Shown here piece after piece: positions 1 through 64,000 of a stretch of 64,000 nt of DNA. The DNA is taken from contig OY540816.1 of NCBI GenBank assembly GCA_961205875.1, positions 19,974,701 to 20,038,700 of the forward strand. The letters are read 5' to 3'. The stretch's first letter is position 1. Every line of letters begins with the position of its first letter. The DNA is from Sialis fuliginosa. Taxonomy: Eukaryota > Arthropoda > Insecta > Megaloptera > Sialidae. A program made the position numbers and the translations under genes. The notes below the pieces were generated by a model. The model saw only the letters and a list, made by a program, of their open reading frames with translations, was not told the origin of the DNA and searched no databases.

Positions 1-120
1 ATAATTTTTTACCTTATAAAATTTATTATAACCGTGATTGTTTTTTAGAATTGACGTAATAATGGTTTTAAAACAACTGATTAACTAATTGTGCTTAATT
101 AATTTTGCTTTATACAAACC
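1..120. repeat. Right half of a TIR element (copy 1 of the 34.3 kb family)
   Basis: This stretch is closely similar to 34368-34487, the right half of a short TIR element whose complete copy lies at 34259-34487. The shared part includes AAAACAACTGATTAACTAAT followed by a TTTTGCTTTAT terminal motif. The left half would lie outside the window. No coding capacity is seen. Confidence 0.7.
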
Positions 121-661
121 AAGGTAAGAGTTGGATGTTCTAAATTAAAAGAGAAAAAAAATGTACTAGTGATTTCATATTAAAAATGTTTCTATCACTT
201 TTGGTGAGTTTTATTCGAAGATTTTTCTGAGAATTAATGGTTCGTGAAATACGACATATATCTATTCGCACTTTAGAACATGTCAGGACGAAAACTGTCA
301 TACATAATATAACAAAATGTCCGTTTGATTTCAGGTTCAGCTGATGGTGGAACCTCGCTCAACATTTCTTTTGCACCCTTGTCTAGTCGCAATCCACACT
401 GCATTTGAAGCTTAATGTGTAAATTTATAATCTCGGTTCACTAGAAAAGCATTTTTTTTGTAAAATCTCGGTGCCCGTGTCAGCGAACCGGTAAAATGGA
501 AATAATTTATCATATTTTGAATTAGTAAACGTTTTTTTTTTTTGTATTTGCAGATGTTTTTCGATTTTAATGCATCTTTAAGAAACAGCAATCAGTAAAA
601 TTTCTTTTCAGTAGTAAACAGATAATGTGGCGAAATAGTATATGGCTTATAGGTATCCTTA

Positions 662-1031
662 CATATTATAAAACGCACCGTCTCTGTCTGTCAGTCTGTC
701 CGTTAATGCGCTTATCACTCGAAAACTACTTATCCGATTTACGTGTTTTTTTTTTAATTCATAGATAAGTTCTTTACTCAGGTTTTAGTATATATTTTGT
801 TACGTTAGATAACATAAGGAATAAGCAGTGACGATAATATTAAATCAAGTCGGAAAAAAGTTTGCCGCCAGCGCGCTGTTTTGCAATACGTTGTCTAAAC
901 TGTTAAATATTAAACAATATGATGTAGTAATGAATTGTGTAGAATAAAAAGATCTAAATAAACTCCGCGATACCATATATATATATAACTTTTATATCTA
1001 CGCAAGTGAAGCCGCGGGCATAGCTAGTATA
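662..1031 (+). repeat. Dispersed repeat, CTGTCTGTCCGTTA family, possibly Helitron-like
   Basis: The repeat starts in a CTGTC-rich segment, continues through a GCGCTTATCACTCGAAAACT motif and a GTAACAT/AAGTCGG block, and ends near GAAGCCGCGGGCATAGCTAG. Related copies lie at 26068-26270 on this strand and at 36204-36450 and 37881-38296 on the other. A CTAG end after a GC-rich palindrome recalls Helitron 3' ends, but no transposase is present, so the class is an inference. Confidence 0.6.
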
Positions 1032-1775
1032 CAATAAAATTGAGCGTCTATCTAATTCCTTATGTGGCGCTTTAATTCATTGTTCTATCTACTTCATACT
1101 ATATAGTTCTTAAATCAATTGCAATTGAAGAGAGATAATGGTTCCAAATAGACGTTGCTATTAATGAATTATCACTAAAATTCTTTTTAAGTCAATGTAT
1201 TATTAATTAATTTTATAATTATATATTTTTAAGATCTTTCCTTGTCTAAGATGTAGATCTTTGGGTCCAATATAAAGAAATAAAATGTATACTATTATTA
1301 TCTACACTTTATATAAAAAAAAAAAAAATTTTGAAAGCAACTTAAACAAAAGCAAATTTTTGAGTAAAACACATGTAGGTATACCACAAAAATAATATAC
1401 AATCTTAGATGAGTTCTGATCTGAACATTCAAACTAGATTTTCGTAAGAGTCATCAGTTTATAAAGCGAATGAACTTAATATATCGCTATCTTATTTTAA
1501 TCGTAGCCATTAAAAAGAAATAGGTATGTACGGTATGTATCTATAATCTGATATAAATTCTGCAAAAAAGTTTTTTTTTAAATACATTTACATACTTTCA
1601 CTTTATAGTAGTTTCAAGTGAGTATTTTATTATAAATCATTTATTTCTCACTGTAATTATTTATTAACTATTGATTTTTTTATTTTTATATAAGGTTTCT
1701 TATATTTTATAAGGCTTTACAAGGGTATTTTTATATTTTATTTATTTTCACTTTTATTTAGATTCTATTGAAAAG

Positions 1776-2917
1776 ATGGACAGTCCGATAAGTGATATAG
1801 AGAAGTTATATTTACCAAGTCAATGGGCAAAACGTATTGCTCCAGATAAAATATTAAATGTTCACATAGAACTTACAAAAAAAAGTAAAGCATAAAATGA
1901 AAATAATCGCATCAGTAAATATTAGTGATTCTTTTCTATTTTTACAGTAAGCGAACAAGTAAAAAAGGAAATAACTTCTGAATTAGTTACGTATGGACCA
2001 TTGCCACGAGAAAAATATGATTTGTTCGGAGCAAATTTACCAAACGGTACGTATAAATAAATACTTAAATTAATATACTGAATAAAATACATTTTATTTT
2101 AGATGCTCCAATATTTATTTATGTGCATGGAGGTTATTGGCAAGAAATGTGTCGAGAAATGTCATATTATGTTGTCAAACCGCTGATAAAAAATAATATA
2201 AAAGTTGTTGTCGTTGGTTATGAACTATGCCCAAACGTAACCTTGTTTAAAATTGTGGATGAAATAAAAACAGCAATCACAACTTGCTTAAATTATGCTA
2301 AAAAAGCCGGATCAAGGTACGCTGATAATAAATAAAAACAAATGAAAAAGTTTTTAATTGTTACATAGTGCTGCACTCTATTAACAATATGTAAAACAAT
2401 TTACAGATATCTGTAATACCGACATTTTTTATAAATTTAAATTTTCATTGTTTAATTTTAAAATATTTTCAGATCAATTTATTTAGCTGGACATTCAGCT
2501 GGAGGACATTTAGTTGCATCATTATTTGAAGATTTCTTTGCAAAATTGCCTGATGATGATAGAAAACTATTCAAAGGAATCTTTCTCATTGCTGGAATTT
2601 ACGATATCACTCCATTATTACAAACGACTGTTAATATTCCCATGAAATTGGATGATGATTCTGCAAAAAAATTAAGTCCTTATCTGAGAGATGTCAATAT
2701 TTCAAATATGAAGATATTTTTGGTTGTTGGTGAACATGACAGTCCTGCATTTGTAAAACAATCAGAAATGATGTATGAAAAATTGAAAAAGAATACCAAC
2801 AATGAGGTTATACTAGATATAAAAAAGAATTTAGATCATTTTGATATGGTTGAAAATATGAACTCTGAAGAACACAGTCTAACAAAAATAATAATTGAAA
2901 CTATTCAAAATAATTGA
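1776..2917 (+). CDS. AFMID: Kynurenine formamidase (arylformamidase), alpha/beta hydrolase
   Basis: Hydrolyses N-formylkynurenine to kynurenine plus formate, the second step of tryptophan breakdown, in the cytosol. Four exons join in frame: 1776-1884, 1948-2046, 2103-2316 and 2473-2917, giving 288 residues, close to the family length. The family oxyanion-hole motif HGGYW is at residues 78-82 and the nucleophile elbow GHSAGGH has Ser149. The likely acid is Asp230 (GEHDSP) and the likely base His263 (LDHFD). The ATG at 1776 is the first in frame. The stop lies 45 bp from the convergent TRMT6 stop. Motifs and splice sites were read directly; substrate specificity is inferred from HGGYW, and a related esterase is the main alternative. 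Confidence 0.88.
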
Positions 2918-2924
2918 TATATAT

Positions 2925-2930
2925 TTTATT
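2925..2930 (-). terminator. Poly(A) signal of TRMT6
   Basis: TTTATT on the plus strand is AATAAA on the minus strand, 33 bp past the TRMT6 stop and only 7 bp beyond the stop of the opposing kynurenine formamidase gene. Confidence 0.55.
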
Positions 2931-2953
2931 AAAATACTTTTGTACAATTAAAA

Positions 2954-2959
2954 AATAAA
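2954..2959 (+). terminator. Poly(A) signal of kynurenine formamidase
   Basis: AATAAA 36 bp after the stop and 3 bp before the end of the opposing TRMT6 coding region, so the two mRNAs probably overlap at their 3' ends. Confidence 0.55.
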
Positions 2960-2962
2960 CAA

Positions 2963-4342
2963 TCACTCTGATAATTCTGGATCTACTTTGTACCCAAATA
3001 AAATGTATCCCCCATTTGTCATATTCACTTCTGGATGAGTCCTGCTTTCTAGCACTTGATAATTTCTTAAAAATGTTTCAGTCAATCTCAACGCAGTAAA
3101 ATCAGATCGTTTTTTCAACTCAACGTAAAGTTCTTGAAGCACTTCAATCACAGTTGAAAAAACGACTAAAGGTTTACCGATATTTAAAAACTCTGCAAGT
3201 TCATTTACAATACTTAACGGATGTTCTTTTGCTATAACAACCAATGAATCTACTTTGTTATGAATTATTTCACATGCTCGCTGATTTTCTATCTGCCAAG
3301 TTTTTAAATCGGTTTCACTAATTTTTCTTTTTCTAGATACTTTAACCGTGTTCCCGTTTTCATTTATATTTTCTTCTTTTAAATCCACATCTTTCTTAAC
3401 TTCCTTTTCTGTTTCTTTTATATCTACATCTGTGTTCTTAACTTCATTTTCTGTTTCTTTTAAATCTACATCTACTTTCTTAACTTTATTTTTGATTTTG
3501 TTTAAATCTTCATCTTTCTTTAATTCACTAGAATCATGTTTTAAATACTTTTGATAATACCATCGCAAAACAGAATAGATATTAACACTTATGCATCGTT
3601 TTAGCTGTTCTTCGGGAAATTTCAAAGCATAGAGTGACTGTTTTTGGGCTTCATTACCTTGATGTATATGAATTAAATATCCCTTAGTTTGTTCACCAAT
3701 TCTTTCCAAAAACGCAGCCAGCGGTAAACCTCCTGTCCCACTTTCATATAACATATAAGTTCCTTCAGACTGCACATTAGAGTAATACAAAATCTGTGAC
3801 AAATCATCTATTCGCATCCCCAAAACCTTAGCAGGATCCTGACGGAAATACATTTCAGCTAATAGTCTTATACTAGGTTTATGTATTTGTAAATACTCAA
3901 AATACTTCTTTTCTTTCTTTTTTAAATACTTCTCTTGGCTGTATTCTGTTTTAGAATTAAACGTAGTCGAGTTCTCTATAAGCTTCTCGACTATGTCTGT
4001 TGAAGCGAGTGCTTCGTCACGAAATTTACATATTTCCTGAGTTGTTAATAATTGCGAAGATCCATCATCTGTAATGCTACGGTTATCTGTGCCCTTTTGC
4101 TCGATACACAAATCAGTAACAGAAGATACACGGTCAGTTTCTTGCAGTGTGTATAATCGCTTACCGTTTGTCTTTATTGTCATTTGAAACATTGTCGAAT
4201 ACCGTTTAGAAACGATATTTTTCAATTCGATATTATCTTTACCTAGTATAACAACATCGTTTAATTTCAGTTTATGCAGTTTGGTATACAACTGTCTTTG
4301 TATGATAATATAGTCTCCGACATTTATTGTTTCTTCAGACAT
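2963..4342 (-). CDS. TRMT6: tRNA (adenine(58)-N(1))-methyltransferase non-catalytic subunit TRM6
   Basis: Non-catalytic, tRNA-binding partner of TRMT61A in the nuclear complex that makes m1A58 in the tRNA T-loop (Gcd10 family). One uninterrupted exon encodes 459 residues. Family landmarks include GTDNR at residues 84-88, LIENSTTF near 121-128 followed by a lysine-rich stretch, a central Rossmann-like segment and a C-terminal LRNYQVL motif before a glycine-rich strand (NGGY). An in-frame ATG at 4471 would add 43 hydrophobic residues not expected in this family, so MSEETINVGDY at 4342 was chosen as the start. A charged linker contains three degenerate copies of a DVDLKETE-EVK unit. Divergent from the coiled-coil gene at 4645, convergent with kynurenine formamidase. 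Confidence 0.93.
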   Translation of the reverse strand: MSEETINVGDYIIIQRQLYTKLHKLKLNDVVILGKDNIELKNIVSKRYSTMFQMTIKTNGKRLYTLQETDRVSSVTDLCIEQKGTDNRSITDDGSSQLLTTQEICKFRDEALASTDIVEKLIENSTTFNSKTEYSQEKYLKKKEKKYFEYLQIHKPSIRLLAEMYFRQDPAKVLGMRIDDLSQILYYSNVQSEGTYMLYESGTGGLPLAAFLERIGEQTKGYLIHIHQGNEAQKQSLYALKFPEEQLKRCISVNIYSVLRWYYQKYLKHDSSELKKDEDLNKIKNKVKKVDVDLKETENEVKNTDVDIKETEKEVKKDVDLKEENINENGNTVKVSRKRKISETDLKTWQIENQRACEIIHNKVDSLVVIAKEHPLSIVNELAEFLNIGKPLVVFSTVIEVLQELYVELKKRSDFTALRLTETFLRNYQVLESRTHPEVNMTNGGYILFGYKVDPELSE

Positions 4343-4644
4343 TTTTATAAAGATTTTTGTTTTTGAATTAGAAACATAACCTATAATAACACACGTGACA
4401 GCTAACAGCAGCGTGTGATATGTGAAATGGAAATAGGCAACTTTAATTACATAACTTTTCCAACATTGCATAATCTACGAAATTTTATCAAAAATTATAT
4501 ATTTAGGTAATAAGAATTTCAGTTTTGGAATTGCTTTTAATATACAAGGTTTATCGACAATTTAACAATAAATCAAATTTTATTTTTAAAGTGAGTTTCC
4601 TTTTTTTTAAATAGTAGGTATTAGATAAATAAATTATTTTATAG
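4343..4644. promoter_or_regulatory. Bidirectional intergenic interval between TRMT6 and the coiled-coil gene
   Basis: Only 302 bp separate the two divergent start codons, so a shared promoter is likely. On the plus side a GTGAGT donor at 4591 and a TTTTATAG acceptor ending at 4644 frame a small intron. The first plus-strand exon is therefore probably non-coding, with the ATG directly after the acceptor. No TATA box was identified. Confidence 0.5.
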
Positions 4645-4908
4645 ATGGAAGAGCTTCAAAAGAAAATAAAAACCGAACTAGACCAAACATTGAAACAAAT
4701 AGAAGAACTGAAATTAGAAAGGATAGACAAAGAAATTAATATAGCACGAACACTTGTATTAGATTCGGTTTTAGTATCAAAAAAACTGCTAGGGAATAAG
4801 GACAAAAACCTAAAGAAAGAAGTTAAGAAAAGATTGGTAAATTTCTTATGCATATATTTTTTCAACAAATTCATTTTTTTGTAAATTTTATTACAGGAAA
4901 AATTATGA
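4645..4908 (+). CDS. Small coiled-coil protein, unknown function
   Basis: Two coding exons, 4645-4836 and 4897-4908, join in phase 0 (GTAAAT donor, TTACAG acceptor) to give 67 residues ending EKL. The protein is highly charged, rich in Glu, Lys and Leu, with heptad-like spacing suggesting one or two helices in a coiled coil. There is no signal peptide, membrane segment or catalytic motif. The ATG follows a splice acceptor immediately, implying a 5' non-coding exon in the TRMT6 promoter interval. AATAAA lies at 5023-5028. I do not recognise the family; the size would suit a small subunit of a complex, but that is a guess. Confidence 0.6.
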
Positions 4909-5315
4909 AATTCATTCATCAAACTCGACTGACTTTAAAAACTTGATATTTTAATATTTTTAATTATTTATTAATTATGTATGAAATATTGAGAACTTTT
5001 TATAAATTTTTTAAACATTTTTAATAAAAACGTGAATTTAAATTCTATTTTTGACATTTGAAAACATAGATAAAAAATAAAATTACAACACATGTTGAAG
5101 TTTATTTGAACAGTTTATGCTGTTTATTAAATACGTTTCATTGTTGTAAAACAATTCTAAAAATACTCTTCTAACATTAAGAAATATATACACAGTATTA
5201 CAAAGCTGTACTCAGGTCATCTGAATGACTTTCAATGATAAAAACTGATACATATAAATAAAAATACAATTCAAACTTAAAAATTTATTCATATAACAAT
5301 TACAAAAATAATAAA

Positions 5316-6301
5316 CTATCTAACATAATTTTGTAACAATACATTTCTACTTGGAACTATTTGGTCCCTGCAAAGTGGGCATTCAGTCTTAACTGTCGTC
5401 CAATCATAAATACAGTTCCAACAGAATATATGTCCGCATGTTGTTATTGTTGAGTTAGTTCGGTTTTCCATGCAAAGAGAACAATTAGATGAAGACAACG
5501 GTGGATATATAGATGAAACAGGGTTAGCTGCTTTACATTTTTGGTAGTTAGAATACGATGTATGTAATGTATTGAATAACGTTACAATACCTAATAAATT
5601 GAACAAGAAATTCGGCCTGTTTTCATTCATCCAGTATCTGACATGTAGCTAAAATATTTATTTATTATAAAAACACATGATCAATAAAAATAGAAAATTA
5701 GGAACATTTATTTGATAATAATTGTACTCACATAATTAATTCCTGTTAATCTTTCTGAAATGCCATAATACTGCCCATCAAAATAAAATAATACTTTATT
5801 TAGCTGTGTCAAAAATGGAGCGATAACTGTTTTAAAAACAGTTATAACGAAAATCAACTCATCTTTTGCTTCTGGTACTATTTCTTTGTTATTTATTACA
5901 GATGCATGAAATGATTTTAATATTTTTTGAAGAACGTTATCTCCACAGGAATGTAAAAGGAGCCACAATACATGTACCTAAAAAAAATAAGCTACAATAA
6001 ATATTTTTATAACAGCCAGAAGTTTGAAAAAACTTACAAAATCAGAAGGCAGTGATTTTTTAGTTTTGTTAACCCTTATAATACCCGTATGTTCTTCCCC
6101 TAATGTTTGTAGTTTTGATAAAGATGTTAGTCCATAATACAAGCTCTCTGAGACAGTATTGATGATATTTTTGTATTTGTACAAATATCTTCCTACTCCG
6201 AATTCTGTTAGGATAGAAAATATGTTTGTTGAAAGTTCAGTTATAATTTCGGTATCTTTTTGCGCAGTTCTCAAAATTTCCATATGGTATTTATGTAACA
6301 T
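5316..6301 (-). CDS. PEX10: Peroxisome biogenesis factor 10 (RING E3 ubiquitin ligase)
   Basis: Peroxisomal membrane RING protein that acts with PEX2 and PEX12 to ubiquitinate the import receptor PEX5 for recycling. Three exons on the minus strand, 6301-6038, 5977-5732 and 5648-5316, join in frame to 280 residues. The N-terminus has the family signature AQKD and then LQTLGEE, followed by hydrophobic segments and the LFYFDGQYY-RLTGI block. The C-terminal C3HC4 RING uses Cys226, Cys229, Cys241, His243, Cys246, Cys249, Cys260 and Cys263. The frame is open upstream to 6415 but only with a TTG, so 6301 is the first ATG and has an A at -3. Convergent with the coiled-coil gene; a minus-strand AATAAA lies at 5284-5289. 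Confidence 0.93.
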
Positions 6302-6779
6302 TTTGTAAACAAAATCTATGGTAAACAAACTTTCCAATTTACGCCACAATGCCAAACCATACGTCAAAAAAATAACACGTGTTTTGATTTCGAGACGTTT
6401 ACGGAAACTAAACAATTCAGCTCTACAATGACTTTTAAATCTTGAAATTTTTTAGTCGATTGTTGTCCATATGATTTTACATAAGTTCCTTTTACTGTTA
6501 TCTTAATCAACACATTTATTAAATCAGGCTATAAATTGGAGCTAAAAATAAATAATTTGTTTGTAATTGCATTCAAAACACATGTGACGGTTGTTGATTT
6601 ATTCTTTTTTGCATATTAAACGTTTAAAATAATTTACGTTTTAAATAAATTACATAACGCACCTCTTGACTAGCGTAGTGAAAACTTCTGTCATCTCTGT
6701 TGGCCATTGGCTACGTTCTCTTTGGCAGGTAGCAAGATTTGATATATTGTGTGTTCAGTCGTTCGTCGAAAAACACAAA
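6302..6779. promoter_or_regulatory. Bidirectional interval between PEX10 and NDUFA4
   Basis: A 478-bp interval between divergent start codons. A somewhat GC-richer patch at about 6660-6770, with a GGCCATTGGC sequence that fits a CCAAT-type box, lies just before NDUFA4. The remainder is AT-rich. Promoter use is inferred from layout only. Confidence 0.4.
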
Positions 6780-7257
6780 ATGATCAAAGGTTTAAGTATC
6801 GCGAGCTTAAAAAAGCACCCTGCGGTAAGTAGATAAATGAATTACTCATTGTTTAGAATATTAATTTCCTGGAATTTCCAAACAATTTCATAGAAACTGG
6901 ACTTTGGAATTTCATTGCATTTTTGTTCTATTTTACTTATTGCAAAACGTCAATACTTATGTCTGATATTTTTTTTTTTGTTTAGCTCATCCCACTTTAC
7001 GTCTGTGTGGGACTAGGAGGCATTGGTGCCGTATTTTACACATTGCGCCTTGCAACGCAGAGCCCTGATGTGGCATGGAATAAGAGTGGAAATCCAGAAC
7101 CGTGGGAAGAGTACCGTAATAAGCAATACAAAGTATGTTTGACTTTTGTTGTAAAATAAATTGCATAGATATTGATTAATAATGCTATTTTTTGTTCCAG
7201 TTTTATTCGCCAGTAAGAGATTACTCAAAGTCAGAAAGCCCTGCACCGAAATATTAA
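6780..7257 (+). CDS. NDUFA4: NDUFA4 / COXFA4 respiratory-chain subunit, copy 1 (conserved copy)
   Basis: Small inner-membrane subunit first assigned to complex I and now to cytochrome c oxidase. Exons 6780-6824, 6986-7132 and 7201-7257 encode 82 residues, the normal family length. The protein begins with a short KKHP-containing segment, then one membrane helix (about residues 16-38), then the family core SPDVAWNK-NPEPWEEYRNKQYK and a C-terminal FYSPVRDYS. Both introns are phase 0 and short (161 and 68 bp). AATAAA occurs at 7256-7261, overlapping the stop, and at 7269-7274. This copy is closest to the family consensus and is probably the housekeeping member of the cluster formed with the genes at 16591 and 23585. 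Confidence 0.93.
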
Positions 7258-7554
7258 TAAAATCACATAATAAAGCAATTTTAGATAGGGTAGAGTTATT
7301 ACATAATGTATGGTTTATTGAATGAAAAAAAAATTAAAATGTAAATAATATTGTTTTTCTGTGTGTGAATTCTCTAATTATAATAAATTATTATGTGGTA
7401 CATATGTTTTTGATTTATCCTTGAAAAATCCTTATGTTGTTATTTAGACAGTCTATTCTTATATCATGATGTATGTTGGCATTGAATTTTTTCTTAGAAG
7501 ACATAAAAAATCGTTATGAAACCATTATTTACTTATTGAATGACAGTGTCAAAA

Positions 7555-8873
7555 ATGGCAGATACAGACTGGGAAGAATTTTATGCTCATAACCTTCCAC
7601 CGACTGATTTTGAAGATAATAGAATGATATTGAAAGAATTTTGCGAAAGACATAAAACACAGAATAACAGAATTGTCCTAGTTACAGTCAGTAATAAACA
7701 TACATAAAAGTGAGGTTATGTTACGGTTGTTAATGATATTTATTGTGTTTATTTCAGTCCGGCGGTACCACAGTACCATTAGAACATAACACAGTACGTT
7801 TTGTTGATAACTTTAGTGCTGGAACAAGAGGTTCTGCATCTACTGAACATTTTTTAGAATACGATTATGCTGTCATATTTTTATATCGAATTAAAACTCT
7901 TGAACCGTTCACAAGACATTTCGGCGGACAGAAGTTCATGGATATGTTAGATCTACAAGAACAAAATGGACAACCAACAATCGTGGGTAAATATAAAACA
8001 TAATCAAAGTTTTGTTTAAAACTATCACATATTATGTATATTTGATTGTTTTATAGTTAAACCAGATAGCGTAGACGTACTTGCTCCAGTGCTAATGAAA
8101 TATAAAGCCGCTCAAGAAAGGGGTAGATTACTTTACGTTAATTTCACAACATTATCAGACTATTTATGGTTGTTAAGAGCTGCTTGCGAGTGTCTAGTGT
8201 CATTTGGCTCTAACGCTTTATTATATTTAGCTGCGGCTGTATCAGACTTTTATATTCCATCTCACCAAATGGTAAGTAACTTCCATAATCAATACAGTTA
8301 CAACCTTCTTTGATTTAATACTTCATTTTAATTATCAATAGCTTATCTATTTATAATAACAAACAACAATAATTATAATTGTTTTTATTTAAGGCTGTGC
8401 ATAAAATACAATCAAATGAAGGAGCACCTACGATTTCTTTGCAAATTGTTCCAAAACTTTTATCAGCTATAGTTAATATGTGGGTACCGCAAGCATTTGT
8501 CATTTCATTTAAATTGGAAACAGATGAAAATTTGCTCATTTCTAAAGCAAGGGAAGCTCTGAGAAAGTATCAACACAAAGTAAGTGAAAAAAATTATATA
8601 TAAAGTGAAACTCCAACCTAAAAATTACCAATCATACCTAACCTAACTATGATTATAAATGTAGGTTTGAACTTACTGAATATTTTATACTTTTAGCTGG
8701 TTATTGCTAATATATTACAAAGTCGTAAATATAGAGTGATTTTTGTAACACCTGAAAAACATTACGAAGTAACATTAACTCGTGAACAATTACATAATGG
8801 CATGGAAATAGAAGATCTTATTGTGGCCGATGTTGTAGCAAAACATACAGGATTTATCATGGAAGAAAAATAG
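7555..8873 (+). CDS. PPCS: Phosphopantothenate-cysteine ligase
   Basis: Second step of coenzyme A synthesis: joins 4'-phosphopantothenate to cysteine with nucleotide hydrolysis, in the cytosol. Five exons, 7555-7686, 7758-7986, 8057-8271, 8394-8579 and 8697-8873, give 312 residues, matching animal PPCS. The nucleotide-binding motif [10 protein letters not shown] spans the first junction (from residue 44), followed by [12 protein letters not shown], the central AAAVSDFY motif and a C-terminal Rossmann-like part ending in FIMEEK. The first donor is GTCAGT, acceptable but weaker than the GTAAGT of introns 3 and 4. PPCS sits between NDUFA4 copies 1 and 2 on the same strand, so it was included in or spared by the duplication that made them. 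Confidence 0.93.
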
Positions 8874-11800
8874 ATAACATGTTTTTCCAATATCATAAAT
8901 TCCATATGCATTTTGTAATGTTTTGTGCAACATTGATTTTTAATATTCTAGTTTGTTGGGTTAAAATTGTTTTTATTTCAATTAAGTTGCATTTTGAGGT
9001 TAGGGTTGTTTATTGTTACGTTCAAATTTTATATAACTTGTTAGTTGTCTTTTATTTAAGTAGTATAAACACAGTAGAAATATCACAACTGTTTTAAAAT
9101 TTAATCACTACATTGACAAAAGTATGTTTGTTTTTTATTTGCACATATAAAATGACCAAAGACTGATTTTTTACTGAAATATAATATTGCATACAGTTAT
9201 TTTTATCACAATAATACGTTATCTTAATTTCCTTGTACTTTTATTTATAAATGAGTGATTAAAACTGCACAAATTAAGATCTACTGTCAAAACTATGAAA
9301 TATTCAAATTAGCCGCGTAAAATTCTTGCGATGTGATTCTACGAATGGTAACCCTGTTTTTCAAATCGGCCAGTATTATCTTAGACCATTTATTAATAGA
9401 TAAATCAATAAAAAGTAGTTCAATAACAAGATAAAACTAAAATAGCCAAAACATAAATTAAAAGAACGAATTTAGTCAAATGTTTCTATGTATTTGAAAA
9501 TGATTTTTAGTGAAAAATGGAAATAACAGGGTTTATTTTAGAATAGACTCGTAGTTTTAGAAAGGGAGGCTGCTATTCTATTATTATTTTAAAGCAATGA
9601 CATATCATTGCTTTTGTTGTATCGTTGTTGATATAATATTTTGTCTAAATGTAAAAAAAGAACTGTTAAATGTTTTAAATGGATGCAGTGTAACTTATGC
9701 TTGCCAGAAGATGAAATGATTTTAAAAATCGTAACAATTACAACTGTCAGTTGTTTGTAAGCGGCCATATTTGATGACGTAAATAGTACCTCGGGTGTAA
9801 TTGGCTGGTATTTATATAATTGTTGGCTGATTTTAAAAATTAAATTCATTTTGTTGATGTTCTGATATATATATAATAATGAGAAAAACATCAAATACTG
9901 ATTTAAAAATCACGTTTCTTGACTCTGGTATAGATAGACTTTTTTAAACAAAGCTTTTCAAAGAAACATAGCCTTACTTAGAGTAAGTAATACATAAAGA
10001 AAACCAAATTTATGATTTGATATTTAGATAGACATTGTTGTTATTATTTGATACTTATTAAATATAAATCTATCGACTTTTGAAGTCATGAATGCTTATC
10101 AATCTATGACAAATAGAATAAAAGTGTTCCTATAAACTTTGACTATGCTTTGTTTAATATATTTAACTAATAGAATTTGTAAACTATATTTATATATTAT
10201 AAAGGTAAACTACAGATAAATATATATTAGAAGCCACTGCCTTAATGCATATCCTCTTAATCATATATGTATTAATATCTTTAGCATATAGCTATTTATT
10301 TTGTTCAACAAAAGATGGCAGCACCTATATAAAATTTTAATTTTTAAATAATTACTGCAACCATAGACTCGAAAACAGAGCCGCGTCAAAAGAAAGAGAT
10401 AGAAAATGTTTTGAGATATACTTGTCCTTATTTATACAAGAGCAACTATGTACTTCATTCTTGTTATAAAAGGAGATAGATATATCCCAATATTTTTAAC
10501 GTTAAATATTCTACCTCTCGCTATTTGTAAACTGTAATATTGACATATTTGGTTGTTATCCGTGATAAAATTTTATTTTTACGTAGGTGTTGACATCTGT
10601 TGTTTTACAAAGAAATTTCGCATGAGTTAATTATTATTTCGTTTTTTTTTTTTACATAAGACTTAAGGGTTAGATATATTTTATATTTTCATCCTTTTAT
10701 CATTTAGATACTTACTTTTAGTATACTTATAGTTTTTTTTTTTAATTTTCCATAAAAATTCTATATGGCCGCCATATTATTTTGCAGATTAAAATTTCCT
10801 TTTCACATCATTCATTTGAGTTTCAAATTCTGAAAAATATAATTTAAAACATTTTTCATACGTCTATATAATATAAGATAGAAAAAAAGTCGTTTTAATA
10901 GAACCAAAATGTTTTGAAACTATTTCTCAAGTTATTTAAATAACTTGTTGATAAACTCTGATTGACTAATAATAAATATTTATCATATGCATCATTAAAT
11001 TTTCAAAATATAAATTCGTTACACAAAACTACAAAAAAAAAGTGACGCATATGATAACCGAGAAACATTTTTTGCTCTTGTTATGGTAATTGGCCTAAAA
11101 TAATAATAATACATATTAAAATATAATCAACCATTGCCAGTTTATATGAATTTCATATAAAAATTATAAATTTAATAAAATGAATGTGTATAAAACTCGA
11201 TGTGACTCCTGCAAAAATGGGACCACTGGTTTAGCAGGAATATAAGCATGCTTTTGATGGATAAACATGTATCATCATATATTTTATTAATTAAACCGTT
11301 CATTTGTTACTACACCGCCTATTTAGAACTCTAGGGGCCTTTAAAAATAAATTCTGTATTAATTTTTTTCTCACCCAAAAATTCTTAAGGATTATCCAAA
11401 AATCTCACAAATTTCATGGTTTTAACCCCCTCTCCGACCTTGTCACAGGTTGTCGCATTCGTATAACCCCCCCCCCTCCCTATTGTGACATCTCACAAGT
11501 TTCGAAACAATACTTATAATAAATAATTATATAAATTTTTTTCGTTTATTAATAAAAATGATATGAAATTTTACCAAAAACATTTGAAAATTTCACAATA
11601 ACTCTTTCATTCTTTGATTTTTAGATGTGACTCCTACCCCCCCCCCCCCCCCTGAACACCATGTTTTGTGATAGCAGTTTTGATTTAAAGTTTAAAATGA
11701 AAATCCCCTTCCAATCAAATCAGATAATTGTCTTTATAATAAACCGTGTTTTTTTTTTCAAAAATAATGCCTACTATGTAGTAAAAAATGAACAGTTTGA

Positions 11801-13089
11801 ATAATAAAAAATTAATTTTAAAAAATATTTAATATTTGTAATTAAAATTAGGTTCAAAAAATTGGATTATTATAAGTGTTTACATTTTTATAAAAATGAA
11901 TATAAAATTTATGGTAAAGTATTAGTTATTAGTGACGGAAAAAAACATATCTATTAATTGATACAAATACGAAGAGAGGGATTCTTAACAATGTAAATTA
12001 AAATAGTGTCCATTAGAGTCACTATATACGCGCTCATTGGGTTATAAAAATATAAGTGAATGTTAAGAATCAGTCTCTCGAACAGGGCCGGGCTGTTTTT
12101 ATTGACTTCAAAAAATTTTTTTTGCAATTTATTGTTTTTATTTATTTTTTTCACTTAGTCCGACCCTGTTATAAATGTAATTTATGTGATATAATCTTTG
12201 CCAAATTTAAATATTTTTGTTAACAAATTAAATTCAAAAACAATAGGGTTATTTAATTAATTATTATAAAAAAAAATCAATTGGTATTGAAAATGACAAA
12301 AATTTTGAAAGGTACACGGAGAAAAATGGAAGTAAAATTTTAGGATAAATTAAATTTTAAAAATTTATAAATTATTGCAAAATTTTAGTTCCATTTTTCT
12401 CAAAGATAATAAATGGCAAATTAAAAAAAATACGTTCTTTTAAATATCAAAAATAATATTTAAACAAAAATTATTAATTTTGCTCATATCCTCTGATATA
12501 TAGTACAACTTCTATATATCGAAGGAAACCAAAAAATATTCGAATTCTAGGAAACTCATGTTATATAAGTTCGACTGTATACACACACAGACTATATACA
12601 GTCATTCATATAAACAAGAATAATTCAAGTTAAAAATAAAAACTGTTATTACATAATCTAAATTATTGATATCCAGCTGTATGTCAAATTAAAATATATT
12701 TTGAGATACATTATTGCATCAAATATTATTTTAGCATATTTTTATCCATATTTTATTATATATACCTACCATATTAAAGTTCGGGCGCTTTTTATTTGAA
12801 GCCAGGGCCGGCTGAAGGTAAATGCTTTAACAACAAAAATAATAACTAACGTCAAACATTTTCTAGCAAGGGTACAGATATGTTTTATATCTTAACCCCA
12901 TTTTAGGGGGCCAGACTTCCTTTCTTCACCTCCACTGGTTACGCCACTGGCTTTACACGAGAGACTGATAAATAAATAATAAATACCGGACGGGAGAAAA
13001 AAATCATGTAAAGCCCTTTACCAAACCTGAAAAAAATAATTTATTATTATTTTTTTTAAATAAAGAACTCCAAACTGAAATTGACCAAG

Positions 13090-13200
13090 GGAACGTCCAT
13101 AAACTACGAAACTTTTATAAGGAGGGGGGGGGGGGGTACAGCAATATTGTCGACATTTTTGATGAAGGGGTGGGGGGGTCATATACGTAACATTCTTTCA
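13090..13200. repeat. Dispersed repeat with poly-G runs
   Basis: Begins GGGAACGTCCATAAACTACG and holds two G-runs at about 13118-13136 and 13152-13158, then a CATATACGTAAC motif. The opening motif recalls short TIR elements frequent in arthropods; I could not pair both termini here. Confidence 0.4.
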
Positions 13201-13245
13201 TATAAATAAGAACAAAAAAATATCCGACGATTGAACAATATTTAA

Positions 13246-13430
13246 AGCAATATTGTAACTGTGGAGATCTGCAAATATCTACAATGATCTACAAAAATCT
13301 ACATCGATCTACAAAGATCTATGTAGATCGTGATAGAGATTCAAATGTTGAAAATTCATTAATTTTCAACGTTACAACGATCTTCTGAGATCTTTGTAGA
13401 TCGTTATAGATCTTTACAGATTTTGTCTCA
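13246..13430. repeat. Imperfect palindrome built from GATCTACAA units
   Basis: The left part repeats GATCTACAA-type words and the right part holds their reverse complements (TTGTAGATC). They are centred on GAAAATTCATTAATTTTC near 13355. The strand could fold into a long hairpin. No flanking target duplication was found. Confidence 0.6.
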
Positions 13431-15245
13431 AAAGATTAAAAATTTTTTTCAAGATATTATTCTACTTTATTATACGGTACTACGTTACATAACATTATGG
13501 GATCAAAGGCTTACACCCAGAAGCCAAGATCCATATCAAGAACACCGCGGAAGCCTCAAGACTTATCTACATAACGTTACGTGGAAAAGGGGGATCCAAA
13601 AATTCTTGAAAAAGCTTTATATGGTTTATATGGATGTTCCCTAACTCCTAAAAAAATTTTATCAGTAAAAAAGTTAGCTTTGATTCTCTTAAGTTCTTAT
13701 ACCCTCTTTCGGCCCTGATATTGCTTTTAAATTCAAATGATTGTATGTCTATAATAATATTGTCTGTTATTATAAAATTTTTTTTGTATGATTTTTTTAC
13801 TTCTTGTGTTGTTATTTTGTCCTTTTTATAATAAATAAATAAGTTATAGATGCTATATATATCATTAGTTATAAATATAAAAGTAATCTATATATAGCGA
13901 TATAAACGCTAATAAAAAAATTTATATGTTTTATATACCTATTATATACATGTATACATGGTGAAATAAATTGTGATAAACAAAATATTATTTTTTATTT
14001 TTTTGCAGAAAAATTTGTTTGCCAGAATTCACGAAATATTGTGAAATTTTTATCTTCAATATTATATAAAAATATTAATTGAAAAAAATATTTTGGGAAT
14101 TGATATTGATATGACGCATAACGTTCGCGTACTTGGCCTTTTTAAAAGCCAAAAATACTCTAACTTTTACTTTAATTACCCAGTTATGAAAGTATAGACC
14201 AAGTGATAGGTTTTTTTTAATCAAATAATTTTAAGTCAAATTTGAAGCTATTTACTAAACAAATAAATTTTTTAAACAAATACTAACAATAAATAATAAA
14301 ATTTTTTATCCAAATTCGTATCCGAAACTATATCCAAAATAATTTTATATCCGAAGCCGAAGAAACCAATGAAAAAAACATCCCTAAATAAAATATTTAT
14401 TACAATTGTGAAATTAAAATTTTAAAAAAATTATTGACATCTCTGGAGAAATATATAAACTATTATTCAATTGAGATTTAAAAACATATAAACATCTGAC
14501 TTACCGACTTACTTTTGACAACAATTGAAATTATATTTATTTTTCTTCGACGTTATGAATCGATTCCAAATTCAAACATATGTATATAAAAAATATTTTA
14601 AAATATATATGTATGCCTAAAATAATTTACGTCGTTCAAAATAAAGAATTTATGTATATTTAATTAAATTCGACTCCATTTTTAATCTTATCTAGAATGC
14701 ACTTTAAGATAAAACAACATTTAAAACGCATTATTAAAAACACTTTAAATAAATGTTATAATTTTAATTAGCATTTTAAACCAATTAGATAATAAATTTT
14801 AACATAATTTAAAGTATATTTATTATGATTAATTGTTGACATTTTGAACATCAAATTCAATATGGCGCCACGAGTGGTGTAAATATGAACTAACACAACC
14901 ATCTGATTGTTGTTTTCAAATAATGTATTTAAAATTAATATAATTTTTATTGACTCATAATAATGTTTATATTATGATAAACAGAAACCGACACGTTTAT
15001 GGTGTTTCTAGATAAGGAAATATCAGGGATTTCCATGAATTTATTGATAATACTTAATAATAATGGTAAAAGAATTTTCCAACCTCAAAAAATGAGATCA
15101 TATCTACTTTATACTTTGTAAATTGATAACAAATATATTGTTAGTGTTTATCAGTAACGGATTTTCATTAGGCTTAAAAGGCATTTTGGAGCCCCAACCC
15201 AAAAAAAATTATTTAAAAAAATCAACTATGTAATTTATTTTTCAC

Positions 15246-15335
15246 GTGTTATCGGCCAACGTTTCGTCACACGTTGCAGTGGACATCTTCAGGGCACTTC
15301 TAAATGTGCACACTACACCCAGAAGCCAAGATTCA
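15246..15335 (-). repeat. Rearranged copy of the CTGAAGATG/CGAAACG repeat
   Basis: On the minus strand this reads CCCTGAAGATGTCCACTGC and then GACGAAACGTTGG, as at 44290-44350. The adjoining ACACCCAGAAGCCAAGATT is in plus orientation, so the copy is rearranged relative to 44 kb. A CTGAAGATG-CGAAACG pairing is known from Penelope-like retroelements; assignment here is inference. Confidence 0.5.
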
Positions 15336-16590
15336 TTCTGTATATGTATAAATTATCTAAAGTTTTTCTTAACTTTGTGCTTCTCAAGTTTTTTTTAGAT
15401 TTTAACTGAAATTTTTACCTAAATCCGACCCTGATGTTAATACATATATTATTATAGTAAATTAAATTAGTCATACAACTAACTGTTAATAATGTTATTA
15501 TCAAATTATGTAAAACTATTCTAAATATAACAATATACTAAAGTTAGGGAAATAATTTATGAATGAAACTTTAAAAATAGATTATTATATTATAAACTTA
15601 GAATACTGTCCAAGAATTTTACAACTTAGGATAATATATTATTTATACATGAACTAAATAATCTGTTCCGCATTTTTATTATTAAGTTTTATTTATTTTT
15701 TGTCTTTTTAATAGGTCTCGTAAACTGCAGTGGTTTAACCAAAAATTTTTTAAACTGCATTTTTTCACAAATATCTAGGATAACAATTTCAAAATTTTTG
15801 ATCGCAAAAATTTTTTTAATGTAAAAAAATACGTTAAAATTTCAAACAAAAGTTATTTCTATTTTTCTGCAAAAAAATAAACAGGTTTCTATTTGAAAAA
15901 ATTTAGCTGACCCCAAAATAACCTCCAGTCAAGGTCAAAATTGTTACTTCATTGATTTTTCCCCTCTAAATCCTAAAACTTTTCTAGCAAATATTTTCCC
16001 TAAAAATCCTTAGTTTTCCAAATACTAAGCAGTATCAAACTCAACCTCTATAAATACCAAAAATATCAAATACTATGTACATTATTCTATCTATAAAAGA
16101 AAAACATGTAGGTACTTACGCAAAAAAAAATTTAAATATTTATCTAGTAATTAAAATTGGTAAAAAAAATAACATAAAATATCACACATTTAATCTTATT
16201 TGTTCAAAAATACCAGCATTCTAAGTAAGCTATGAAACTTATCTGAATCATATACCAGCTATTTTCCACCACTCGCGGCAAATTCAAACGCTCGACCAAT
16301 CACGATCGAGTATTTCAACTGTTTTTTCTACCACATTGATGTACGACCATAAAACTCCTATTTATATATTTTTTCCCTGCACCTGTACCCATTTATATAA
16401 CGTATTTTTGTTTAAAACAATCAGTTTGAAAAGTTTCGCTCTCTGACGTCTTTGTTGGCTTATACGTCACAGTATTTTAGGGGTCGATCAATACGCCGGC
16501 TTTTCGAGGCATTGGAACGAATATAGTGTCCGTGAACACAAGTGTTTACCAATTTATCCTGAATAGAAGTTGTACCAAGTTCAAGTGAAA

Positions 16591-19500
16591 ATGAAAGGAC
16601 TCAATATTGCAAGTATTAAGAAACATCCCGCCGTAAGTATTTAATTTTTTTTTAAATTGTTATTTGTTTTAGTTTTGGAATTGGTATTTGAATTTTAATA
16701 AAATTTGGAAAATTTAATTATTATTTTTTTTGGGGGGGGGGGGGGTTATTTTTCTGATAAATTACTTATTAATTTTATTGTAATTTGTATCTAAAGGAGG
16801 AGGGGTATTTTCAATTTTATTATATTAAATTATAATAAAAAAATTATTTGTTGTGTGTTATAAAAATATAGAAAATAAAAAAATCTATTTTAATTGATAA
16901 TTTTTTGAAATTCAACAATGAAAATAAAATAAAATAAATAAATAATAAAGTTTTAGTAAGTGCCTATTGATTTTTCAAAATATTGCGTAATATGAAAATA
17001 CATATATCTACATACTTACTATATAAATTAATATAGATATACATATATATATATATGTATATAAAGTAGGTACACATATGCTATCCGTATAGGCACTAGC
17101 TTTATAAATTATTATCTATATATATAAAATAATACCTAGCTTGTGATAAATATAATTCTACATAGGTAATCAATTTATAACAATGAAATATGTTATTAAA
17201 ATTTATCTAAAATCTAAACAAACAAACAAATTTATAAAAATATTATTATATTTATACTACGCAACAATACCTTATCAATACCTTCATTGTCAATCATATT
17301 GATTAATAAAAGATACCAACTTTCGTTTTTATTCCTTCATATTATTGCCAACAATATAGATTAATCACAAAGTTTATTTTTAGCCCAATAATATTTGCGC
17401 ATGCGTAAATTTTTATAATCAAAATTCAATAATGAAACTCGAAACTTAATTTGAAACAATCAATTTTTATTTGTCATTGTTGAATTGACGTCATGCTACC
17501 AACTTTAAAAAAATAAGTACCATAATGAAATAAATTAAAATATATTTCAATTGTTGTAATATTGATGTTTAACTGCCAAATTTTAAAATTTTGAAAATAG
17601 TTTTGATATTGTTATTTGTCATTGTTGTATTTATTTTTGATGCCAACTTTGAAAATGTTCAAAACAGCTACGTAAATCATATAAATTAAAAACAATATAG
17701 GTAATTATATACCTAATTATATTAAGCACATGATATTTAAAAATAGATGTTATTTAAAATTGAGTACAAACAATCAAAGTACGTAAATAATTTGAAAATA
17801 ATTCGGGAGCATGTGATTTTTGTACGTGCACAAACCTGAAAAATAAAACTATTTTTAAAAATGTGCACTCACATCCTTGAGAGTATTTTCCAAATGCCAA
17901 TAAAAAATACATTACATATCCTAAGAATAGTCCAGTGAGTAAATATTTTTTTATTTTCATTTCCTGATTTTTTTCATAAATATTATAACAAAAAAAAAAC
18001 CTGGGGTGTGTCTCAAGGAATAGTATTGAATAGGTTTTAAATAGTCTCTGCGGTATACCTATATTATTTAAATTACATTGTTTGGGATCAACTAAGTAAA
18101 TTATTAAGGCCTTTTTATAAATGTACTTATACAAAAATATGCTGGGAAAATATTAAATTATAATAATTGATCCTTCTGATTAATAAATAAGGCCTATTTT
18201 GTGCCTGAGAGTTAAGTCTATAAATATTTTAAGAATTTATAATATACTTTTAACCAAAAAAGGCCCTATTTATTTTTATATATTTTTAAAATATTTATCT
18301 GGAAAGTAATATTAGACTTCTAATGATATTGATGACTTACCAACGAATTATAGGTTTTAATTTATTTAAAAAAGCCTACAAAAGTTGAATACAAATAATA
18401 TCAGTTTTTTTCCATGATAATGTAACAATGATGGAAGAACATTCGTTATAAGTTTTCATCCATTATTAATATAGGCCTTTGTTGTTTACAGTAAATTATA
18501 ATACAATTATTATAAAATATTTCCTAAAAAGACAAAAATCAAGGAAATACAAAATTTGGTAGTAAAAAAAAATCTCAAAATTCGTAATAATTTTTTTTTT
18601 GTTTAGAATACAATTAAATGAAAATATTTCGTAATAATACAAAATCACAAAATTCGTAATAATTTTTTTCAGTTCTTAAAAAAGGCCTTTTTTGTTTAGA
18701 ATACAATTAAATCAAAATATTTCCTAAAAATACAAAATTCGTAATAATTTTTTTCAGTTCTTAAAATAGGCCTTTTTTGTTTAGAATACAATTAAATCAA
18801 AATATTTCCTAAAAATACAAAATTCGTTATTATAATTGTTTCCAATTAATAAAATGGGCCTTTTTCTGTTTCCAGTTAATCCCCTTGTATGTGTGCATAT
18901 CTGTCGGCGCCAGTCTAGGCGTTTTTGGCGTGGCTCACGCGGTGAAGAGTCCTGATGTCATTTTCAACAAGACCGGTAACCCGGAGCCGTGGGAAGCGTA
19001 CCGGAATAAACAGTTCAAGGTAAGTAGGTCAAATGTGCGTAATCGATAGATGTATTCAAGTTCACTGAACATATGTTTCATCTCACTGAATATAAAAATA
19101 ATGTATGCATAGATAGACTAATGTCTGGTATTATAAAGGAGCTAGCAAATTTACTAGCTGGCAAGCACTTTTAAATGAGATATCAAACTTATATGACAGT
19201 TCTTTTGGAGTTTGTTGAAGACTTTGACAAGTTTCGCGCACGTGTTGTAGGTAAATACCAAAGGTATTAAAACAGTGGTGATATTATGAAAATTCTTTTG
19301 TACAGTGAAAGATGCCAACTGTGTTACAATTAGTTGAAGTGTCACTGCTCTAAATTTCATAACTAATCCATAGATACTAGTACAGAATTAATACCCCATT
19401 TGAAAGTAATTGCTAGCTAGCAAATTTTGCTAGCTCCTTTATAATACCGGACATAAAAATGTTATTTCCAAATCAAAATATTTCTGTTTGGCAACATAGT

Positions 19501-21724
19501 ACTCTGGAACTATAAACCACCCAAATTTCTGAAAATATTCAGTAGGGTCGAGTGGGGTAAATATGAAACACCAAAAAAATGGGGTAAAAGTGAAACTAAC
19601 TTGCAACTAAAAAACTAATTTATTTATAGGAGAATTATAAAAACTGACATCATCATTAAAGGTTTGTTAAAGCGACCTGAAAATATGAATCGCCTAATAA
19701 GTGATGTGTCACCCCTACAGATTTGTATTTTGTTTCACTTTTACCCCAGTTGACCCTATACAAATTTCAACTCGAAAATGACAAAACTTTGCTTACACCC
19801 AGAAGCAAATAAATTCGTGTTTAGACCAAAAAGATAAAACAGCAATAGGGTTTGTTGCTATTTTGTCAAAAAAAACATCATGTTGCTGTTTTGTCTCCTT
19901 GGTCTAAACACGACATAAGAACGACCTCGAAAGCTTCAAAAGCTACGTGATTTTTGAAGCATCTGCTTGTCGAAAAAAAACAACTAAAAGTAAGAAAACA
20001 AAAGCAACATTTGTACACAAAACTTATAAATAAATCTGACGGTAAATGAAATAAAAAACAAACTTTTACTGCTTCTCCCAGGAAACTTATAAGAAATAGT
20101 TGAATGCAATTAAAAATATATTGTTTTGTTTTGAAGGACAAATCCTGGCGTATTTACGTTAAACTTGACACTTGAGAAAAAAGATGATACAATATTATGT
20201 GTATATTGTATATCTTTACTCTTTGAACAAATGCCAGAAGAACAAAAAAAGCACGTGTTTAAATATTATATTGTTTATTTTTTTTCACACATAAATACAT
20301 ATATTATTACATCACTGTAGCAGTGGCGTAGGAACGGGGGGGGGGGTTTTGGGGTCGAAACCCCCACCGAAATATTCAATGCTCTTAAAATATATGAAAT
20401 TATTATTACAATTTTGAATTGATTGACCTATTTTATGATTATAACCCCCCCCAAAATATTCAATGTTAAACTTATCCCCCCCCTCGAAAATTTTTCTTAC
20501 TACGCCACTGCTGTTTAGAATGCGTTTATGCTAATATTTCCTTAAACTTTTTGCATAATATATTTTTTTTAATTTCTTTTGCAATGAGATGTTATGACTT
20601 GCATACAGTTTTTTTTAAATTATCAACAGGTGTAAGTAAAATTTGTCATTTATCTTGATCTTTGTTTTTTTTTATCAAAAATCTATAAATAAAATTTATA
20701 CAAATAAACTACTGTGGCCTCCACAATACTTTTTTATACAAAAACTTAAATAATACCATTCTCTTTACAACATTTTTTCTTTTACAAAAGAGAAACTAGG
20801 AGCACAATAAAAACTTAGCGGAAGTAATACCTACTATGTTGTCACTATTCTATTGTCCCTTTTTCTCTATTTATTCATTATACAAAATCGTGAATATCTC
20901 GACTCCTATGTAAAGGGGGTAAATTTCTTTCTCTAAAATCCCTACACCCCGTTGGATTGAATGAGACCAATTAAAACTATTTATCTGTGACAGGGGGGGA
21001 AATATTAAAGATTGATCATTTGTATAAAATCTTATGAAAATTAGCTTATTTTTTTATTTTTGAGGGATGGAGGGTTAAGACTAATTTTGTAATTGAAACA
21101 ATATATAAGCTATCTATTGGCATTTTATTTATTGCTCTATGATTATTAGTACCGGAGATATAAGCTTATAAATAGATTATTCAAAAATAAAGACGATAAT
21201 AATTAAGAAACATTTTTAAAATACTATAAAAAAATTAATTGTAGATATTTTCAAATAAACAATTGAAAAACGTTTCGGTACATGTTACAGTGGATATCTT
21301 CAAGGTTAATAATAATAAAAATAAGTTTTTTGTGTCTTATAGAATATGTACAAATTACTTTTGAAGGCTTGCCTACAACTTTCATATTTTTGTATGTATT
21401 TAAAAAAACTTAACAAATTTTTAGGTCGTTATACATTTCTGAGAATATTTTTTAGCAATTTTTGGCGAATTTCTTGTCATAGATTTCAATAGGTTTCTTT
21501 AGAAAAGTGACGTCAAAAACTAATAGGATCATACTTCTAATTGCCCCCATGTAAATTACCTATGTCTTAATCAACTTGGAATACACTGTATATATATTTT
21601 TTTATAAATATTAAGTAACTTATTTTTTTATGAAGAAAATTTCTAATTATATTTATTTTTGTTTCAGCATTTCTCACCAATCCGTGACTACTCCCAGTCT
21701 GCAAGCCAAGCACCTAAATATTAA
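16591..21724 (+). CDS. NDUFA4 paralogue, copy 2
   Basis: NDUFA4/COXFA4-family protein of 80 residues from exons 16591-16632, 18876-19019 and 21668-21724. It keeps the KKHP start, one membrane helix, the core KSPDVIFNK-NPEPWEAYRNKQFK and a C-terminus HFSPIRDYS ending APKY. Its intron positions and phases equal those of copy 1, so it arose by DNA duplication, not retroposition. The introns are far longer (2243 and 2648 bp) and contain tandem repeats and TIR elements. The Trp of the PDVxW core is Phe here. About 140 bp upstream are a CRE-like TGACGTC (16444) and TACGTCA (16462). AATAAA is at 21882-21887. The frame is intact and all splice sites are canonical, so it is probably functional. Confidence 0.9.
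18474..18870. repeat. Tandem repeat of about 86 bp before a splice acceptor
   Basis: The motif GGCCTTTTTTGTTTAGAA recurs at 18683, 18769 and, degenerate, at 18857, with older copies from 18474. Units contain AAATATTTCCTAAAAATAC and a TTTTTTTCAG that mimics a splice acceptor. The last partial unit runs into the true TTTCCAG acceptor of NDUFA4 copy 2 exon 2. Confidence 0.75.
19121..19454. mobile_element. Non-autonomous TIR element (MITE), ATGTCYGGTATTATAAAG family
   Basis: The ends are ATGTCTGGTATTATAAAGGA and the complement of TCCTTTATAATACCGGACAT, with inner GCTAGC motifs continuing the inverted repeat. It is 334 bp, inside intron 2 of NDUFA4 copy 2. A near-identical copy lies at 41787-42107 and degenerate relatives at 47353 and 58008. 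There is no transposase. Confidence 0.85.
19545..19756. mobile_element. Short TIR element with TA target site
   Basis: Left end GGGTCGAGTGGGGTAAATAT, right end complementary to it (ACTTTTACCCCAGTTGACCC), flanked by TA on both sides as in Tc1/mariner-type insertions. 212 bp, non-coding. Confidence 0.75.
20321..20510. mobile_element. hAT-like MITE with CAGTGGCGTA ends
   Basis: The terminal inverted repeats are CAGTGGCGTA and TACGCCACTG, a common arthropod hAT-type terminus. The interior is G- and C-run rich (GGGGGGGG, CCCCCC). The 8-bp flanks (CACTGTAG and CTGTTTAG) are only partly alike, so the target duplication is eroded or absent. Confidence 0.65.
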
Positions 21725-23584
21725 TCTACATAATAACAAATATGATTAGACAAAACTAACATTGACTATTTTATTAGCTACGACGTACCTAACCTAAAGG
21801 GTTTCTAGGATGTGATTTAAAAGTAAGATATATAAGTAACGTAGGTATTGTATTTTAAGAGAAAGGAAATATTTTTAACAAAATAAAACTATTATACCTA
21901 CTTTTTGTCGCATTTTATTTTACTTTACAGCTTAAAACTAAGTATCTATAACTCAAGGAATTTATTTAGGTATTACTCCTGTACAGGATCGTAAGAAGGG
22001 GGAATTAAAGGCAAATCAATACACGTGTCCGGGCTTTCGAGGCCCTATTTGATGATAAACAAAATCAGGCATAATCTAGCCACTGTGACACTACATTAAA
22101 AAAACAGACCTCCCCCCTCAAACCGTTTTCGAGATACAGCTTCTCAAATTTTTATTTTATTTTTTCAAAATTCTTGAAAAAAATGGCTATAACTTTTGAT
22201 TCAGAGTAGTTGAATCAATTTTTCACCTATAATTAACATACTTTTAATGAAATTGGAAACCCCAAAAAATTTTATGATTCAAATTTCAACTTTTTAAAGA
22301 AATATCAACTTAAAAATTAAAAAAATAGAAAGAACATCATAACTTATAGTATATATGAACAATAATATTAACTATTTTTCATATAATTTATAGGTAATTT
22401 ACTGCGAAACTGCCCATAAAAAATTAATCAAATATATTCTTAGTAAACATTAGAATGTTAGATTATTATCATGATTCACTGTTAGCGAGGATCGATTCCG
22501 AGAAAAACCGTCATGCGTTTATTTGCCAATTATTATTTACATAATTCGTATTAACTCTTGTGTAAGTAATTTAATTAATACGGTTATATTACCGCTTTAG
22601 AAAATATTGTTAATTTTTATATCAAAATTGATATTATGATAAAAAATACAAGCTTGGAGTTAATTTATTATAATCAAATTCAAATTTGATATTTCCAGTT
22701 TTAATCATTGGAATTTTTATTATGATATGTATTTTATTTGTATCATATTTTATTATTAATTTATAAAAAAATTATCTTTTCTTGATAGAAAATCAATTAT
22801 CTTTATTAATTGTTTTATATGGATTTAATCGTTTAATTAGGCTGTTATTTAATTCACTGGCGGGGGAATAATTTTTTTACAGGGGAGAAAAAATGATGAC
22901 TTCAAATTTTAAATATAAGTTTATGTCGTAATTTGTAAAATTTGAATTTTCTCAGCTTATGGAGGGGGTAGATACTGTATTCTGCCCCCCTCCCCCTTCT
23001 GTTCTAGCTATTTCTTGTGTATAGTGAAATTTTGTGTTTTTTTTTCATTAACCTATTTAATTTGGTTTATTTAAAAAAATATTAATGTCGTAATTTGTAA
23101 AATTAGATTTTTCTCAGTTTACGGAGGAGGTAGGTACTGTATTCTGTGCCCCCCCCCCCCTTCTGTTCTTACTATTTTTTGTATAGGGTGAATTTTTTCG
23201 TTGTTTTTTGTTTTCATTAACCAATTTAAAATATCAATTAATATATTATTTTTAGTTTATTTTAAAAAAATGTTATTGGTTAGAGAAAATAAATTTAAAT
23301 TTGTATAAAAATTATTTATGTGCCGTTTTGAAACTGTTATTTAAATAAAATAATAAATAATATGTTCAATCTTTACCCTTTCATTTGAACAAAAGTCTGT
23401 ACGCGCCCCTGGTTATATGTATATTCAACATTTCTATGGAAACCACTACAGTTTTGTATTTATTTATTAACAATCACAAAGTCTTTGTAAAATAATAAAT
23501 AATTAAACGTCAGATTTATCACTTCACCTTTTGGAAAAATATTCTTAAAATTTACAGTGGCTTTTTTACACAAGCAAATACAGA
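21725..23584. other. Intergenic interval between NDUFA4 copies 2 and 3
   Basis: No gene seen. It contains 3' UTR sequence of copy 2 and a segment at 22115-22260 resembling the arms of the large foldback at 51794-52527 (TCAAACCG-TTCGAGATA, ATGGCTATAACTTTTGA). There is also a two-copy duplication of about 160 bp (from about 22925 and 23086) carrying GTCGTAATTTGTAAAAT, TACTGTATTCTG and C-runs. Confidence 0.6.
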
Positions 23585-24437
23585 ATGGAGTTTTGGAAGA
23601 AAACCCTAAGTCCTGCAGGACTTATGAAACATCCTTGTGTAAGTACAAAGGAAAAAATTGACAAAAAATATTATTTTTAATATTCGATTTTAATTATTGC
23701 ATTGTATTTTTGGTTTCGTCATTAATTATTATTGCATAATATTAAATATTTGTCAATTTTTATCAAAGAGGGATATTAGTATTTAGTTTCCTTTGATATT
23801 ACGTCAGTTTCAACAATGAATGAATATGAATTTAATTCATTACAACCAGGGGCGGACTAAGTAGAAAATTTGTCCGGGCATTTTTGTAATTATTACAAAT
23901 ATACGTAAGAAAGTTTTTATTATACGAGAGGGGCAAGTAAATTTCATTTCAGTGGGATGGGGACGGGGGGGGGGAGACTTAATAATTAAAATATTAATTA
24001 TTTAGTATTTTTATGCATTTTACGATGTGATAGTCTATTAGAAAGTGGAAAGGGGTACAGCTTGTACGCCCACACATTCTTTTACAATAAAAACATAATT
24101 TTCTTTATTAAATAACAAATTATATTTTTCAGAATATTCCTATTATACTGACCGTTGTAGTACAATATTCTATGGGACTTTTATCTATAATACATGCAGT
24201 AAACAATCCTGATACTAGCTGGAACAAAAAGGGAGACCAAGAACCATGGGAAGCCTACAGGGACAGACGTTACAAAGTAATATAAATTTTATCCAAGATA
24301 TAAACCATATTAGTACAATTTATTTACAACAGATGTCACTTGACTTACAAAAATTATTTGCGTTAATTTAATTCCAGTTAATGGATACTAGAGATAATTA
24401 TGACTGCTTGGCTCCAAAATACAACGAAGAAGAATAA
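23585..24437 (+). CDS. Divergent NDUFA4 paralogue, copy 3
   Basis: Exons 23585-23638, 24133-24276 and 24378-24437 give 85 residues. It retains the KHP motif before the membrane helix, and the core NNPDTSWNK-DQEPWEAYRDRRYK identifies the family. The N-terminal segment is longer and basic. The helix differs (IPIILTVVVQYSMG). The C-terminal FYSPVRDYS of copy 1 is replaced by LMDTRDNYD and an acidic tail NEEE. Intron positions and phase match copies 1 and 2. The frame is open and splice sites are usable (second donor GTAATA is weak), so it looks like an expressed, fast-evolving duplicate. A specialised (for example germline) role is possible but not shown. A candidate AATAAA lies at 24708-24713. 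Confidence 0.82.
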
Positions 24438-24455
24438 TAAAAACAGAACTTTAAA

Positions 24456-24674
24456 ATGGGCAACTTTCAAAAGTTTTTAACAATCGCCTCCCTTACTATT
24501 GCTGAAATTTTACTGGAATTCAATGGACACATGACAAAGAAAATGAAGAAAGCTTATAAATCGACGAAAAGCGGTTTGAAAAATCTTCCTGATAAATTAG
24601 TTTTTTGCAGACATTTTGAAAGTAGAAAATTATATACCAGAAGAAAAATAAAAAGAAAACTATATCACATATAA
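24456..24674 (+). CDS. Possible small open reading frame or 3' UTR of NDUFA4 copy 3
   Basis: A 72-codon frame starts 18 bp after the NDUFA4 copy 3 stop with a good context (AAAATGG). The predicted product is very basic in its second half (KRK-rich) and I do not recognise it. It may simply be 3' UTR, since the next AATAAA is at 24708. It could also belong to the 5' region of the TOG-domain gene, but no phase-0 donor of quality was found in it. Confidence 0.2.
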   Translation: MGNFQKFLTIASLTIAEILLEFNGHMTKKMKKAYKSTKSGLKNLPDKLVFCRHFESRKLYTRRKIKRKLYHI

Positions 24675-24935
24675 TTTATATGCATTTATAAAAATATTTA
24701 AATAATGAATAAACAAAATGTAAAATATTATTTGCATTTTAATATTACTTTGATCTAAGTAGCTTTGATTTGAAAATCAAAATTCATTGCATATTCAAAG
24801 AAATGTCAAATTTTATATATTTTTTATACTATTCTCATTTATATGGTAATAAAATAATAAAAAGATACATATTTCATCTTAAAATAACATAAAGGTAAAT
24901 TTTAAAACAGTTATTTGTATTAATATATATTTTAG

Positions 24936-27900
24936 GATCATCAAAATGGTGATGTTGCAGAAATTAATAAACCACGAAGCCCATTTTATATATCAAAATG
25001 GAATACGGTCAAAAATGTAAGCTACTTTAGCCATTTGGGGCCAGAAAGAGCCCGAGCCCCCCTAAATCTTGAAGCAACGAAAAATAAGTCACTTCATACA
25101 TACAAAAGCATTTTTTACCAACAAAACGATAATCTATGTTCGTCAAATATATGTTTCAACGAAATTAGGTAATTTTAAAATATTTTTTGACATTACATTC
25201 CCAAATTAATATTTAATCTTCATTATTATGGTTTGTATCTTGGATGTATGAGTTATTCATGTATCCGGTAGATGTCACTTTTTATTGTTGCGTAAATTCA
25301 AATTTTTAAATGAAATTCATTGTTGAAATTTGGTAATTTTTAATATTTTTTGACATTACATTCCCAAATTAATATTTAATCTTGATTATTGTCGTTTGTA
25401 TCTTGGGTGTATGAGTTATTCATGTATCCGATAGATGTCACTTTTTATTGTTGCGTAAATTCAAATTTTTAAATGAAATTCATTGTTGAATTTTTCAGGA
25501 AAGATGTAAAACACTATCAACAAAAAGATTATGAATGTTATACGATTGTAGATAATGTCAACAATGTAAGTTATAAGGATGAATCGAACAAGACAGTAAG
25601 TAAAGATAAAAAGAAGGAAATGCCTATTATCTATGAAAATAAACAGAATCCCCAAAATCCTTACAATAACCATTTATCTTTAAGAGAGCAGTTTCTTGCA
25701 AAACGCAAAAATCAACCGAAAAAACTAACTTTACTTGAGTTACTCACAAATGAGGTAAGTTCTTTTTCATTTGCATTTTATTGTACTGTTATAAATAAAT
25801 AACAATAATTACAATAAAATAACCTTCAATTTTTTTCTGATTGCAATCAAATCTTCCCAAAATATGTCAATACAAAAAAGAAATGATGATGGTTTTAAAA
25901 ATAGTAAACAAGTTTTTTTCTGTATCACAAATGTGATATATGACTAAGAGCACATTTTTTTGGGTAATTTGCAGGCCGTGCTTTATTATTGTTAATTATA
26001 GTGGTTTAATTGAATTGAAAAATATCCGTGAAGGTCAATAAGACACTATTTACAACTAGAAGCTCAATTATATTTTTAATATATATAAAGCTCAACGTCT
26101 CTCTGTCTGTCTGTCTGTCCGTTAGTGCGCTTATCACTCGAGAACTACTTATACGATTTACCTGTGTTTTTTATGTATATTTTGTTTCGTTACGTAACAT
26201 TAGGAATAAGCAGTGGCGATAATAGTAAATCAAGTCGGAAAAAAGTTTGCCGCCGCGGTCTTGTCTAATTTTAAATAAATTCTGCCAAATATTTATAAAT
26301 CAAATTTCAGAACTGCGCGACAAAAACCACCCTTCTCCGTGAAAAGTATCTGACGAAGAGCCACAACAAATTGATACAGGCAATGCCTACCAAACAGAAA
26401 TTCATCCATAAAAACGTAGCGAGTGATAAGAACAAGAAAGTGTTCCGTTCTAAGTCGTTCGCGGTGCTGAAGAGGAAAAAGATAAAACACAAGAGCATGA
26501 GGTCGTACACTTTACCGTGTATCAAGATCAAGAGCCCCAGGTTTAAGAACAGCAGACAGAATGATGCTGCGAGAAATTCTGTCAATAATGATTCTTCTTC
26601 GGGATTGGGTAATTTAAACAAAAAAATATTTTTTATGGGGTGGAGGGGGTTAAATGTAAATATTTATGCACGTCAAAATATAATCAAACTAATTATTTTA
26701 AAATGTATTTATCCACACTCTACATACGTCAAATGTTGTGCGAATCCATTGTTAATTTTTCAAAATTTCTATATTTAAAAAAATATCAACCCATCTTACA
26801 CACGTGCCTTATGTTGCGTAAAAACACTATCGTGCAATTCTAAAATGCAAATATTAAAAATCTAACCATTAAAAAATGTATTTGTCCACATTCCACACGT
26901 GTCAAATGTTGCGTGAACCTATTGTCGTGCAATTTAAAAACAGCCTACTTTTCAATACTTAAAAATTATTTTTCCACCTTCCACACGTTCCTTATAATGT
27001 CTGTGGACACAAAATGCAAATATTAAAAATCTGAATATTTAAAAATATATCTGTCCACATTCCACACACGTCAAATGTTGCGTGAACCTATTGTCGTGTA
27101 ATTTAAAAACAGCCTACTTTTCAATACTTAAAAATTATTTTTCCACCTTCCACACGTGCCTTATAATGTCTGAACACAAAATGGAAATATTAAAAATCTG
27201 AATATTTAAAAATAGATCTGTCCACATTCCACACGCGTCAAATGTTGCGTGAAACTATTGTCGTGCAATTTAAAAACAGCCTACAAATTTTAGTACATAC
27301 TTAAAATTATCTGCCCACCTTCCACACGTGCCTTATAATGTATGTGAACACAAAATGCAAATATTAAAAATCTGAATATTTAAAAATATATATGTCCATA
27401 TTCCACATGCGTCAAATGTTGCGTAAACTTATTTGCCCCCAGAAATTTGAATATTTAAAAAAAATGTGTATTCACGTTTGTTGCGGTCTTAAATTTGATT
27501 TTCTAATATAGAAGATTACTACATCTCTGATCTGCGGCCAACTTCGTTCGTGTCTTTGAAAAAAGTAAACGAATCCCTGAACAGGTCGAAAAAGTCGCGC
27601 AACTCGTACCTGTCGCCGACAATAGCCAGCACGAAGAAGAGCATATCGTCGCAGATCGAGCGGATCGAGCAGATGATGTCGCCGACGCGGAAGCGCATCC
27701 AGCAGCAGTTCCTCGTGCCGCAGGCGGTCAAGTACTGCAAGAGCCAGATCGTGCCGTTCAAGGAGATACTCAAGGACGAGTTCCAGTACTCGCGCGTCAC
27801 GTACAGGGAGAGGCAGGGCTCGTTCGTCAAGGGCGTCACGACGTCCACGGTGAAGAGGACGCCGCCCAAGATGCACCAGGTCGAGTACACCAAGCAGGAC

Positions 27901-30900
27901 AGTGGTTTGTACGGGCACCATCCGTCCGAAGATGAAAAATTCAGTGGTGAGTGTAATTTTGTAATATGTGACATCTGTCGGAGTTTATAATTGTCGGTAA
28001 TGCAGAGTCGATATTTGTGTTCAACAAAATTTTTTGTTAGAGGTGACATCTAATGCTTACTTTAGTAATAATTTGTCTGTCGGTAAAGAAGAATTATATG
28101 TTGACGGTTACCAATTCTTACAATTTCAAAAATATTTCGTTTTGATATGTATTGTTGACAAAGAATTTTATAAAAATATTTAATTATTGAAATTGTAAAA
28201 TGTGTTTTTTTTTGTATTATTATGTAAATACATATTTGACTTGATAAAAAACTTTAATTCCACGCAAAGTAAAAAGGGAAATTATACGATTAGGAAACTT
28301 TGACTGTATATTGCACCGGCGTTAAGAAGGGTGGGGGGGGCAGGAACTTACTATGTTAATTTGTTAAGGAGAGTCGTTAAAAAAATGTGTGAGATGATAT
28401 ACTGAGAATTTAACTATTCAACTTATTTGTTAATTTATCAATTTTAATTCGTTAATAATAGGGGAAGGGGGTCTCGACGGTCTTGGGGCATTTGATAGTC
28501 TTAAAGTTAATGATGAAAGCTATTTTTAAAAAAAAAGTTGGAGTCTGTAGGATCGCGCCAAGTGGAGATATTAATTATTCAACTTATTTGTTAATTTATC
28601 AATTTTAATTGGCATTTTCGGTGATTTTTGAACATTTTTTAGGAGGAGAGCGGGCGGAAAAATAAATCTCACCCAAGGCGCCTGACTTGCTAAAGCCGGC
28701 TCTGACTGTATAATATTAGTTAACCAGGGTGTCCACTTTCTGGAAAGTCAGGGAATTTTTTTTAAATTCTGAAAATTCAGGGAATTTATTAAATTTTTTT
28801 TGGAAAATCAGGGAATTTATTATATTATATGGGAAGTCAGTGAAGAAGAACAAAAAAGTGTATAAATTTAAGTTGACGAGCAAAAAAAAGTGTCTTCAAA
28901 TTTTTTTGCACATTTTAGAGGCCCCTCGATCACTTCTTGGTGATCAGAGAAAGTCAGGGAATTTTATTTTCAAAAAACAGTAGAGTGGACACCCTGTTAA
29001 CGTTTTTAAATTAAATGCGGACCGTATGTACCGACCCCTTTCTCTCTTTAATAAATTCAGAGACAACGTACTCTCTCCAATCAGAATACACGACTAACAC
29101 GGACGAGCTTGTCGCGTCGTCGAACGGTTACTACAAGACGCTGGTGCAGGAGGCGCTCGTCAACCTGCAGAGCGGGCAGTGGAGCGAGGCGCTGCAGGGG
29201 CTCGCCGACGTCGTCGAGCTGTCGCGGCAGGCCGGCTACGAGCAGCTGTACGCGCACATGACGACCGTCACCCAGAGGCTGCTCGACTTGCTCAAGAGCC
29301 CCAGGTCGCACGTTTGCCGTGTCGCGTGCCAGGCGGCCGGCCAGCTGTTCGAAACGATGAAGGATACGAGAAGGCCGGTCAGTTAATTCTAAGATTTTCA
29401 GTTATAATTATTTTTTATACAATAGGAAATTTAAGGATGTATGGTAGGTATCTAATTTCAACGAGAAATAGTTGAAATTTGGAGAAGTTACTCCTTTATA
29501 AATCTTAAGTACCCACACAAAATTTCAAAAGGTTTGAAAGTTATTATTTTTTTTAAATTAACATGGGTTCTTATGGCATAATGGTGTATTGACGGTTAAA
29601 GTTCAATAAAACACATGGTTCAAGCATCGAGAAAAATCTGAAATTTTCATAACACGTCACTTACATATTAAGCAACAAGTTTCATAAAAAAAATTATATA
29701 CATACAGAACTAAATTGTGAGAAAAACAATAATTATTGGTGAAAAATATTTAAAAAAAAAATGAATTCAGAATCAAATTTTTTCGTATTATCAACACAAA
29801 TATTAATTTTTTGACTAAAATTCTAAAATAACAATCAATAATGGGAAATAAGGTTTTAAACAAAAGTATTTTTATAGTTTATGTGGTGTATAAACTAATT
29901 TGACTTTCTTATAAGCATTTAAAGTGAATAATTCATAATTTGATTTTGATCGTTCATTGCATCTAGATTTACATTATTTTTGACTCAGACTGTACGTGCT
30001 ATACATCCTTAATTAATCGTTAAGGAGGTTGGGAAGTTACGTCAAACCAGTAGGATTTAGTTCAAATTTCACACAGTTGTTTAAACACTCTGAATGAATA
30101 GGAGCGTTCACGTCTGACCAAAAAACGGAACAACGAGCTTTGATTGGTTGATTCATGGAATTTCTGGTGGAATGTACCAGAAATTAAATGAATGTCATTT
30201 TTTAAGTGTTTAAGGAAGTGAGAAAGAAGTAACTAGAAAGAGATAGAAACTAGTGACCAGGCTAACCAAAGATCTTTTATGTTCACTTCATGTTGAGCGT
30301 TTCTGTCAGAACACTAGTTTCTATCTCTTTCTAGTTACTTCTTTCTCACTTCCTCACACGCTTAAAAAATGACATTCTTTAAATTTCTAGTTCATTCCAC
30401 CAGAAATTCCATGAATTTTGGCAACCGAAAACTGCGCTTTACCCCACCACCGCCTTCCCCTCAAAAGTAATTTCCCAACCTCCTTAAACTAGTATTTACA
30501 AAATTCAATTATTATTTAGCATAAATTATTATAGGGTTTGTGTTTTCAAACAGTGAAATTTCCTTCAAAATCAGTTAAGTACGTTAGTTTAGATTTTCAC
30601 CGCTGAAGGCGTCGCTACTATCGAAGACACATACCAATATTAATGTTATAATTTTAAACTCAAAAGCTTACGTAAATTTTTTAATTTTTTATGTGTATTT
30701 CAATTCATTATTTATGTACTAAAATTATATTTTAGGAATTTGATAATATCGTTGATACATTGTTATCAAAGACGGCTGATTCAAATAAGTTTATAAGAGA
30801 AGATGCAAACGTTGCTTTAGATATGATGGTGACGTATATTCCAATATTTCATTCAGTAAAATCTCTATGTGCAAGAGGGCCAGTGTAAGTCATAAAAATA

Positions 30901-31794
30901 TATAAAGTTAGGTTATGTTTGATTCGAAAAAATTCGTTGACATTTCATTTGTTAGGTTAGAATAACAATTGACTATTAAATTTTCAATAAATGTTAGGTT
31001 AGATTTGATTTGATTCAATTTGAAAAACTTCTTTGGCATTTCATTTTTTTTTATTAGGTTAGAAAAACAATTGACTATTAAATTTTCAATAAATGTTAGG
31101 TTACGTTTGATTCGAATCAATTTGAAAAACTTCATTGACATTTCATTTTTTTTTTGTTAGGTTAGAAAAACAATTGACTATTAAATTTTCAATAAATGTT
31201 AGGTTACGTTTGATTCGAATCAATTTGAAAAACTTCATTGACATTTCATTTTTTTTTTGTTAGGTTAGAAAAACAATTGACTATTTAATTATCAATAAAT
31301 GTTAGGTTAGGTTTGATTCGATTCAATTTGAAAAACTTCGTAGAAATTTCATTTTTTTTTGTTAGGTTAGAAAAATAATTGATTATTTAATTTTTAATCA
31401 ATTTTTGTAAAACTGACAAGTGTTTTGTTTCTTTTAGGCATAAGAATTCATTGGTTCGAATTGCTACTGCAAGGCTATTGGTCTGTTTAGTTGGTTTAGT
31501 TGGGGCAGAAGCCATTTTGAATCCAGGTTGCAATGAGCACACAAGAAAGAAAATTTTGTATTTCATGGGACAGTTTTTTATTGATCAAAATAATAATGTT
31601 AGGTAATTTTTGAATATGGTAATTAAAATATACAAATTTAATTTTTATTTTTATCTTTTAGGAAATTTGCTATACTTTTGTATAAAGTTTTATCAAAGCA
31701 TCAATATTTTGAAGCGTATTATAAAATGTCAGTAGATAAAAATGTGTATGTCAGAACAAATAAAGTTCTTTTGAATATGTCTAATTATAAATAA
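24936..31794 (+). CDS. TOGARAM: TOG-domain protein of the TOGARAM/crescerin type, 5' end unresolved
   Basis: TOGARAM proteins use TOG domains to bind tubulin and support ciliary microtubules. Eight exons chain in frame: 24936-25168, 25499-25754, 26311-26608, 27512-27946, 29061-29377, 30736-30884, 31438-31602 and 31662-31794, totalling 661 codons plus stop. The first exon starts in phase 0 after an acceptor and has no in-frame ATG, so an upstream start exon exists; 24705-24719 (MNKQN, then GTAAAA) fits but is unproven. About 400 N-terminal residues are basic and disordered. Residues about 425-655 form a HEAT-like TOG array with family traits such as FIREDANVALDMMV and SLVRIATARLL. Exons 4 and 5 are strikingly GC-rich. 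AATAAA is at 31851-31856. CLASP-type TOG proteins are the alternative. Confidence 0.75.
25169..25490. repeat. Two-copy tandem duplication filling an intron
   Basis: The intron between the first two visible TOG-gene exons is two direct copies of about 160 bp, roughly 25169-25330 and 25331-25490. They share TTTGACATTACATTCCC, GTATGAGTTATTCATGTATC and TAAATGAAATTCATTGTTGA with few differences. The copies are recent. Confidence 0.9.
26068..26270 (+). repeat. Dispersed repeat, CTGTCTGTCCGTTA family
   Basis: Second plus-strand copy of the repeat at 662-1031, beginning near TATATATAAAGCTCAACG and running through CTGTCTGTCTGTCCGTTAGT, GTTACGTAACAT and AAGTCGGAAAAAAGTTTGCC. Inside an intron of the TOG-domain gene. 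Confidence 0.65.
26690..27460. repeat. Tandem array of about 170-bp units
   Basis: The word GTCAAATGTTG recurs at 26728, 26901, 27070, 27237 and 27411, spacing 167-174 bp. Each unit also holds TCCACATTCCACA and, later, CCACCTTCCACACGTGCCTT. Five copies fill most of the TOG-gene intron between 26609 and 27511. Confidence 0.85.
28440..28620 (+). repeat. Isolated relative of the 184-bp satellite unit
   Basis: Shares with the array at 47764-51366 the ordered words GTCTTAAAG (diverged), GATCGCGCCAAG, GAGATATTAA and TATTCAA, followed by TTTTAATT. A second isolated relative lies on the minus strand at 36470-36605. Confidence 0.6.
28725..28996. mobile_element. TIR element with CAGGGTGTCCACT ends
   Basis: The ends CAGGGTGTCCACT and AGTGGACACCCTG are perfect inverted repeats flanked on both sides by TTAAC (28720-28724 and 28997-29001). 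The interior repeats AGTCAGGGAATTTT. It lies in a TOG-gene intron and has no transposase. Confidence 0.8.
30020..30487. mobile_element. piggyBac-like MITE with nested foldback (TTAA flanks)
   Basis: TTAA (30020-30023) followed by GGAGGTTGGGAAGTTAC, mirrored by GTAATTTCCCAACCTCC then TTAA (30484-30487), fits a piggyBac target duplication. The interior (about 30110-30425) is itself a long inverted repeat, with GGAATTTCTGGTGGAATG opposite CATTCCACCAGAAATTCC. That interior is repeated at 44443-44775. There is no transposase. Confidence 0.75.
30906..31400. repeat. Five-copy tandem repeat of 102-103 bp containing GTTAGGTTAG
   Basis: GTTAGGTTAG or a one-base variant occurs at 30951, 31053, 31156, 31259 and 31361. 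Units also share AACAATTGACTATTAAATTT and ATTCAATTTGAAAAACTTC. It fills the TOG-gene intron 30885-31437. Confidence 0.88.
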
Positions 31795-31850
31795 AATTGA
31801 TTTATAAAAAAAATTGTATACTTTTAAAATTATATATTGTAATAAAATTT

Positions 31851-31856
31851 ATTTAC
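31851..31856 (+). terminator. Poly(A) signal of the TOG-domain gene
   Basis: AATAAA 57 bp after the stop codon; another AATAAA overlaps the stop itself at 31790. Confidence 0.45.
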
Positions 31857-32341
31857 TTATGAATTTAAATTTTTGAATGAAAACAACAATCAAATGTAAG
31901 TTAAGTTAAAAACCATAAGCATGTCTGTAATTGTATGGTTTGTAGCTCGGATAATTGTGTGTAGAGCTACAACTAGATGGCGTTAGCATCGTAAGATTTT
32001 AATATGCAAATGATTTACCTGTTTGTACTTGACGGTGTCTGGTTCTAAAAACATGCAGCGAATCGTCAGTGTAACTTCCCAACTCGCTGTGGAATGTTGA
32101 CAAACTTTTAACGGACATTTTTATGTTATATTTATTTACAAAGTTTGTTGAGCCATATTATTTGTAATATGTAACGTCACGTTGACTTGATTATATTGTT
32201 TTTGTGGAATGGTTTTGCGATGTCTTTTTTTAGCCGTAAATATTAGCGAGTTAACATCACGAAATTAAAATAAACTGGACAAACGTTCTTATAACATAAG
32301 GCGCTATTTATAACTCAGTGTCTGTGTTAAAAAGAAATAAA

Positions 32342-32474
32342 ATGATGAATTCGATTGATCTGACCGGCGGTTTTTCTGTGAAAATATTTATTATTTGTGG
32401 ATAAGTGAATATTCAAAAAGTGCCATTGTTGTTTATTTATTTTATATTGTTGCAAAAATGCGTGAATGATATAA
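32342..32474 (+). promoter_or_regulatory. Cluster of short upstream ORFs before the FER start
   Basis: Three short reading frames precede the main ATG at 32476: a 20-codon frame (32342-32404), a 3-codon frame MRE (32458-32469) and a 2-codon frame MI (32466-32474). The last ends 1 base before the main ATG. If this stretch is in the mature 5' UTR, initiation at the main start would need leaky scanning or reinitiation. Confidence 0.4.
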
Positions 32475-32475
32475 C

Positions 32476-35400
32476 ATGGGATTTTCGACTTGTTTGCAAG
32501 GTGCTAGGGCCCACGAGGCCCTTTTGCAAAGACAAGATGCAGAAATTAGGCTTTTGGAGAATATCAAAAGGTGTCTGGCAGCTAAGATAAAATGTGATAA
32601 AGAGTATTCTCTTGCGATAAGTGCCGTAGCTACTCAAGGGTTGAAACTAGAGAGAGGGGATGAAATGTCAGATAGTCTTGTAGCTACAGGATGGAGAAAT
32701 ATCCTGGAAGAACTGGATAATACGGGAAAGTTGATGAAACAGAATGCAGATAGTGTTGAAACGAAGGCTTTGGAAAGGTTGGCGACTGTTTACACCGAAA
32801 GGAGGAAGGCCAGGAAGCAATATCAGGAAGAATTTAATAAGATAACACAACAGTTTTCACAAGTGAGTTGTTTTTTTTGTTTTTTTGACGTGTTATTTGT
32901 TATCGGAGAGGCGGGGGAGTTTTTGGTAGAATAAGGTGTTTATTCAAGGTCAATATTATGTTTTAGCCGTGATAGAATTTTTGAAAGGAAGATAGTATTT
33001 TGTTTTACATATGAATTTCAGTGAAATATGTTTTGTCTATTAACAAAGGTATATCGATTAATGATTTCCTTTTATTTTTTATCAGTTATGGAAATATTTT
33101 AAATACTTTGGTATGCTGTTATTGCGAATTGATAAAAAAGTAGCATAATTAGTATTAGATATAGTTAAATGTATTTTTTAAATTTTATATTGAACTTTCT
33201 TGTGTTAATAATATTAATAAATAATTTCACTTTTTGAGTTAAAAATATAAAGGGAAAGTATGATTTCTATATATTTTTCTAAAATATTTATCAATTATTG
33301 ATATATTAGTTAATACGGAGAATATGGGTCCCGACGTCACAACTGTCAAAAATACTAAACGCAGAATAGAGTTGATGCTTAAAATAATATACACTTTAAC
33401 TGTCCTTGGTTAAGACAATCTATTGGGGCAAAGGGGGGTTAATATAGTATAAAAACGAGAGTTCAATCGAACTGTTTTTATTAAACAATTGTGAAATAAA
33501 AATTCATACATGTTACAATAGATACAGCACATTCTACTCTATTCTAACTCATCAACACGTGATTTTTGATAGTAGTAACGTCGGGACACCCATATTACCG
33601 ATATATTATAGTCAAAACAAATAAATAGTTGAAGGTATACGTAAATTAGAACAAAGTCGTAAATTTAAAAGCAAAACTGGGGGTTATTTCCGATAAAAAA
33701 AAAACGTGAACTCAATCTTTGCCACAACGAACTGGTTTTAAATTATTTTAATTAAAATAATATTACGAAAGTGACAGATACATACATACATAGAACTATT
33801 GAATGCATAGAACGGGCTTATGTATATATGCACTACATAATCTAGGTTTATAGAATTAGTGTCCATCTAACTAAAGACATTAATAAACATTAAAAAAATA
33901 TTTTGGTTTCTATCGGTTAATATTTAAATTCTGAAGTTGAAATTACCATACATATTTTTCTAAGAATATAATCCTGGCGCCTCACACAGTAAAAAAATCA
34001 TAAACATATTTTGTACACCTTCAAACTAAATATTTACCAATAAACAAAATGAACCGCTATGTGTGAGAGAGAGGACGCTATGCTAGTTGTCGTGGTATTG
34101 AAAAGAGACAGACGGGCGGTTAAACGGGAATGTAAGTACTTTCCGATTGTGTAAAACAAATGACGACACACCCCTCGAATGTCCAACAGGTAAAAAGCAA
34201 CAGGTCTCTGCAGTGTCAAATTATATGTGACACTTCCTTCATATTGCATACTATCCCTGGGTTGCATAAAGCAAAATTAACAACGATTAGTTAATCAGTT
34301 GTTTTCAAACGATGATTAATGTTAATTCTAAACTTATTTTCGATTTGTAAATGAACAATTCACTAAATATGATCATTTTTTATCTTATAAAATTTATCAT
34401 AACTGTGATTGTTTTTTAGAATTAACGTAATAATGGTTTTAAAACAACTGATTAACTAATGGTGATTAATTTTGCTTTATGCAATCCGAGGTATGTATAA
34501 TTTTCGGTATCCGACGAGTTTTTCGAAACACAATTTTTCGAAACACAGTTTTTCGAAACACAATTTTTCGAAACACAGTTTTTCGAAACACAGTTTTTCG
34601 AAACACAATTTTTCGATACACAATTTTTCGAAACACAATTTTTCGAATCACAATTCTTCGAATGAACAATTTTTCGAAAAAAATAAGTTTTACACAAAAT
34701 TTGATAAAGGTAGAAATGAAAAAGAAAAAGCAAAACAATATATTTAAATTGTATTTGCATGTTTTTTGAAAGTTGGTTTATTAATAAATTCAATTTAAGC
34801 GATTTTCTTTTGTTTTTTAAATCCCAATAATGTTCTTTTTGACGCGTATGTTATTATTAACATTAAACAAAATTAGTTTATTGATGAGAGGATTAGCCAG
34901 CCCTCTCAACAAACTGCATATGTACTAACATATGCATGTATGTACCTAAATAAATTACATGGTTTTTTGTTTATTAAATATATCGTAAAATGTTAACGTC
35001 CACAATCGACCATTTTTGAAAAAAAAAATGAAAAAACATCGTAGGATACAAGATATTTTCATACATAATACCGTTCTTTTTTACTAACTGTCAATAAACG
35101 TCATGAAACTGTCATATAAATTTAAAACCCCGTTCCAATGCTTGTTAGTTAACATACTTTAATTATTTCTTTATAATATCAGACATAATAATAATAATAA
35201 TAATAATAATATGTGTATTTATTCAGTCGGTACAGAGTACATTGAATAAGTCAGAAGAAATATTTTACAGTTTAATTAAAGGTAATATATATTAATAATA
35301 ATATAATATAAGAAGAACAAATAAATTTCCTATCCAGTTACAATATATTTTTGACATCAATTTCTAACTATTATTAACTGCAGCAAATATCGAAGCTGTA

Positions 35401-38400
35401 CTCTATTTAATTTTCTATAATTTCTCTTTTGAACAAGCGAATGGAGAAACGTTCACCAAAACAAAAAAATAGGTACATTTTCCCATTGTCCACTCACATG
35501 GTTTTAAAAGAACACTTCGTCTAATAGTCAATTAAAGCCAATTAATAGAACACCGAATGCAGTTTTAAACACTACTCATTACATGTGATATGTCGGAAAG
35601 AGATGGGTGCAGGTAAATCACATACTTATCGCTATTTCCGTCTCTTACTTTGCGAATTGTAAGACATGTTATTAAAGTTAATAGAATTTTCACTTGAATT
35701 ATTTCAATGAATGATTTTAATTTGACCGCTCGAAATTCATACGAGGCTTGTACTTATCGAATAAGCTTTTAAAATTGATGTTGACTTGTAGATTATTATC
35801 AGATATTGGAACAATTATAGTAACTATATATGTTCACAAACCAAAGTGACTAACTGAAATTTATATATCGTTTTCTAATATCGACACTTGAATAATACTT
35901 GATTAGTAAAATATTGGGGGGGGGGGGGGGCACAACGTTAATTGACGCTTAGTTTCGAATATAAAAAGAAATTAACTGTCGGCAAATTATTTAAAATTGT
36001 TGCAATTTCATAAGGAACGTTTAGATAAAATTAATTATATTTAAGATAAATACCTTTGTAGTCTTATTCTCGTCGTTATCTATATATTTCAAGTTATTTC
36101 CTAAACCAAAAGACCAAATTGGATGCTGTAAAGGGCAAATCATGTCTACATTAAGTACTAATGGCGATAAAATCATTTATTTCGATAAGGATTAATGTTT
36201 TGCAGGTCATAAGTCCACGTAAACAGAACCCAAATATTTTTAATTTTCTTTGCAACATAAAAACAGTCACTGTGGCATATGGTGTAGATCTTTTTAATCT
36301 TATCGTCACTGCTTAGTTGTTATGTTACCTAACGTAACAAAATATAGCCTATAGCCTGACCAGAGAATTAAAAAAAACACGTAAATCGGATAAGTGGTTC
36401 TCGAGTGATAAGCGCACAAACGGACAGACAGAAAGACGTTCAGCTTTAGCGATCCTACAGACCAAACGTTTTTAAAAAATATAGCTTGCACCATTAACTT
36501 TAAGACTATCAAATACCCTAAGACCGTCGAGACCTCCTTCCCCTATTATGAACAAATTAAAATTGATAAATCAACAAATAAGTTGATTAGTTAGTATCTC
36601 AGCTAATACCTTATTAAAGGTTTTCTGGGTTGCCGAATAAGTATTTGTTAGTTAAAGATAAAAAAAAAGTTTACTCAAAAATTACACTGATTTGAACCAA
36701 AAAAGTGACTTATACTCCATTGTGCGTCGCCCCATCTGGCCTGGCGCCCCGGGCGGTCGCTCTGGTTCCCCCCCTAAAGCCGGTACTGCGCACGGGATTG
36801 TTCGTTCTATCCAAATAGACGCTGTTTACACTCAGAAGCCAAGATCCATATCAAAATCACCTCGGAAGCCTCAAAGCCAATACAAATATATTTATGAAAG
36901 GATAAAATAGAAACCTAATTAAATTACTATTTATTTCTAATCTATCTATAATATCTATTATTATATTTTTAATCTATTGTTTCTATTAACACTTTTACTG
37001 CCACGTTTAACCATTTAAAGCGTTTCCGTGTGAACATATTAATTAGCATTGTGTTAAGATAATACATATAAGTTGTATTGTTAACATTTTGACTACCGCC
37101 CAACATAAAATATAACTATCTGAAATGGTTCTTTGTTGAATATATAATTAATATAACATATGATGCCTATCTAAAAAGTGCATTAAAATTTGCATTGTTC
37201 GTGGTTAATACTTTGACTGCCATTTAATTATTTCTAAATGTTTTTGTGGGAAACTTGTAATTAATTAGTGCTTTTTAAAATTGCGTAAATTTCCTTTAAT
37301 TAAAAATTCAATATTTCTGTAACAGGTGGTATTTAATAAAATATACCTACGTACTTTTATTAATATTTGATGAATTTTATACACAAGAAGTAAAATATGG
37401 TTTAATATATTAGAAAAACCAATAATTGATGTCAAAATAAGATAAACACAAATATGTTATGATTAAAATATTTCATTGAAAATCTACAATTCTTGTTAAA
37501 TTTATTAGCAAATATTACAAGCTAATGCTATATTTATCTACAAGAATATGAGACTATTTTTGAAACTATAAACTTAAAGCATGAACATAGATCTGAAATA
37601 AACGGCTCGAGCTTTTATATAAATTATACCAACCTATAAAAAATAAATTAAGTTATATTTTTAATGTGACATTAAATGAGTATGATGAAAAATATGGGTT
37701 TTCCTTAGTTGAAGAAAATTGTAATAAATTAGGTTTTAAGTAAAAATATTTATATATTTTTTATATATTTGGTATCATTGGAAATAAATATTTTTTTCTT
37801 TACTATAGTGCAGGTGAGACGAAACGAGACTAGCTTAGATTCAGACGAGACGAGAACGAGACGATATAAACTTTATTTATAACTAGCAGGGGTAGGTCAT
37901 AAGTCTACGTAAACAGAACCCAAATATTTTAAATTTTCTTTGTAACATAAAAGCAGTCAGTGTGGCTTAAATATAAAAGTTAGACGTATGGCGTCGCTGA
38001 CTTTATTGTAGATCTTTTGATTCTACACAATTCTTTAATACATTATTTTGTTCAATATTGAACGGTTTAGACAGCGTATTGTAAAATAACGCGCCGACGG
38101 CAAAATTTTTTCCGACTTGATTTACTATTTTCGTCACTGCTTAGTTGTTATGTTACCTAACGTAATAAAATATAGCCTATAACCTGGCCAGAGAATGTAC
38201 CTATGAATTAAAAAATAAACCACGTAAATCTGATAAGCGCACTAACGGACAGACAGACAGACAGAGAGACGTTGAGCTTTATATATATATTAAGGATTAT
38301 TAACAACTAGCTGTTACCGCGTATTTTTTTATCTAGTCAATTTTTCGGAATGCCAAGTAGCTCAGGATATAACCTATCTCCCTGCAAAATTTCATCAAGA

Positions 38401-41400
38401 TCGGATCAGCAGTTTAGCCGTGAATAGGTAAAAAAACATACAGAGTTACTTTCGCATTTGTAATATTATTAATATGGATAATTAACCAAGTGTCCAATTT
38501 CCCCCCCCCCCCCCCTCGTCTCTACGGGCGCCAATGATCGTCAGGGGTATTAGTTATGCAAAATTTAATTAATTAATATTTGATTCGACTTACGGAAGTC
38601 TGACTGTATAACAAATTAGCATACGTGCAGTTAGACAAAAGAACATTATTTTTATGTAATATAAATCTGGTTTAATATTAATATTAGGCGGAAAACATCT
38701 GCTGTTTTTCATTAACAAAGGCGTCAAATCTAGAAAAAAATACTTTAAATTATCGCATTTTTTTTTATTAAATACTACATAACAGAAATAATTAGTGTAT
38801 ATATGTAAATTGTATACAATTCCTTGGTTTTTATCAAATAATGTAACATTTAAATTTCTAATTCAAATTACTTTGTTTAAATATGTTTAAAAAATTCAAT
38901 GTCGTAATTATTATGTAAAGAATAAGTGAAAACGTATTTTATTTATTACTATTATGTGCATGCTTGTTCAGTTTGTTCTAAATACATGAAATTGCATGAA
39001 AATAATGCATATAATTAAAATAATTGTTTCGGTATTATAAATTCGCGTATTGGTGTCCCGTACAGTATAATTTTTAAATTTATTCGATTAATTTAACTTT
39101 ACCAAATATAAGAACTACTAGTAATGTTTAATAGTTCGTCTATTAAAAAACAGACAGCACCAAATGTTATATAATATTTTTATAACAATTATGAATTATT
39201 AAATTCGAATTTTTAAAATAAATTAAGGTAAATCTTTGTAAGGGATTATTTTACAACAAATGTTGTAGACCCATATTATAGGAAATTTAATGCTCTACAA
39301 AAAATATTCTATAAAATTTTCACGTAACATGTGTCGTTCTTGAGATATCTTGAAAAAATAAATATTTTGGGATGTCACCCCTCCCCCTTACACACGATTT
39401 TGAAATGGGACCGTCCTCAAGCCAGACCCAACCATCCGACCAAGTTTCAACAATATCGGTTCAGTGGTTCATGAGTTATGCGTGTGACAAGGATTCAGAA
39501 GACGGACGGACAGACAGACACGGAACGAAAAGTGTTTGTCTTGACGTGAAACGGAAAGATCAATTTACAATTTTGAAATCGGAGAACTTTTTTTTGTCTC
39601 AATCTGAAACGATCACAAAGCTTCTCGTATCTTCGATATTGCGAGGAAGCAAAATGCATTAGTTAAATAAGAAAATAAAGATTGATGCGTTAATTCATAC
39701 TAGTACTGTCTCGTTTACGCGAACGAGACGAGACCAGATCAATTTAAATTTTCACGAGATGAGAGAAATTCTCAGCTTTTATAAAATCTTGTAATTTTCT
39801 TTAATGTTCCCTTGTTTTCCCTACACAGTTGTCACCACTGTACTATATTCAGATCAATTTAAATTTTCACGAGACAAGAGAAATTCTCAGCTTTTATAAA
39901 ATCTTGTAATTTTCTTTAATGTTCCCTCGATTTCCCTACACAGTCGACACCACTGTACTATTTCCAGATCAATTTAAATTTTCACAAGACGAGAGAAATT
40001 CTCAGCTTTTATAAAATCTTGTAATTTTCTTTAATGTTCCCTCGATTTCCTTACACAGTCGACACCACTGTACTATATCCAGATCAATTTAAATTTTCAC
40101 GAGACTTGAGAAATTCTCACCTTTTTTAAAATCTTGTCATTTTCTTTAATGTACCCTCAATTTCCCTACACAGTCGACACTACTGTACTATATCCAGATC
40201 AATTAAAATTTTCACGAGACGAGAGAAATTCTCAGTTTTTATAAAATCTTGGAATTTTCTTTAATATACCCTCGATTTCCCTACACAGTCAACACCACTG
40301 TACTATATCCAGATCAATTTAAATTTTCACGAGACGAGAGAAATTCTCAGCTTTTATAAAATCTTGTAATTTTCTTTAATATACCCTCGATTTCCCTACA
40401 CAGTTGACACCACTGTACTATAAATTTAAATTTTCACAAGTCGAGAGAAATAAATAATTCTCAGTTTTTATAAAATCTTGTAATTTTCTTTAATGTTCCC
40501 TCGTTTTCCCTACACAGTTGTCACCACTGTACTATATCCAGATCAATTTAAATTTTCACGAGACTTGAAAAATTCTCAGCTTTTATAAAATCTTGTAATT
40601 TTCTTTAATATACCCTCGATTTCCCTACACAGTCGACACCACTGTACTATATCCAGATCAATTTAAATTTTCACGAGACGAGAGAAATTCTCAGCTTTTA
40701 TAAAATCTTGTAATTTTCGGTTTAATGTTCCCTCGATTTCCCTACACAGTCGACACCACTGTACTATATCCAGATCAATTTAAATTTTCACGAGACGAGA
40801 GAAATTCTCAGCTTTTATAAAATCTTGTAATTTTCGTTTTAATGTTCCCTCGATTTCCCTACACAGTCGACACCACTGTACTATATCCAGATCAATTTAA
40901 ATTTTCACAAGACGAGAGAAATTCACAGCTTTTATAAAATCTTGTAATTTTCGTTTTAATGTTCCCTCGATTTCCCCACACAGTCGACACCACTGTACTA
41001 TTTCCAGATCAATTTAAATTTTCACAAGACGAGAGAAATTCTCAGCTTTTATAAAATCTTGTAATTTTCTTTAATGTACCCTCGATTTCCCTACACAGTC
41101 GACACCACTGTACTATATCCAGATCAATTTAACTTTTCACAAGACGAGAGAAATTCTCAGCTTTTATAAAATCTTGTAATTTTCTTTAATGTTCCCTCGA
41201 TTTCCTTACACAGTTGTCACCACTGTACTATATCCAGATCAATTTAAATTTTCACGAGACAAGAGAAATTCTCAGCTTTTATAAAATCTTGTAATTTTCT
41301 TTAATGTTCCCTCGATTTCCTTACACAGTCGACACCACTGTACTATATCCTGCATCCTGCAACAGCTTCGTACAAAGCGGCAGTAACCGATGCTGGTAAG

Positions 41401-44400
41401 TAACCAAGGACATAAACAATAACTGGTCAGTCAGCAGCAGTTGGCCATGACCCCTCGCGAAACCAGTATACTGAAGAAGACGAAGTCATTAAATGACGTT
41501 CATCCTTAAAAACTGAACGCGCAAATCGGGTAAAGTGTAACAATTGATAGCAGGTGTAACTCGATACCGGATAGGGCCGATTCTGCTCAAGGTTACGTGA
41601 CGTCACAGCTATGGCGGATACGCATTCGATCAGCTGGTATTCGTAACCTAAAATTATTGTAATTTTATGTTTTTGTTGGTTTGCTGTAGCATTTTGATAA
41701 TTTATATTATATTTGTTGATTCATTATAGCAATTTGGGATATGTTGCATATTGTTGTTGAAGAACAAAGAACATTTAGTACAATTATATCCGGTATTATA
41801 AAGGAACTAGCAAATTCGCACTTTCAACTGAGATATCAAACTTATATGACAGTTCTTTTGGAGTTTGTTGAAGACTTTGACAAGTTTCGCGCACGCGTTG
41901 TAGGTAAATACCAACAGTATTAAAACAGTGGTGATATTATGAAAATTATTTTGTACGGTGAAAGATGCCAACTGTGTTACAATTAGTTGAAGTGTCACTG
42001 CTCTAAATACTATAGCTAATCCATAGATACTAGTACAGAATTAATACCCCATTTGAAAGTGCTTGCTAGCTAGCAGATTTTGCTAGCTCCTTTATAATAC
42101 CGGACATTAGATTAGGAAAGTTTTTGGATGCATATCAAGCCATCTTGTTCATTATACGAAATTTTTTCTTAAAAAGTTTTTCATTGGTTTTGCATACAAA
42201 TATTTCAAAAACTATTAAATATTATTTTTATATACTTTTCAGGTTTTTTTGAATTCTGTTTTATTTTTATTTAAATTTCACCGAATAGGTGCATATCTGT
42301 AGAATTTATATCCAGAAAAACATAAAAAAATATATACAACAAAATTGAAAATCCCCTCCTTTTTTTAATTCAGTGGTCAGATATTGAAAAAAACTATATG
42401 AGAGTTAAATTGGGAGTATACTCTTTAAAAAATGTCGGGATGCACAGTCGAGGGAATGACGTGAATACGTAGCAGTGAGGTTAAACAAAACTCAGACCAG
42501 TATTGTATTTCTTATGATTTGTACTAACATAAAAACATATATTTTCCATAAACGTCGATTGAAAATTTTTAAAGGCAATATAAAACTTTTATTATTAATT
42601 TGTTTTTAAATTCCAAGCAATTTATACCATGCCACTGACTTTACGGAGCACGTTTTACGGAGCACACTGGCTTCAATGTTCGGTAGCGTGTTACGGGTCT
42701 TATATCTTTCCTTGTCTAAACCTAGAACTCCGAATACCTACATGGAATTATCTCCACGGCCAGATCAAATCTTGTAAAATTTAAATGATTATTATTAAAA
42801 CAGTATGTTCTTATCAAACTCCGTTAATTTTAATTTAAAATTCAATGCACCTTTACAAACAACCGTTTAAGCACAATGAAAAAATGTTTATGATCTTTTT
42901 AGATACAAACACCGTCACCCCCTTGCCCTGCTTTTCACATCGGTATCGTTATTTTCATGGGAAAGTGCTTCCAGATTTTCACACCTTTGTATACAGAAAG
43001 TATTTAGTTTGACAGATGTAGGTATAACAAGGTACCAGTGTCGACAATTATAAAGGTTCTTAATTATTATAATATATTATGTTGTTTTTTTTTGTTGGGC
43101 ACGCGATGTACTTAAAATAAGTTATTTGTTGAGGCACGTGGTTAAGTAAGTTTTAAATTAGTGGTTTAAATAAGTGATGTTGTTTTTTATGTAATTGGTT
43201 TTAGTTTTAGTTTAAAAACTAGCAAATATTAATTGTCTATTTTTAATCGACTTCAAAAAAGGAGGTTTTCAATTTTTCTAAATTCAATCGATATATGTTT
43301 GGGCATAACTCCGACAAATATGCACCAATTTGAGCGGTTTTTTTTATTTTGAAAGAGTATACTGCCTAGGTGGTCCCATATAAATTTTATCAGAACTGAT
43401 CATGTACTTCTTAGATAGAAAAAAAAATTAACATTGAAAAGTATATAATAATTAAATTTAACGGTTTTTGAAGTAGGTGCAAGCCAATAAAAAAAATTAT
43501 GAAAAAAAATAAAACCGACTTCAAAAACTGTTAAATTTAATTTATTGTATACTTTTTAGTGTTTTTAGGGGTTTCATAAAAACCCAGACCGATCCAACTT
43601 TATGTTTTTTTACATGCGCCTTATTACACCCTGTGCCTTATTTGCCGCAGGTACCTTATATGTTTATTTCTTCCTATATAAACACGAAAACGACTGAACC
43701 GATTTTTATGTATATTTTACTTCGTCAAGGCGGATGTGTCATCCACGGACATTCTTCGATTTCGAAATAACACGAGCGAAGCCTCGGGGAAAAGCTAGAA
43801 AATTACACATATAAAGGGACCGACATTACATAAAGACCGCTTACATTTTGAAAATATCTTACGTATAGAATATAATGAAAAATCAATAATTTATCGGGCA
43901 CCCCGTATCGATTTCTAAATCGTGCGGTTAATTATTTGTGAGCGTATCGGCGGCACGATTGAAAGGGCCGCTCCTTAGCCACATGTAACAGAAGGGTGTG
44001 TGGCGGCGACACTATTATTATTATTTTTATTAAAATGTCACTGCTATCAGCATGCAGTTATATTCGTAGCGTATAGCGCCTTTCACTTATTGTTAGTGCC
44101 GCCGTTTTTATTTTCACAAAACAGGTCAATAATATATTGTTATATGTACCTACACGTATGCCGTTACCGTGACAACGGCAACACTCGCGTCTGACGTCAG
44201 AAGATATGGATTGTTTTTTGTTTTATTAATAAAATAACAAATTGAACTATTGAACTAACAAAACATGTCTTCCCAAAAAATATTGTAACATACTGATTTT
44301 TAGAAGAGCCCTGAAGATGTCCACTGCAATGTGTGACGAAACGTTGGCCGATAACACGACCAAACCGACGCGGCTTACACCCAGAAGCCAAGATCCATAC

Positions 44401-47400
44401 TGACTTTGTTCAAATTTCGTTAAAACTAGGCAATTGTCACGTTCACGACTGACCAAAAACAGTGAACAACGAGGTTTAGTTGGTTGATTCATGGAATTTC
44501 TGGTGGAATGTATCAGAAATTAAAAGAATGTCATTTTTTAAGCGTGTAAGGAAGTGAGAAAGAAGTAATCAGAAAGAGATAGAAGCTAGTGTTCTGGTAG
44601 AAACGCTCAACATGAAATGAACATAAAAGTTATTTGGTTAGCCTGGTCACTAGTTTCTATCTCTTTCTAGTTGCTTCTTTCTCACTTCCAAAAATGGCAT
44701 TCTTTTAATTTCTGGTACATTTCACCAGAAATTCCATGAATCAACCAATCAAAGCTCGTTGTTCCGTTTTCTGGATGAATTTTACTCTTGAAGGACCTCA
44801 AATAATATTTGTACGTGCGGCCTGTTTTATGGACTATCATAACAGAAATCTGTATTACCTAACTTTCTTCTTCTTCACGAGTAAATTTTACGCAAACCAT
44901 ATACACCTTACTATATAGATGACGCGAACGAAGTTGCAGGAAACAGTTAGTTTTTTATATGTTGTCATTCTGGACAAATATCTTGCTGAACACAACTTCC
45001 AGATAAACTAGATTTCGCGCTACAAGCCCTGGAAAGATTAGATTTATTATGTAATAATATAGGCTTTTCAAATGTTCTATTCTAATAAACAGGAATTATT
45101 TTAAGGAAATTTCAGGGCTGCACAATTCGCGTCAAAAAAATCTTAGATGTAATTAAATGACCTTTTTTTGTACTGCACAAAATATCTTTTAGAAGTGCAC
45201 ATTTCAATTTCAGAGATTATTGTTAATCCTAAGCTTAATCATGGTTAGTAAACGGACGATTTACTAAACGTAAAGAAAACCCAAAGTTAGTAAGACCAAA
45301 CTTATTTCTATACACATAGAATTGCAAATTAGTGTTAATTATGTATGTATTTTGTATGTTTATTTATATATAACACAATAGATTTTTTTCTTCAAATTAA
45401 GATTGTAATTTTAGTAAAACTTAAAAAAAATTAAACATCTGTCCGTCCGGATGTGCCTCAATTTGATTTAATTGTATCCGGATAAACTAGGATTCACCTA
45501 CAAAAAAACAACAAGGACACTCTATTTTAATACATGCAGCTGTATAATATTTAAAATTTAAAACAATCTAAAAAGTGTTATTTTCTGTAATTTGTCAATC
45601 AAGAACGTTTTGATGTGAATAATGTTTTTTTGGTAGCAAAATTCGAATTAAACTAAAATATACAGAACAAATATTTGCATGCATCTGAAATAACATTGAT
45701 TTCCATATATACCGTAGTTACATTCTACTATTTATATTTAACTAGGTTAATCGTCGTATTCATTATAGGTACATTTGCCAACAAATAAAGTGCATTTTTT
45801 TTTTCAAAAACCTTGATTTCAAAGAAAAAGCATAACCATTAATAAATTTTATTATTTATTATCGATATGTATTTTATCATTATAAACAATAGGTATACAT
45901 TTTTATTCGGTTGTTTTTGATATCAATTAACGTATATCATGGGCGCCGGCAGAATTTCTTCCAGGGGGATGCATCTAGATATATATAATTAAATTATATC
46001 TATATAAAATAATAAAAAAATTAAAAAAATTAAAAATAATAATTTTATAATAAGAAACTTGTATTCCATGTAGCATGATAAAAAAAAGGTCTTCAGTTTT
46101 TATTTTACCTTATCTAAATTTATAAAATTACAGAGTGAACTTTTCGCGATCAAAAAAAAAAAAAGTCCTCACTTTTATATTCTGACCTGAATTTTAGATT
46201 AAAAATTGTATTTCTTAATTTCAGTTTTTTCTTTTTTGCCAGGGGGTGCAAATGCACCTCCTTGCACCCCCCTCCCGGCGCCCATGACGTATATGTACAA
46301 TAACAAATATACTTATTCACGCTTTCAATTCTTGGAAACAGTACAATAGAAGTATAATAAATTTACTGATATCAAATTGTTTTTTTTTTACCTGAGAAAA
46401 TAAAAAAGCTAATCACCGTAAACATTGTTATTTCTATAAAAAGATAAGATAAAAATATCGATACAAAAATTAATTGTAAGATGATTTTTTTTATAATCGT
46501 AATAAATATATTATATCAAATTAGATCATTATCAACTATCACTAAACAGGGTGAGTAAAAACTATGGAGTATTGCTTTTATTTTTTTAAATATTCGTTAT
46601 TTAAAAAAAATGCTTTAATAAATGTTTTATAATAGAAAATAATTACTCTAGCAATATTCCATAGTTTTTAATCACCTATACCTTTATATGTATTAAAAAT
46701 TATGTTATGTTCAATGATCTCAAAAACCACTAAACCGATTTTGATGAGACTTGCATCCGGGAAAAATAACAAGTAAAGTATAATCAGCAGGCCCTGAACA
46801 ACTCGTTTTATTGAAATGTTATACAGATAAATAGGAACTCTTCTTTACATGCATTAATTTAAATACAAATGTCAACAATCGATTAATAAATAATAAAAAT
46901 CTTCTTTATCGGCATCAATATCAAATAACACAAACAATCAACAATTGCGAAATTCAAATCGACCGTTACAAAATCTGCCATATCGATAACACCACAACAA
47001 CGGTATTTGTCTCGCTGATGCAGTAACCTTCCTTACCGACATTGCAATATTATTCCACGTGTGTTTATGACACTTATACATATACGCATATAATATGTGC
47101 TCGGACCGCTAATAGACAACTTATATGTACCTACGATAAATACTTGTAGCGCAGTTCATTGACTTTTGTCGAGAAAAACCGCGCCCGTTTTATAAACATT
47201 GGTGGACATTTTACGTCATATATGCGTTGTTGTATTATTGTTGTTACAATTATCAGTTAGTACCACTATAATAGAAACGGTGGTGTAGATCAGTAGTTCT
47301 TTAACTCTCAAATTCGCGAGACGTTATCTATATTTTCTACTTTAAAACTTTAATGTCCGGTATTATAAAGAATTCGCTTGAGTGCAAATGCAAATTAGCT

Positions 47401-50400
47401 TCCAGCTAACGCTATCTGCTAGGTGTCAAATTGTTATGAAATTGCTCGATATTTTAAATGTAAATGCTATGTATTTTATGAGGTACACTTGGCAACTCTT
47501 ATTTTAAGTCACTGATTGTACTTATCGCGCATGTGCCAAGGTTATGATATGTACGATTTCATTCGCTACATCTGTGAGTGTGTTGTCATTTATATTTAAT
47601 ACCTAGCAGATAGCGTTAGCTGGAAGCTAATTCGCATAAAATTTTATTAATATTAAAAATTATTTCATTGTCAAAAAAAAAATAACCCTTCTTAAATTTA
47701 AGTTAGAAATTCTAATCGCTGAACCGATCTTGATGAAATTTTGTAGAGAGATAGCTTTCAAAATTAGCGTATGAGTTTTAATTTGTTTTTTTAGTTTTAA
47801 CTTGTTTTTAAAAAGGGAAGAAGCACGCGAAGGTCTTTAAGTGCGTGATGCTCTTAAAGATAATAGTGTAAGCTACATTAAAAAAAAAACTGGAGTCTCT
47901 TCGATCGCGCCAAGCTGAGATATTAACTATTCAATTTACTTCTTTGTTAGCGTATGAGTTTTAATTTGTTTTTTTAGTTTTAACTTGTTTTTAAAAAGGG
48001 AAGGAGCACGCGAAGGTCTTTAAGTGCGTGATGCTCTTAAAGATAATAGTGTAAGCTACATTTTAAAAAAAAAACTGGAGTCTCCTCGATTGCGCCAAGC
48101 TGAGATATTAACTATTCAATTTACTTCTTTGTTAGCGTATGAGTTTTAATTTGTTTTTTTAGTTTTAACTTGTTTTTAAAAAGGGAAGGAGCACGCGAAG
48201 GTCTTTAAGTGCGTGATGCTCTTAAAGATAATAGTGAAAGCTACATTTTAAAAAAAAACTGGAGTCTCTTCGATCGCGCCAAGCTGAGATATTAACTATT
48301 CAATTTACTTCTTTGTTAGCGTATGCGTTTTAATTTGTTTTTTTAGTTTTAACTTGTTTTTAAAAAGGAAAGGAGCACGCGAAGGTCTTTAAGTGCGTGA
48401 TGCTCTTAAAGATAATAGTTCAAGCTACATTTTAAAAAAAAACTGGAGTCTCTTCGATCGCGCCAAGCTGAGATATTAACTATTCAATTTACTTCTTTGT
48501 TAGCGTATGAGTTTTAATTTGTTTTTTTAGTTTTAATTTGTTTTTAAAAAGGGAAGGAGCACGCGAAGGTCTTTAAGTGCGTGATGCTCTTAAAGATAAT
48601 AGTGTAAGCTACATTTAAAAAAAAAACTGGAGTCTCTTCGATCGCGCCAAGCTGAGATATTAACTATTCAATTTACTTCTTTGTTAGCGTATGAGTTTTA
48701 ATTTGTTTTTTTAGTTTTAACTTGTTTTTAAAAAGGGAAGTAGCACGCGAAGGTCTTTAAGTGCGTGATGCTCTTAAAGATAATAGTGAAAGCTACATTT
48801 TAAAAAAAAACTGGAGTCTCTTCGATCGCGCCAAGCTGAGATATTAACTATTCAATTTACTTCTTTGTTAGCGTATGCGTTTTAATTTGTTTTTTTAGTT
48901 TTAACTTGTTTTTAAAAAGGGAAGGAGCACGCGAAGGTCTTTAAGTGCGTGATGCTCTTAAAGATAATAGTTCAAGCTACATTTTAAAAAAAAACTGGAG
49001 TCTCTTCGATCGCGCCAAGCTGAGATATTAACTATTCAATTTACTTCTTTGTTAGCGTATGAGTTTTAATTTGTTTTTTTAGTTTTAATTTGTTTTTAAA
49101 AAGGGAAGGAGCACGCGAAGGTCTTTAAGTGCGTGATGCTCTTAAAGATAATAGTTCAAGCTACATTTTAAAAAAAAACTGGAGTCTCTTCGATCGCGCC
49201 AAGCTGAGATATTAACTATTCAATTTACTTCTTTGTTAGCGTATGAGTTTTAATTTGTTTTTTTAGTTTTAACTTGTTTTTAATAAAGGAAGGAGCACGC
49301 GAAGGTCTTTAAGTGCGTGATGCTCTTAAAGATAATAGTGTAAGCTACATTTAAAAAAAAAAACTGGAGTCTCTTCGATCGCGCCAAGCTGAGATATTAA
49401 CTATTCAATTTACTTCTTTGTTAGCGTATGAGTTTTAATTTGTTTTTTTAGTTTTAACTTGTTTTTAAAAAGGGAAGTAGCACGCGAAGGTCTTTAAGTG
49501 CGTGATGCTCTTAAAGATAATAGTGTAAGCTACATTTTAAAAAAAAACTGGAGTCTCTTCGATCGCGCCAAGCTGAGATATTAACTATTCAATTTACTTC
49601 TTTGTTAGCGTATGAGTTTTAATTTGTTTTTTTAGTTTTAACTTGTTTTTAATAAAAGAAGGAGCACGCGAAGGTCTTTAAGTGCGTGATGTTCTTAAAG
49701 ATAATAGTGTAAGCTACATTTTAAAAAAAAACTGGAGTCTCCTCGATTGCGCCAAGCTGAGATATTAACTATTCAATTTACTTCTTTGTTAGCGTATGAG
49801 TTTTAATTTGTTTTTTTTAGTTTTAACTTGTTTTTAAAAAGGGAAGGAGCACGCGAAGGTCTTTAAGTGCGTGATGCTCTTAAAGATAATAGTGTAAGCT
49901 ACATTTTAAAAAAAAACTGGAGTCTCTTCGATCGCGCCAAGCTGAGATATTAACTATTCAATTTACTTCTTTGTTAGCGTATGAGTTTTAATTTGTTTTT
50001 TTAGTTTTAACTTGTTTTTAAAAAGGGAAGGAGCACGCGAAGGTCTTTAAGTGCGTGATACTCTTAAAGATAATAGTGTAAGCTACATTTTAAAAAAAAA
50101 CTGGAGTCTCTTCGATCGCGCCAAGCTGAGATATTAACTATTCAATTTACTTCTTTGTTAGCGTATGCGTTTTAATTTGTTTTTTTAGTTTTAACTTGTT
50201 TTTAAAAAGGAAAGGAGCACGCGAAGGTCTTTAAGTGCGTGATGCTCTTAAAGATAATAGTGTAAGCTACATTTTAAAAAAAAACTGGAGTCTCTTCGAT
50301 CGCGCCAAGTTGAGATATTAACTATTCAATTTACTTCTTTGTTAGCGTATGAGTTTTAATTTGTTTTTTTAGTTTTAACTTGTTTTTAAAAAGGGAAGGA

Positions 50401-53400
50401 GCACGCGAAGGTCTTTAAGTGCGTGATGCTCTTAAAGATAATAGTGAAAGCTACATTTTAGAAAAAAAACTGGAGTCTCAACGATTGCGCCAAGCTGATA
50501 TATTAACTATTCAATTTACTTCTTTGTTAGCGTATGAGTTTTAATTTGTTTTTTTAGTTTTAACTTGTTTTTAATAAAGGAAGGAGCACGCGAAGGTCTT
50601 TAAGTGCGTGATGCTCTTAAAGATAATAGTGTAAGCTACATTTTAAAAAAAAACTGGAGTCTCCTCGATTGCGCCAAGCTGAGATATTAACTATTCAATT
50701 TACTTCTTTGTTAGCGTATGAGTTTTAATTTGTTTTTTTTAGTTTTAACTTGTTTTTAAAAAGGGAAGGAGCACGCGAAGGTCTTTAAGTGCGTGATGCT
50801 CTTAAAGATAATAGTGTAAGCTACATTTTAAAAAAAAACTGGAGTCTCTTCGATCGCGCCAAGCTGAGATATTAACTATTCAATTTACTTCTTTGTTAGC
50901 GTATGAGTTTTAATTTGTTTTTTTAGTTTTAACTTGTTTTTAAAAAGGGAAGGAGCACGCGAAGGTCTTTAAGTGCGTGATGCTCTTAAAGATAATAGTG
51001 TAAGCTACATTTAAAAAAAAACTGGAGTCTCCTCGATCGCGCCGAGCTGAGATATTAACTATTCAATTTACTTCTTTGTTAGCGTATGAGTTTTAATTTG
51101 TTTTTTTAGTTTTAACTTGTTTTTAATAAAGGAAGGAGCACGCGAAGGTCTTTAAGTGCGTGATGCTCTAAGATAATAGTGTAAGCTACATTTAAAAAAA
51201 AACTGGAGTCTTCTCGATCGCGCCAAGCTGAGATATTAATTATTCAATTTACTTCTTTGTTAGCGTATGAGTTTTAATTTGTTTTTTTAGTTTTAACTTG
51301 TTTTTAAAAAGAGAAGGAGCACGCGAAGGTTTTTAAGTGCGTGATGCTCTTAAAGATAATCACGAGAAAAATATATCACAACTTAAGTATGTAATTAATG
51401 TTGTTCTTTTCCTTTGTTACCATTTATATAAAAGATTGCGGACAATCTGCTACTTTAATTGATATATGATGCATTCCTACCTTCTTGAAATTTATTTCAT
51501 ATAAGGAAAATCAAGTGACCTCTGTATAAATTAGTAACAATGATGTAACTGTTATTGTTTATTTAAGTCGAAAAATGTAACGTCTTAATTGTCTTTTGTC
51601 CTTTCGTCCATCCGTCCGCAGGATAACTCAAAAAGTATTGGAGTATTTGGATTATATCAGTGGTGAAGCGTCCACGGAAGCAGGGGAAGCAGTGCTGAAT
51701 ACTCATATTTATGCACAAATCAAAGATTTTAACCAAAAAAAGCATTTAATATTAATTTACATGATCAATTATAAAACTATAATAGTTCTACGTCTTATTT
51801 TTTTGTATTTTAGTCGATATTTGTATGATGAGTTGAAGTTCACTGTAGGAAATTTCACTAAAAAAATTTGAATTTTTGATTTCGTTAAAAGTATGTTTAT
51901 TGTATAGAAAATGTCGTGAAAAGTTGTTTGTTTCAAACCGCAGGTCTGTATCTCAAACCGTTCTTGAGATATAGCCTCTCAAAGTTTCAGTTTTTTCAAA
52001 ATTTTGAAGAAAAATGGCCATAACTTTTGAACGTGTGGTCGAAATTGATTTTAGTTGACGGATTTGGAATCAGCGTGTCAATATCTATATAATGACATGT
52101 ATAATACTTTAAAAGTAGAAAAAAAAAATTTTGCGAAAAATCGAAAAAATTCAAAGGGGTATACCTTAAAAAAATGTCGATTTTTGACCAAAATTTTTTT
52201 GTCGGATTTTAAAGTATTATACATGTCATTATATAGATTTTGACACGCTGATTTCAAATCCGTCAACTAAAATCAATTCCGACCACTCGTTCAAAAGTTA
52301 TGGCCTTTTTTCTCCAAAAATTTGAAAAAACTAAAACTTTGAGAGGCTATATCTCGAGAACGGTTTGAGATACAGACCTGCGGTTTGAAACAAACAACTT
52401 TTCACGTCATTTTCTATACAATAAACATACTTTTAACGAAATAAAAAATTCAAAATTTTTTAGTGAAATTTTTTGCAGTGAACTTCAACTCGTCATACAA
52501 ATATCGACTAAAATACAAGAAAATAAGTAAAATCTTGAACTTAAGGTATTTTATAACCAGTTTTTTTGTTAATAGGAGGCGGAGAATTCGATAAACCCAG
52601 GCGACACTAATTTTTCTGCGTCTTCAGACACAACAGAATCCTTTTAAATATTAAATTTTGTTAGAAAATATAAATTACTTATATTTTTTTCTGAATACAT
52701 TTATTTTTAACTTTCTAGTTATTTATTAATAAAAATGACCTTTAAAGTTAAGGTATTTCAATATCAATATTAGAAAATCGATATTGAATTAATCGCTTTA
52801 TTCTAATATTGGAAAACCATATAATAAATTGAAAATTCGTATAGAAAAGCCACGATTTCTATTATTGATCGTACTGCGGAAGTTAGGCTTGTCTTCACAA
52901 CATAGTTATGCCGTGCCGGAGCACAATTATCACCGAGATTCGAGACGAGTAGAAGAACCGAACCCAATAACCTACTTATCGGCCAGACCGGTCGGGCAAA
53001 AAAAACAACGATTCGGTGCATCAGGTGTTTTATTATCAGTTTAAAGTCATCTGCTGGTCGGCTTTCACGAAAATAATTGAATTAACAGTTGAACGATGAT
53101 ATGGACCGTTAAAGATGACGGAAATGCGCGTTTATTCGACATTTTGTGCTTTACATAAACTGGGATATCATTGGTTCCTAAAGTATTGTATAAAACGGTT
53201 TTATTTATTCAGAATTATACGAATAACACAGTACAGTGGCGTACCGTAGGTTTTGCCACCCGGGGCAGATGGCAAATTTTGCCCTCCCCTTCCCCCTGGC
53301 CACGCATTAAAATAATTAATAAAAAATGTTTTTCCACAGGAAAGATATGTATTTACAGAAAACATTGTAATTTTTTTATGGCAAAATATTAAAAAATAAG

Positions 53401-56400
53401 TGGGATACAGCAAATTTGGGAGAGGTCCAAAAAAAAGTGTTTTGCCGTCACTAGATCATCTGAAATAAAAAAAAAACATAAGGGATTATTAGCTAATGAC
53501 ATAATGCTCCGGATGAACGAAGGGATTTGAAAAATTTTGAATTTTCACAAAATGGCGGATATTGAAAGTCAAAATTCTTTATTCGACTAAAATTTCACTC
53601 GCATTTTCGGCTATAAAAAAAATAATAATCATCAAAAAAAATCTTTCGTTCATCCTGAGGACAATTATGTATAGAATAAGTGAGAAAATTTTCAAACCAA
53701 TCGGCAAAGCCGTTCTCAAGTTACAGTGATTACCGACTTCGAAAACATGGTTTCGAGAAAAACGCGTTTAAAGTTTTGAGTACGAATTGCATGCAGATAA
53801 AAAATTTATTTTGGAACTTACACTGAATCGTCTATGGACAGGACATTTGTCTGAAATTTTCAGAGAATACGTTTGAAATATTCTACTTTGAGAAAATGCA
53901 AAAAAAAATTGATTTTTTCAAAATTCTAACTGAGTTTGCCCCCTTAATATACTGATTCTTAAGGCTTCTAATATTCACTTGTTTTTTAAATATAAATTAT
54001 AGGTATGTAGTATTATAATTTATGTTCAATTTATATCCTTAAAAATATTGCGTATTTTCACAAAGAATTACCGGATATTATCCAAACTAGAAAATGCGCA
54101 TTATAATATATTTTGATGTAAAAATAAAATAGAATTTATATTAATAGGTACATCAATCAGATTAAAAACTCGCGAGTGTGTGTATGTATGTATGTATGTG
54201 TGTGTGTTTGTTTGTTTGTACCGTTACAGCAAGGTTTATCATTGCACGTGTTTGTCGTAGCGACCGGAATATTATCCAGTAGGTTGTGATAGACAAACAT
54301 ACACACATATGTATACAAATACATACATACAAACAGGGCCGTCTTTAACCTATTGGAGGCCCTGGGCACATTAGGATAGTGGGACTCCTATGTCCTTAAC
54401 AAAGCACTATTTTGTTAGAAGTTTTCACTTCCGTTTCATTGACAAAATAAGACTATCAAACGAATATCAAACGATTGCACATAAAATTAACTAAAAATAT
54501 GCATTTGGGGGGGCTAACTTTTTGAACATGTATTGTATTCAGTCATTAATGTCATTATCGTTTGATTTTTTCGAAATAAATATGTTTTTCCGTAATAAAT
54601 ATCGGTTATCGTTTGGTGATATGGGGGCCCCTATCGATCGCGGGGCCTTGGGCACGTGCCCAGTGGGAATGAGGGGCCTGCATACAAACACGTAACATAT
54701 ACATATGTACATGTAATAAATTGTACAGTCAGTTATCAAAAGTGGCGAACCCAGTGGCGCGTTATACAGTATAGGCACTTTAGAAAACTGCTTAGGGCCA
54801 CGAGGTAAAGAGCAAAATTAAGTCCAAAATGCAGACATATTTTGGATTAAGCAACGATTATTTAATTAAAGTACAGTCGGGACTCGTTTATTCGAAGCCT
54901 TCTGAATCGTTTTGAATCGAAGAAGTCGCGTTTATTCAAAGTCGAGAGGGGCTCCCACCAAATTATGTATAGATCCTTGACCAATCAGCGTTGGCGCGGG
55001 AATTGACATCACCACGAAGATGTATGCAAATGTTATAAATATATAATAGAATATCAATTACAAGAAATCCTTTATTTATTCTTGTCTTCGTATTTTTTGA
55101 TATTTTAAAAAACATATACAATCAAAGAAGTACAAATTCGACATTGCAAAATCATGAAAAAGCTATCACAGACAATTTTGTCTATTCGGGAAGTGTCATT
55201 TTTACTATTCTTAAGTTGGCAATACGTTCTGTGATTTTTGACAGCTTTCTATGATTCTGCAATGTCGAATTTGTACTTCTTTGATTGTATGTGTTGTTAA
55301 AATATCAAAAAATACAAAAACAAGAATAAATGAAGGAATTTTTTGTAATTGATATTCTATTATACATTTATAACATTTGAATACGTCTTCGTGGTGACTT
55401 CAATTCCCGCGCCAACACTGATTGGTCAAGGAGTACGGTATTAGCCGCCGTTCCCCTATGTATTCTATCTGACCTAACCTCAAATCTATAGATATGATTT
55501 TCGTTGCGTTCGTAGCATGCAATGAATATCAAAAAAATTAAAATCTTTTGAAAAATATTGTACAATCAATGAGATGAATACAAATGCTCTAATTCATTCT
55601 ACAATGCCTAAACAGCTATTGAAGGGGTGAAAACCACCCTCAAGAGTTTAATTTTAAATACTAATTAATACGTCACTAATTCATGTTGCCTTGAAAACAA
55701 ATGCAACTAAATTCAAATTGTCAAATTAGTTATTCTACGAATATGTATTATGTTTTTGACATTAGGTCATTAGAAAATTAATATTTATGAGTTTTATTTC
55801 TGACAAATCCCATTGAAATTTTTCATAAATTAAAAATTATTTAAAAAGATATTAAAAAACATGAAAGTCATGTATGGTTCTCCATACCGATATTTTTTTA
55901 TGCATTAAAATTTCCCAGTCTGCTATTGGCTATTATTTATCCGTACCGTATACGGCCTACTACGATACCGATTATTGTATTCAAGATGCGTTCCCATGGC
56001 GACCTGATTTGGAATTGACGTAAATGAAAATAACGTGCATAACGGTGCTTTTATTATTAATTATTTCATTGATTAAATCGATATTGTTTTTTTTTATAAT
56101 ATATTTGATTGATTCATTTTCTGATTACAAAATTACAACCGATAATTTCCGGTGTTATATAATTTGTAGTTTACTAATTGGTTCTTTTATTTCCATGAAC
56201 TGTCAAAATAACGTAACTATAGCAACATAACACTAAAAAATGTAATAATTTCCATGAATAGGCATGATGCCTAATTTTTTAAAACTTTTTTATGATGATC
56301 TTACGTGTCTCTTGCTTCTCATGCTTATTTCTGCAGAAAATAAAGGTTTGATCAGAAAAATTGACCCTTTTAAAACTAATTTTGAATTTGACGTCACGCC

Positions 56401-59400
56401 TATGTAAACACTCCTTGTCAACTATAATAAATCCTTGTTCCATTGCTAATGTTTCTCGGTTTTACTTTTAGTAACACAGAACTGAGCAAATTGTGTATTT
56501 AAAACCACAAAATAATTTATAAACAGTGCAGATATTAATGAAACAAAAATGACGTTTACGTAGCCGTGACGTCATCCACTCTGACTGGTGTTTTATCAAA
56601 CATGGCGGATTGCTGTATTTTGCGTTTTTATTTTAACAAAAATCATATTAATCTCGCTTTTAATAAAAAAATAAATTAATTTTTTAGAATCTTTTTAACT
56701 TATTTCATTATTTAAAATCATAATTTCAGTGATACTTTGTTACTGGCATCAAGTGACGCATTTACCATGGGGCCATGGCCTAGGGCGGAAGGCTGAGAGG
56801 GGCGGAAGATTCTTTAGTTTCTTTTAGTTACAGAATATTAAAAAAATAGGAAGACAAAAAATTAGTAGTGCGACTAAAAAAAATAAATATCATGCCTATT
56901 CTGATATTATCATTATGTACACATTCAATTTAGTTGAATAGGTACCTATGTGTTGTGCAATCTATTAGGTATATTATGTTATTATATTTTTTATCATTTT
57001 TCACGCTAAATTCTCTGCATCATTGCACAAGATATGACAAAATAATTTCATGTTCCTGACCATAAAAAATCAGTGACACTGCGAATATAAATTATGACGC
57101 AAATAAATCGATAGCGATAACAATATATCCATTGATAACGTTTTATCGAAAACAGTCATAAAATATAAAAACTAAACGTTGATATTTTCTATAGGTTTCG
57201 CCAGCATGTATTTCAAAATTAGTGAATGCCCTTGCGACTGGATGTTTTAAACATGGGTACCACATAGCCACCATGGTGGCAATGATAAATTGGTCTTGGT
57301 TTCTGGGTGTAAGCCGCGTCGATTTTAAAAGTGCACTTTTAGAAGAGCCCTGAAGATGTGACGAAATATTGGTCGATAACACGACCAAATCGACGCGGCT
57401 TACACCCAGAAGTCAAGATCCATATCAAGATCACCGCAAAAGTCTCAAGACTTGCAATGATAAATTGTTTAATTACAATTTTTTATATATTTTATTAAAA
57501 ATAACATTCATAAATTTTCTTTATTACGGGCCTGCATTAAATCAATTATCATCTAGCCTAAACTAATTATAGGGTCTTAGGCTTTAGGTCCAGAGGCCGA
57601 ATATTTATACTGTCTGAGGTCCCATTTTTGATATAAAAAAAAAAGAAACTGATAATTAAATAATATATTCATAATTAATATAATTACATTTTTGTGCTAA
57701 ATATTCGATTAAAGGCCACCATATAAAGTAAATATGCATAAGTATTTCTTACATAATTTTTTATTGTTTACACAATAATAAACTCTTGATTACTACAAAA
57801 CCAATTAAATTTCCTAGAAAACTTTAGTTCGCTTTACCCGTAGCGCATTCTTCGCAAATACATACACATTAAAACGTAAATATTTCATTTCTAGGAATAA
57901 AACTTGTAAATATTATTATTTATAAACGATTCAAGTAATTTTAACTTATAAACTTTATGCTCGCCTTAGTTTAAAAAAGTAATTTTAATAATAGACCATC
58001 TAATTCCTGATACTATAAAAAAAAAATGTAATGAAATTTGCAAGCACTTTGACCGGGGTATCAAACTTATATGACAGTTCTATGACATGTTTGTGTATAT
58101 GTACTGGCTAAATCAGCAATGAAAAACCAAAAAAGAAATTATCACAGGATTGATACCCAGTTCAAAGTGTTTGCAACCTGGAAAATTTTATTTTGCCCGA
58201 GTGCTTGAGTGCAAAAGTAAATTAGCTTCCAGCGAACGCTTATCTGCTAGGTATTAAAATATAAATGACAATACACTCACAGATGTAGCGAATTAAATTG
58301 TACATATGATAACCTTGAGGCATGCGCGATAAGTACAATCAGGATACGGAGCTCCGTAATATCCTTACTTGAATTTAGCATCCTGTTGTGGGGGAAAAAC
58401 GAAGGTGAAAAGTACATTTTTATAGATTTAATAAATATCTACAGTTAATTTAAATTATGAATTGCTCAAATGTCCTTCCTTCATAAATGCGGATATTAGA
58501 AGAACAAAATAATTTAACCCGGATATTACGAATAAAACATTTGATATAACTTCAAATCTCGTTAACACCAAGTTCTTCTGTACTGGTAAACACGAAAATT
58601 TAAAAACCTTTACTTTTTACTTCTAAATGGAAAGACCTAAACAATATCGATATTTGAGTAAATAATTTGCCATTGATCTACAACATTTAATTATATAAGT
58701 AACATATGTTAATAACCTTTATATTCTTAGAATAGATTTAATAAAAAAGGCAACAACTAACATTATACCGCTGAACTTGAATTTGCAGGAAAAAAAACTG
58801 GTCTCTGATAGTTCATTAGAAGTTTACTGCAAAAACTGATTCAAAATAAGGTGCGACTAGTACACAAGTATATATAGTAGAGCTTATATAAGTCGTGTAC
58901 ATATTTATTTATTTAACTAGTGGACCCATCCCGAATTAATATTTCACCCCCTGTCACGGATGGAGGGTTGTAATTGTTATTTGTAAAAGTCGTTCTGCCC
59001 AAAAAATAATTTGTTTAATATTCAAACCATAAATACACATTTTCGTAAATATCTCGACTCCAGCGCCACTTACCGGGTCCAAAAAGAAGATAAACCTAAC
59101 GGAGCATCAAATGAACATATGGTGTGAATATGGCTTCGATACGTCCAGTGGTTTAGGCCTGATGAGAACATACATAAGCACTAACGTTTTTATATATTTA
59201 TTAAGAAGATAAATAAAGAATTCGTTTTATAGTAGTTCTACTGTATATTTAGAAATTTTATAGAATCCGAAAATGAAAATAAAAAATCTATGCCTATTAT
59301 AAAAGAGTTCCTCGTCACATCTATCTGATTTTTTTCAGTAACTACTGAACGGATCTTGATCCGGTTTTCACTAATGGATAGAGTGTTTCATGAGGAAGAT

Positions 59401-62400
59401 TTAAATGTATAATTTGTGGATATTTTGTGTAAATAGTTAGTGATAAGTTAGTGTTAAATAAATTTGATTTAAATGAAAAATAATGAAAATTATTGTTTAT
59501 ATAATAAGTAGTAAGTTATGATGGTCGCCCCCCCCCCCCCATATCTTGAAATTCGAATTATAGAGGTTCTACTGTATTATATACTATACAGTACTATATT
59601 GGTTATATATTAATAGTACTAATACAAAAAATTATATTCATTTAGACGTTTATTTTAAAATTTTAGTTGAATAATTGCTTCTATAATTTTAATAAAAATA
59701 CAGACATTTTTGTAAAAGTTTTTCAATTTTGTTTCAGATAACAGAAGAGGTCGCAAGGAAAAAAGCTGAATATCAAAAATATTTAGAATTATATAAGCTA
59801 ATGAGGTCTAGGTTCGAAGAACACTATGTCAAATGTAAGTACTTACTGTTTTCTCTAAAAAAATATATATTTATTTTATGTATATTAGTATTGGATCATT
59901 AACTTTCAAAATAATGCTTATCTCATCTTCTCAATTGTGAAATAAAGAATTGACTTTTACATTACCCGAATATGAAGGTCGTAATGACGAATTTACTGAT
60001 GGAAAGTTATTATAACTTTTATTTTTTTAATATTATATCGGAACAAAAAAAATATTTTTAAACTTTCAATTTCATTATTATTATTAAATGAATTTTTGTT
60101 GACATCTAAATATCGTAATCGTCACTTATAATATTATTTTATTTATGTATTATAGCTAGGTATATAAAAAACATACTTTTAACGAAATCTAATATTCAAA
60201 ATTGTGGCTTTTTTTTATTTCACTTTTCATAGAATTTTCATAAAAAAATTTTATAAAAAATTCCTTTAATTTTTTTACGTGTGTAGATGGAGAGGAAAGA
60301 TCTCCGATCTCTCAATATTAATTTTAAAATAGGAAGGTTAATTTTTGTTTAATAATTTACTACCGGGTTAAAAAATTAATATATCACTTTTATTAGCCGG
60401 TCGAGGCGGGAGGAAATTAGAAGAAGTTCGCGACAAGTACCAGAAAGCATGCCGGAAGTTGCACCTCGCGCACAACGAGTACGTACTTCTATTATGCGAG
60501 GCGACCGAGCACGAACGTGAACTACGCACTGTCTTACTACCCGGGCTGTTAGAGAGACAGCGCCTTGCTCAGCACGCGTTCGTAACCACCTTACGCGAGG
60601 CCTTACTCGACGTGGTGAGACTGTCCGACCCCACGGCGGAGAGATACAGAGAGATTCAGCAGAGGACCACGAATTCTGTGGAGGCGATTAATCCGGTTAA
60701 TGAATATAAAGAGTTTATCGATAAACACAAGTGAGTTTTCATTAAAGGTGTACCGGAACTCACGATGTAGATTTAAAGTGAATATTTTAACATCACTACT
60801 ATTATACAGTGTAACCTTAAAGCCGCGTTTACACTATGTAACAAATGTTATATAACTTTTGCTATAAGTACGAAAACGGAAAAATGTCAAATGTTACATG
60901 TAGCAGTTTTTGGTGCTACATATAGCAAGATTTATGTTTTCCATCCAGAGTAGGTAAAGATCAAAGAAAAATAAGCTACATGTAACTTTTGCTATATGTA
61001 GCAAGTATTACAAGTAGTTTTGGTTCTCTAGCATCTGCTACATGTAGCAGTTTCTATCATTCGAGTTCAAGCGGTGATATTTATATGTCTTATGTGTCTA
61101 TGTCTACAACGGTTTTTTTCATTTTTAATAAAGCTTTCATAATGGAAAAGTCATCTGCATTTAAGTCTTTCAGCAAATCACTTCCACTGTATTTTTCTCT
61201 AGCTAATAATAACGGCCGAACCCAAAACCTACGTTTCCTTCTATGACATGCCAAAAATACTGTAATAGCTGCCGCTAGCATTAAGTCTTTCCTCCTCGAC
61301 ATCTTCAATCAGACTGGATGTTATATAACTTTTGCTACATGTAACACAGTATCATTTGAGTACAATTTGAAAAATATAGCAAATGTTTTATAACATTTGC
61401 TATATTTAGCACTGCTACATATAGTAAATGTTATATAGCAGATTTTACTACATAGTGTAAATGCGGCTTAATATAACGAGCCTCAATATAATGATTTCCT
61501 CGAATTAACAAATTTTTCGAAATCCTCTAGAACTGCTCGTAAGAGCCCATGCAAAATATACCTTTATATTACAAATACATTTGTCAACAACCTCTTTATA
61601 ACGAATTTTTTCAACAGGTTCAGACACGTAAAATTTTTCGTAAGACAATAATTATTGTTTTTTTGCTGTTTGTCACTGTTGCTAGTTTTAAAGTTGCAAT
61701 GGCTGAAAAACAAAAAAGGTGTTCCTTAACCGTCGCAAAGAAACGAGAAATCATTAAGTATGTAGACGAGAATCCTACAACGAAAAAAATAGACATCGCT
61801 ATATTCTTACCTTGTTATAACGAATTGTAGACCAACCTAACCTTTATATAACAAACCTCACTGTAACAAACTACTTGGTATAACGAATATTTTTTACTTC
61901 CCTTCAGTTTTGTTATATCGAGGTTGTACTGTATAATTATTATTTTTATATTATAGTATTATTGACACTATAAATGCAATTACATTCGATCGAAAAGAAC
62001 GCATGCTATACAAATAATTTAACGAAATTATAGCTATACAAATAGTTGTACGAAGTTGTAAAAATTGCAGAATATGTAGAAAACACAATTTTTAGAATTT
62101 AATGTAAGTATGGATTTTCTTAAAGAAATACTATAATAATCTATGTATTTATATTTAAAATATAATAGTAGTGACGTTAGACGTGAATTCCGGTACACCT
62201 CTAGTTTTCATTTACTTACTAAATTGTTTTATGTATATTGTCTATGAAGGATTTTTTTTTATTTGAGCATCTTAGTGCAAACTAGCTCAGTAATATTTAA
62301 CTAAAGACACTCATAGTGTCATAGTTTTGACAGCCCGAATCGATTTCTGATTGGTTATAGTAGCTAAGTCCAATTTTTTTCACTTTAAATTCATAATAAT

Positions 62401-63907
62401 ATATGTATAATCTTTACAAGCTTCCAAAAGCCGTTAGGTTTGCATATGGCAGTGGACATCTTCAAGGCTCTAGTGAAAATCTAATCTATTTGTTTCATGA
62501 AAGGTCTATCCCGGTCAATACGGCCATATTCACGTTCGATGAGAGTCTAGTCGAAGATACGTCAATTAAACTGCTCGCCAACCAGCTGACGGTAGATAAC
62601 CTCACCGTTGAGTGGTTACGAGCCAAGCTCGGCGAGCTGGAGACAGGCGTCAAAGAAATGCAGGAGAAGCAAGAAGCCGTGCAGTCAGAAACGGTCGCCA
62701 ACGGGAGGACGTCTTTAGGTAGCAGTCATGAAGTTATACCGAGGTAAATATTAAAAAAAAACAGACTCGATCATTCTGTATAAAACAAATGAAAAAAATT
62801 GAATCATTTTTTTGTTTTTATACCAAGTAAAAGATCTAGTTAGTCTTCATAGATAACCTGATTTTTAGGAGAAGTATTTTTCTCAATATTTAACAAAATA
62901 TCAACTGCGAACTCAGCAATGAAAGTTACGTTAAAATCGGTCCAATGCTTTTTTAGATCATCAAATTGACAAAATTCTACCTTTTTATAATATATTACTA
63001 CATGAGCTGAAAAGTCGTTGGCCTAACGATGAAAAACTCTTATATTCTTCGACATAATCTCCGTCTACACTTGTTCCAAAGATCCTTTAACATTTCGATA
63101 CCGGTCTTATTGCGGTGAAACAGTGCCAAATTTTGCTTTGAAAGTCGAATGCGTTCATCTTTGAGGTCAATTGTTAATAAACGCGGTACCCATCGCCCGC
63201 AAAGCTTTTTCATATCTAAACACGTTCCTTTGAGATGCCTATGGTGTTAGCTAGCTCACTCACTTTCACTTTGCGGTCATTCAACACAATTTTACAAATG
63301 TTTTCTGGAATAACTGCCTCATTTGGTCTTCCTGAACGTGGTGCATTATTTGTACTCGTACGGTTACGACGAAACTCAGCAAACCAATATTTTACGGTTG
63401 AATTAGCTGAGGCAGATGTGCCGTAACACTTATTAAGCCATTCCTTTGTTGGACGATATTTTCCCCATCAAAAAACAATGTTTAATTAAAACACAAAATT
63501 CACTTTTTCCATTATTAAAAAAAAAAAAAAAAATAGCGTCACTTCGAAGGCTATAACTTGAACAAGAGTACATGAAATTAATTAAGGATGGTACTCTATG
63601 GGAAGAATAAAGATTTTTTGTTTATGTTACCATTTGTATGTCAAGTCAAAGACTTTTCAGCCTGTGTAGTATATCATTTGCATTTTAGAAATATAGGATC
63701 ATTCTATGATCTTTTTTTACATATTTTAGAATACCAGACGTTTCGAAAAAAGAACTAGACGATCTTCGATGTCACGAGCACAAATTGACCAAACAAATGG
63801 AGTTGATCAAGAGTGCCTTGAACGAGTTAGGCTGTGAAGAAGTCCCGTCTGGGTGCGACCTCTCTATGGAGCATCAGAGCTTTCTCGAAAACTCAAACGA
63901 CAACCAA
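32476..63907 (+). CDS. FER: FER/Fps-type F-BAR non-receptor tyrosine kinase, 5' part
   Basis: FER/Fes kinases join membrane-binding F-BAR, SH2 and kinase domains and act in adhesion and actin signalling. Exons 32476-32862, 59738-59834, 60397-60730, 62504-62743 and 63730-63907 join in frame to 412 codons, and a GTAAGT donor at 63908 shows the gene continues past the window. The protein starts MGFSTCLQG with F-BAR features: [19 protein letters not shown], a coiled-coil middle, KLHLAHNEY and [15 protein letters not shown] near residue 272. Then comes the FER-like [15 protein letters not shown] region and a helical segment. SH2 and kinase exons are not visible, so kinase identity rests on the N-terminus. 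Intron 1 is about 26.9 kb. Exon 3 is GC-rich. The exon 4 acceptor (CATGAAAG) is weak. Another F-BAR family is a less likely alternative. Confidence 0.85.
33316..33600. mobile_element. TIR element with CGGAGAATATGGGT ends
   Basis: The left end CGGAGAATATGGGTCCCGAC pairs with right-end GTCGGGACACCCATATTACCG. Inner blocks also pair (TGTCAAAAATAC opposite a TTTTTGATAG stretch, TAGAGTTGATG opposite CATCAAC). About 285 bp, non-coding. Confidence 0.75.
34259..34487. mobile_element. MITE with long terminal inverted repeats (complete copy)
   Basis: Left arm GGGTTGCATAAAGCAAAATT and the following GATTAGTTAATCAGTTG pair with the right arm (CAACTGATTAACTAAT, TTTTGCTTTATGCAATCC), about 45 bp per arm. The right half matches window positions 1-120. 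Confidence 0.8.
34519..34685. repeat. 15-bp minisatellite TTTTTCGAAACACAA
   Basis: Ten near-perfect units from 34519 to 34668, alternating between CAA and CAG at the end of the unit, then decayed units. Because 15 is a multiple of 3, several frames stay open on both strands and give artificial five-residue-repeat proteins. Confidence 0.95.
35185..35212. repeat. AAT trinucleotide microsatellite
   Basis: Nine uninterrupted ATA/AAT units. Confidence 0.9.
36204..36450 (-). repeat. Dispersed repeat, CTGTCTGTCCGTTA family, minus copy
   Basis: Reverse-complement copy: GGTCATAAGTCCACGTAAAC, then GTTATGTTACCTAACGTAAC, then AGTGATAAGCGCACAAACGG and ACAGACAG. Very similar to 37881-38296 except for an internal deletion. 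Confidence 0.7.
36470..36605 (-). repeat. Minus-strand relative of the 184-bp satellite unit
   Basis: Contains the complement of AGTTAATGGTGCAAGCTAT, GTCTTAAAG, GGGGAAGGAGGTCTCGACGG and ATTTATCAATTTTAATT, as in the isolated unit at 28440-28620. Confidence 0.55.
37881..38296 (-). repeat. Dispersed repeat, CTGTCTGTCCGTTA family, longest minus copy
   Basis: On the minus strand it runs from TTAATATATATATAAAGCTC through CTGTCTGTCTGTCCGTTAGT to a CTAGTT end near 37881, about 416 bp. It carries the AAGTCGGAAAAAATTTTGCC block and an internal segment that the 36204 copy lacks. Confidence 0.7.
38304..38475 (+). repeat. Retroelement-like 3' tail
   Basis: Contains AAAATTTCATCAAGATCGGA, CAGTTTAGCCGTGAATAGGT and ACTTTCGCATTTGTAATATT, an ending typical of RTE-type and derived short retroelements in arthropods. 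Short relatives of the ATCGG-CAGT motif occur near 39440, 46730, 47718 and 59340. No reverse transcriptase is seen. Confidence 0.55.
39736..41350. repeat. 115-bp satellite array, 14 copies
   Basis: AGATCAATTTAAATTTTCAC recurs at 39736, 39851, 39966, 40081 and onward every 115-117 bp to 41236, with one shortened unit near 40424. Each unit holds GAGACGAGAGAAATTCTCAG and TACACAGTCGACACCACTGT, both with internal inverted symmetry. Copies are highly similar, implying recent amplification. A GAGACGAGAACGAGACG stretch at 37845 may be an older relative. Confidence 0.95.
41787..42107. mobile_element. MITE, second copy of the ATGTCYGGTATTATAAAG family
   Basis: TCCGGTATTATAAAGGAACT at the left and TCCTTTATAATACCGGACAT at the right. 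The interior is nearly identical to 19121-19454, including GTTTGTTGAAGACTTTGAC. Confidence 0.85.
43240..43560. repeat. Dispersed repeat with CGACTTCAAAAA motifs
   Basis: Starts ATCGACTTCAAAAAAGGAGG and ends with ACCGACTTCAAAAACTGTT, with the complement GGTTTTTGAAGTAGG in between. This pattern is common at termini of repeats in insect genomes. No coding region. Confidence 0.5.
43690..43798 (+). repeat. Repeat end GAGCGAAGCCTCGGGGAAAAGCTAG
   Basis: Has AACGACTGAACCGATTTTTA, then CGAGCGAAGCCTCGGGG and terminal AAAAGCTAG, comparable with the GAAGCCGCGGGCATAGCTAG end at about 1008-1027. Confidence 0.45.
44270..44405 (+). repeat. CTGAAGATG/CGAAACG repeat, reference copy
   Basis: Reads AGAAGAGCCCTGAAGATGTC, then GACGAAACGTTGGCC, ACACGACC, GACGCGGCTTACACCC and AGAAGCCAAGATCC. 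Rearranged or partial copies lie at 13505, 15246, 36831, 57290-57450 and around 62450. It is Penelope-like in its CTGAAGATG-CGAAACG core; no coding part is present. Confidence 0.55.
44443..44775. mobile_element. Foldback element, second copy of the 30.1 kb interior
   Basis: Long inverted repeat: GGAATTTCTGGTGGAATG and AGTGAGAAAGAAGTAATCAG on the left, complements on the right (TTTCTCACTTCC, ACCAGAAATTCC). The centre is near 44610. It lacks the GGAGGTTGGGAAG outer termini of the 30020 element. Confidence 0.8.
45938..46286. mobile_element. hAT-like element, perfect 8-bp target duplication
   Basis: The ends are CATGGGCGCCGG and CCGGCGCCCATG. ACGTATAT occurs directly on both sides (45930-45937 and 46287-46294), the 8-bp duplication characteristic of hAT transposons. 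349 bp, no transposase. The interior is AT-rich with GGGGGTGCAAATGCACC near the right end. Confidence 0.88.
46549..46677. mobile_element. Short TIR element, GGTGAGTAAAAACTATGGA ends
   Basis: GGTGAGTAAAAACTATGGA at the left pairs with TCCATAGTTTTTAATCACC at the right; TATTGC and GCAATA extend the pairing. About 129 bp. Confidence 0.75.
47353..47640. mobile_element. Foldback TIR element with CTAACGCTATCTGCTAGGT arms
   Basis: Arms AATTAGCTTCCAGCTAACGC and ATCTGCTAGGT pair with ACCTAGCAGAT and GCGTTAGCTGGAAGCTAATT. The left outer edge carries ATGTCCGGTATTATAAAG, the terminus of the MITE at 19121, so the two families share an end or one was inserted into the other. A decayed copy lies at 58197-58380. 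Confidence 0.75.
47764..51366. repeat. 184-bp satellite array, 20 copies
   Basis: TTAGCGTATGAG (or GTATGCG) recurs from 47764 to 51261 every 181-186 bp. Each unit contains AGGAGCACGCGAAGGTCTTT, ACTGGAGTCTC and GATCGCGCCAAGCTGAGATA. TCTTTAAG and CTTAAAGA form a perfect 8-bp inverted repeat around TGCGTGATGCT. Unit variants (AATAAAGG, CCTCGATTG, an eight-T run) recur at spacings of several units. No spacers separate units. It lies within FER intron 1. Confidence 0.96.
51794..52527. mobile_element. Large foldback element, arms of about 360 bp
   Basis: The left arm from CTTATTTTTTTGTATTTTAG to about 52150 is the near-perfect complement of the right arm ending AAAATACAAGAAAATAAG. The centre is at about 52160 near GGGTATACC. 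Matching landmarks include GCCATAACTTTTGAACG/CGTTCAAAAGTTATGGC and CCGCAGGTCTGTATCTCAAA with its complement. Non-coding; reading frames in it mirror each other. A diverged arm-like piece lies at 22115-22260. Confidence 0.93.
53450..53950. repeat. Possible dispersed repeat, unclassified
   Basis: Contains GGCAAAGCCGTTCTCAAGTT, CATGGTTTCGAGAAAAACGC and GTTCATCCTGAGGAC, words of a type often repeated in arthropod genomes. No second copy within this window and no ends recognised. Confidence 0.25.
54176..54220. repeat. Compound TG/TATG/TTTG microsatellite
   Basis: Runs of TGTG, TATG and TTTG units in succession. Confidence 0.85.
54334..54680. mobile_element. hAT-like element with CATACAAA target duplication
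   Basis: Starts CAGGGCCGTC and ends GAGGGGCCTG, imperfect inverted ends. Flanked directly by CATACAAA at 54326-54333 and 54681-54688, an 8-bp duplication as in hAT insertions. 347 bp, no transposase; GGCCCTGGGCAC near the left and GGGCACGTGCCC near the right. Confidence 0.82.
54974..55433. mobile_element. Foldback element with CCTTGACCAATCAG ends
   Basis: Left arm CCTTGACCAATCAGCGTTGG and onward; right arm ending CTGATTGGTCAAGGAG. Arms of about 200 bp pair over most of their length, including AAGTACAAATTCGACATTGC with its complement. The centre is near 55200. Confidence 0.88.
57290..57450. repeat. Palindromic copy of the CTGAAGATG repeat
   Basis: TTCTGGGTGTAAGCCGCGTC at the left mirrors GACGCGGCTTACACCCAGAA at the right, around AGAAGAGCCCTGAAGATGTG and ACGAAATATTGG. 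It shows that the repeat family can have terminal inverted arms. Confidence 0.65.
58008..58380. repeat. Degenerate MITE and foldback remnants
   Basis: 58008-58190 resembles the 19121 MITE (GGGGTATCAAACTTATATGA, GACAGTTC). 58197-58380 is a decayed relative of 47353-47640 (AAATTAGCTTCCAGCGAACG, ATCTGCTAGGT, and the complement of GCGCATG-CCAAGGTTAT). Confidence 0.6.
60821..61468. mobile_element. PIF/Harbinger-like element with TAA target duplication
   Basis: Ends AGCCGCGTTTACACTATGTA and TACATAGTGTAAATGCGGCT, flanked by TAA at 60818-60820 and 61469-61471, the Harbinger TWA target. The interior repeats TTATATAACTTTTGCTA and GCTACATGTAGC motifs in both orientations. It carries a Harbinger-like protein fragment at 61090-61302. 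Confidence 0.88.
61090..61302 (-). pseudogene. Truncated Harbinger transposase N-terminus
   Basis: A 71-codon minus-strand frame starting at the ATG at 61302 has the [11 protein letters not shown] motif followed by DLLKDLN and [12 protein letters not shown]. This matches the conserved start of PIF/Harbinger nucleases (HARBI1 family). The DDE catalytic region is absent, so it cannot transpose on its own. It could be a remnant of the parent element. Confidence 0.65.
61699..61830 (+). pseudogene. Truncated pogo/Tigger transposase N-terminus
   Basis: A 43-codon frame from the ATG at 61699 holds [20 protein letters not shown] and then KKIDIA, the start of the CENP-B/Pipsqueak-type helix-turn-helix of pogo transposases. 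It breaks off in the third helix and runs into 3' terminal sequence. The DDD catalytic domain is lost. Confidence 0.65.
62998..63669 (-). mobile_element. Decayed mariner element
   Basis: The ends CTACATGAGCTGAAAAGTC and the complement of CTACACAGGCTGAAAAGTC are flanked by TA (62996-62997, 63670-63671). The 672-bp length is about half of an intact mariner. The minus strand still encodes transposase fragments. It lies in FER intron 4. Confidence 0.85.
63040..63470 (-). pseudogene. mariner transposase pseudogene
   Basis: Minus-strand frames show [30 protein letters not shown] and [13 protein letters not shown], the helix-turn-helix region of mariner transposases. A frameshifted piece with [18 protein letters not shown] and [11 protein letters not shown] follows. 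There are stops and frame breaks, and the remaining catalytic region is deleted. Confidence 0.85.
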
Positions 63908-64000
63908 GTAAGTTCATTTCTGTTTCTAGGCATCCAATCGCGGATTATTGCAGAATTAGTTCAAGTGTGCTGTTTTAGAATCTATAATAATTTTAGGGCG

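Follow-up and report, generated by a model that had tools for sequence, protein, structure and literature searches.

Three NDUFA4-family genes in an old tandem cluster with strongly unequal divergence in Sialis fuliginosa

Three genes of the NDUFA4/COXFA4 family at one locus

The window, that is, the whole stretch of 64,000 nucleotides of Sialis fuliginosa DNA that was analyzed, holds three intact three-exon NDUFA4/COXFA4 (B12D) genes in the same orientation (6780–7257, 16591–21724, and 23585–24437), hereinafter copies 1, 2, and 3, which code for proteins of 82, 80, and 85 amino acids, respectively. This bears out, in both place and strand for every gene, the claim of the initial annotation that three intact members of the family lie in one orientation within 18 kb. 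A PPCS-like gene absent from that annotation sits between copies 1 and 2. The features are as follows:

6649–6658, no strand given: NRG element upstream of copy 1, ATTACATAAC, a full match to the insect consensus RTTAYRTAAY, weak given the background
6780–6824, plus strand: copy 1 exon 1, MIKGLSIASLKKHPA, with frame, ATG, and GT donor
6986–7132, plus strand: copy 1 exon 2, with the hydrophobic segment, PDVAWNK, and NPEPWE (E 3.8e-20 in the genome search)
7201–7257, plus strand: copy 1 exon 3, FYSPVRDYSKSESPAPKY, then stop
7555–8873, plus strand: PPCS-like gene (DFP domain), not a member of the family, from exon joins (Pfam PF04127, E 3.4e-16)
16591–16632, plus strand: copy 2 exon 1, MKGLNIASIKKHPA
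18876–19019, plus strand: copy 2 exon 2, with Phe at the human Trp45 position and, in the alignment used, His at Arg35 (E 8.1e-13 in the genome search)
21668–21724, plus strand: copy 2 exon 3, HFSPIRDYSQSASQAPKY, then stop
23585–23638, plus strand: copy 3 exon 1, MEFWKKTLSPAGLMKHPC
24133–24276, plus strand: copy 3 exon 2, with the hydrophobic segment, PDTSWNK, and QEPWE (E 2.5e-6 in the genome search)
24378–24437, plus strand: copy 3 exon 3, LMDTRDNYDCLAPKYNEEE, then stop, with Asp at the positions of human S66 and S72

A gene on the opposite strand with Pex2_Pex12 and RING domains precedes copy 1. Behind copy 3, a 72-aa ORF (24456–24674) is probably non-coding on its own, since it matches no Pfam family and its GC content is flat by codon position; across the window, 34 of 4401 segments running from stop to stop on the plus strand reach this length.

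All six introns of the three genes are GT-AG and in phase 0, and in each copy they follow KHP-A/A/C (intron 1) and the (Y/F)K codon (intron 2), just as had been described from the letters for all three genes. Because human NDUFA4 has an intron at the first of these places (c.42, after codon 14, phase 0; PMC13392013), matched by all three copies, the common pattern is at least partly ancestral; the position of human intron 2 (c.131) is not common to the insect copies. For three dipterans (two Drosophila species and Anopheles) a table in PMC551531 has the entry "3" for MLRQ, which we read as coding exons. With the introns retained, a retrocopy origin of the extra genes is ruled out, and the cluster is an intron-keeping segmental duplication; in Drosophilidae, by contrast, 26 of 34 inferred duplication events are reported as retropositions (PMC2241641). 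A recent duplication or an assembly artefact is likewise ruled out, by saturated synonymous sites (see below) and by the positions of the repeats: those of at least 40 bases between 5500 and 26000 of the window form five direct families and three inverted pairs, none of which touches an exon of the three genes or pairs two of them with each other. Of the inverted pairs, one (44 nt, 70%) has its arms in intron 2 of copy 2 and in the space ahead of that gene.

Family assignment and genome-wide complement

The Pfam B12D profile (PF06522) recovered all three proteins (E = 1.1e-25, 4.4e-18, and 5.8e-10 for copies 1, 2, and 3), each above the curated cut-off of 21.5 bits (89.2, 64.8, and 38.8 bits). 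Among the best six candidates scored in the 392-Mb host genome, all three B12D matches lie in the cluster. Searches of that genome for further copies returned, with copy 2 as query, seven matches, six of them in the cluster and the remaining one (C1, E 0.86) read as chance, and with copy 3 as query five, all in the cluster and none elsewhere. A search for relatives in IMG/VR contigs gave 106 pattern matches, none of which was confirmed.

Four distinct PDB sequences were matched, each bearing the label 'Cytochrome c oxidase subunit NDUFA4' (copy 1, E 5.7e-22 to 1.4e-20; copy 3, E 9.8e-5 to 0.0094), with an identity to the mammalian NDUFA4 chain fragments of 38–42% for copy 2 and 26–27% for copy 3. 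That the three genes instead function in complex I, where the older name NDUFA4 (MLRQ) would place them and where Pfam and fly names still put them, is extremely improbable in view of these labels and of human structure and knockout data that put NDUFA4 in complex IV (PMC12894743). A hydropathy scan, as distinct from a dedicated membrane predictor, found a single hydrophobic segment at the corresponding place in each protein (best 19-residue means of 1.90, 2.03, and 2.07 at residues 15, 15, and 20 of copies 1–3; human fragment, 1.65). Structure prediction for copy 3 gave only a poor model (mean pLDDT 63.3, pTM 0.28).

Age, constraint, and residue changes

Between the copies, synonymous sites are saturated but reading frames and codon structure have been preserved; hence, the duplicates are old and constrained. 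In the dN/dS comparison that had been suggested as a check, maximum likelihood gave dS of 6.3 to 20.7 and NG86 gave no dS, so we claim no ratio. Divergence at codon position 3 versus positions 1+2 differs significantly in each comparison (Fisher p = 7e-9, 0.0013, and 0.0013). Neutral simulations matched to the third-position divergence yielded a mean amino-acid identity of 0.09–0.11 and 5.6–6.5 stops, versus an identity of 0.41–0.66 and no stops in the actual copies.

The NRG element of copy 1 lies 131 bases before its ATG, in the space up to the opposite-strand Pex2_Pex12/RING gene, and a second one is found at +518, behind the stop; no full element occurs within 1 kb of the ATG of copy 2 or 3. 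However, the chance of such an element within 1 kb of a random place is 0.32, which weakens the contrast between copy 1 and copies 2 and 3. Elsewhere in the genome, COX5A has an element at one locus and none at the other, the three COX4 loci all lack one up to 1.5 kb from the matched exon, and COX6B has none upstream and one lying 734 bases past the start of the match. No miR-210-type seed-match string of the kind searched for was found on the plus strand behind the three genes. The missing elements, together with a GC3 of 0.31 in copy 3, near the GC of its surroundings, are what one might cite for copies 2 and 3 being pseudogenes or unexpressed relics; yet frames and splice sites have outlasted synonymous saturation, by which point a neutrally evolving copy should have gained several stops and fallen to about 10% identity, and we regard this reading as highly improbable.

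Copies 2 and 3 have features in common that copy 1 is without, and they appear to be sisters, though this is borderline, as other branching orders survive the KH and SH tests. The branch of copy 3 measures 1.11 substitutions per site versus 0.06 for copy 1. The divergence described as 'graded' is better read, with the same borderline caveat, as the outcome of two duplications, the first separating copy 1 from the common ancestor of the other two and the second copy 2 from copy 3. These data support a tandem family that is old, has been maintained by selection, and has diverged very unequally, a pattern that fits the proposed specialisation of respiratory subunits.

The reported change of the core Trp to Phe in copy 2 is correct, and the position corresponds to human Trp45. 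Copy 2 is 66% identical to copy 1 and retains both serines and APKY. This likeness, and the duplication of other OXPHOS families in the host genome (COX4 at three loci, COX5A at two, and UQCRB at two), would suit a plain dosage or redundancy scenario, in which the additional copies share one function and persist by chance or for the amount of product; but with copies this old, divergence this strong and one-sided, and the human Trp45, Arg35, and Tyr32 positions altered, we hold it to be rather improbable. A COX6A probe, used as a control, had no match in the host genome nor in any of 14 controls and so is uninformative here.

As for copy 3, the reported LMDTRDNYD is accurate letter by letter and the acidic tail is present; however, APKY is retained before the added NEEE, and exon 3 is therefore a diverged homologue and not a foreign exon. 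The residues aligned with human S66 and S72 are both Asp, with the register set by the exon boundary. The two S-to-D changes were picked out post hoc, from a single protein in a single genome. The net charge after the hydrophobic segment is +2 in copy 1, +3 in copy 2, and −3 in copy 3. Copy 3 is without the equivalents of Phe19, Tyr32, and Arg35. It keeps KHP, PD, EPWE, and APKY, along with the counterpart of Trp45 and the Tyr that precedes S72.

The long branch, the rewritten tail, and the three lost residues would be expected if copy 3 (and perhaps copy 2) had left complex IV for another inner-membrane job, with only the B12D fold in common. Against this stand the retained motifs and the single hydrophobic segment at the corresponding place, as well as the precedent of human C15ORF48, which takes the place of NDUFA4 in complex IV despite being only 26% identical to it (PMC8654286). 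We consider such a departure unlikely, although it is the strongest of the alternatives.

Predicted role as alternative complex IV subunits

NDUFA4 belongs to complex IV and exists in vertebrates as three paralogues, NDUFA4, NDUFA4L2, and C15orf48 (PMC7793259, PMC12894743, PMC13392013), and homologues of two of these three types are reported in protostomes (PMC7793259). The statement that NDUFA4 is normally single copy is thus unsupported as worded; it may hold for two Drosophila species and Anopheles, each listed with one MLRQ gene (PMC551531). Like the vertebrate set (COXFA4, COXFA4L2, and COXFA4L3; 'MISTR'), the insect cluster comprises three unequally diverged paralogues coding for B12D proteins of ~80–85 aa with one membrane segment; whereas the vertebrate genes are described as linked via miR-147b/miR-210 (PMC7793259), the insect ones all lie within 18 kb. 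A second parallel is offered by duplicated OXPHOS genes in insects, Drosophila among them (such as COX4L; the MitoComp2 set), with their intact frames, conserved parent, and diverged duplicates. Those of D. melanogaster are testis-biased (PMC551531), and COX4L is required for male fertility, for which COX4 does not substitute (PMC8950493). MLRQ is not among the OXPHOS duplicates in the passages of PMC551531 that were consulted. The insect pattern of an NRG element in the parent only is compatible with the cluster, the contrast here being weak.

We accordingly favor, as somewhat better than an even bet, an old tandem family of three complex IV subunits, with copy 1 as the housekeeping form and copies 2 and 3 as alternatives whose expression we infer to be restricted, for example, to testis or stress. 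Under this proposal, the ancestor of copies 2 and 3 would have arisen by the first duplication and been split by the second, and both would have been retained by selection for protein function. Each protein is predicted to cross the inner membrane once and to be added to complex IV at a late step, on one common peripheral site, as human NDUFA4 joins in the last steps with its C-terminus contacting COX6B1 (PMC12894743). Late joining at a common site would mean that copy 2 or 3, when made in particular cells or conditions, displaces copy 1 and tunes complex IV activity or supercomplex state. The far divergence of copy 3, and the much changed tail that in humans touches COX6B1, count against this explanation. 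If the copies do exchange, the cluster would be an invertebrate counterpart, in one small locus, of the vertebrate NDUFA4/NDUFA4L2/C15orf48 switch.

S66 is a phosphosite in both fly and human; its occupancy rises twofold in LRPPRC1 knockdown flies, the human S66A mutant associates more weakly with complex IV, and a role of pS66 with dimers and supercomplexes is offered as speculation in the same source (PMC8050774). The charge reversal of the post-membrane part of copy 3 from net positive to net negative, together with Asp at both conserved serine positions, suggests that this copy may mimic the phosphorylated form; were it to exchange with copy 1, it would constitute a natural experiment on the role of NDUFA4 phosphorylation. 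The bolder version, in which evolution fixed Asp at both tail serines and an acidic end to make copy 3 a gene-encoded, permanently 'phosphorylated' complex IV subunit, such that the choice among tandem genes takes over from a kinase in setting the state of complex IV or of supercomplexes, strikes us as a long shot; the cluster is most likely an unremarkable collection of spare parts for particular tissues or stresses.

The three-gene cluster and its neighborhood

The initial annotation had described three NDUFA4-family genes with a shared intron pattern, and our gene models bear it out, recovering intact exons and a B12D domain in all three, with each of the six introns having GT-AG boundaries in phase 0:

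6780-6824, 6986-7132, 7201-7257, plus strand: copy 1, three exons, 82 aa
16591-16632, 18876-19019, 21668-21724, plus strand: copy 2, three exons, 80 aa
23585-23638, 24133-24276, 24378-24437, plus strand: copy 3, three exons, 85 aa

The introns measure 161 and 68 bases in copy 1, 2243 and 2648 in copy 2, and 494 and 101 in copy 3. The Pfam B12D profile scores above its cut-off in copies 1, 2 and 3 (E 1.1e-25, 4.4e-18 and 5.8e-10, respectively). Copy 1 matches four distinct PDB sequences (E 5.7e-22 to 1.4e-20) and copy 3 the same four (E 9.8e-5 to 0.0094), all labeled as the cytochrome c oxidase subunit NDUFA4. In the host assembly (392 Mb, 20 contigs, numbered here with the prefix C), the window lies at C8:19974701-20038700. 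The B12D model run against the whole genome gave three matches among six candidates scored, all inside the cluster; searches with copy 2 placed six of seven rows there, the remaining row being weak (E 0.86), and those with copy 3 placed all five, with only the best candidates scored, such that strongly decayed B12D copies could escape.

The neighboring genes and frames are as follows:

2966-4474, minus strand: Gcd10p gene
5319-5648, opposite strand to copy 1 and upstream of it: RING frame
5981-6451, opposite strand to copy 1 and upstream of it: Pex2_Pex12-domain frame
7555-8873: PPCS-like gene (DFP domain), separating copy 1 from copy 2
at 32470: FCH (F-BAR) frame

We take the Pex2_Pex12 and RING frames to be a single gene facing copy 1, presumably PEX10. 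The presence of the PPCS-like gene means that the three-gene array is not uninterrupted. Downstream, a 72-codon ORF (24456-24674) starts 18 bases past the stop of copy 3 and in its frame; it matches no Pfam family and its GC content is flat across codon positions. Next, at 24936-27990, come open frames that are rich in lysine and flanked by plausible splice signals; three pieces of them found no match in Pfam. The window also holds two tandem arrays, one of a 115-bp unit in 14 copies (39734-41350) and one of a 184-bp unit in 19.5 copies with 97% matches (47764-51360).

Age, branching order and intron history

Protein identity is 53/80 between copies 1 and 2, 32/78 between 1 and 3, and 32/77 between 2 and 3. 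As NG86 yields no dS and the maximum-likelihood dS values are 6.3, 20.7 and 17.8 for the same pairs, we claim no dN/dS ratio. Codon position 3 differs more than positions 1 and 2 in all three pairs (Fisher p 7e-9, 0.0013 and 0.0013), and neutral simulation at matched third-position divergence left 9-11% identity and 5.6-6.5 stops, against the observed 41-66% and zero stops. Further, none of the repeats of at least 40 bases detected within 5500-26000 touches an exon of copies 1-3 or pairs one gene with another. Therefore, the copies are old duplicates kept under selection.

A tree rooted with three mammalian chain fragments (three of the four PDB sequences; the omitted 9i7u was identical to 5z62 in its aligned letters) groups copies 2 and 3 with a bootstrap support of 98 (200 replicates), with branch lengths of 0.06, 0.16 and 1.11 for copies 1, 2 and 3. 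Copies 2 and 3 have WEAY in place of the WEEY of copy 1, lack one residue present in copy 1 and the mammalian chains, and in the alignment used carry a histidine at the position where copy 1 and these chains have the equivalent of human Arg35. The two alternative branching orders gave AU p-values of 0.050/0.049 (LG), 0.058/0.058 (JTT) and 0.068/0.083 (mtInv), and were not rejected by the KH and SH tests (p 0.08-0.09); orders other than the sister grouping of copies 2 and 3 are thus only marginally rejected.

Human NDUFA4 is reported to have intron 1 at c.42 in phase 0 and intron 2 at c.131 (PMC13392013). The former position falls behind the residue aligned to A/A/C in copies 1-3, and the latter is absent from them. 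Since human intron 1 has the same place and phase, intron 1 of the three copies is ancestral. For MLRQ, a table in PMC551531 lists the value 3 in each of three dipterans (D. melanogaster, D. pseudoobscura and Anopheles); we take this to be the number of coding exons.

Divergence of copy 3 and possible roles of the duplicates

An account of the human structure names Phe19, Tyr32 and Trp45 as visible bulky side chains, and has the N-terminus facing the matrix, with the C-terminus near COX6B1 in the intermembrane space (PMC12894743). By alignment to human numbering, copy 1 has tyrosine at position 19 and retains Tyr32 and Trp45. Copy 2 has tyrosine at 19, has lost Tyr32 and Arg35, and carries phenylalanine at 45, which upholds the core tryptophan-to-phenylalanine change proposed for it earlier. 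Copy 3 retains Trp45 and has lost the equivalents of 19, 32 and 35.

The specific, testable oddity of the cluster is in copy 3. With the start of exon 3 setting the alignment register, the equivalents of S66 and S72 are both serine in copies 1 and 2 and both aspartate in copy 3, whose tail still has the tyrosine preceding the S72 position and ends in a conserved APKY followed by an extra NEEE. Past the hydrophobic segment, copies 1, 2 and 3 carry a charge of +2, +3 and -3, respectively. S66 is reported as a fly phosphosite with occupancy up twofold on LRPPRC1 knockdown, and human S66A as having reduced association with complex IV (PMC8050774). Given these data, the two aspartates and the acidic charge, copy 3 looks like a phosphomimic, a likeness noticed after the fact in one sequence.

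C15ORF48 is described as taking the place of NDUFA4 in macrophages (PMC8654286), D. melanogaster OXPHOS duplicates as testis-biased (PMC551531), and COX4L as required for male fertility, with COX4 no substitute (PMC8950493). By analogy with these cases, we infer that copies 2 and 3 are most likely alternative complex IV subunits for particular cells or conditions. In the insect NDUFA4 and duplication literature, covered as titles and abstract openings and mostly outside subscription journals, no description of such a cluster was found. Protostome homologues of two of the vertebrate types are already reported (PMC7793259), and hence a protostome with multiple B12D genes is no surprise. The initial observation is real and well read; the kind of thing is already known.

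Other duplicated OXPHOS families and NRG elements

Eight further OXPHOS families were searched for in the host genome. COX6A gave zero matches and is thus uninformative; three of the seven matched families have more than one locus (numbered with the prefix L), with the extra COX and UQCRB loci judged from matched exons only:

C14:9582393-9591391 (L030-L033): COX4 pair, 7.5 kb apart
C7:6311287-6311697 (L029): third COX4 locus, the matched region being one open frame
C14:12977655-12977933 (L025): COX5A locus 1
C1:23922079-23922372 (L026): COX5A locus 2
C14:12295719-12295949 (L037): UQCRB (UCR_14kD) locus 1
C2:28765396-28765632 (L038): UQCRB (UCR_14kD) locus 2

Pairwise identity is 73%, 53% and 48% among the COX4 loci, and 57% over 105 residues between those of COX5A. 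COX5B and NDUFB7 gave a single match each, and COX6B and NDUFA12 one strong and one weaker match each; we read the weaker ones as related assembly factors, presumably COA6 and NDUFAF2, respectively. With COX4, COX5A and UQCRB also multi-locus, the NDUFA4 cluster is not special in this genome as a duplicated OXPHOS family.

An insect OXPHOS survey reports the NRG element (RTTAYRTAAY) in only one paralogue in 214 of 215 duplication cases (PMC2241641). In copy 1, one full element precedes the ATG by 131 bases and a second lies at +518, past the stop; there is none within 1 kb of the ATG in copies 2 and 3. Likewise, the C14 locus of COX5A has a full element, by eye just past the first-intron donor, and the C1 locus has none. 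Because no element was observed at any of the three COX4 loci or upstream of COX6B, and the chance of finding one within 1 kb of a random place in the window is 0.32 (0.10 within -200 to +300), the pattern neither supports nor refutes much.

As for the assembly itself, TTAGG/CCTAA arrays stand at four of the five chromosome ends examined (both ends of C1 and C8, and the start of C2), the start of C1 being N. The contig C20 (15,590 bases) carries mitochondrial genes, and the start of C19 (25,566 bases; L020), judged by eye, reads as a bacterial sensor histidine kinase; the latter is perhaps a contaminant or symbiont contig.
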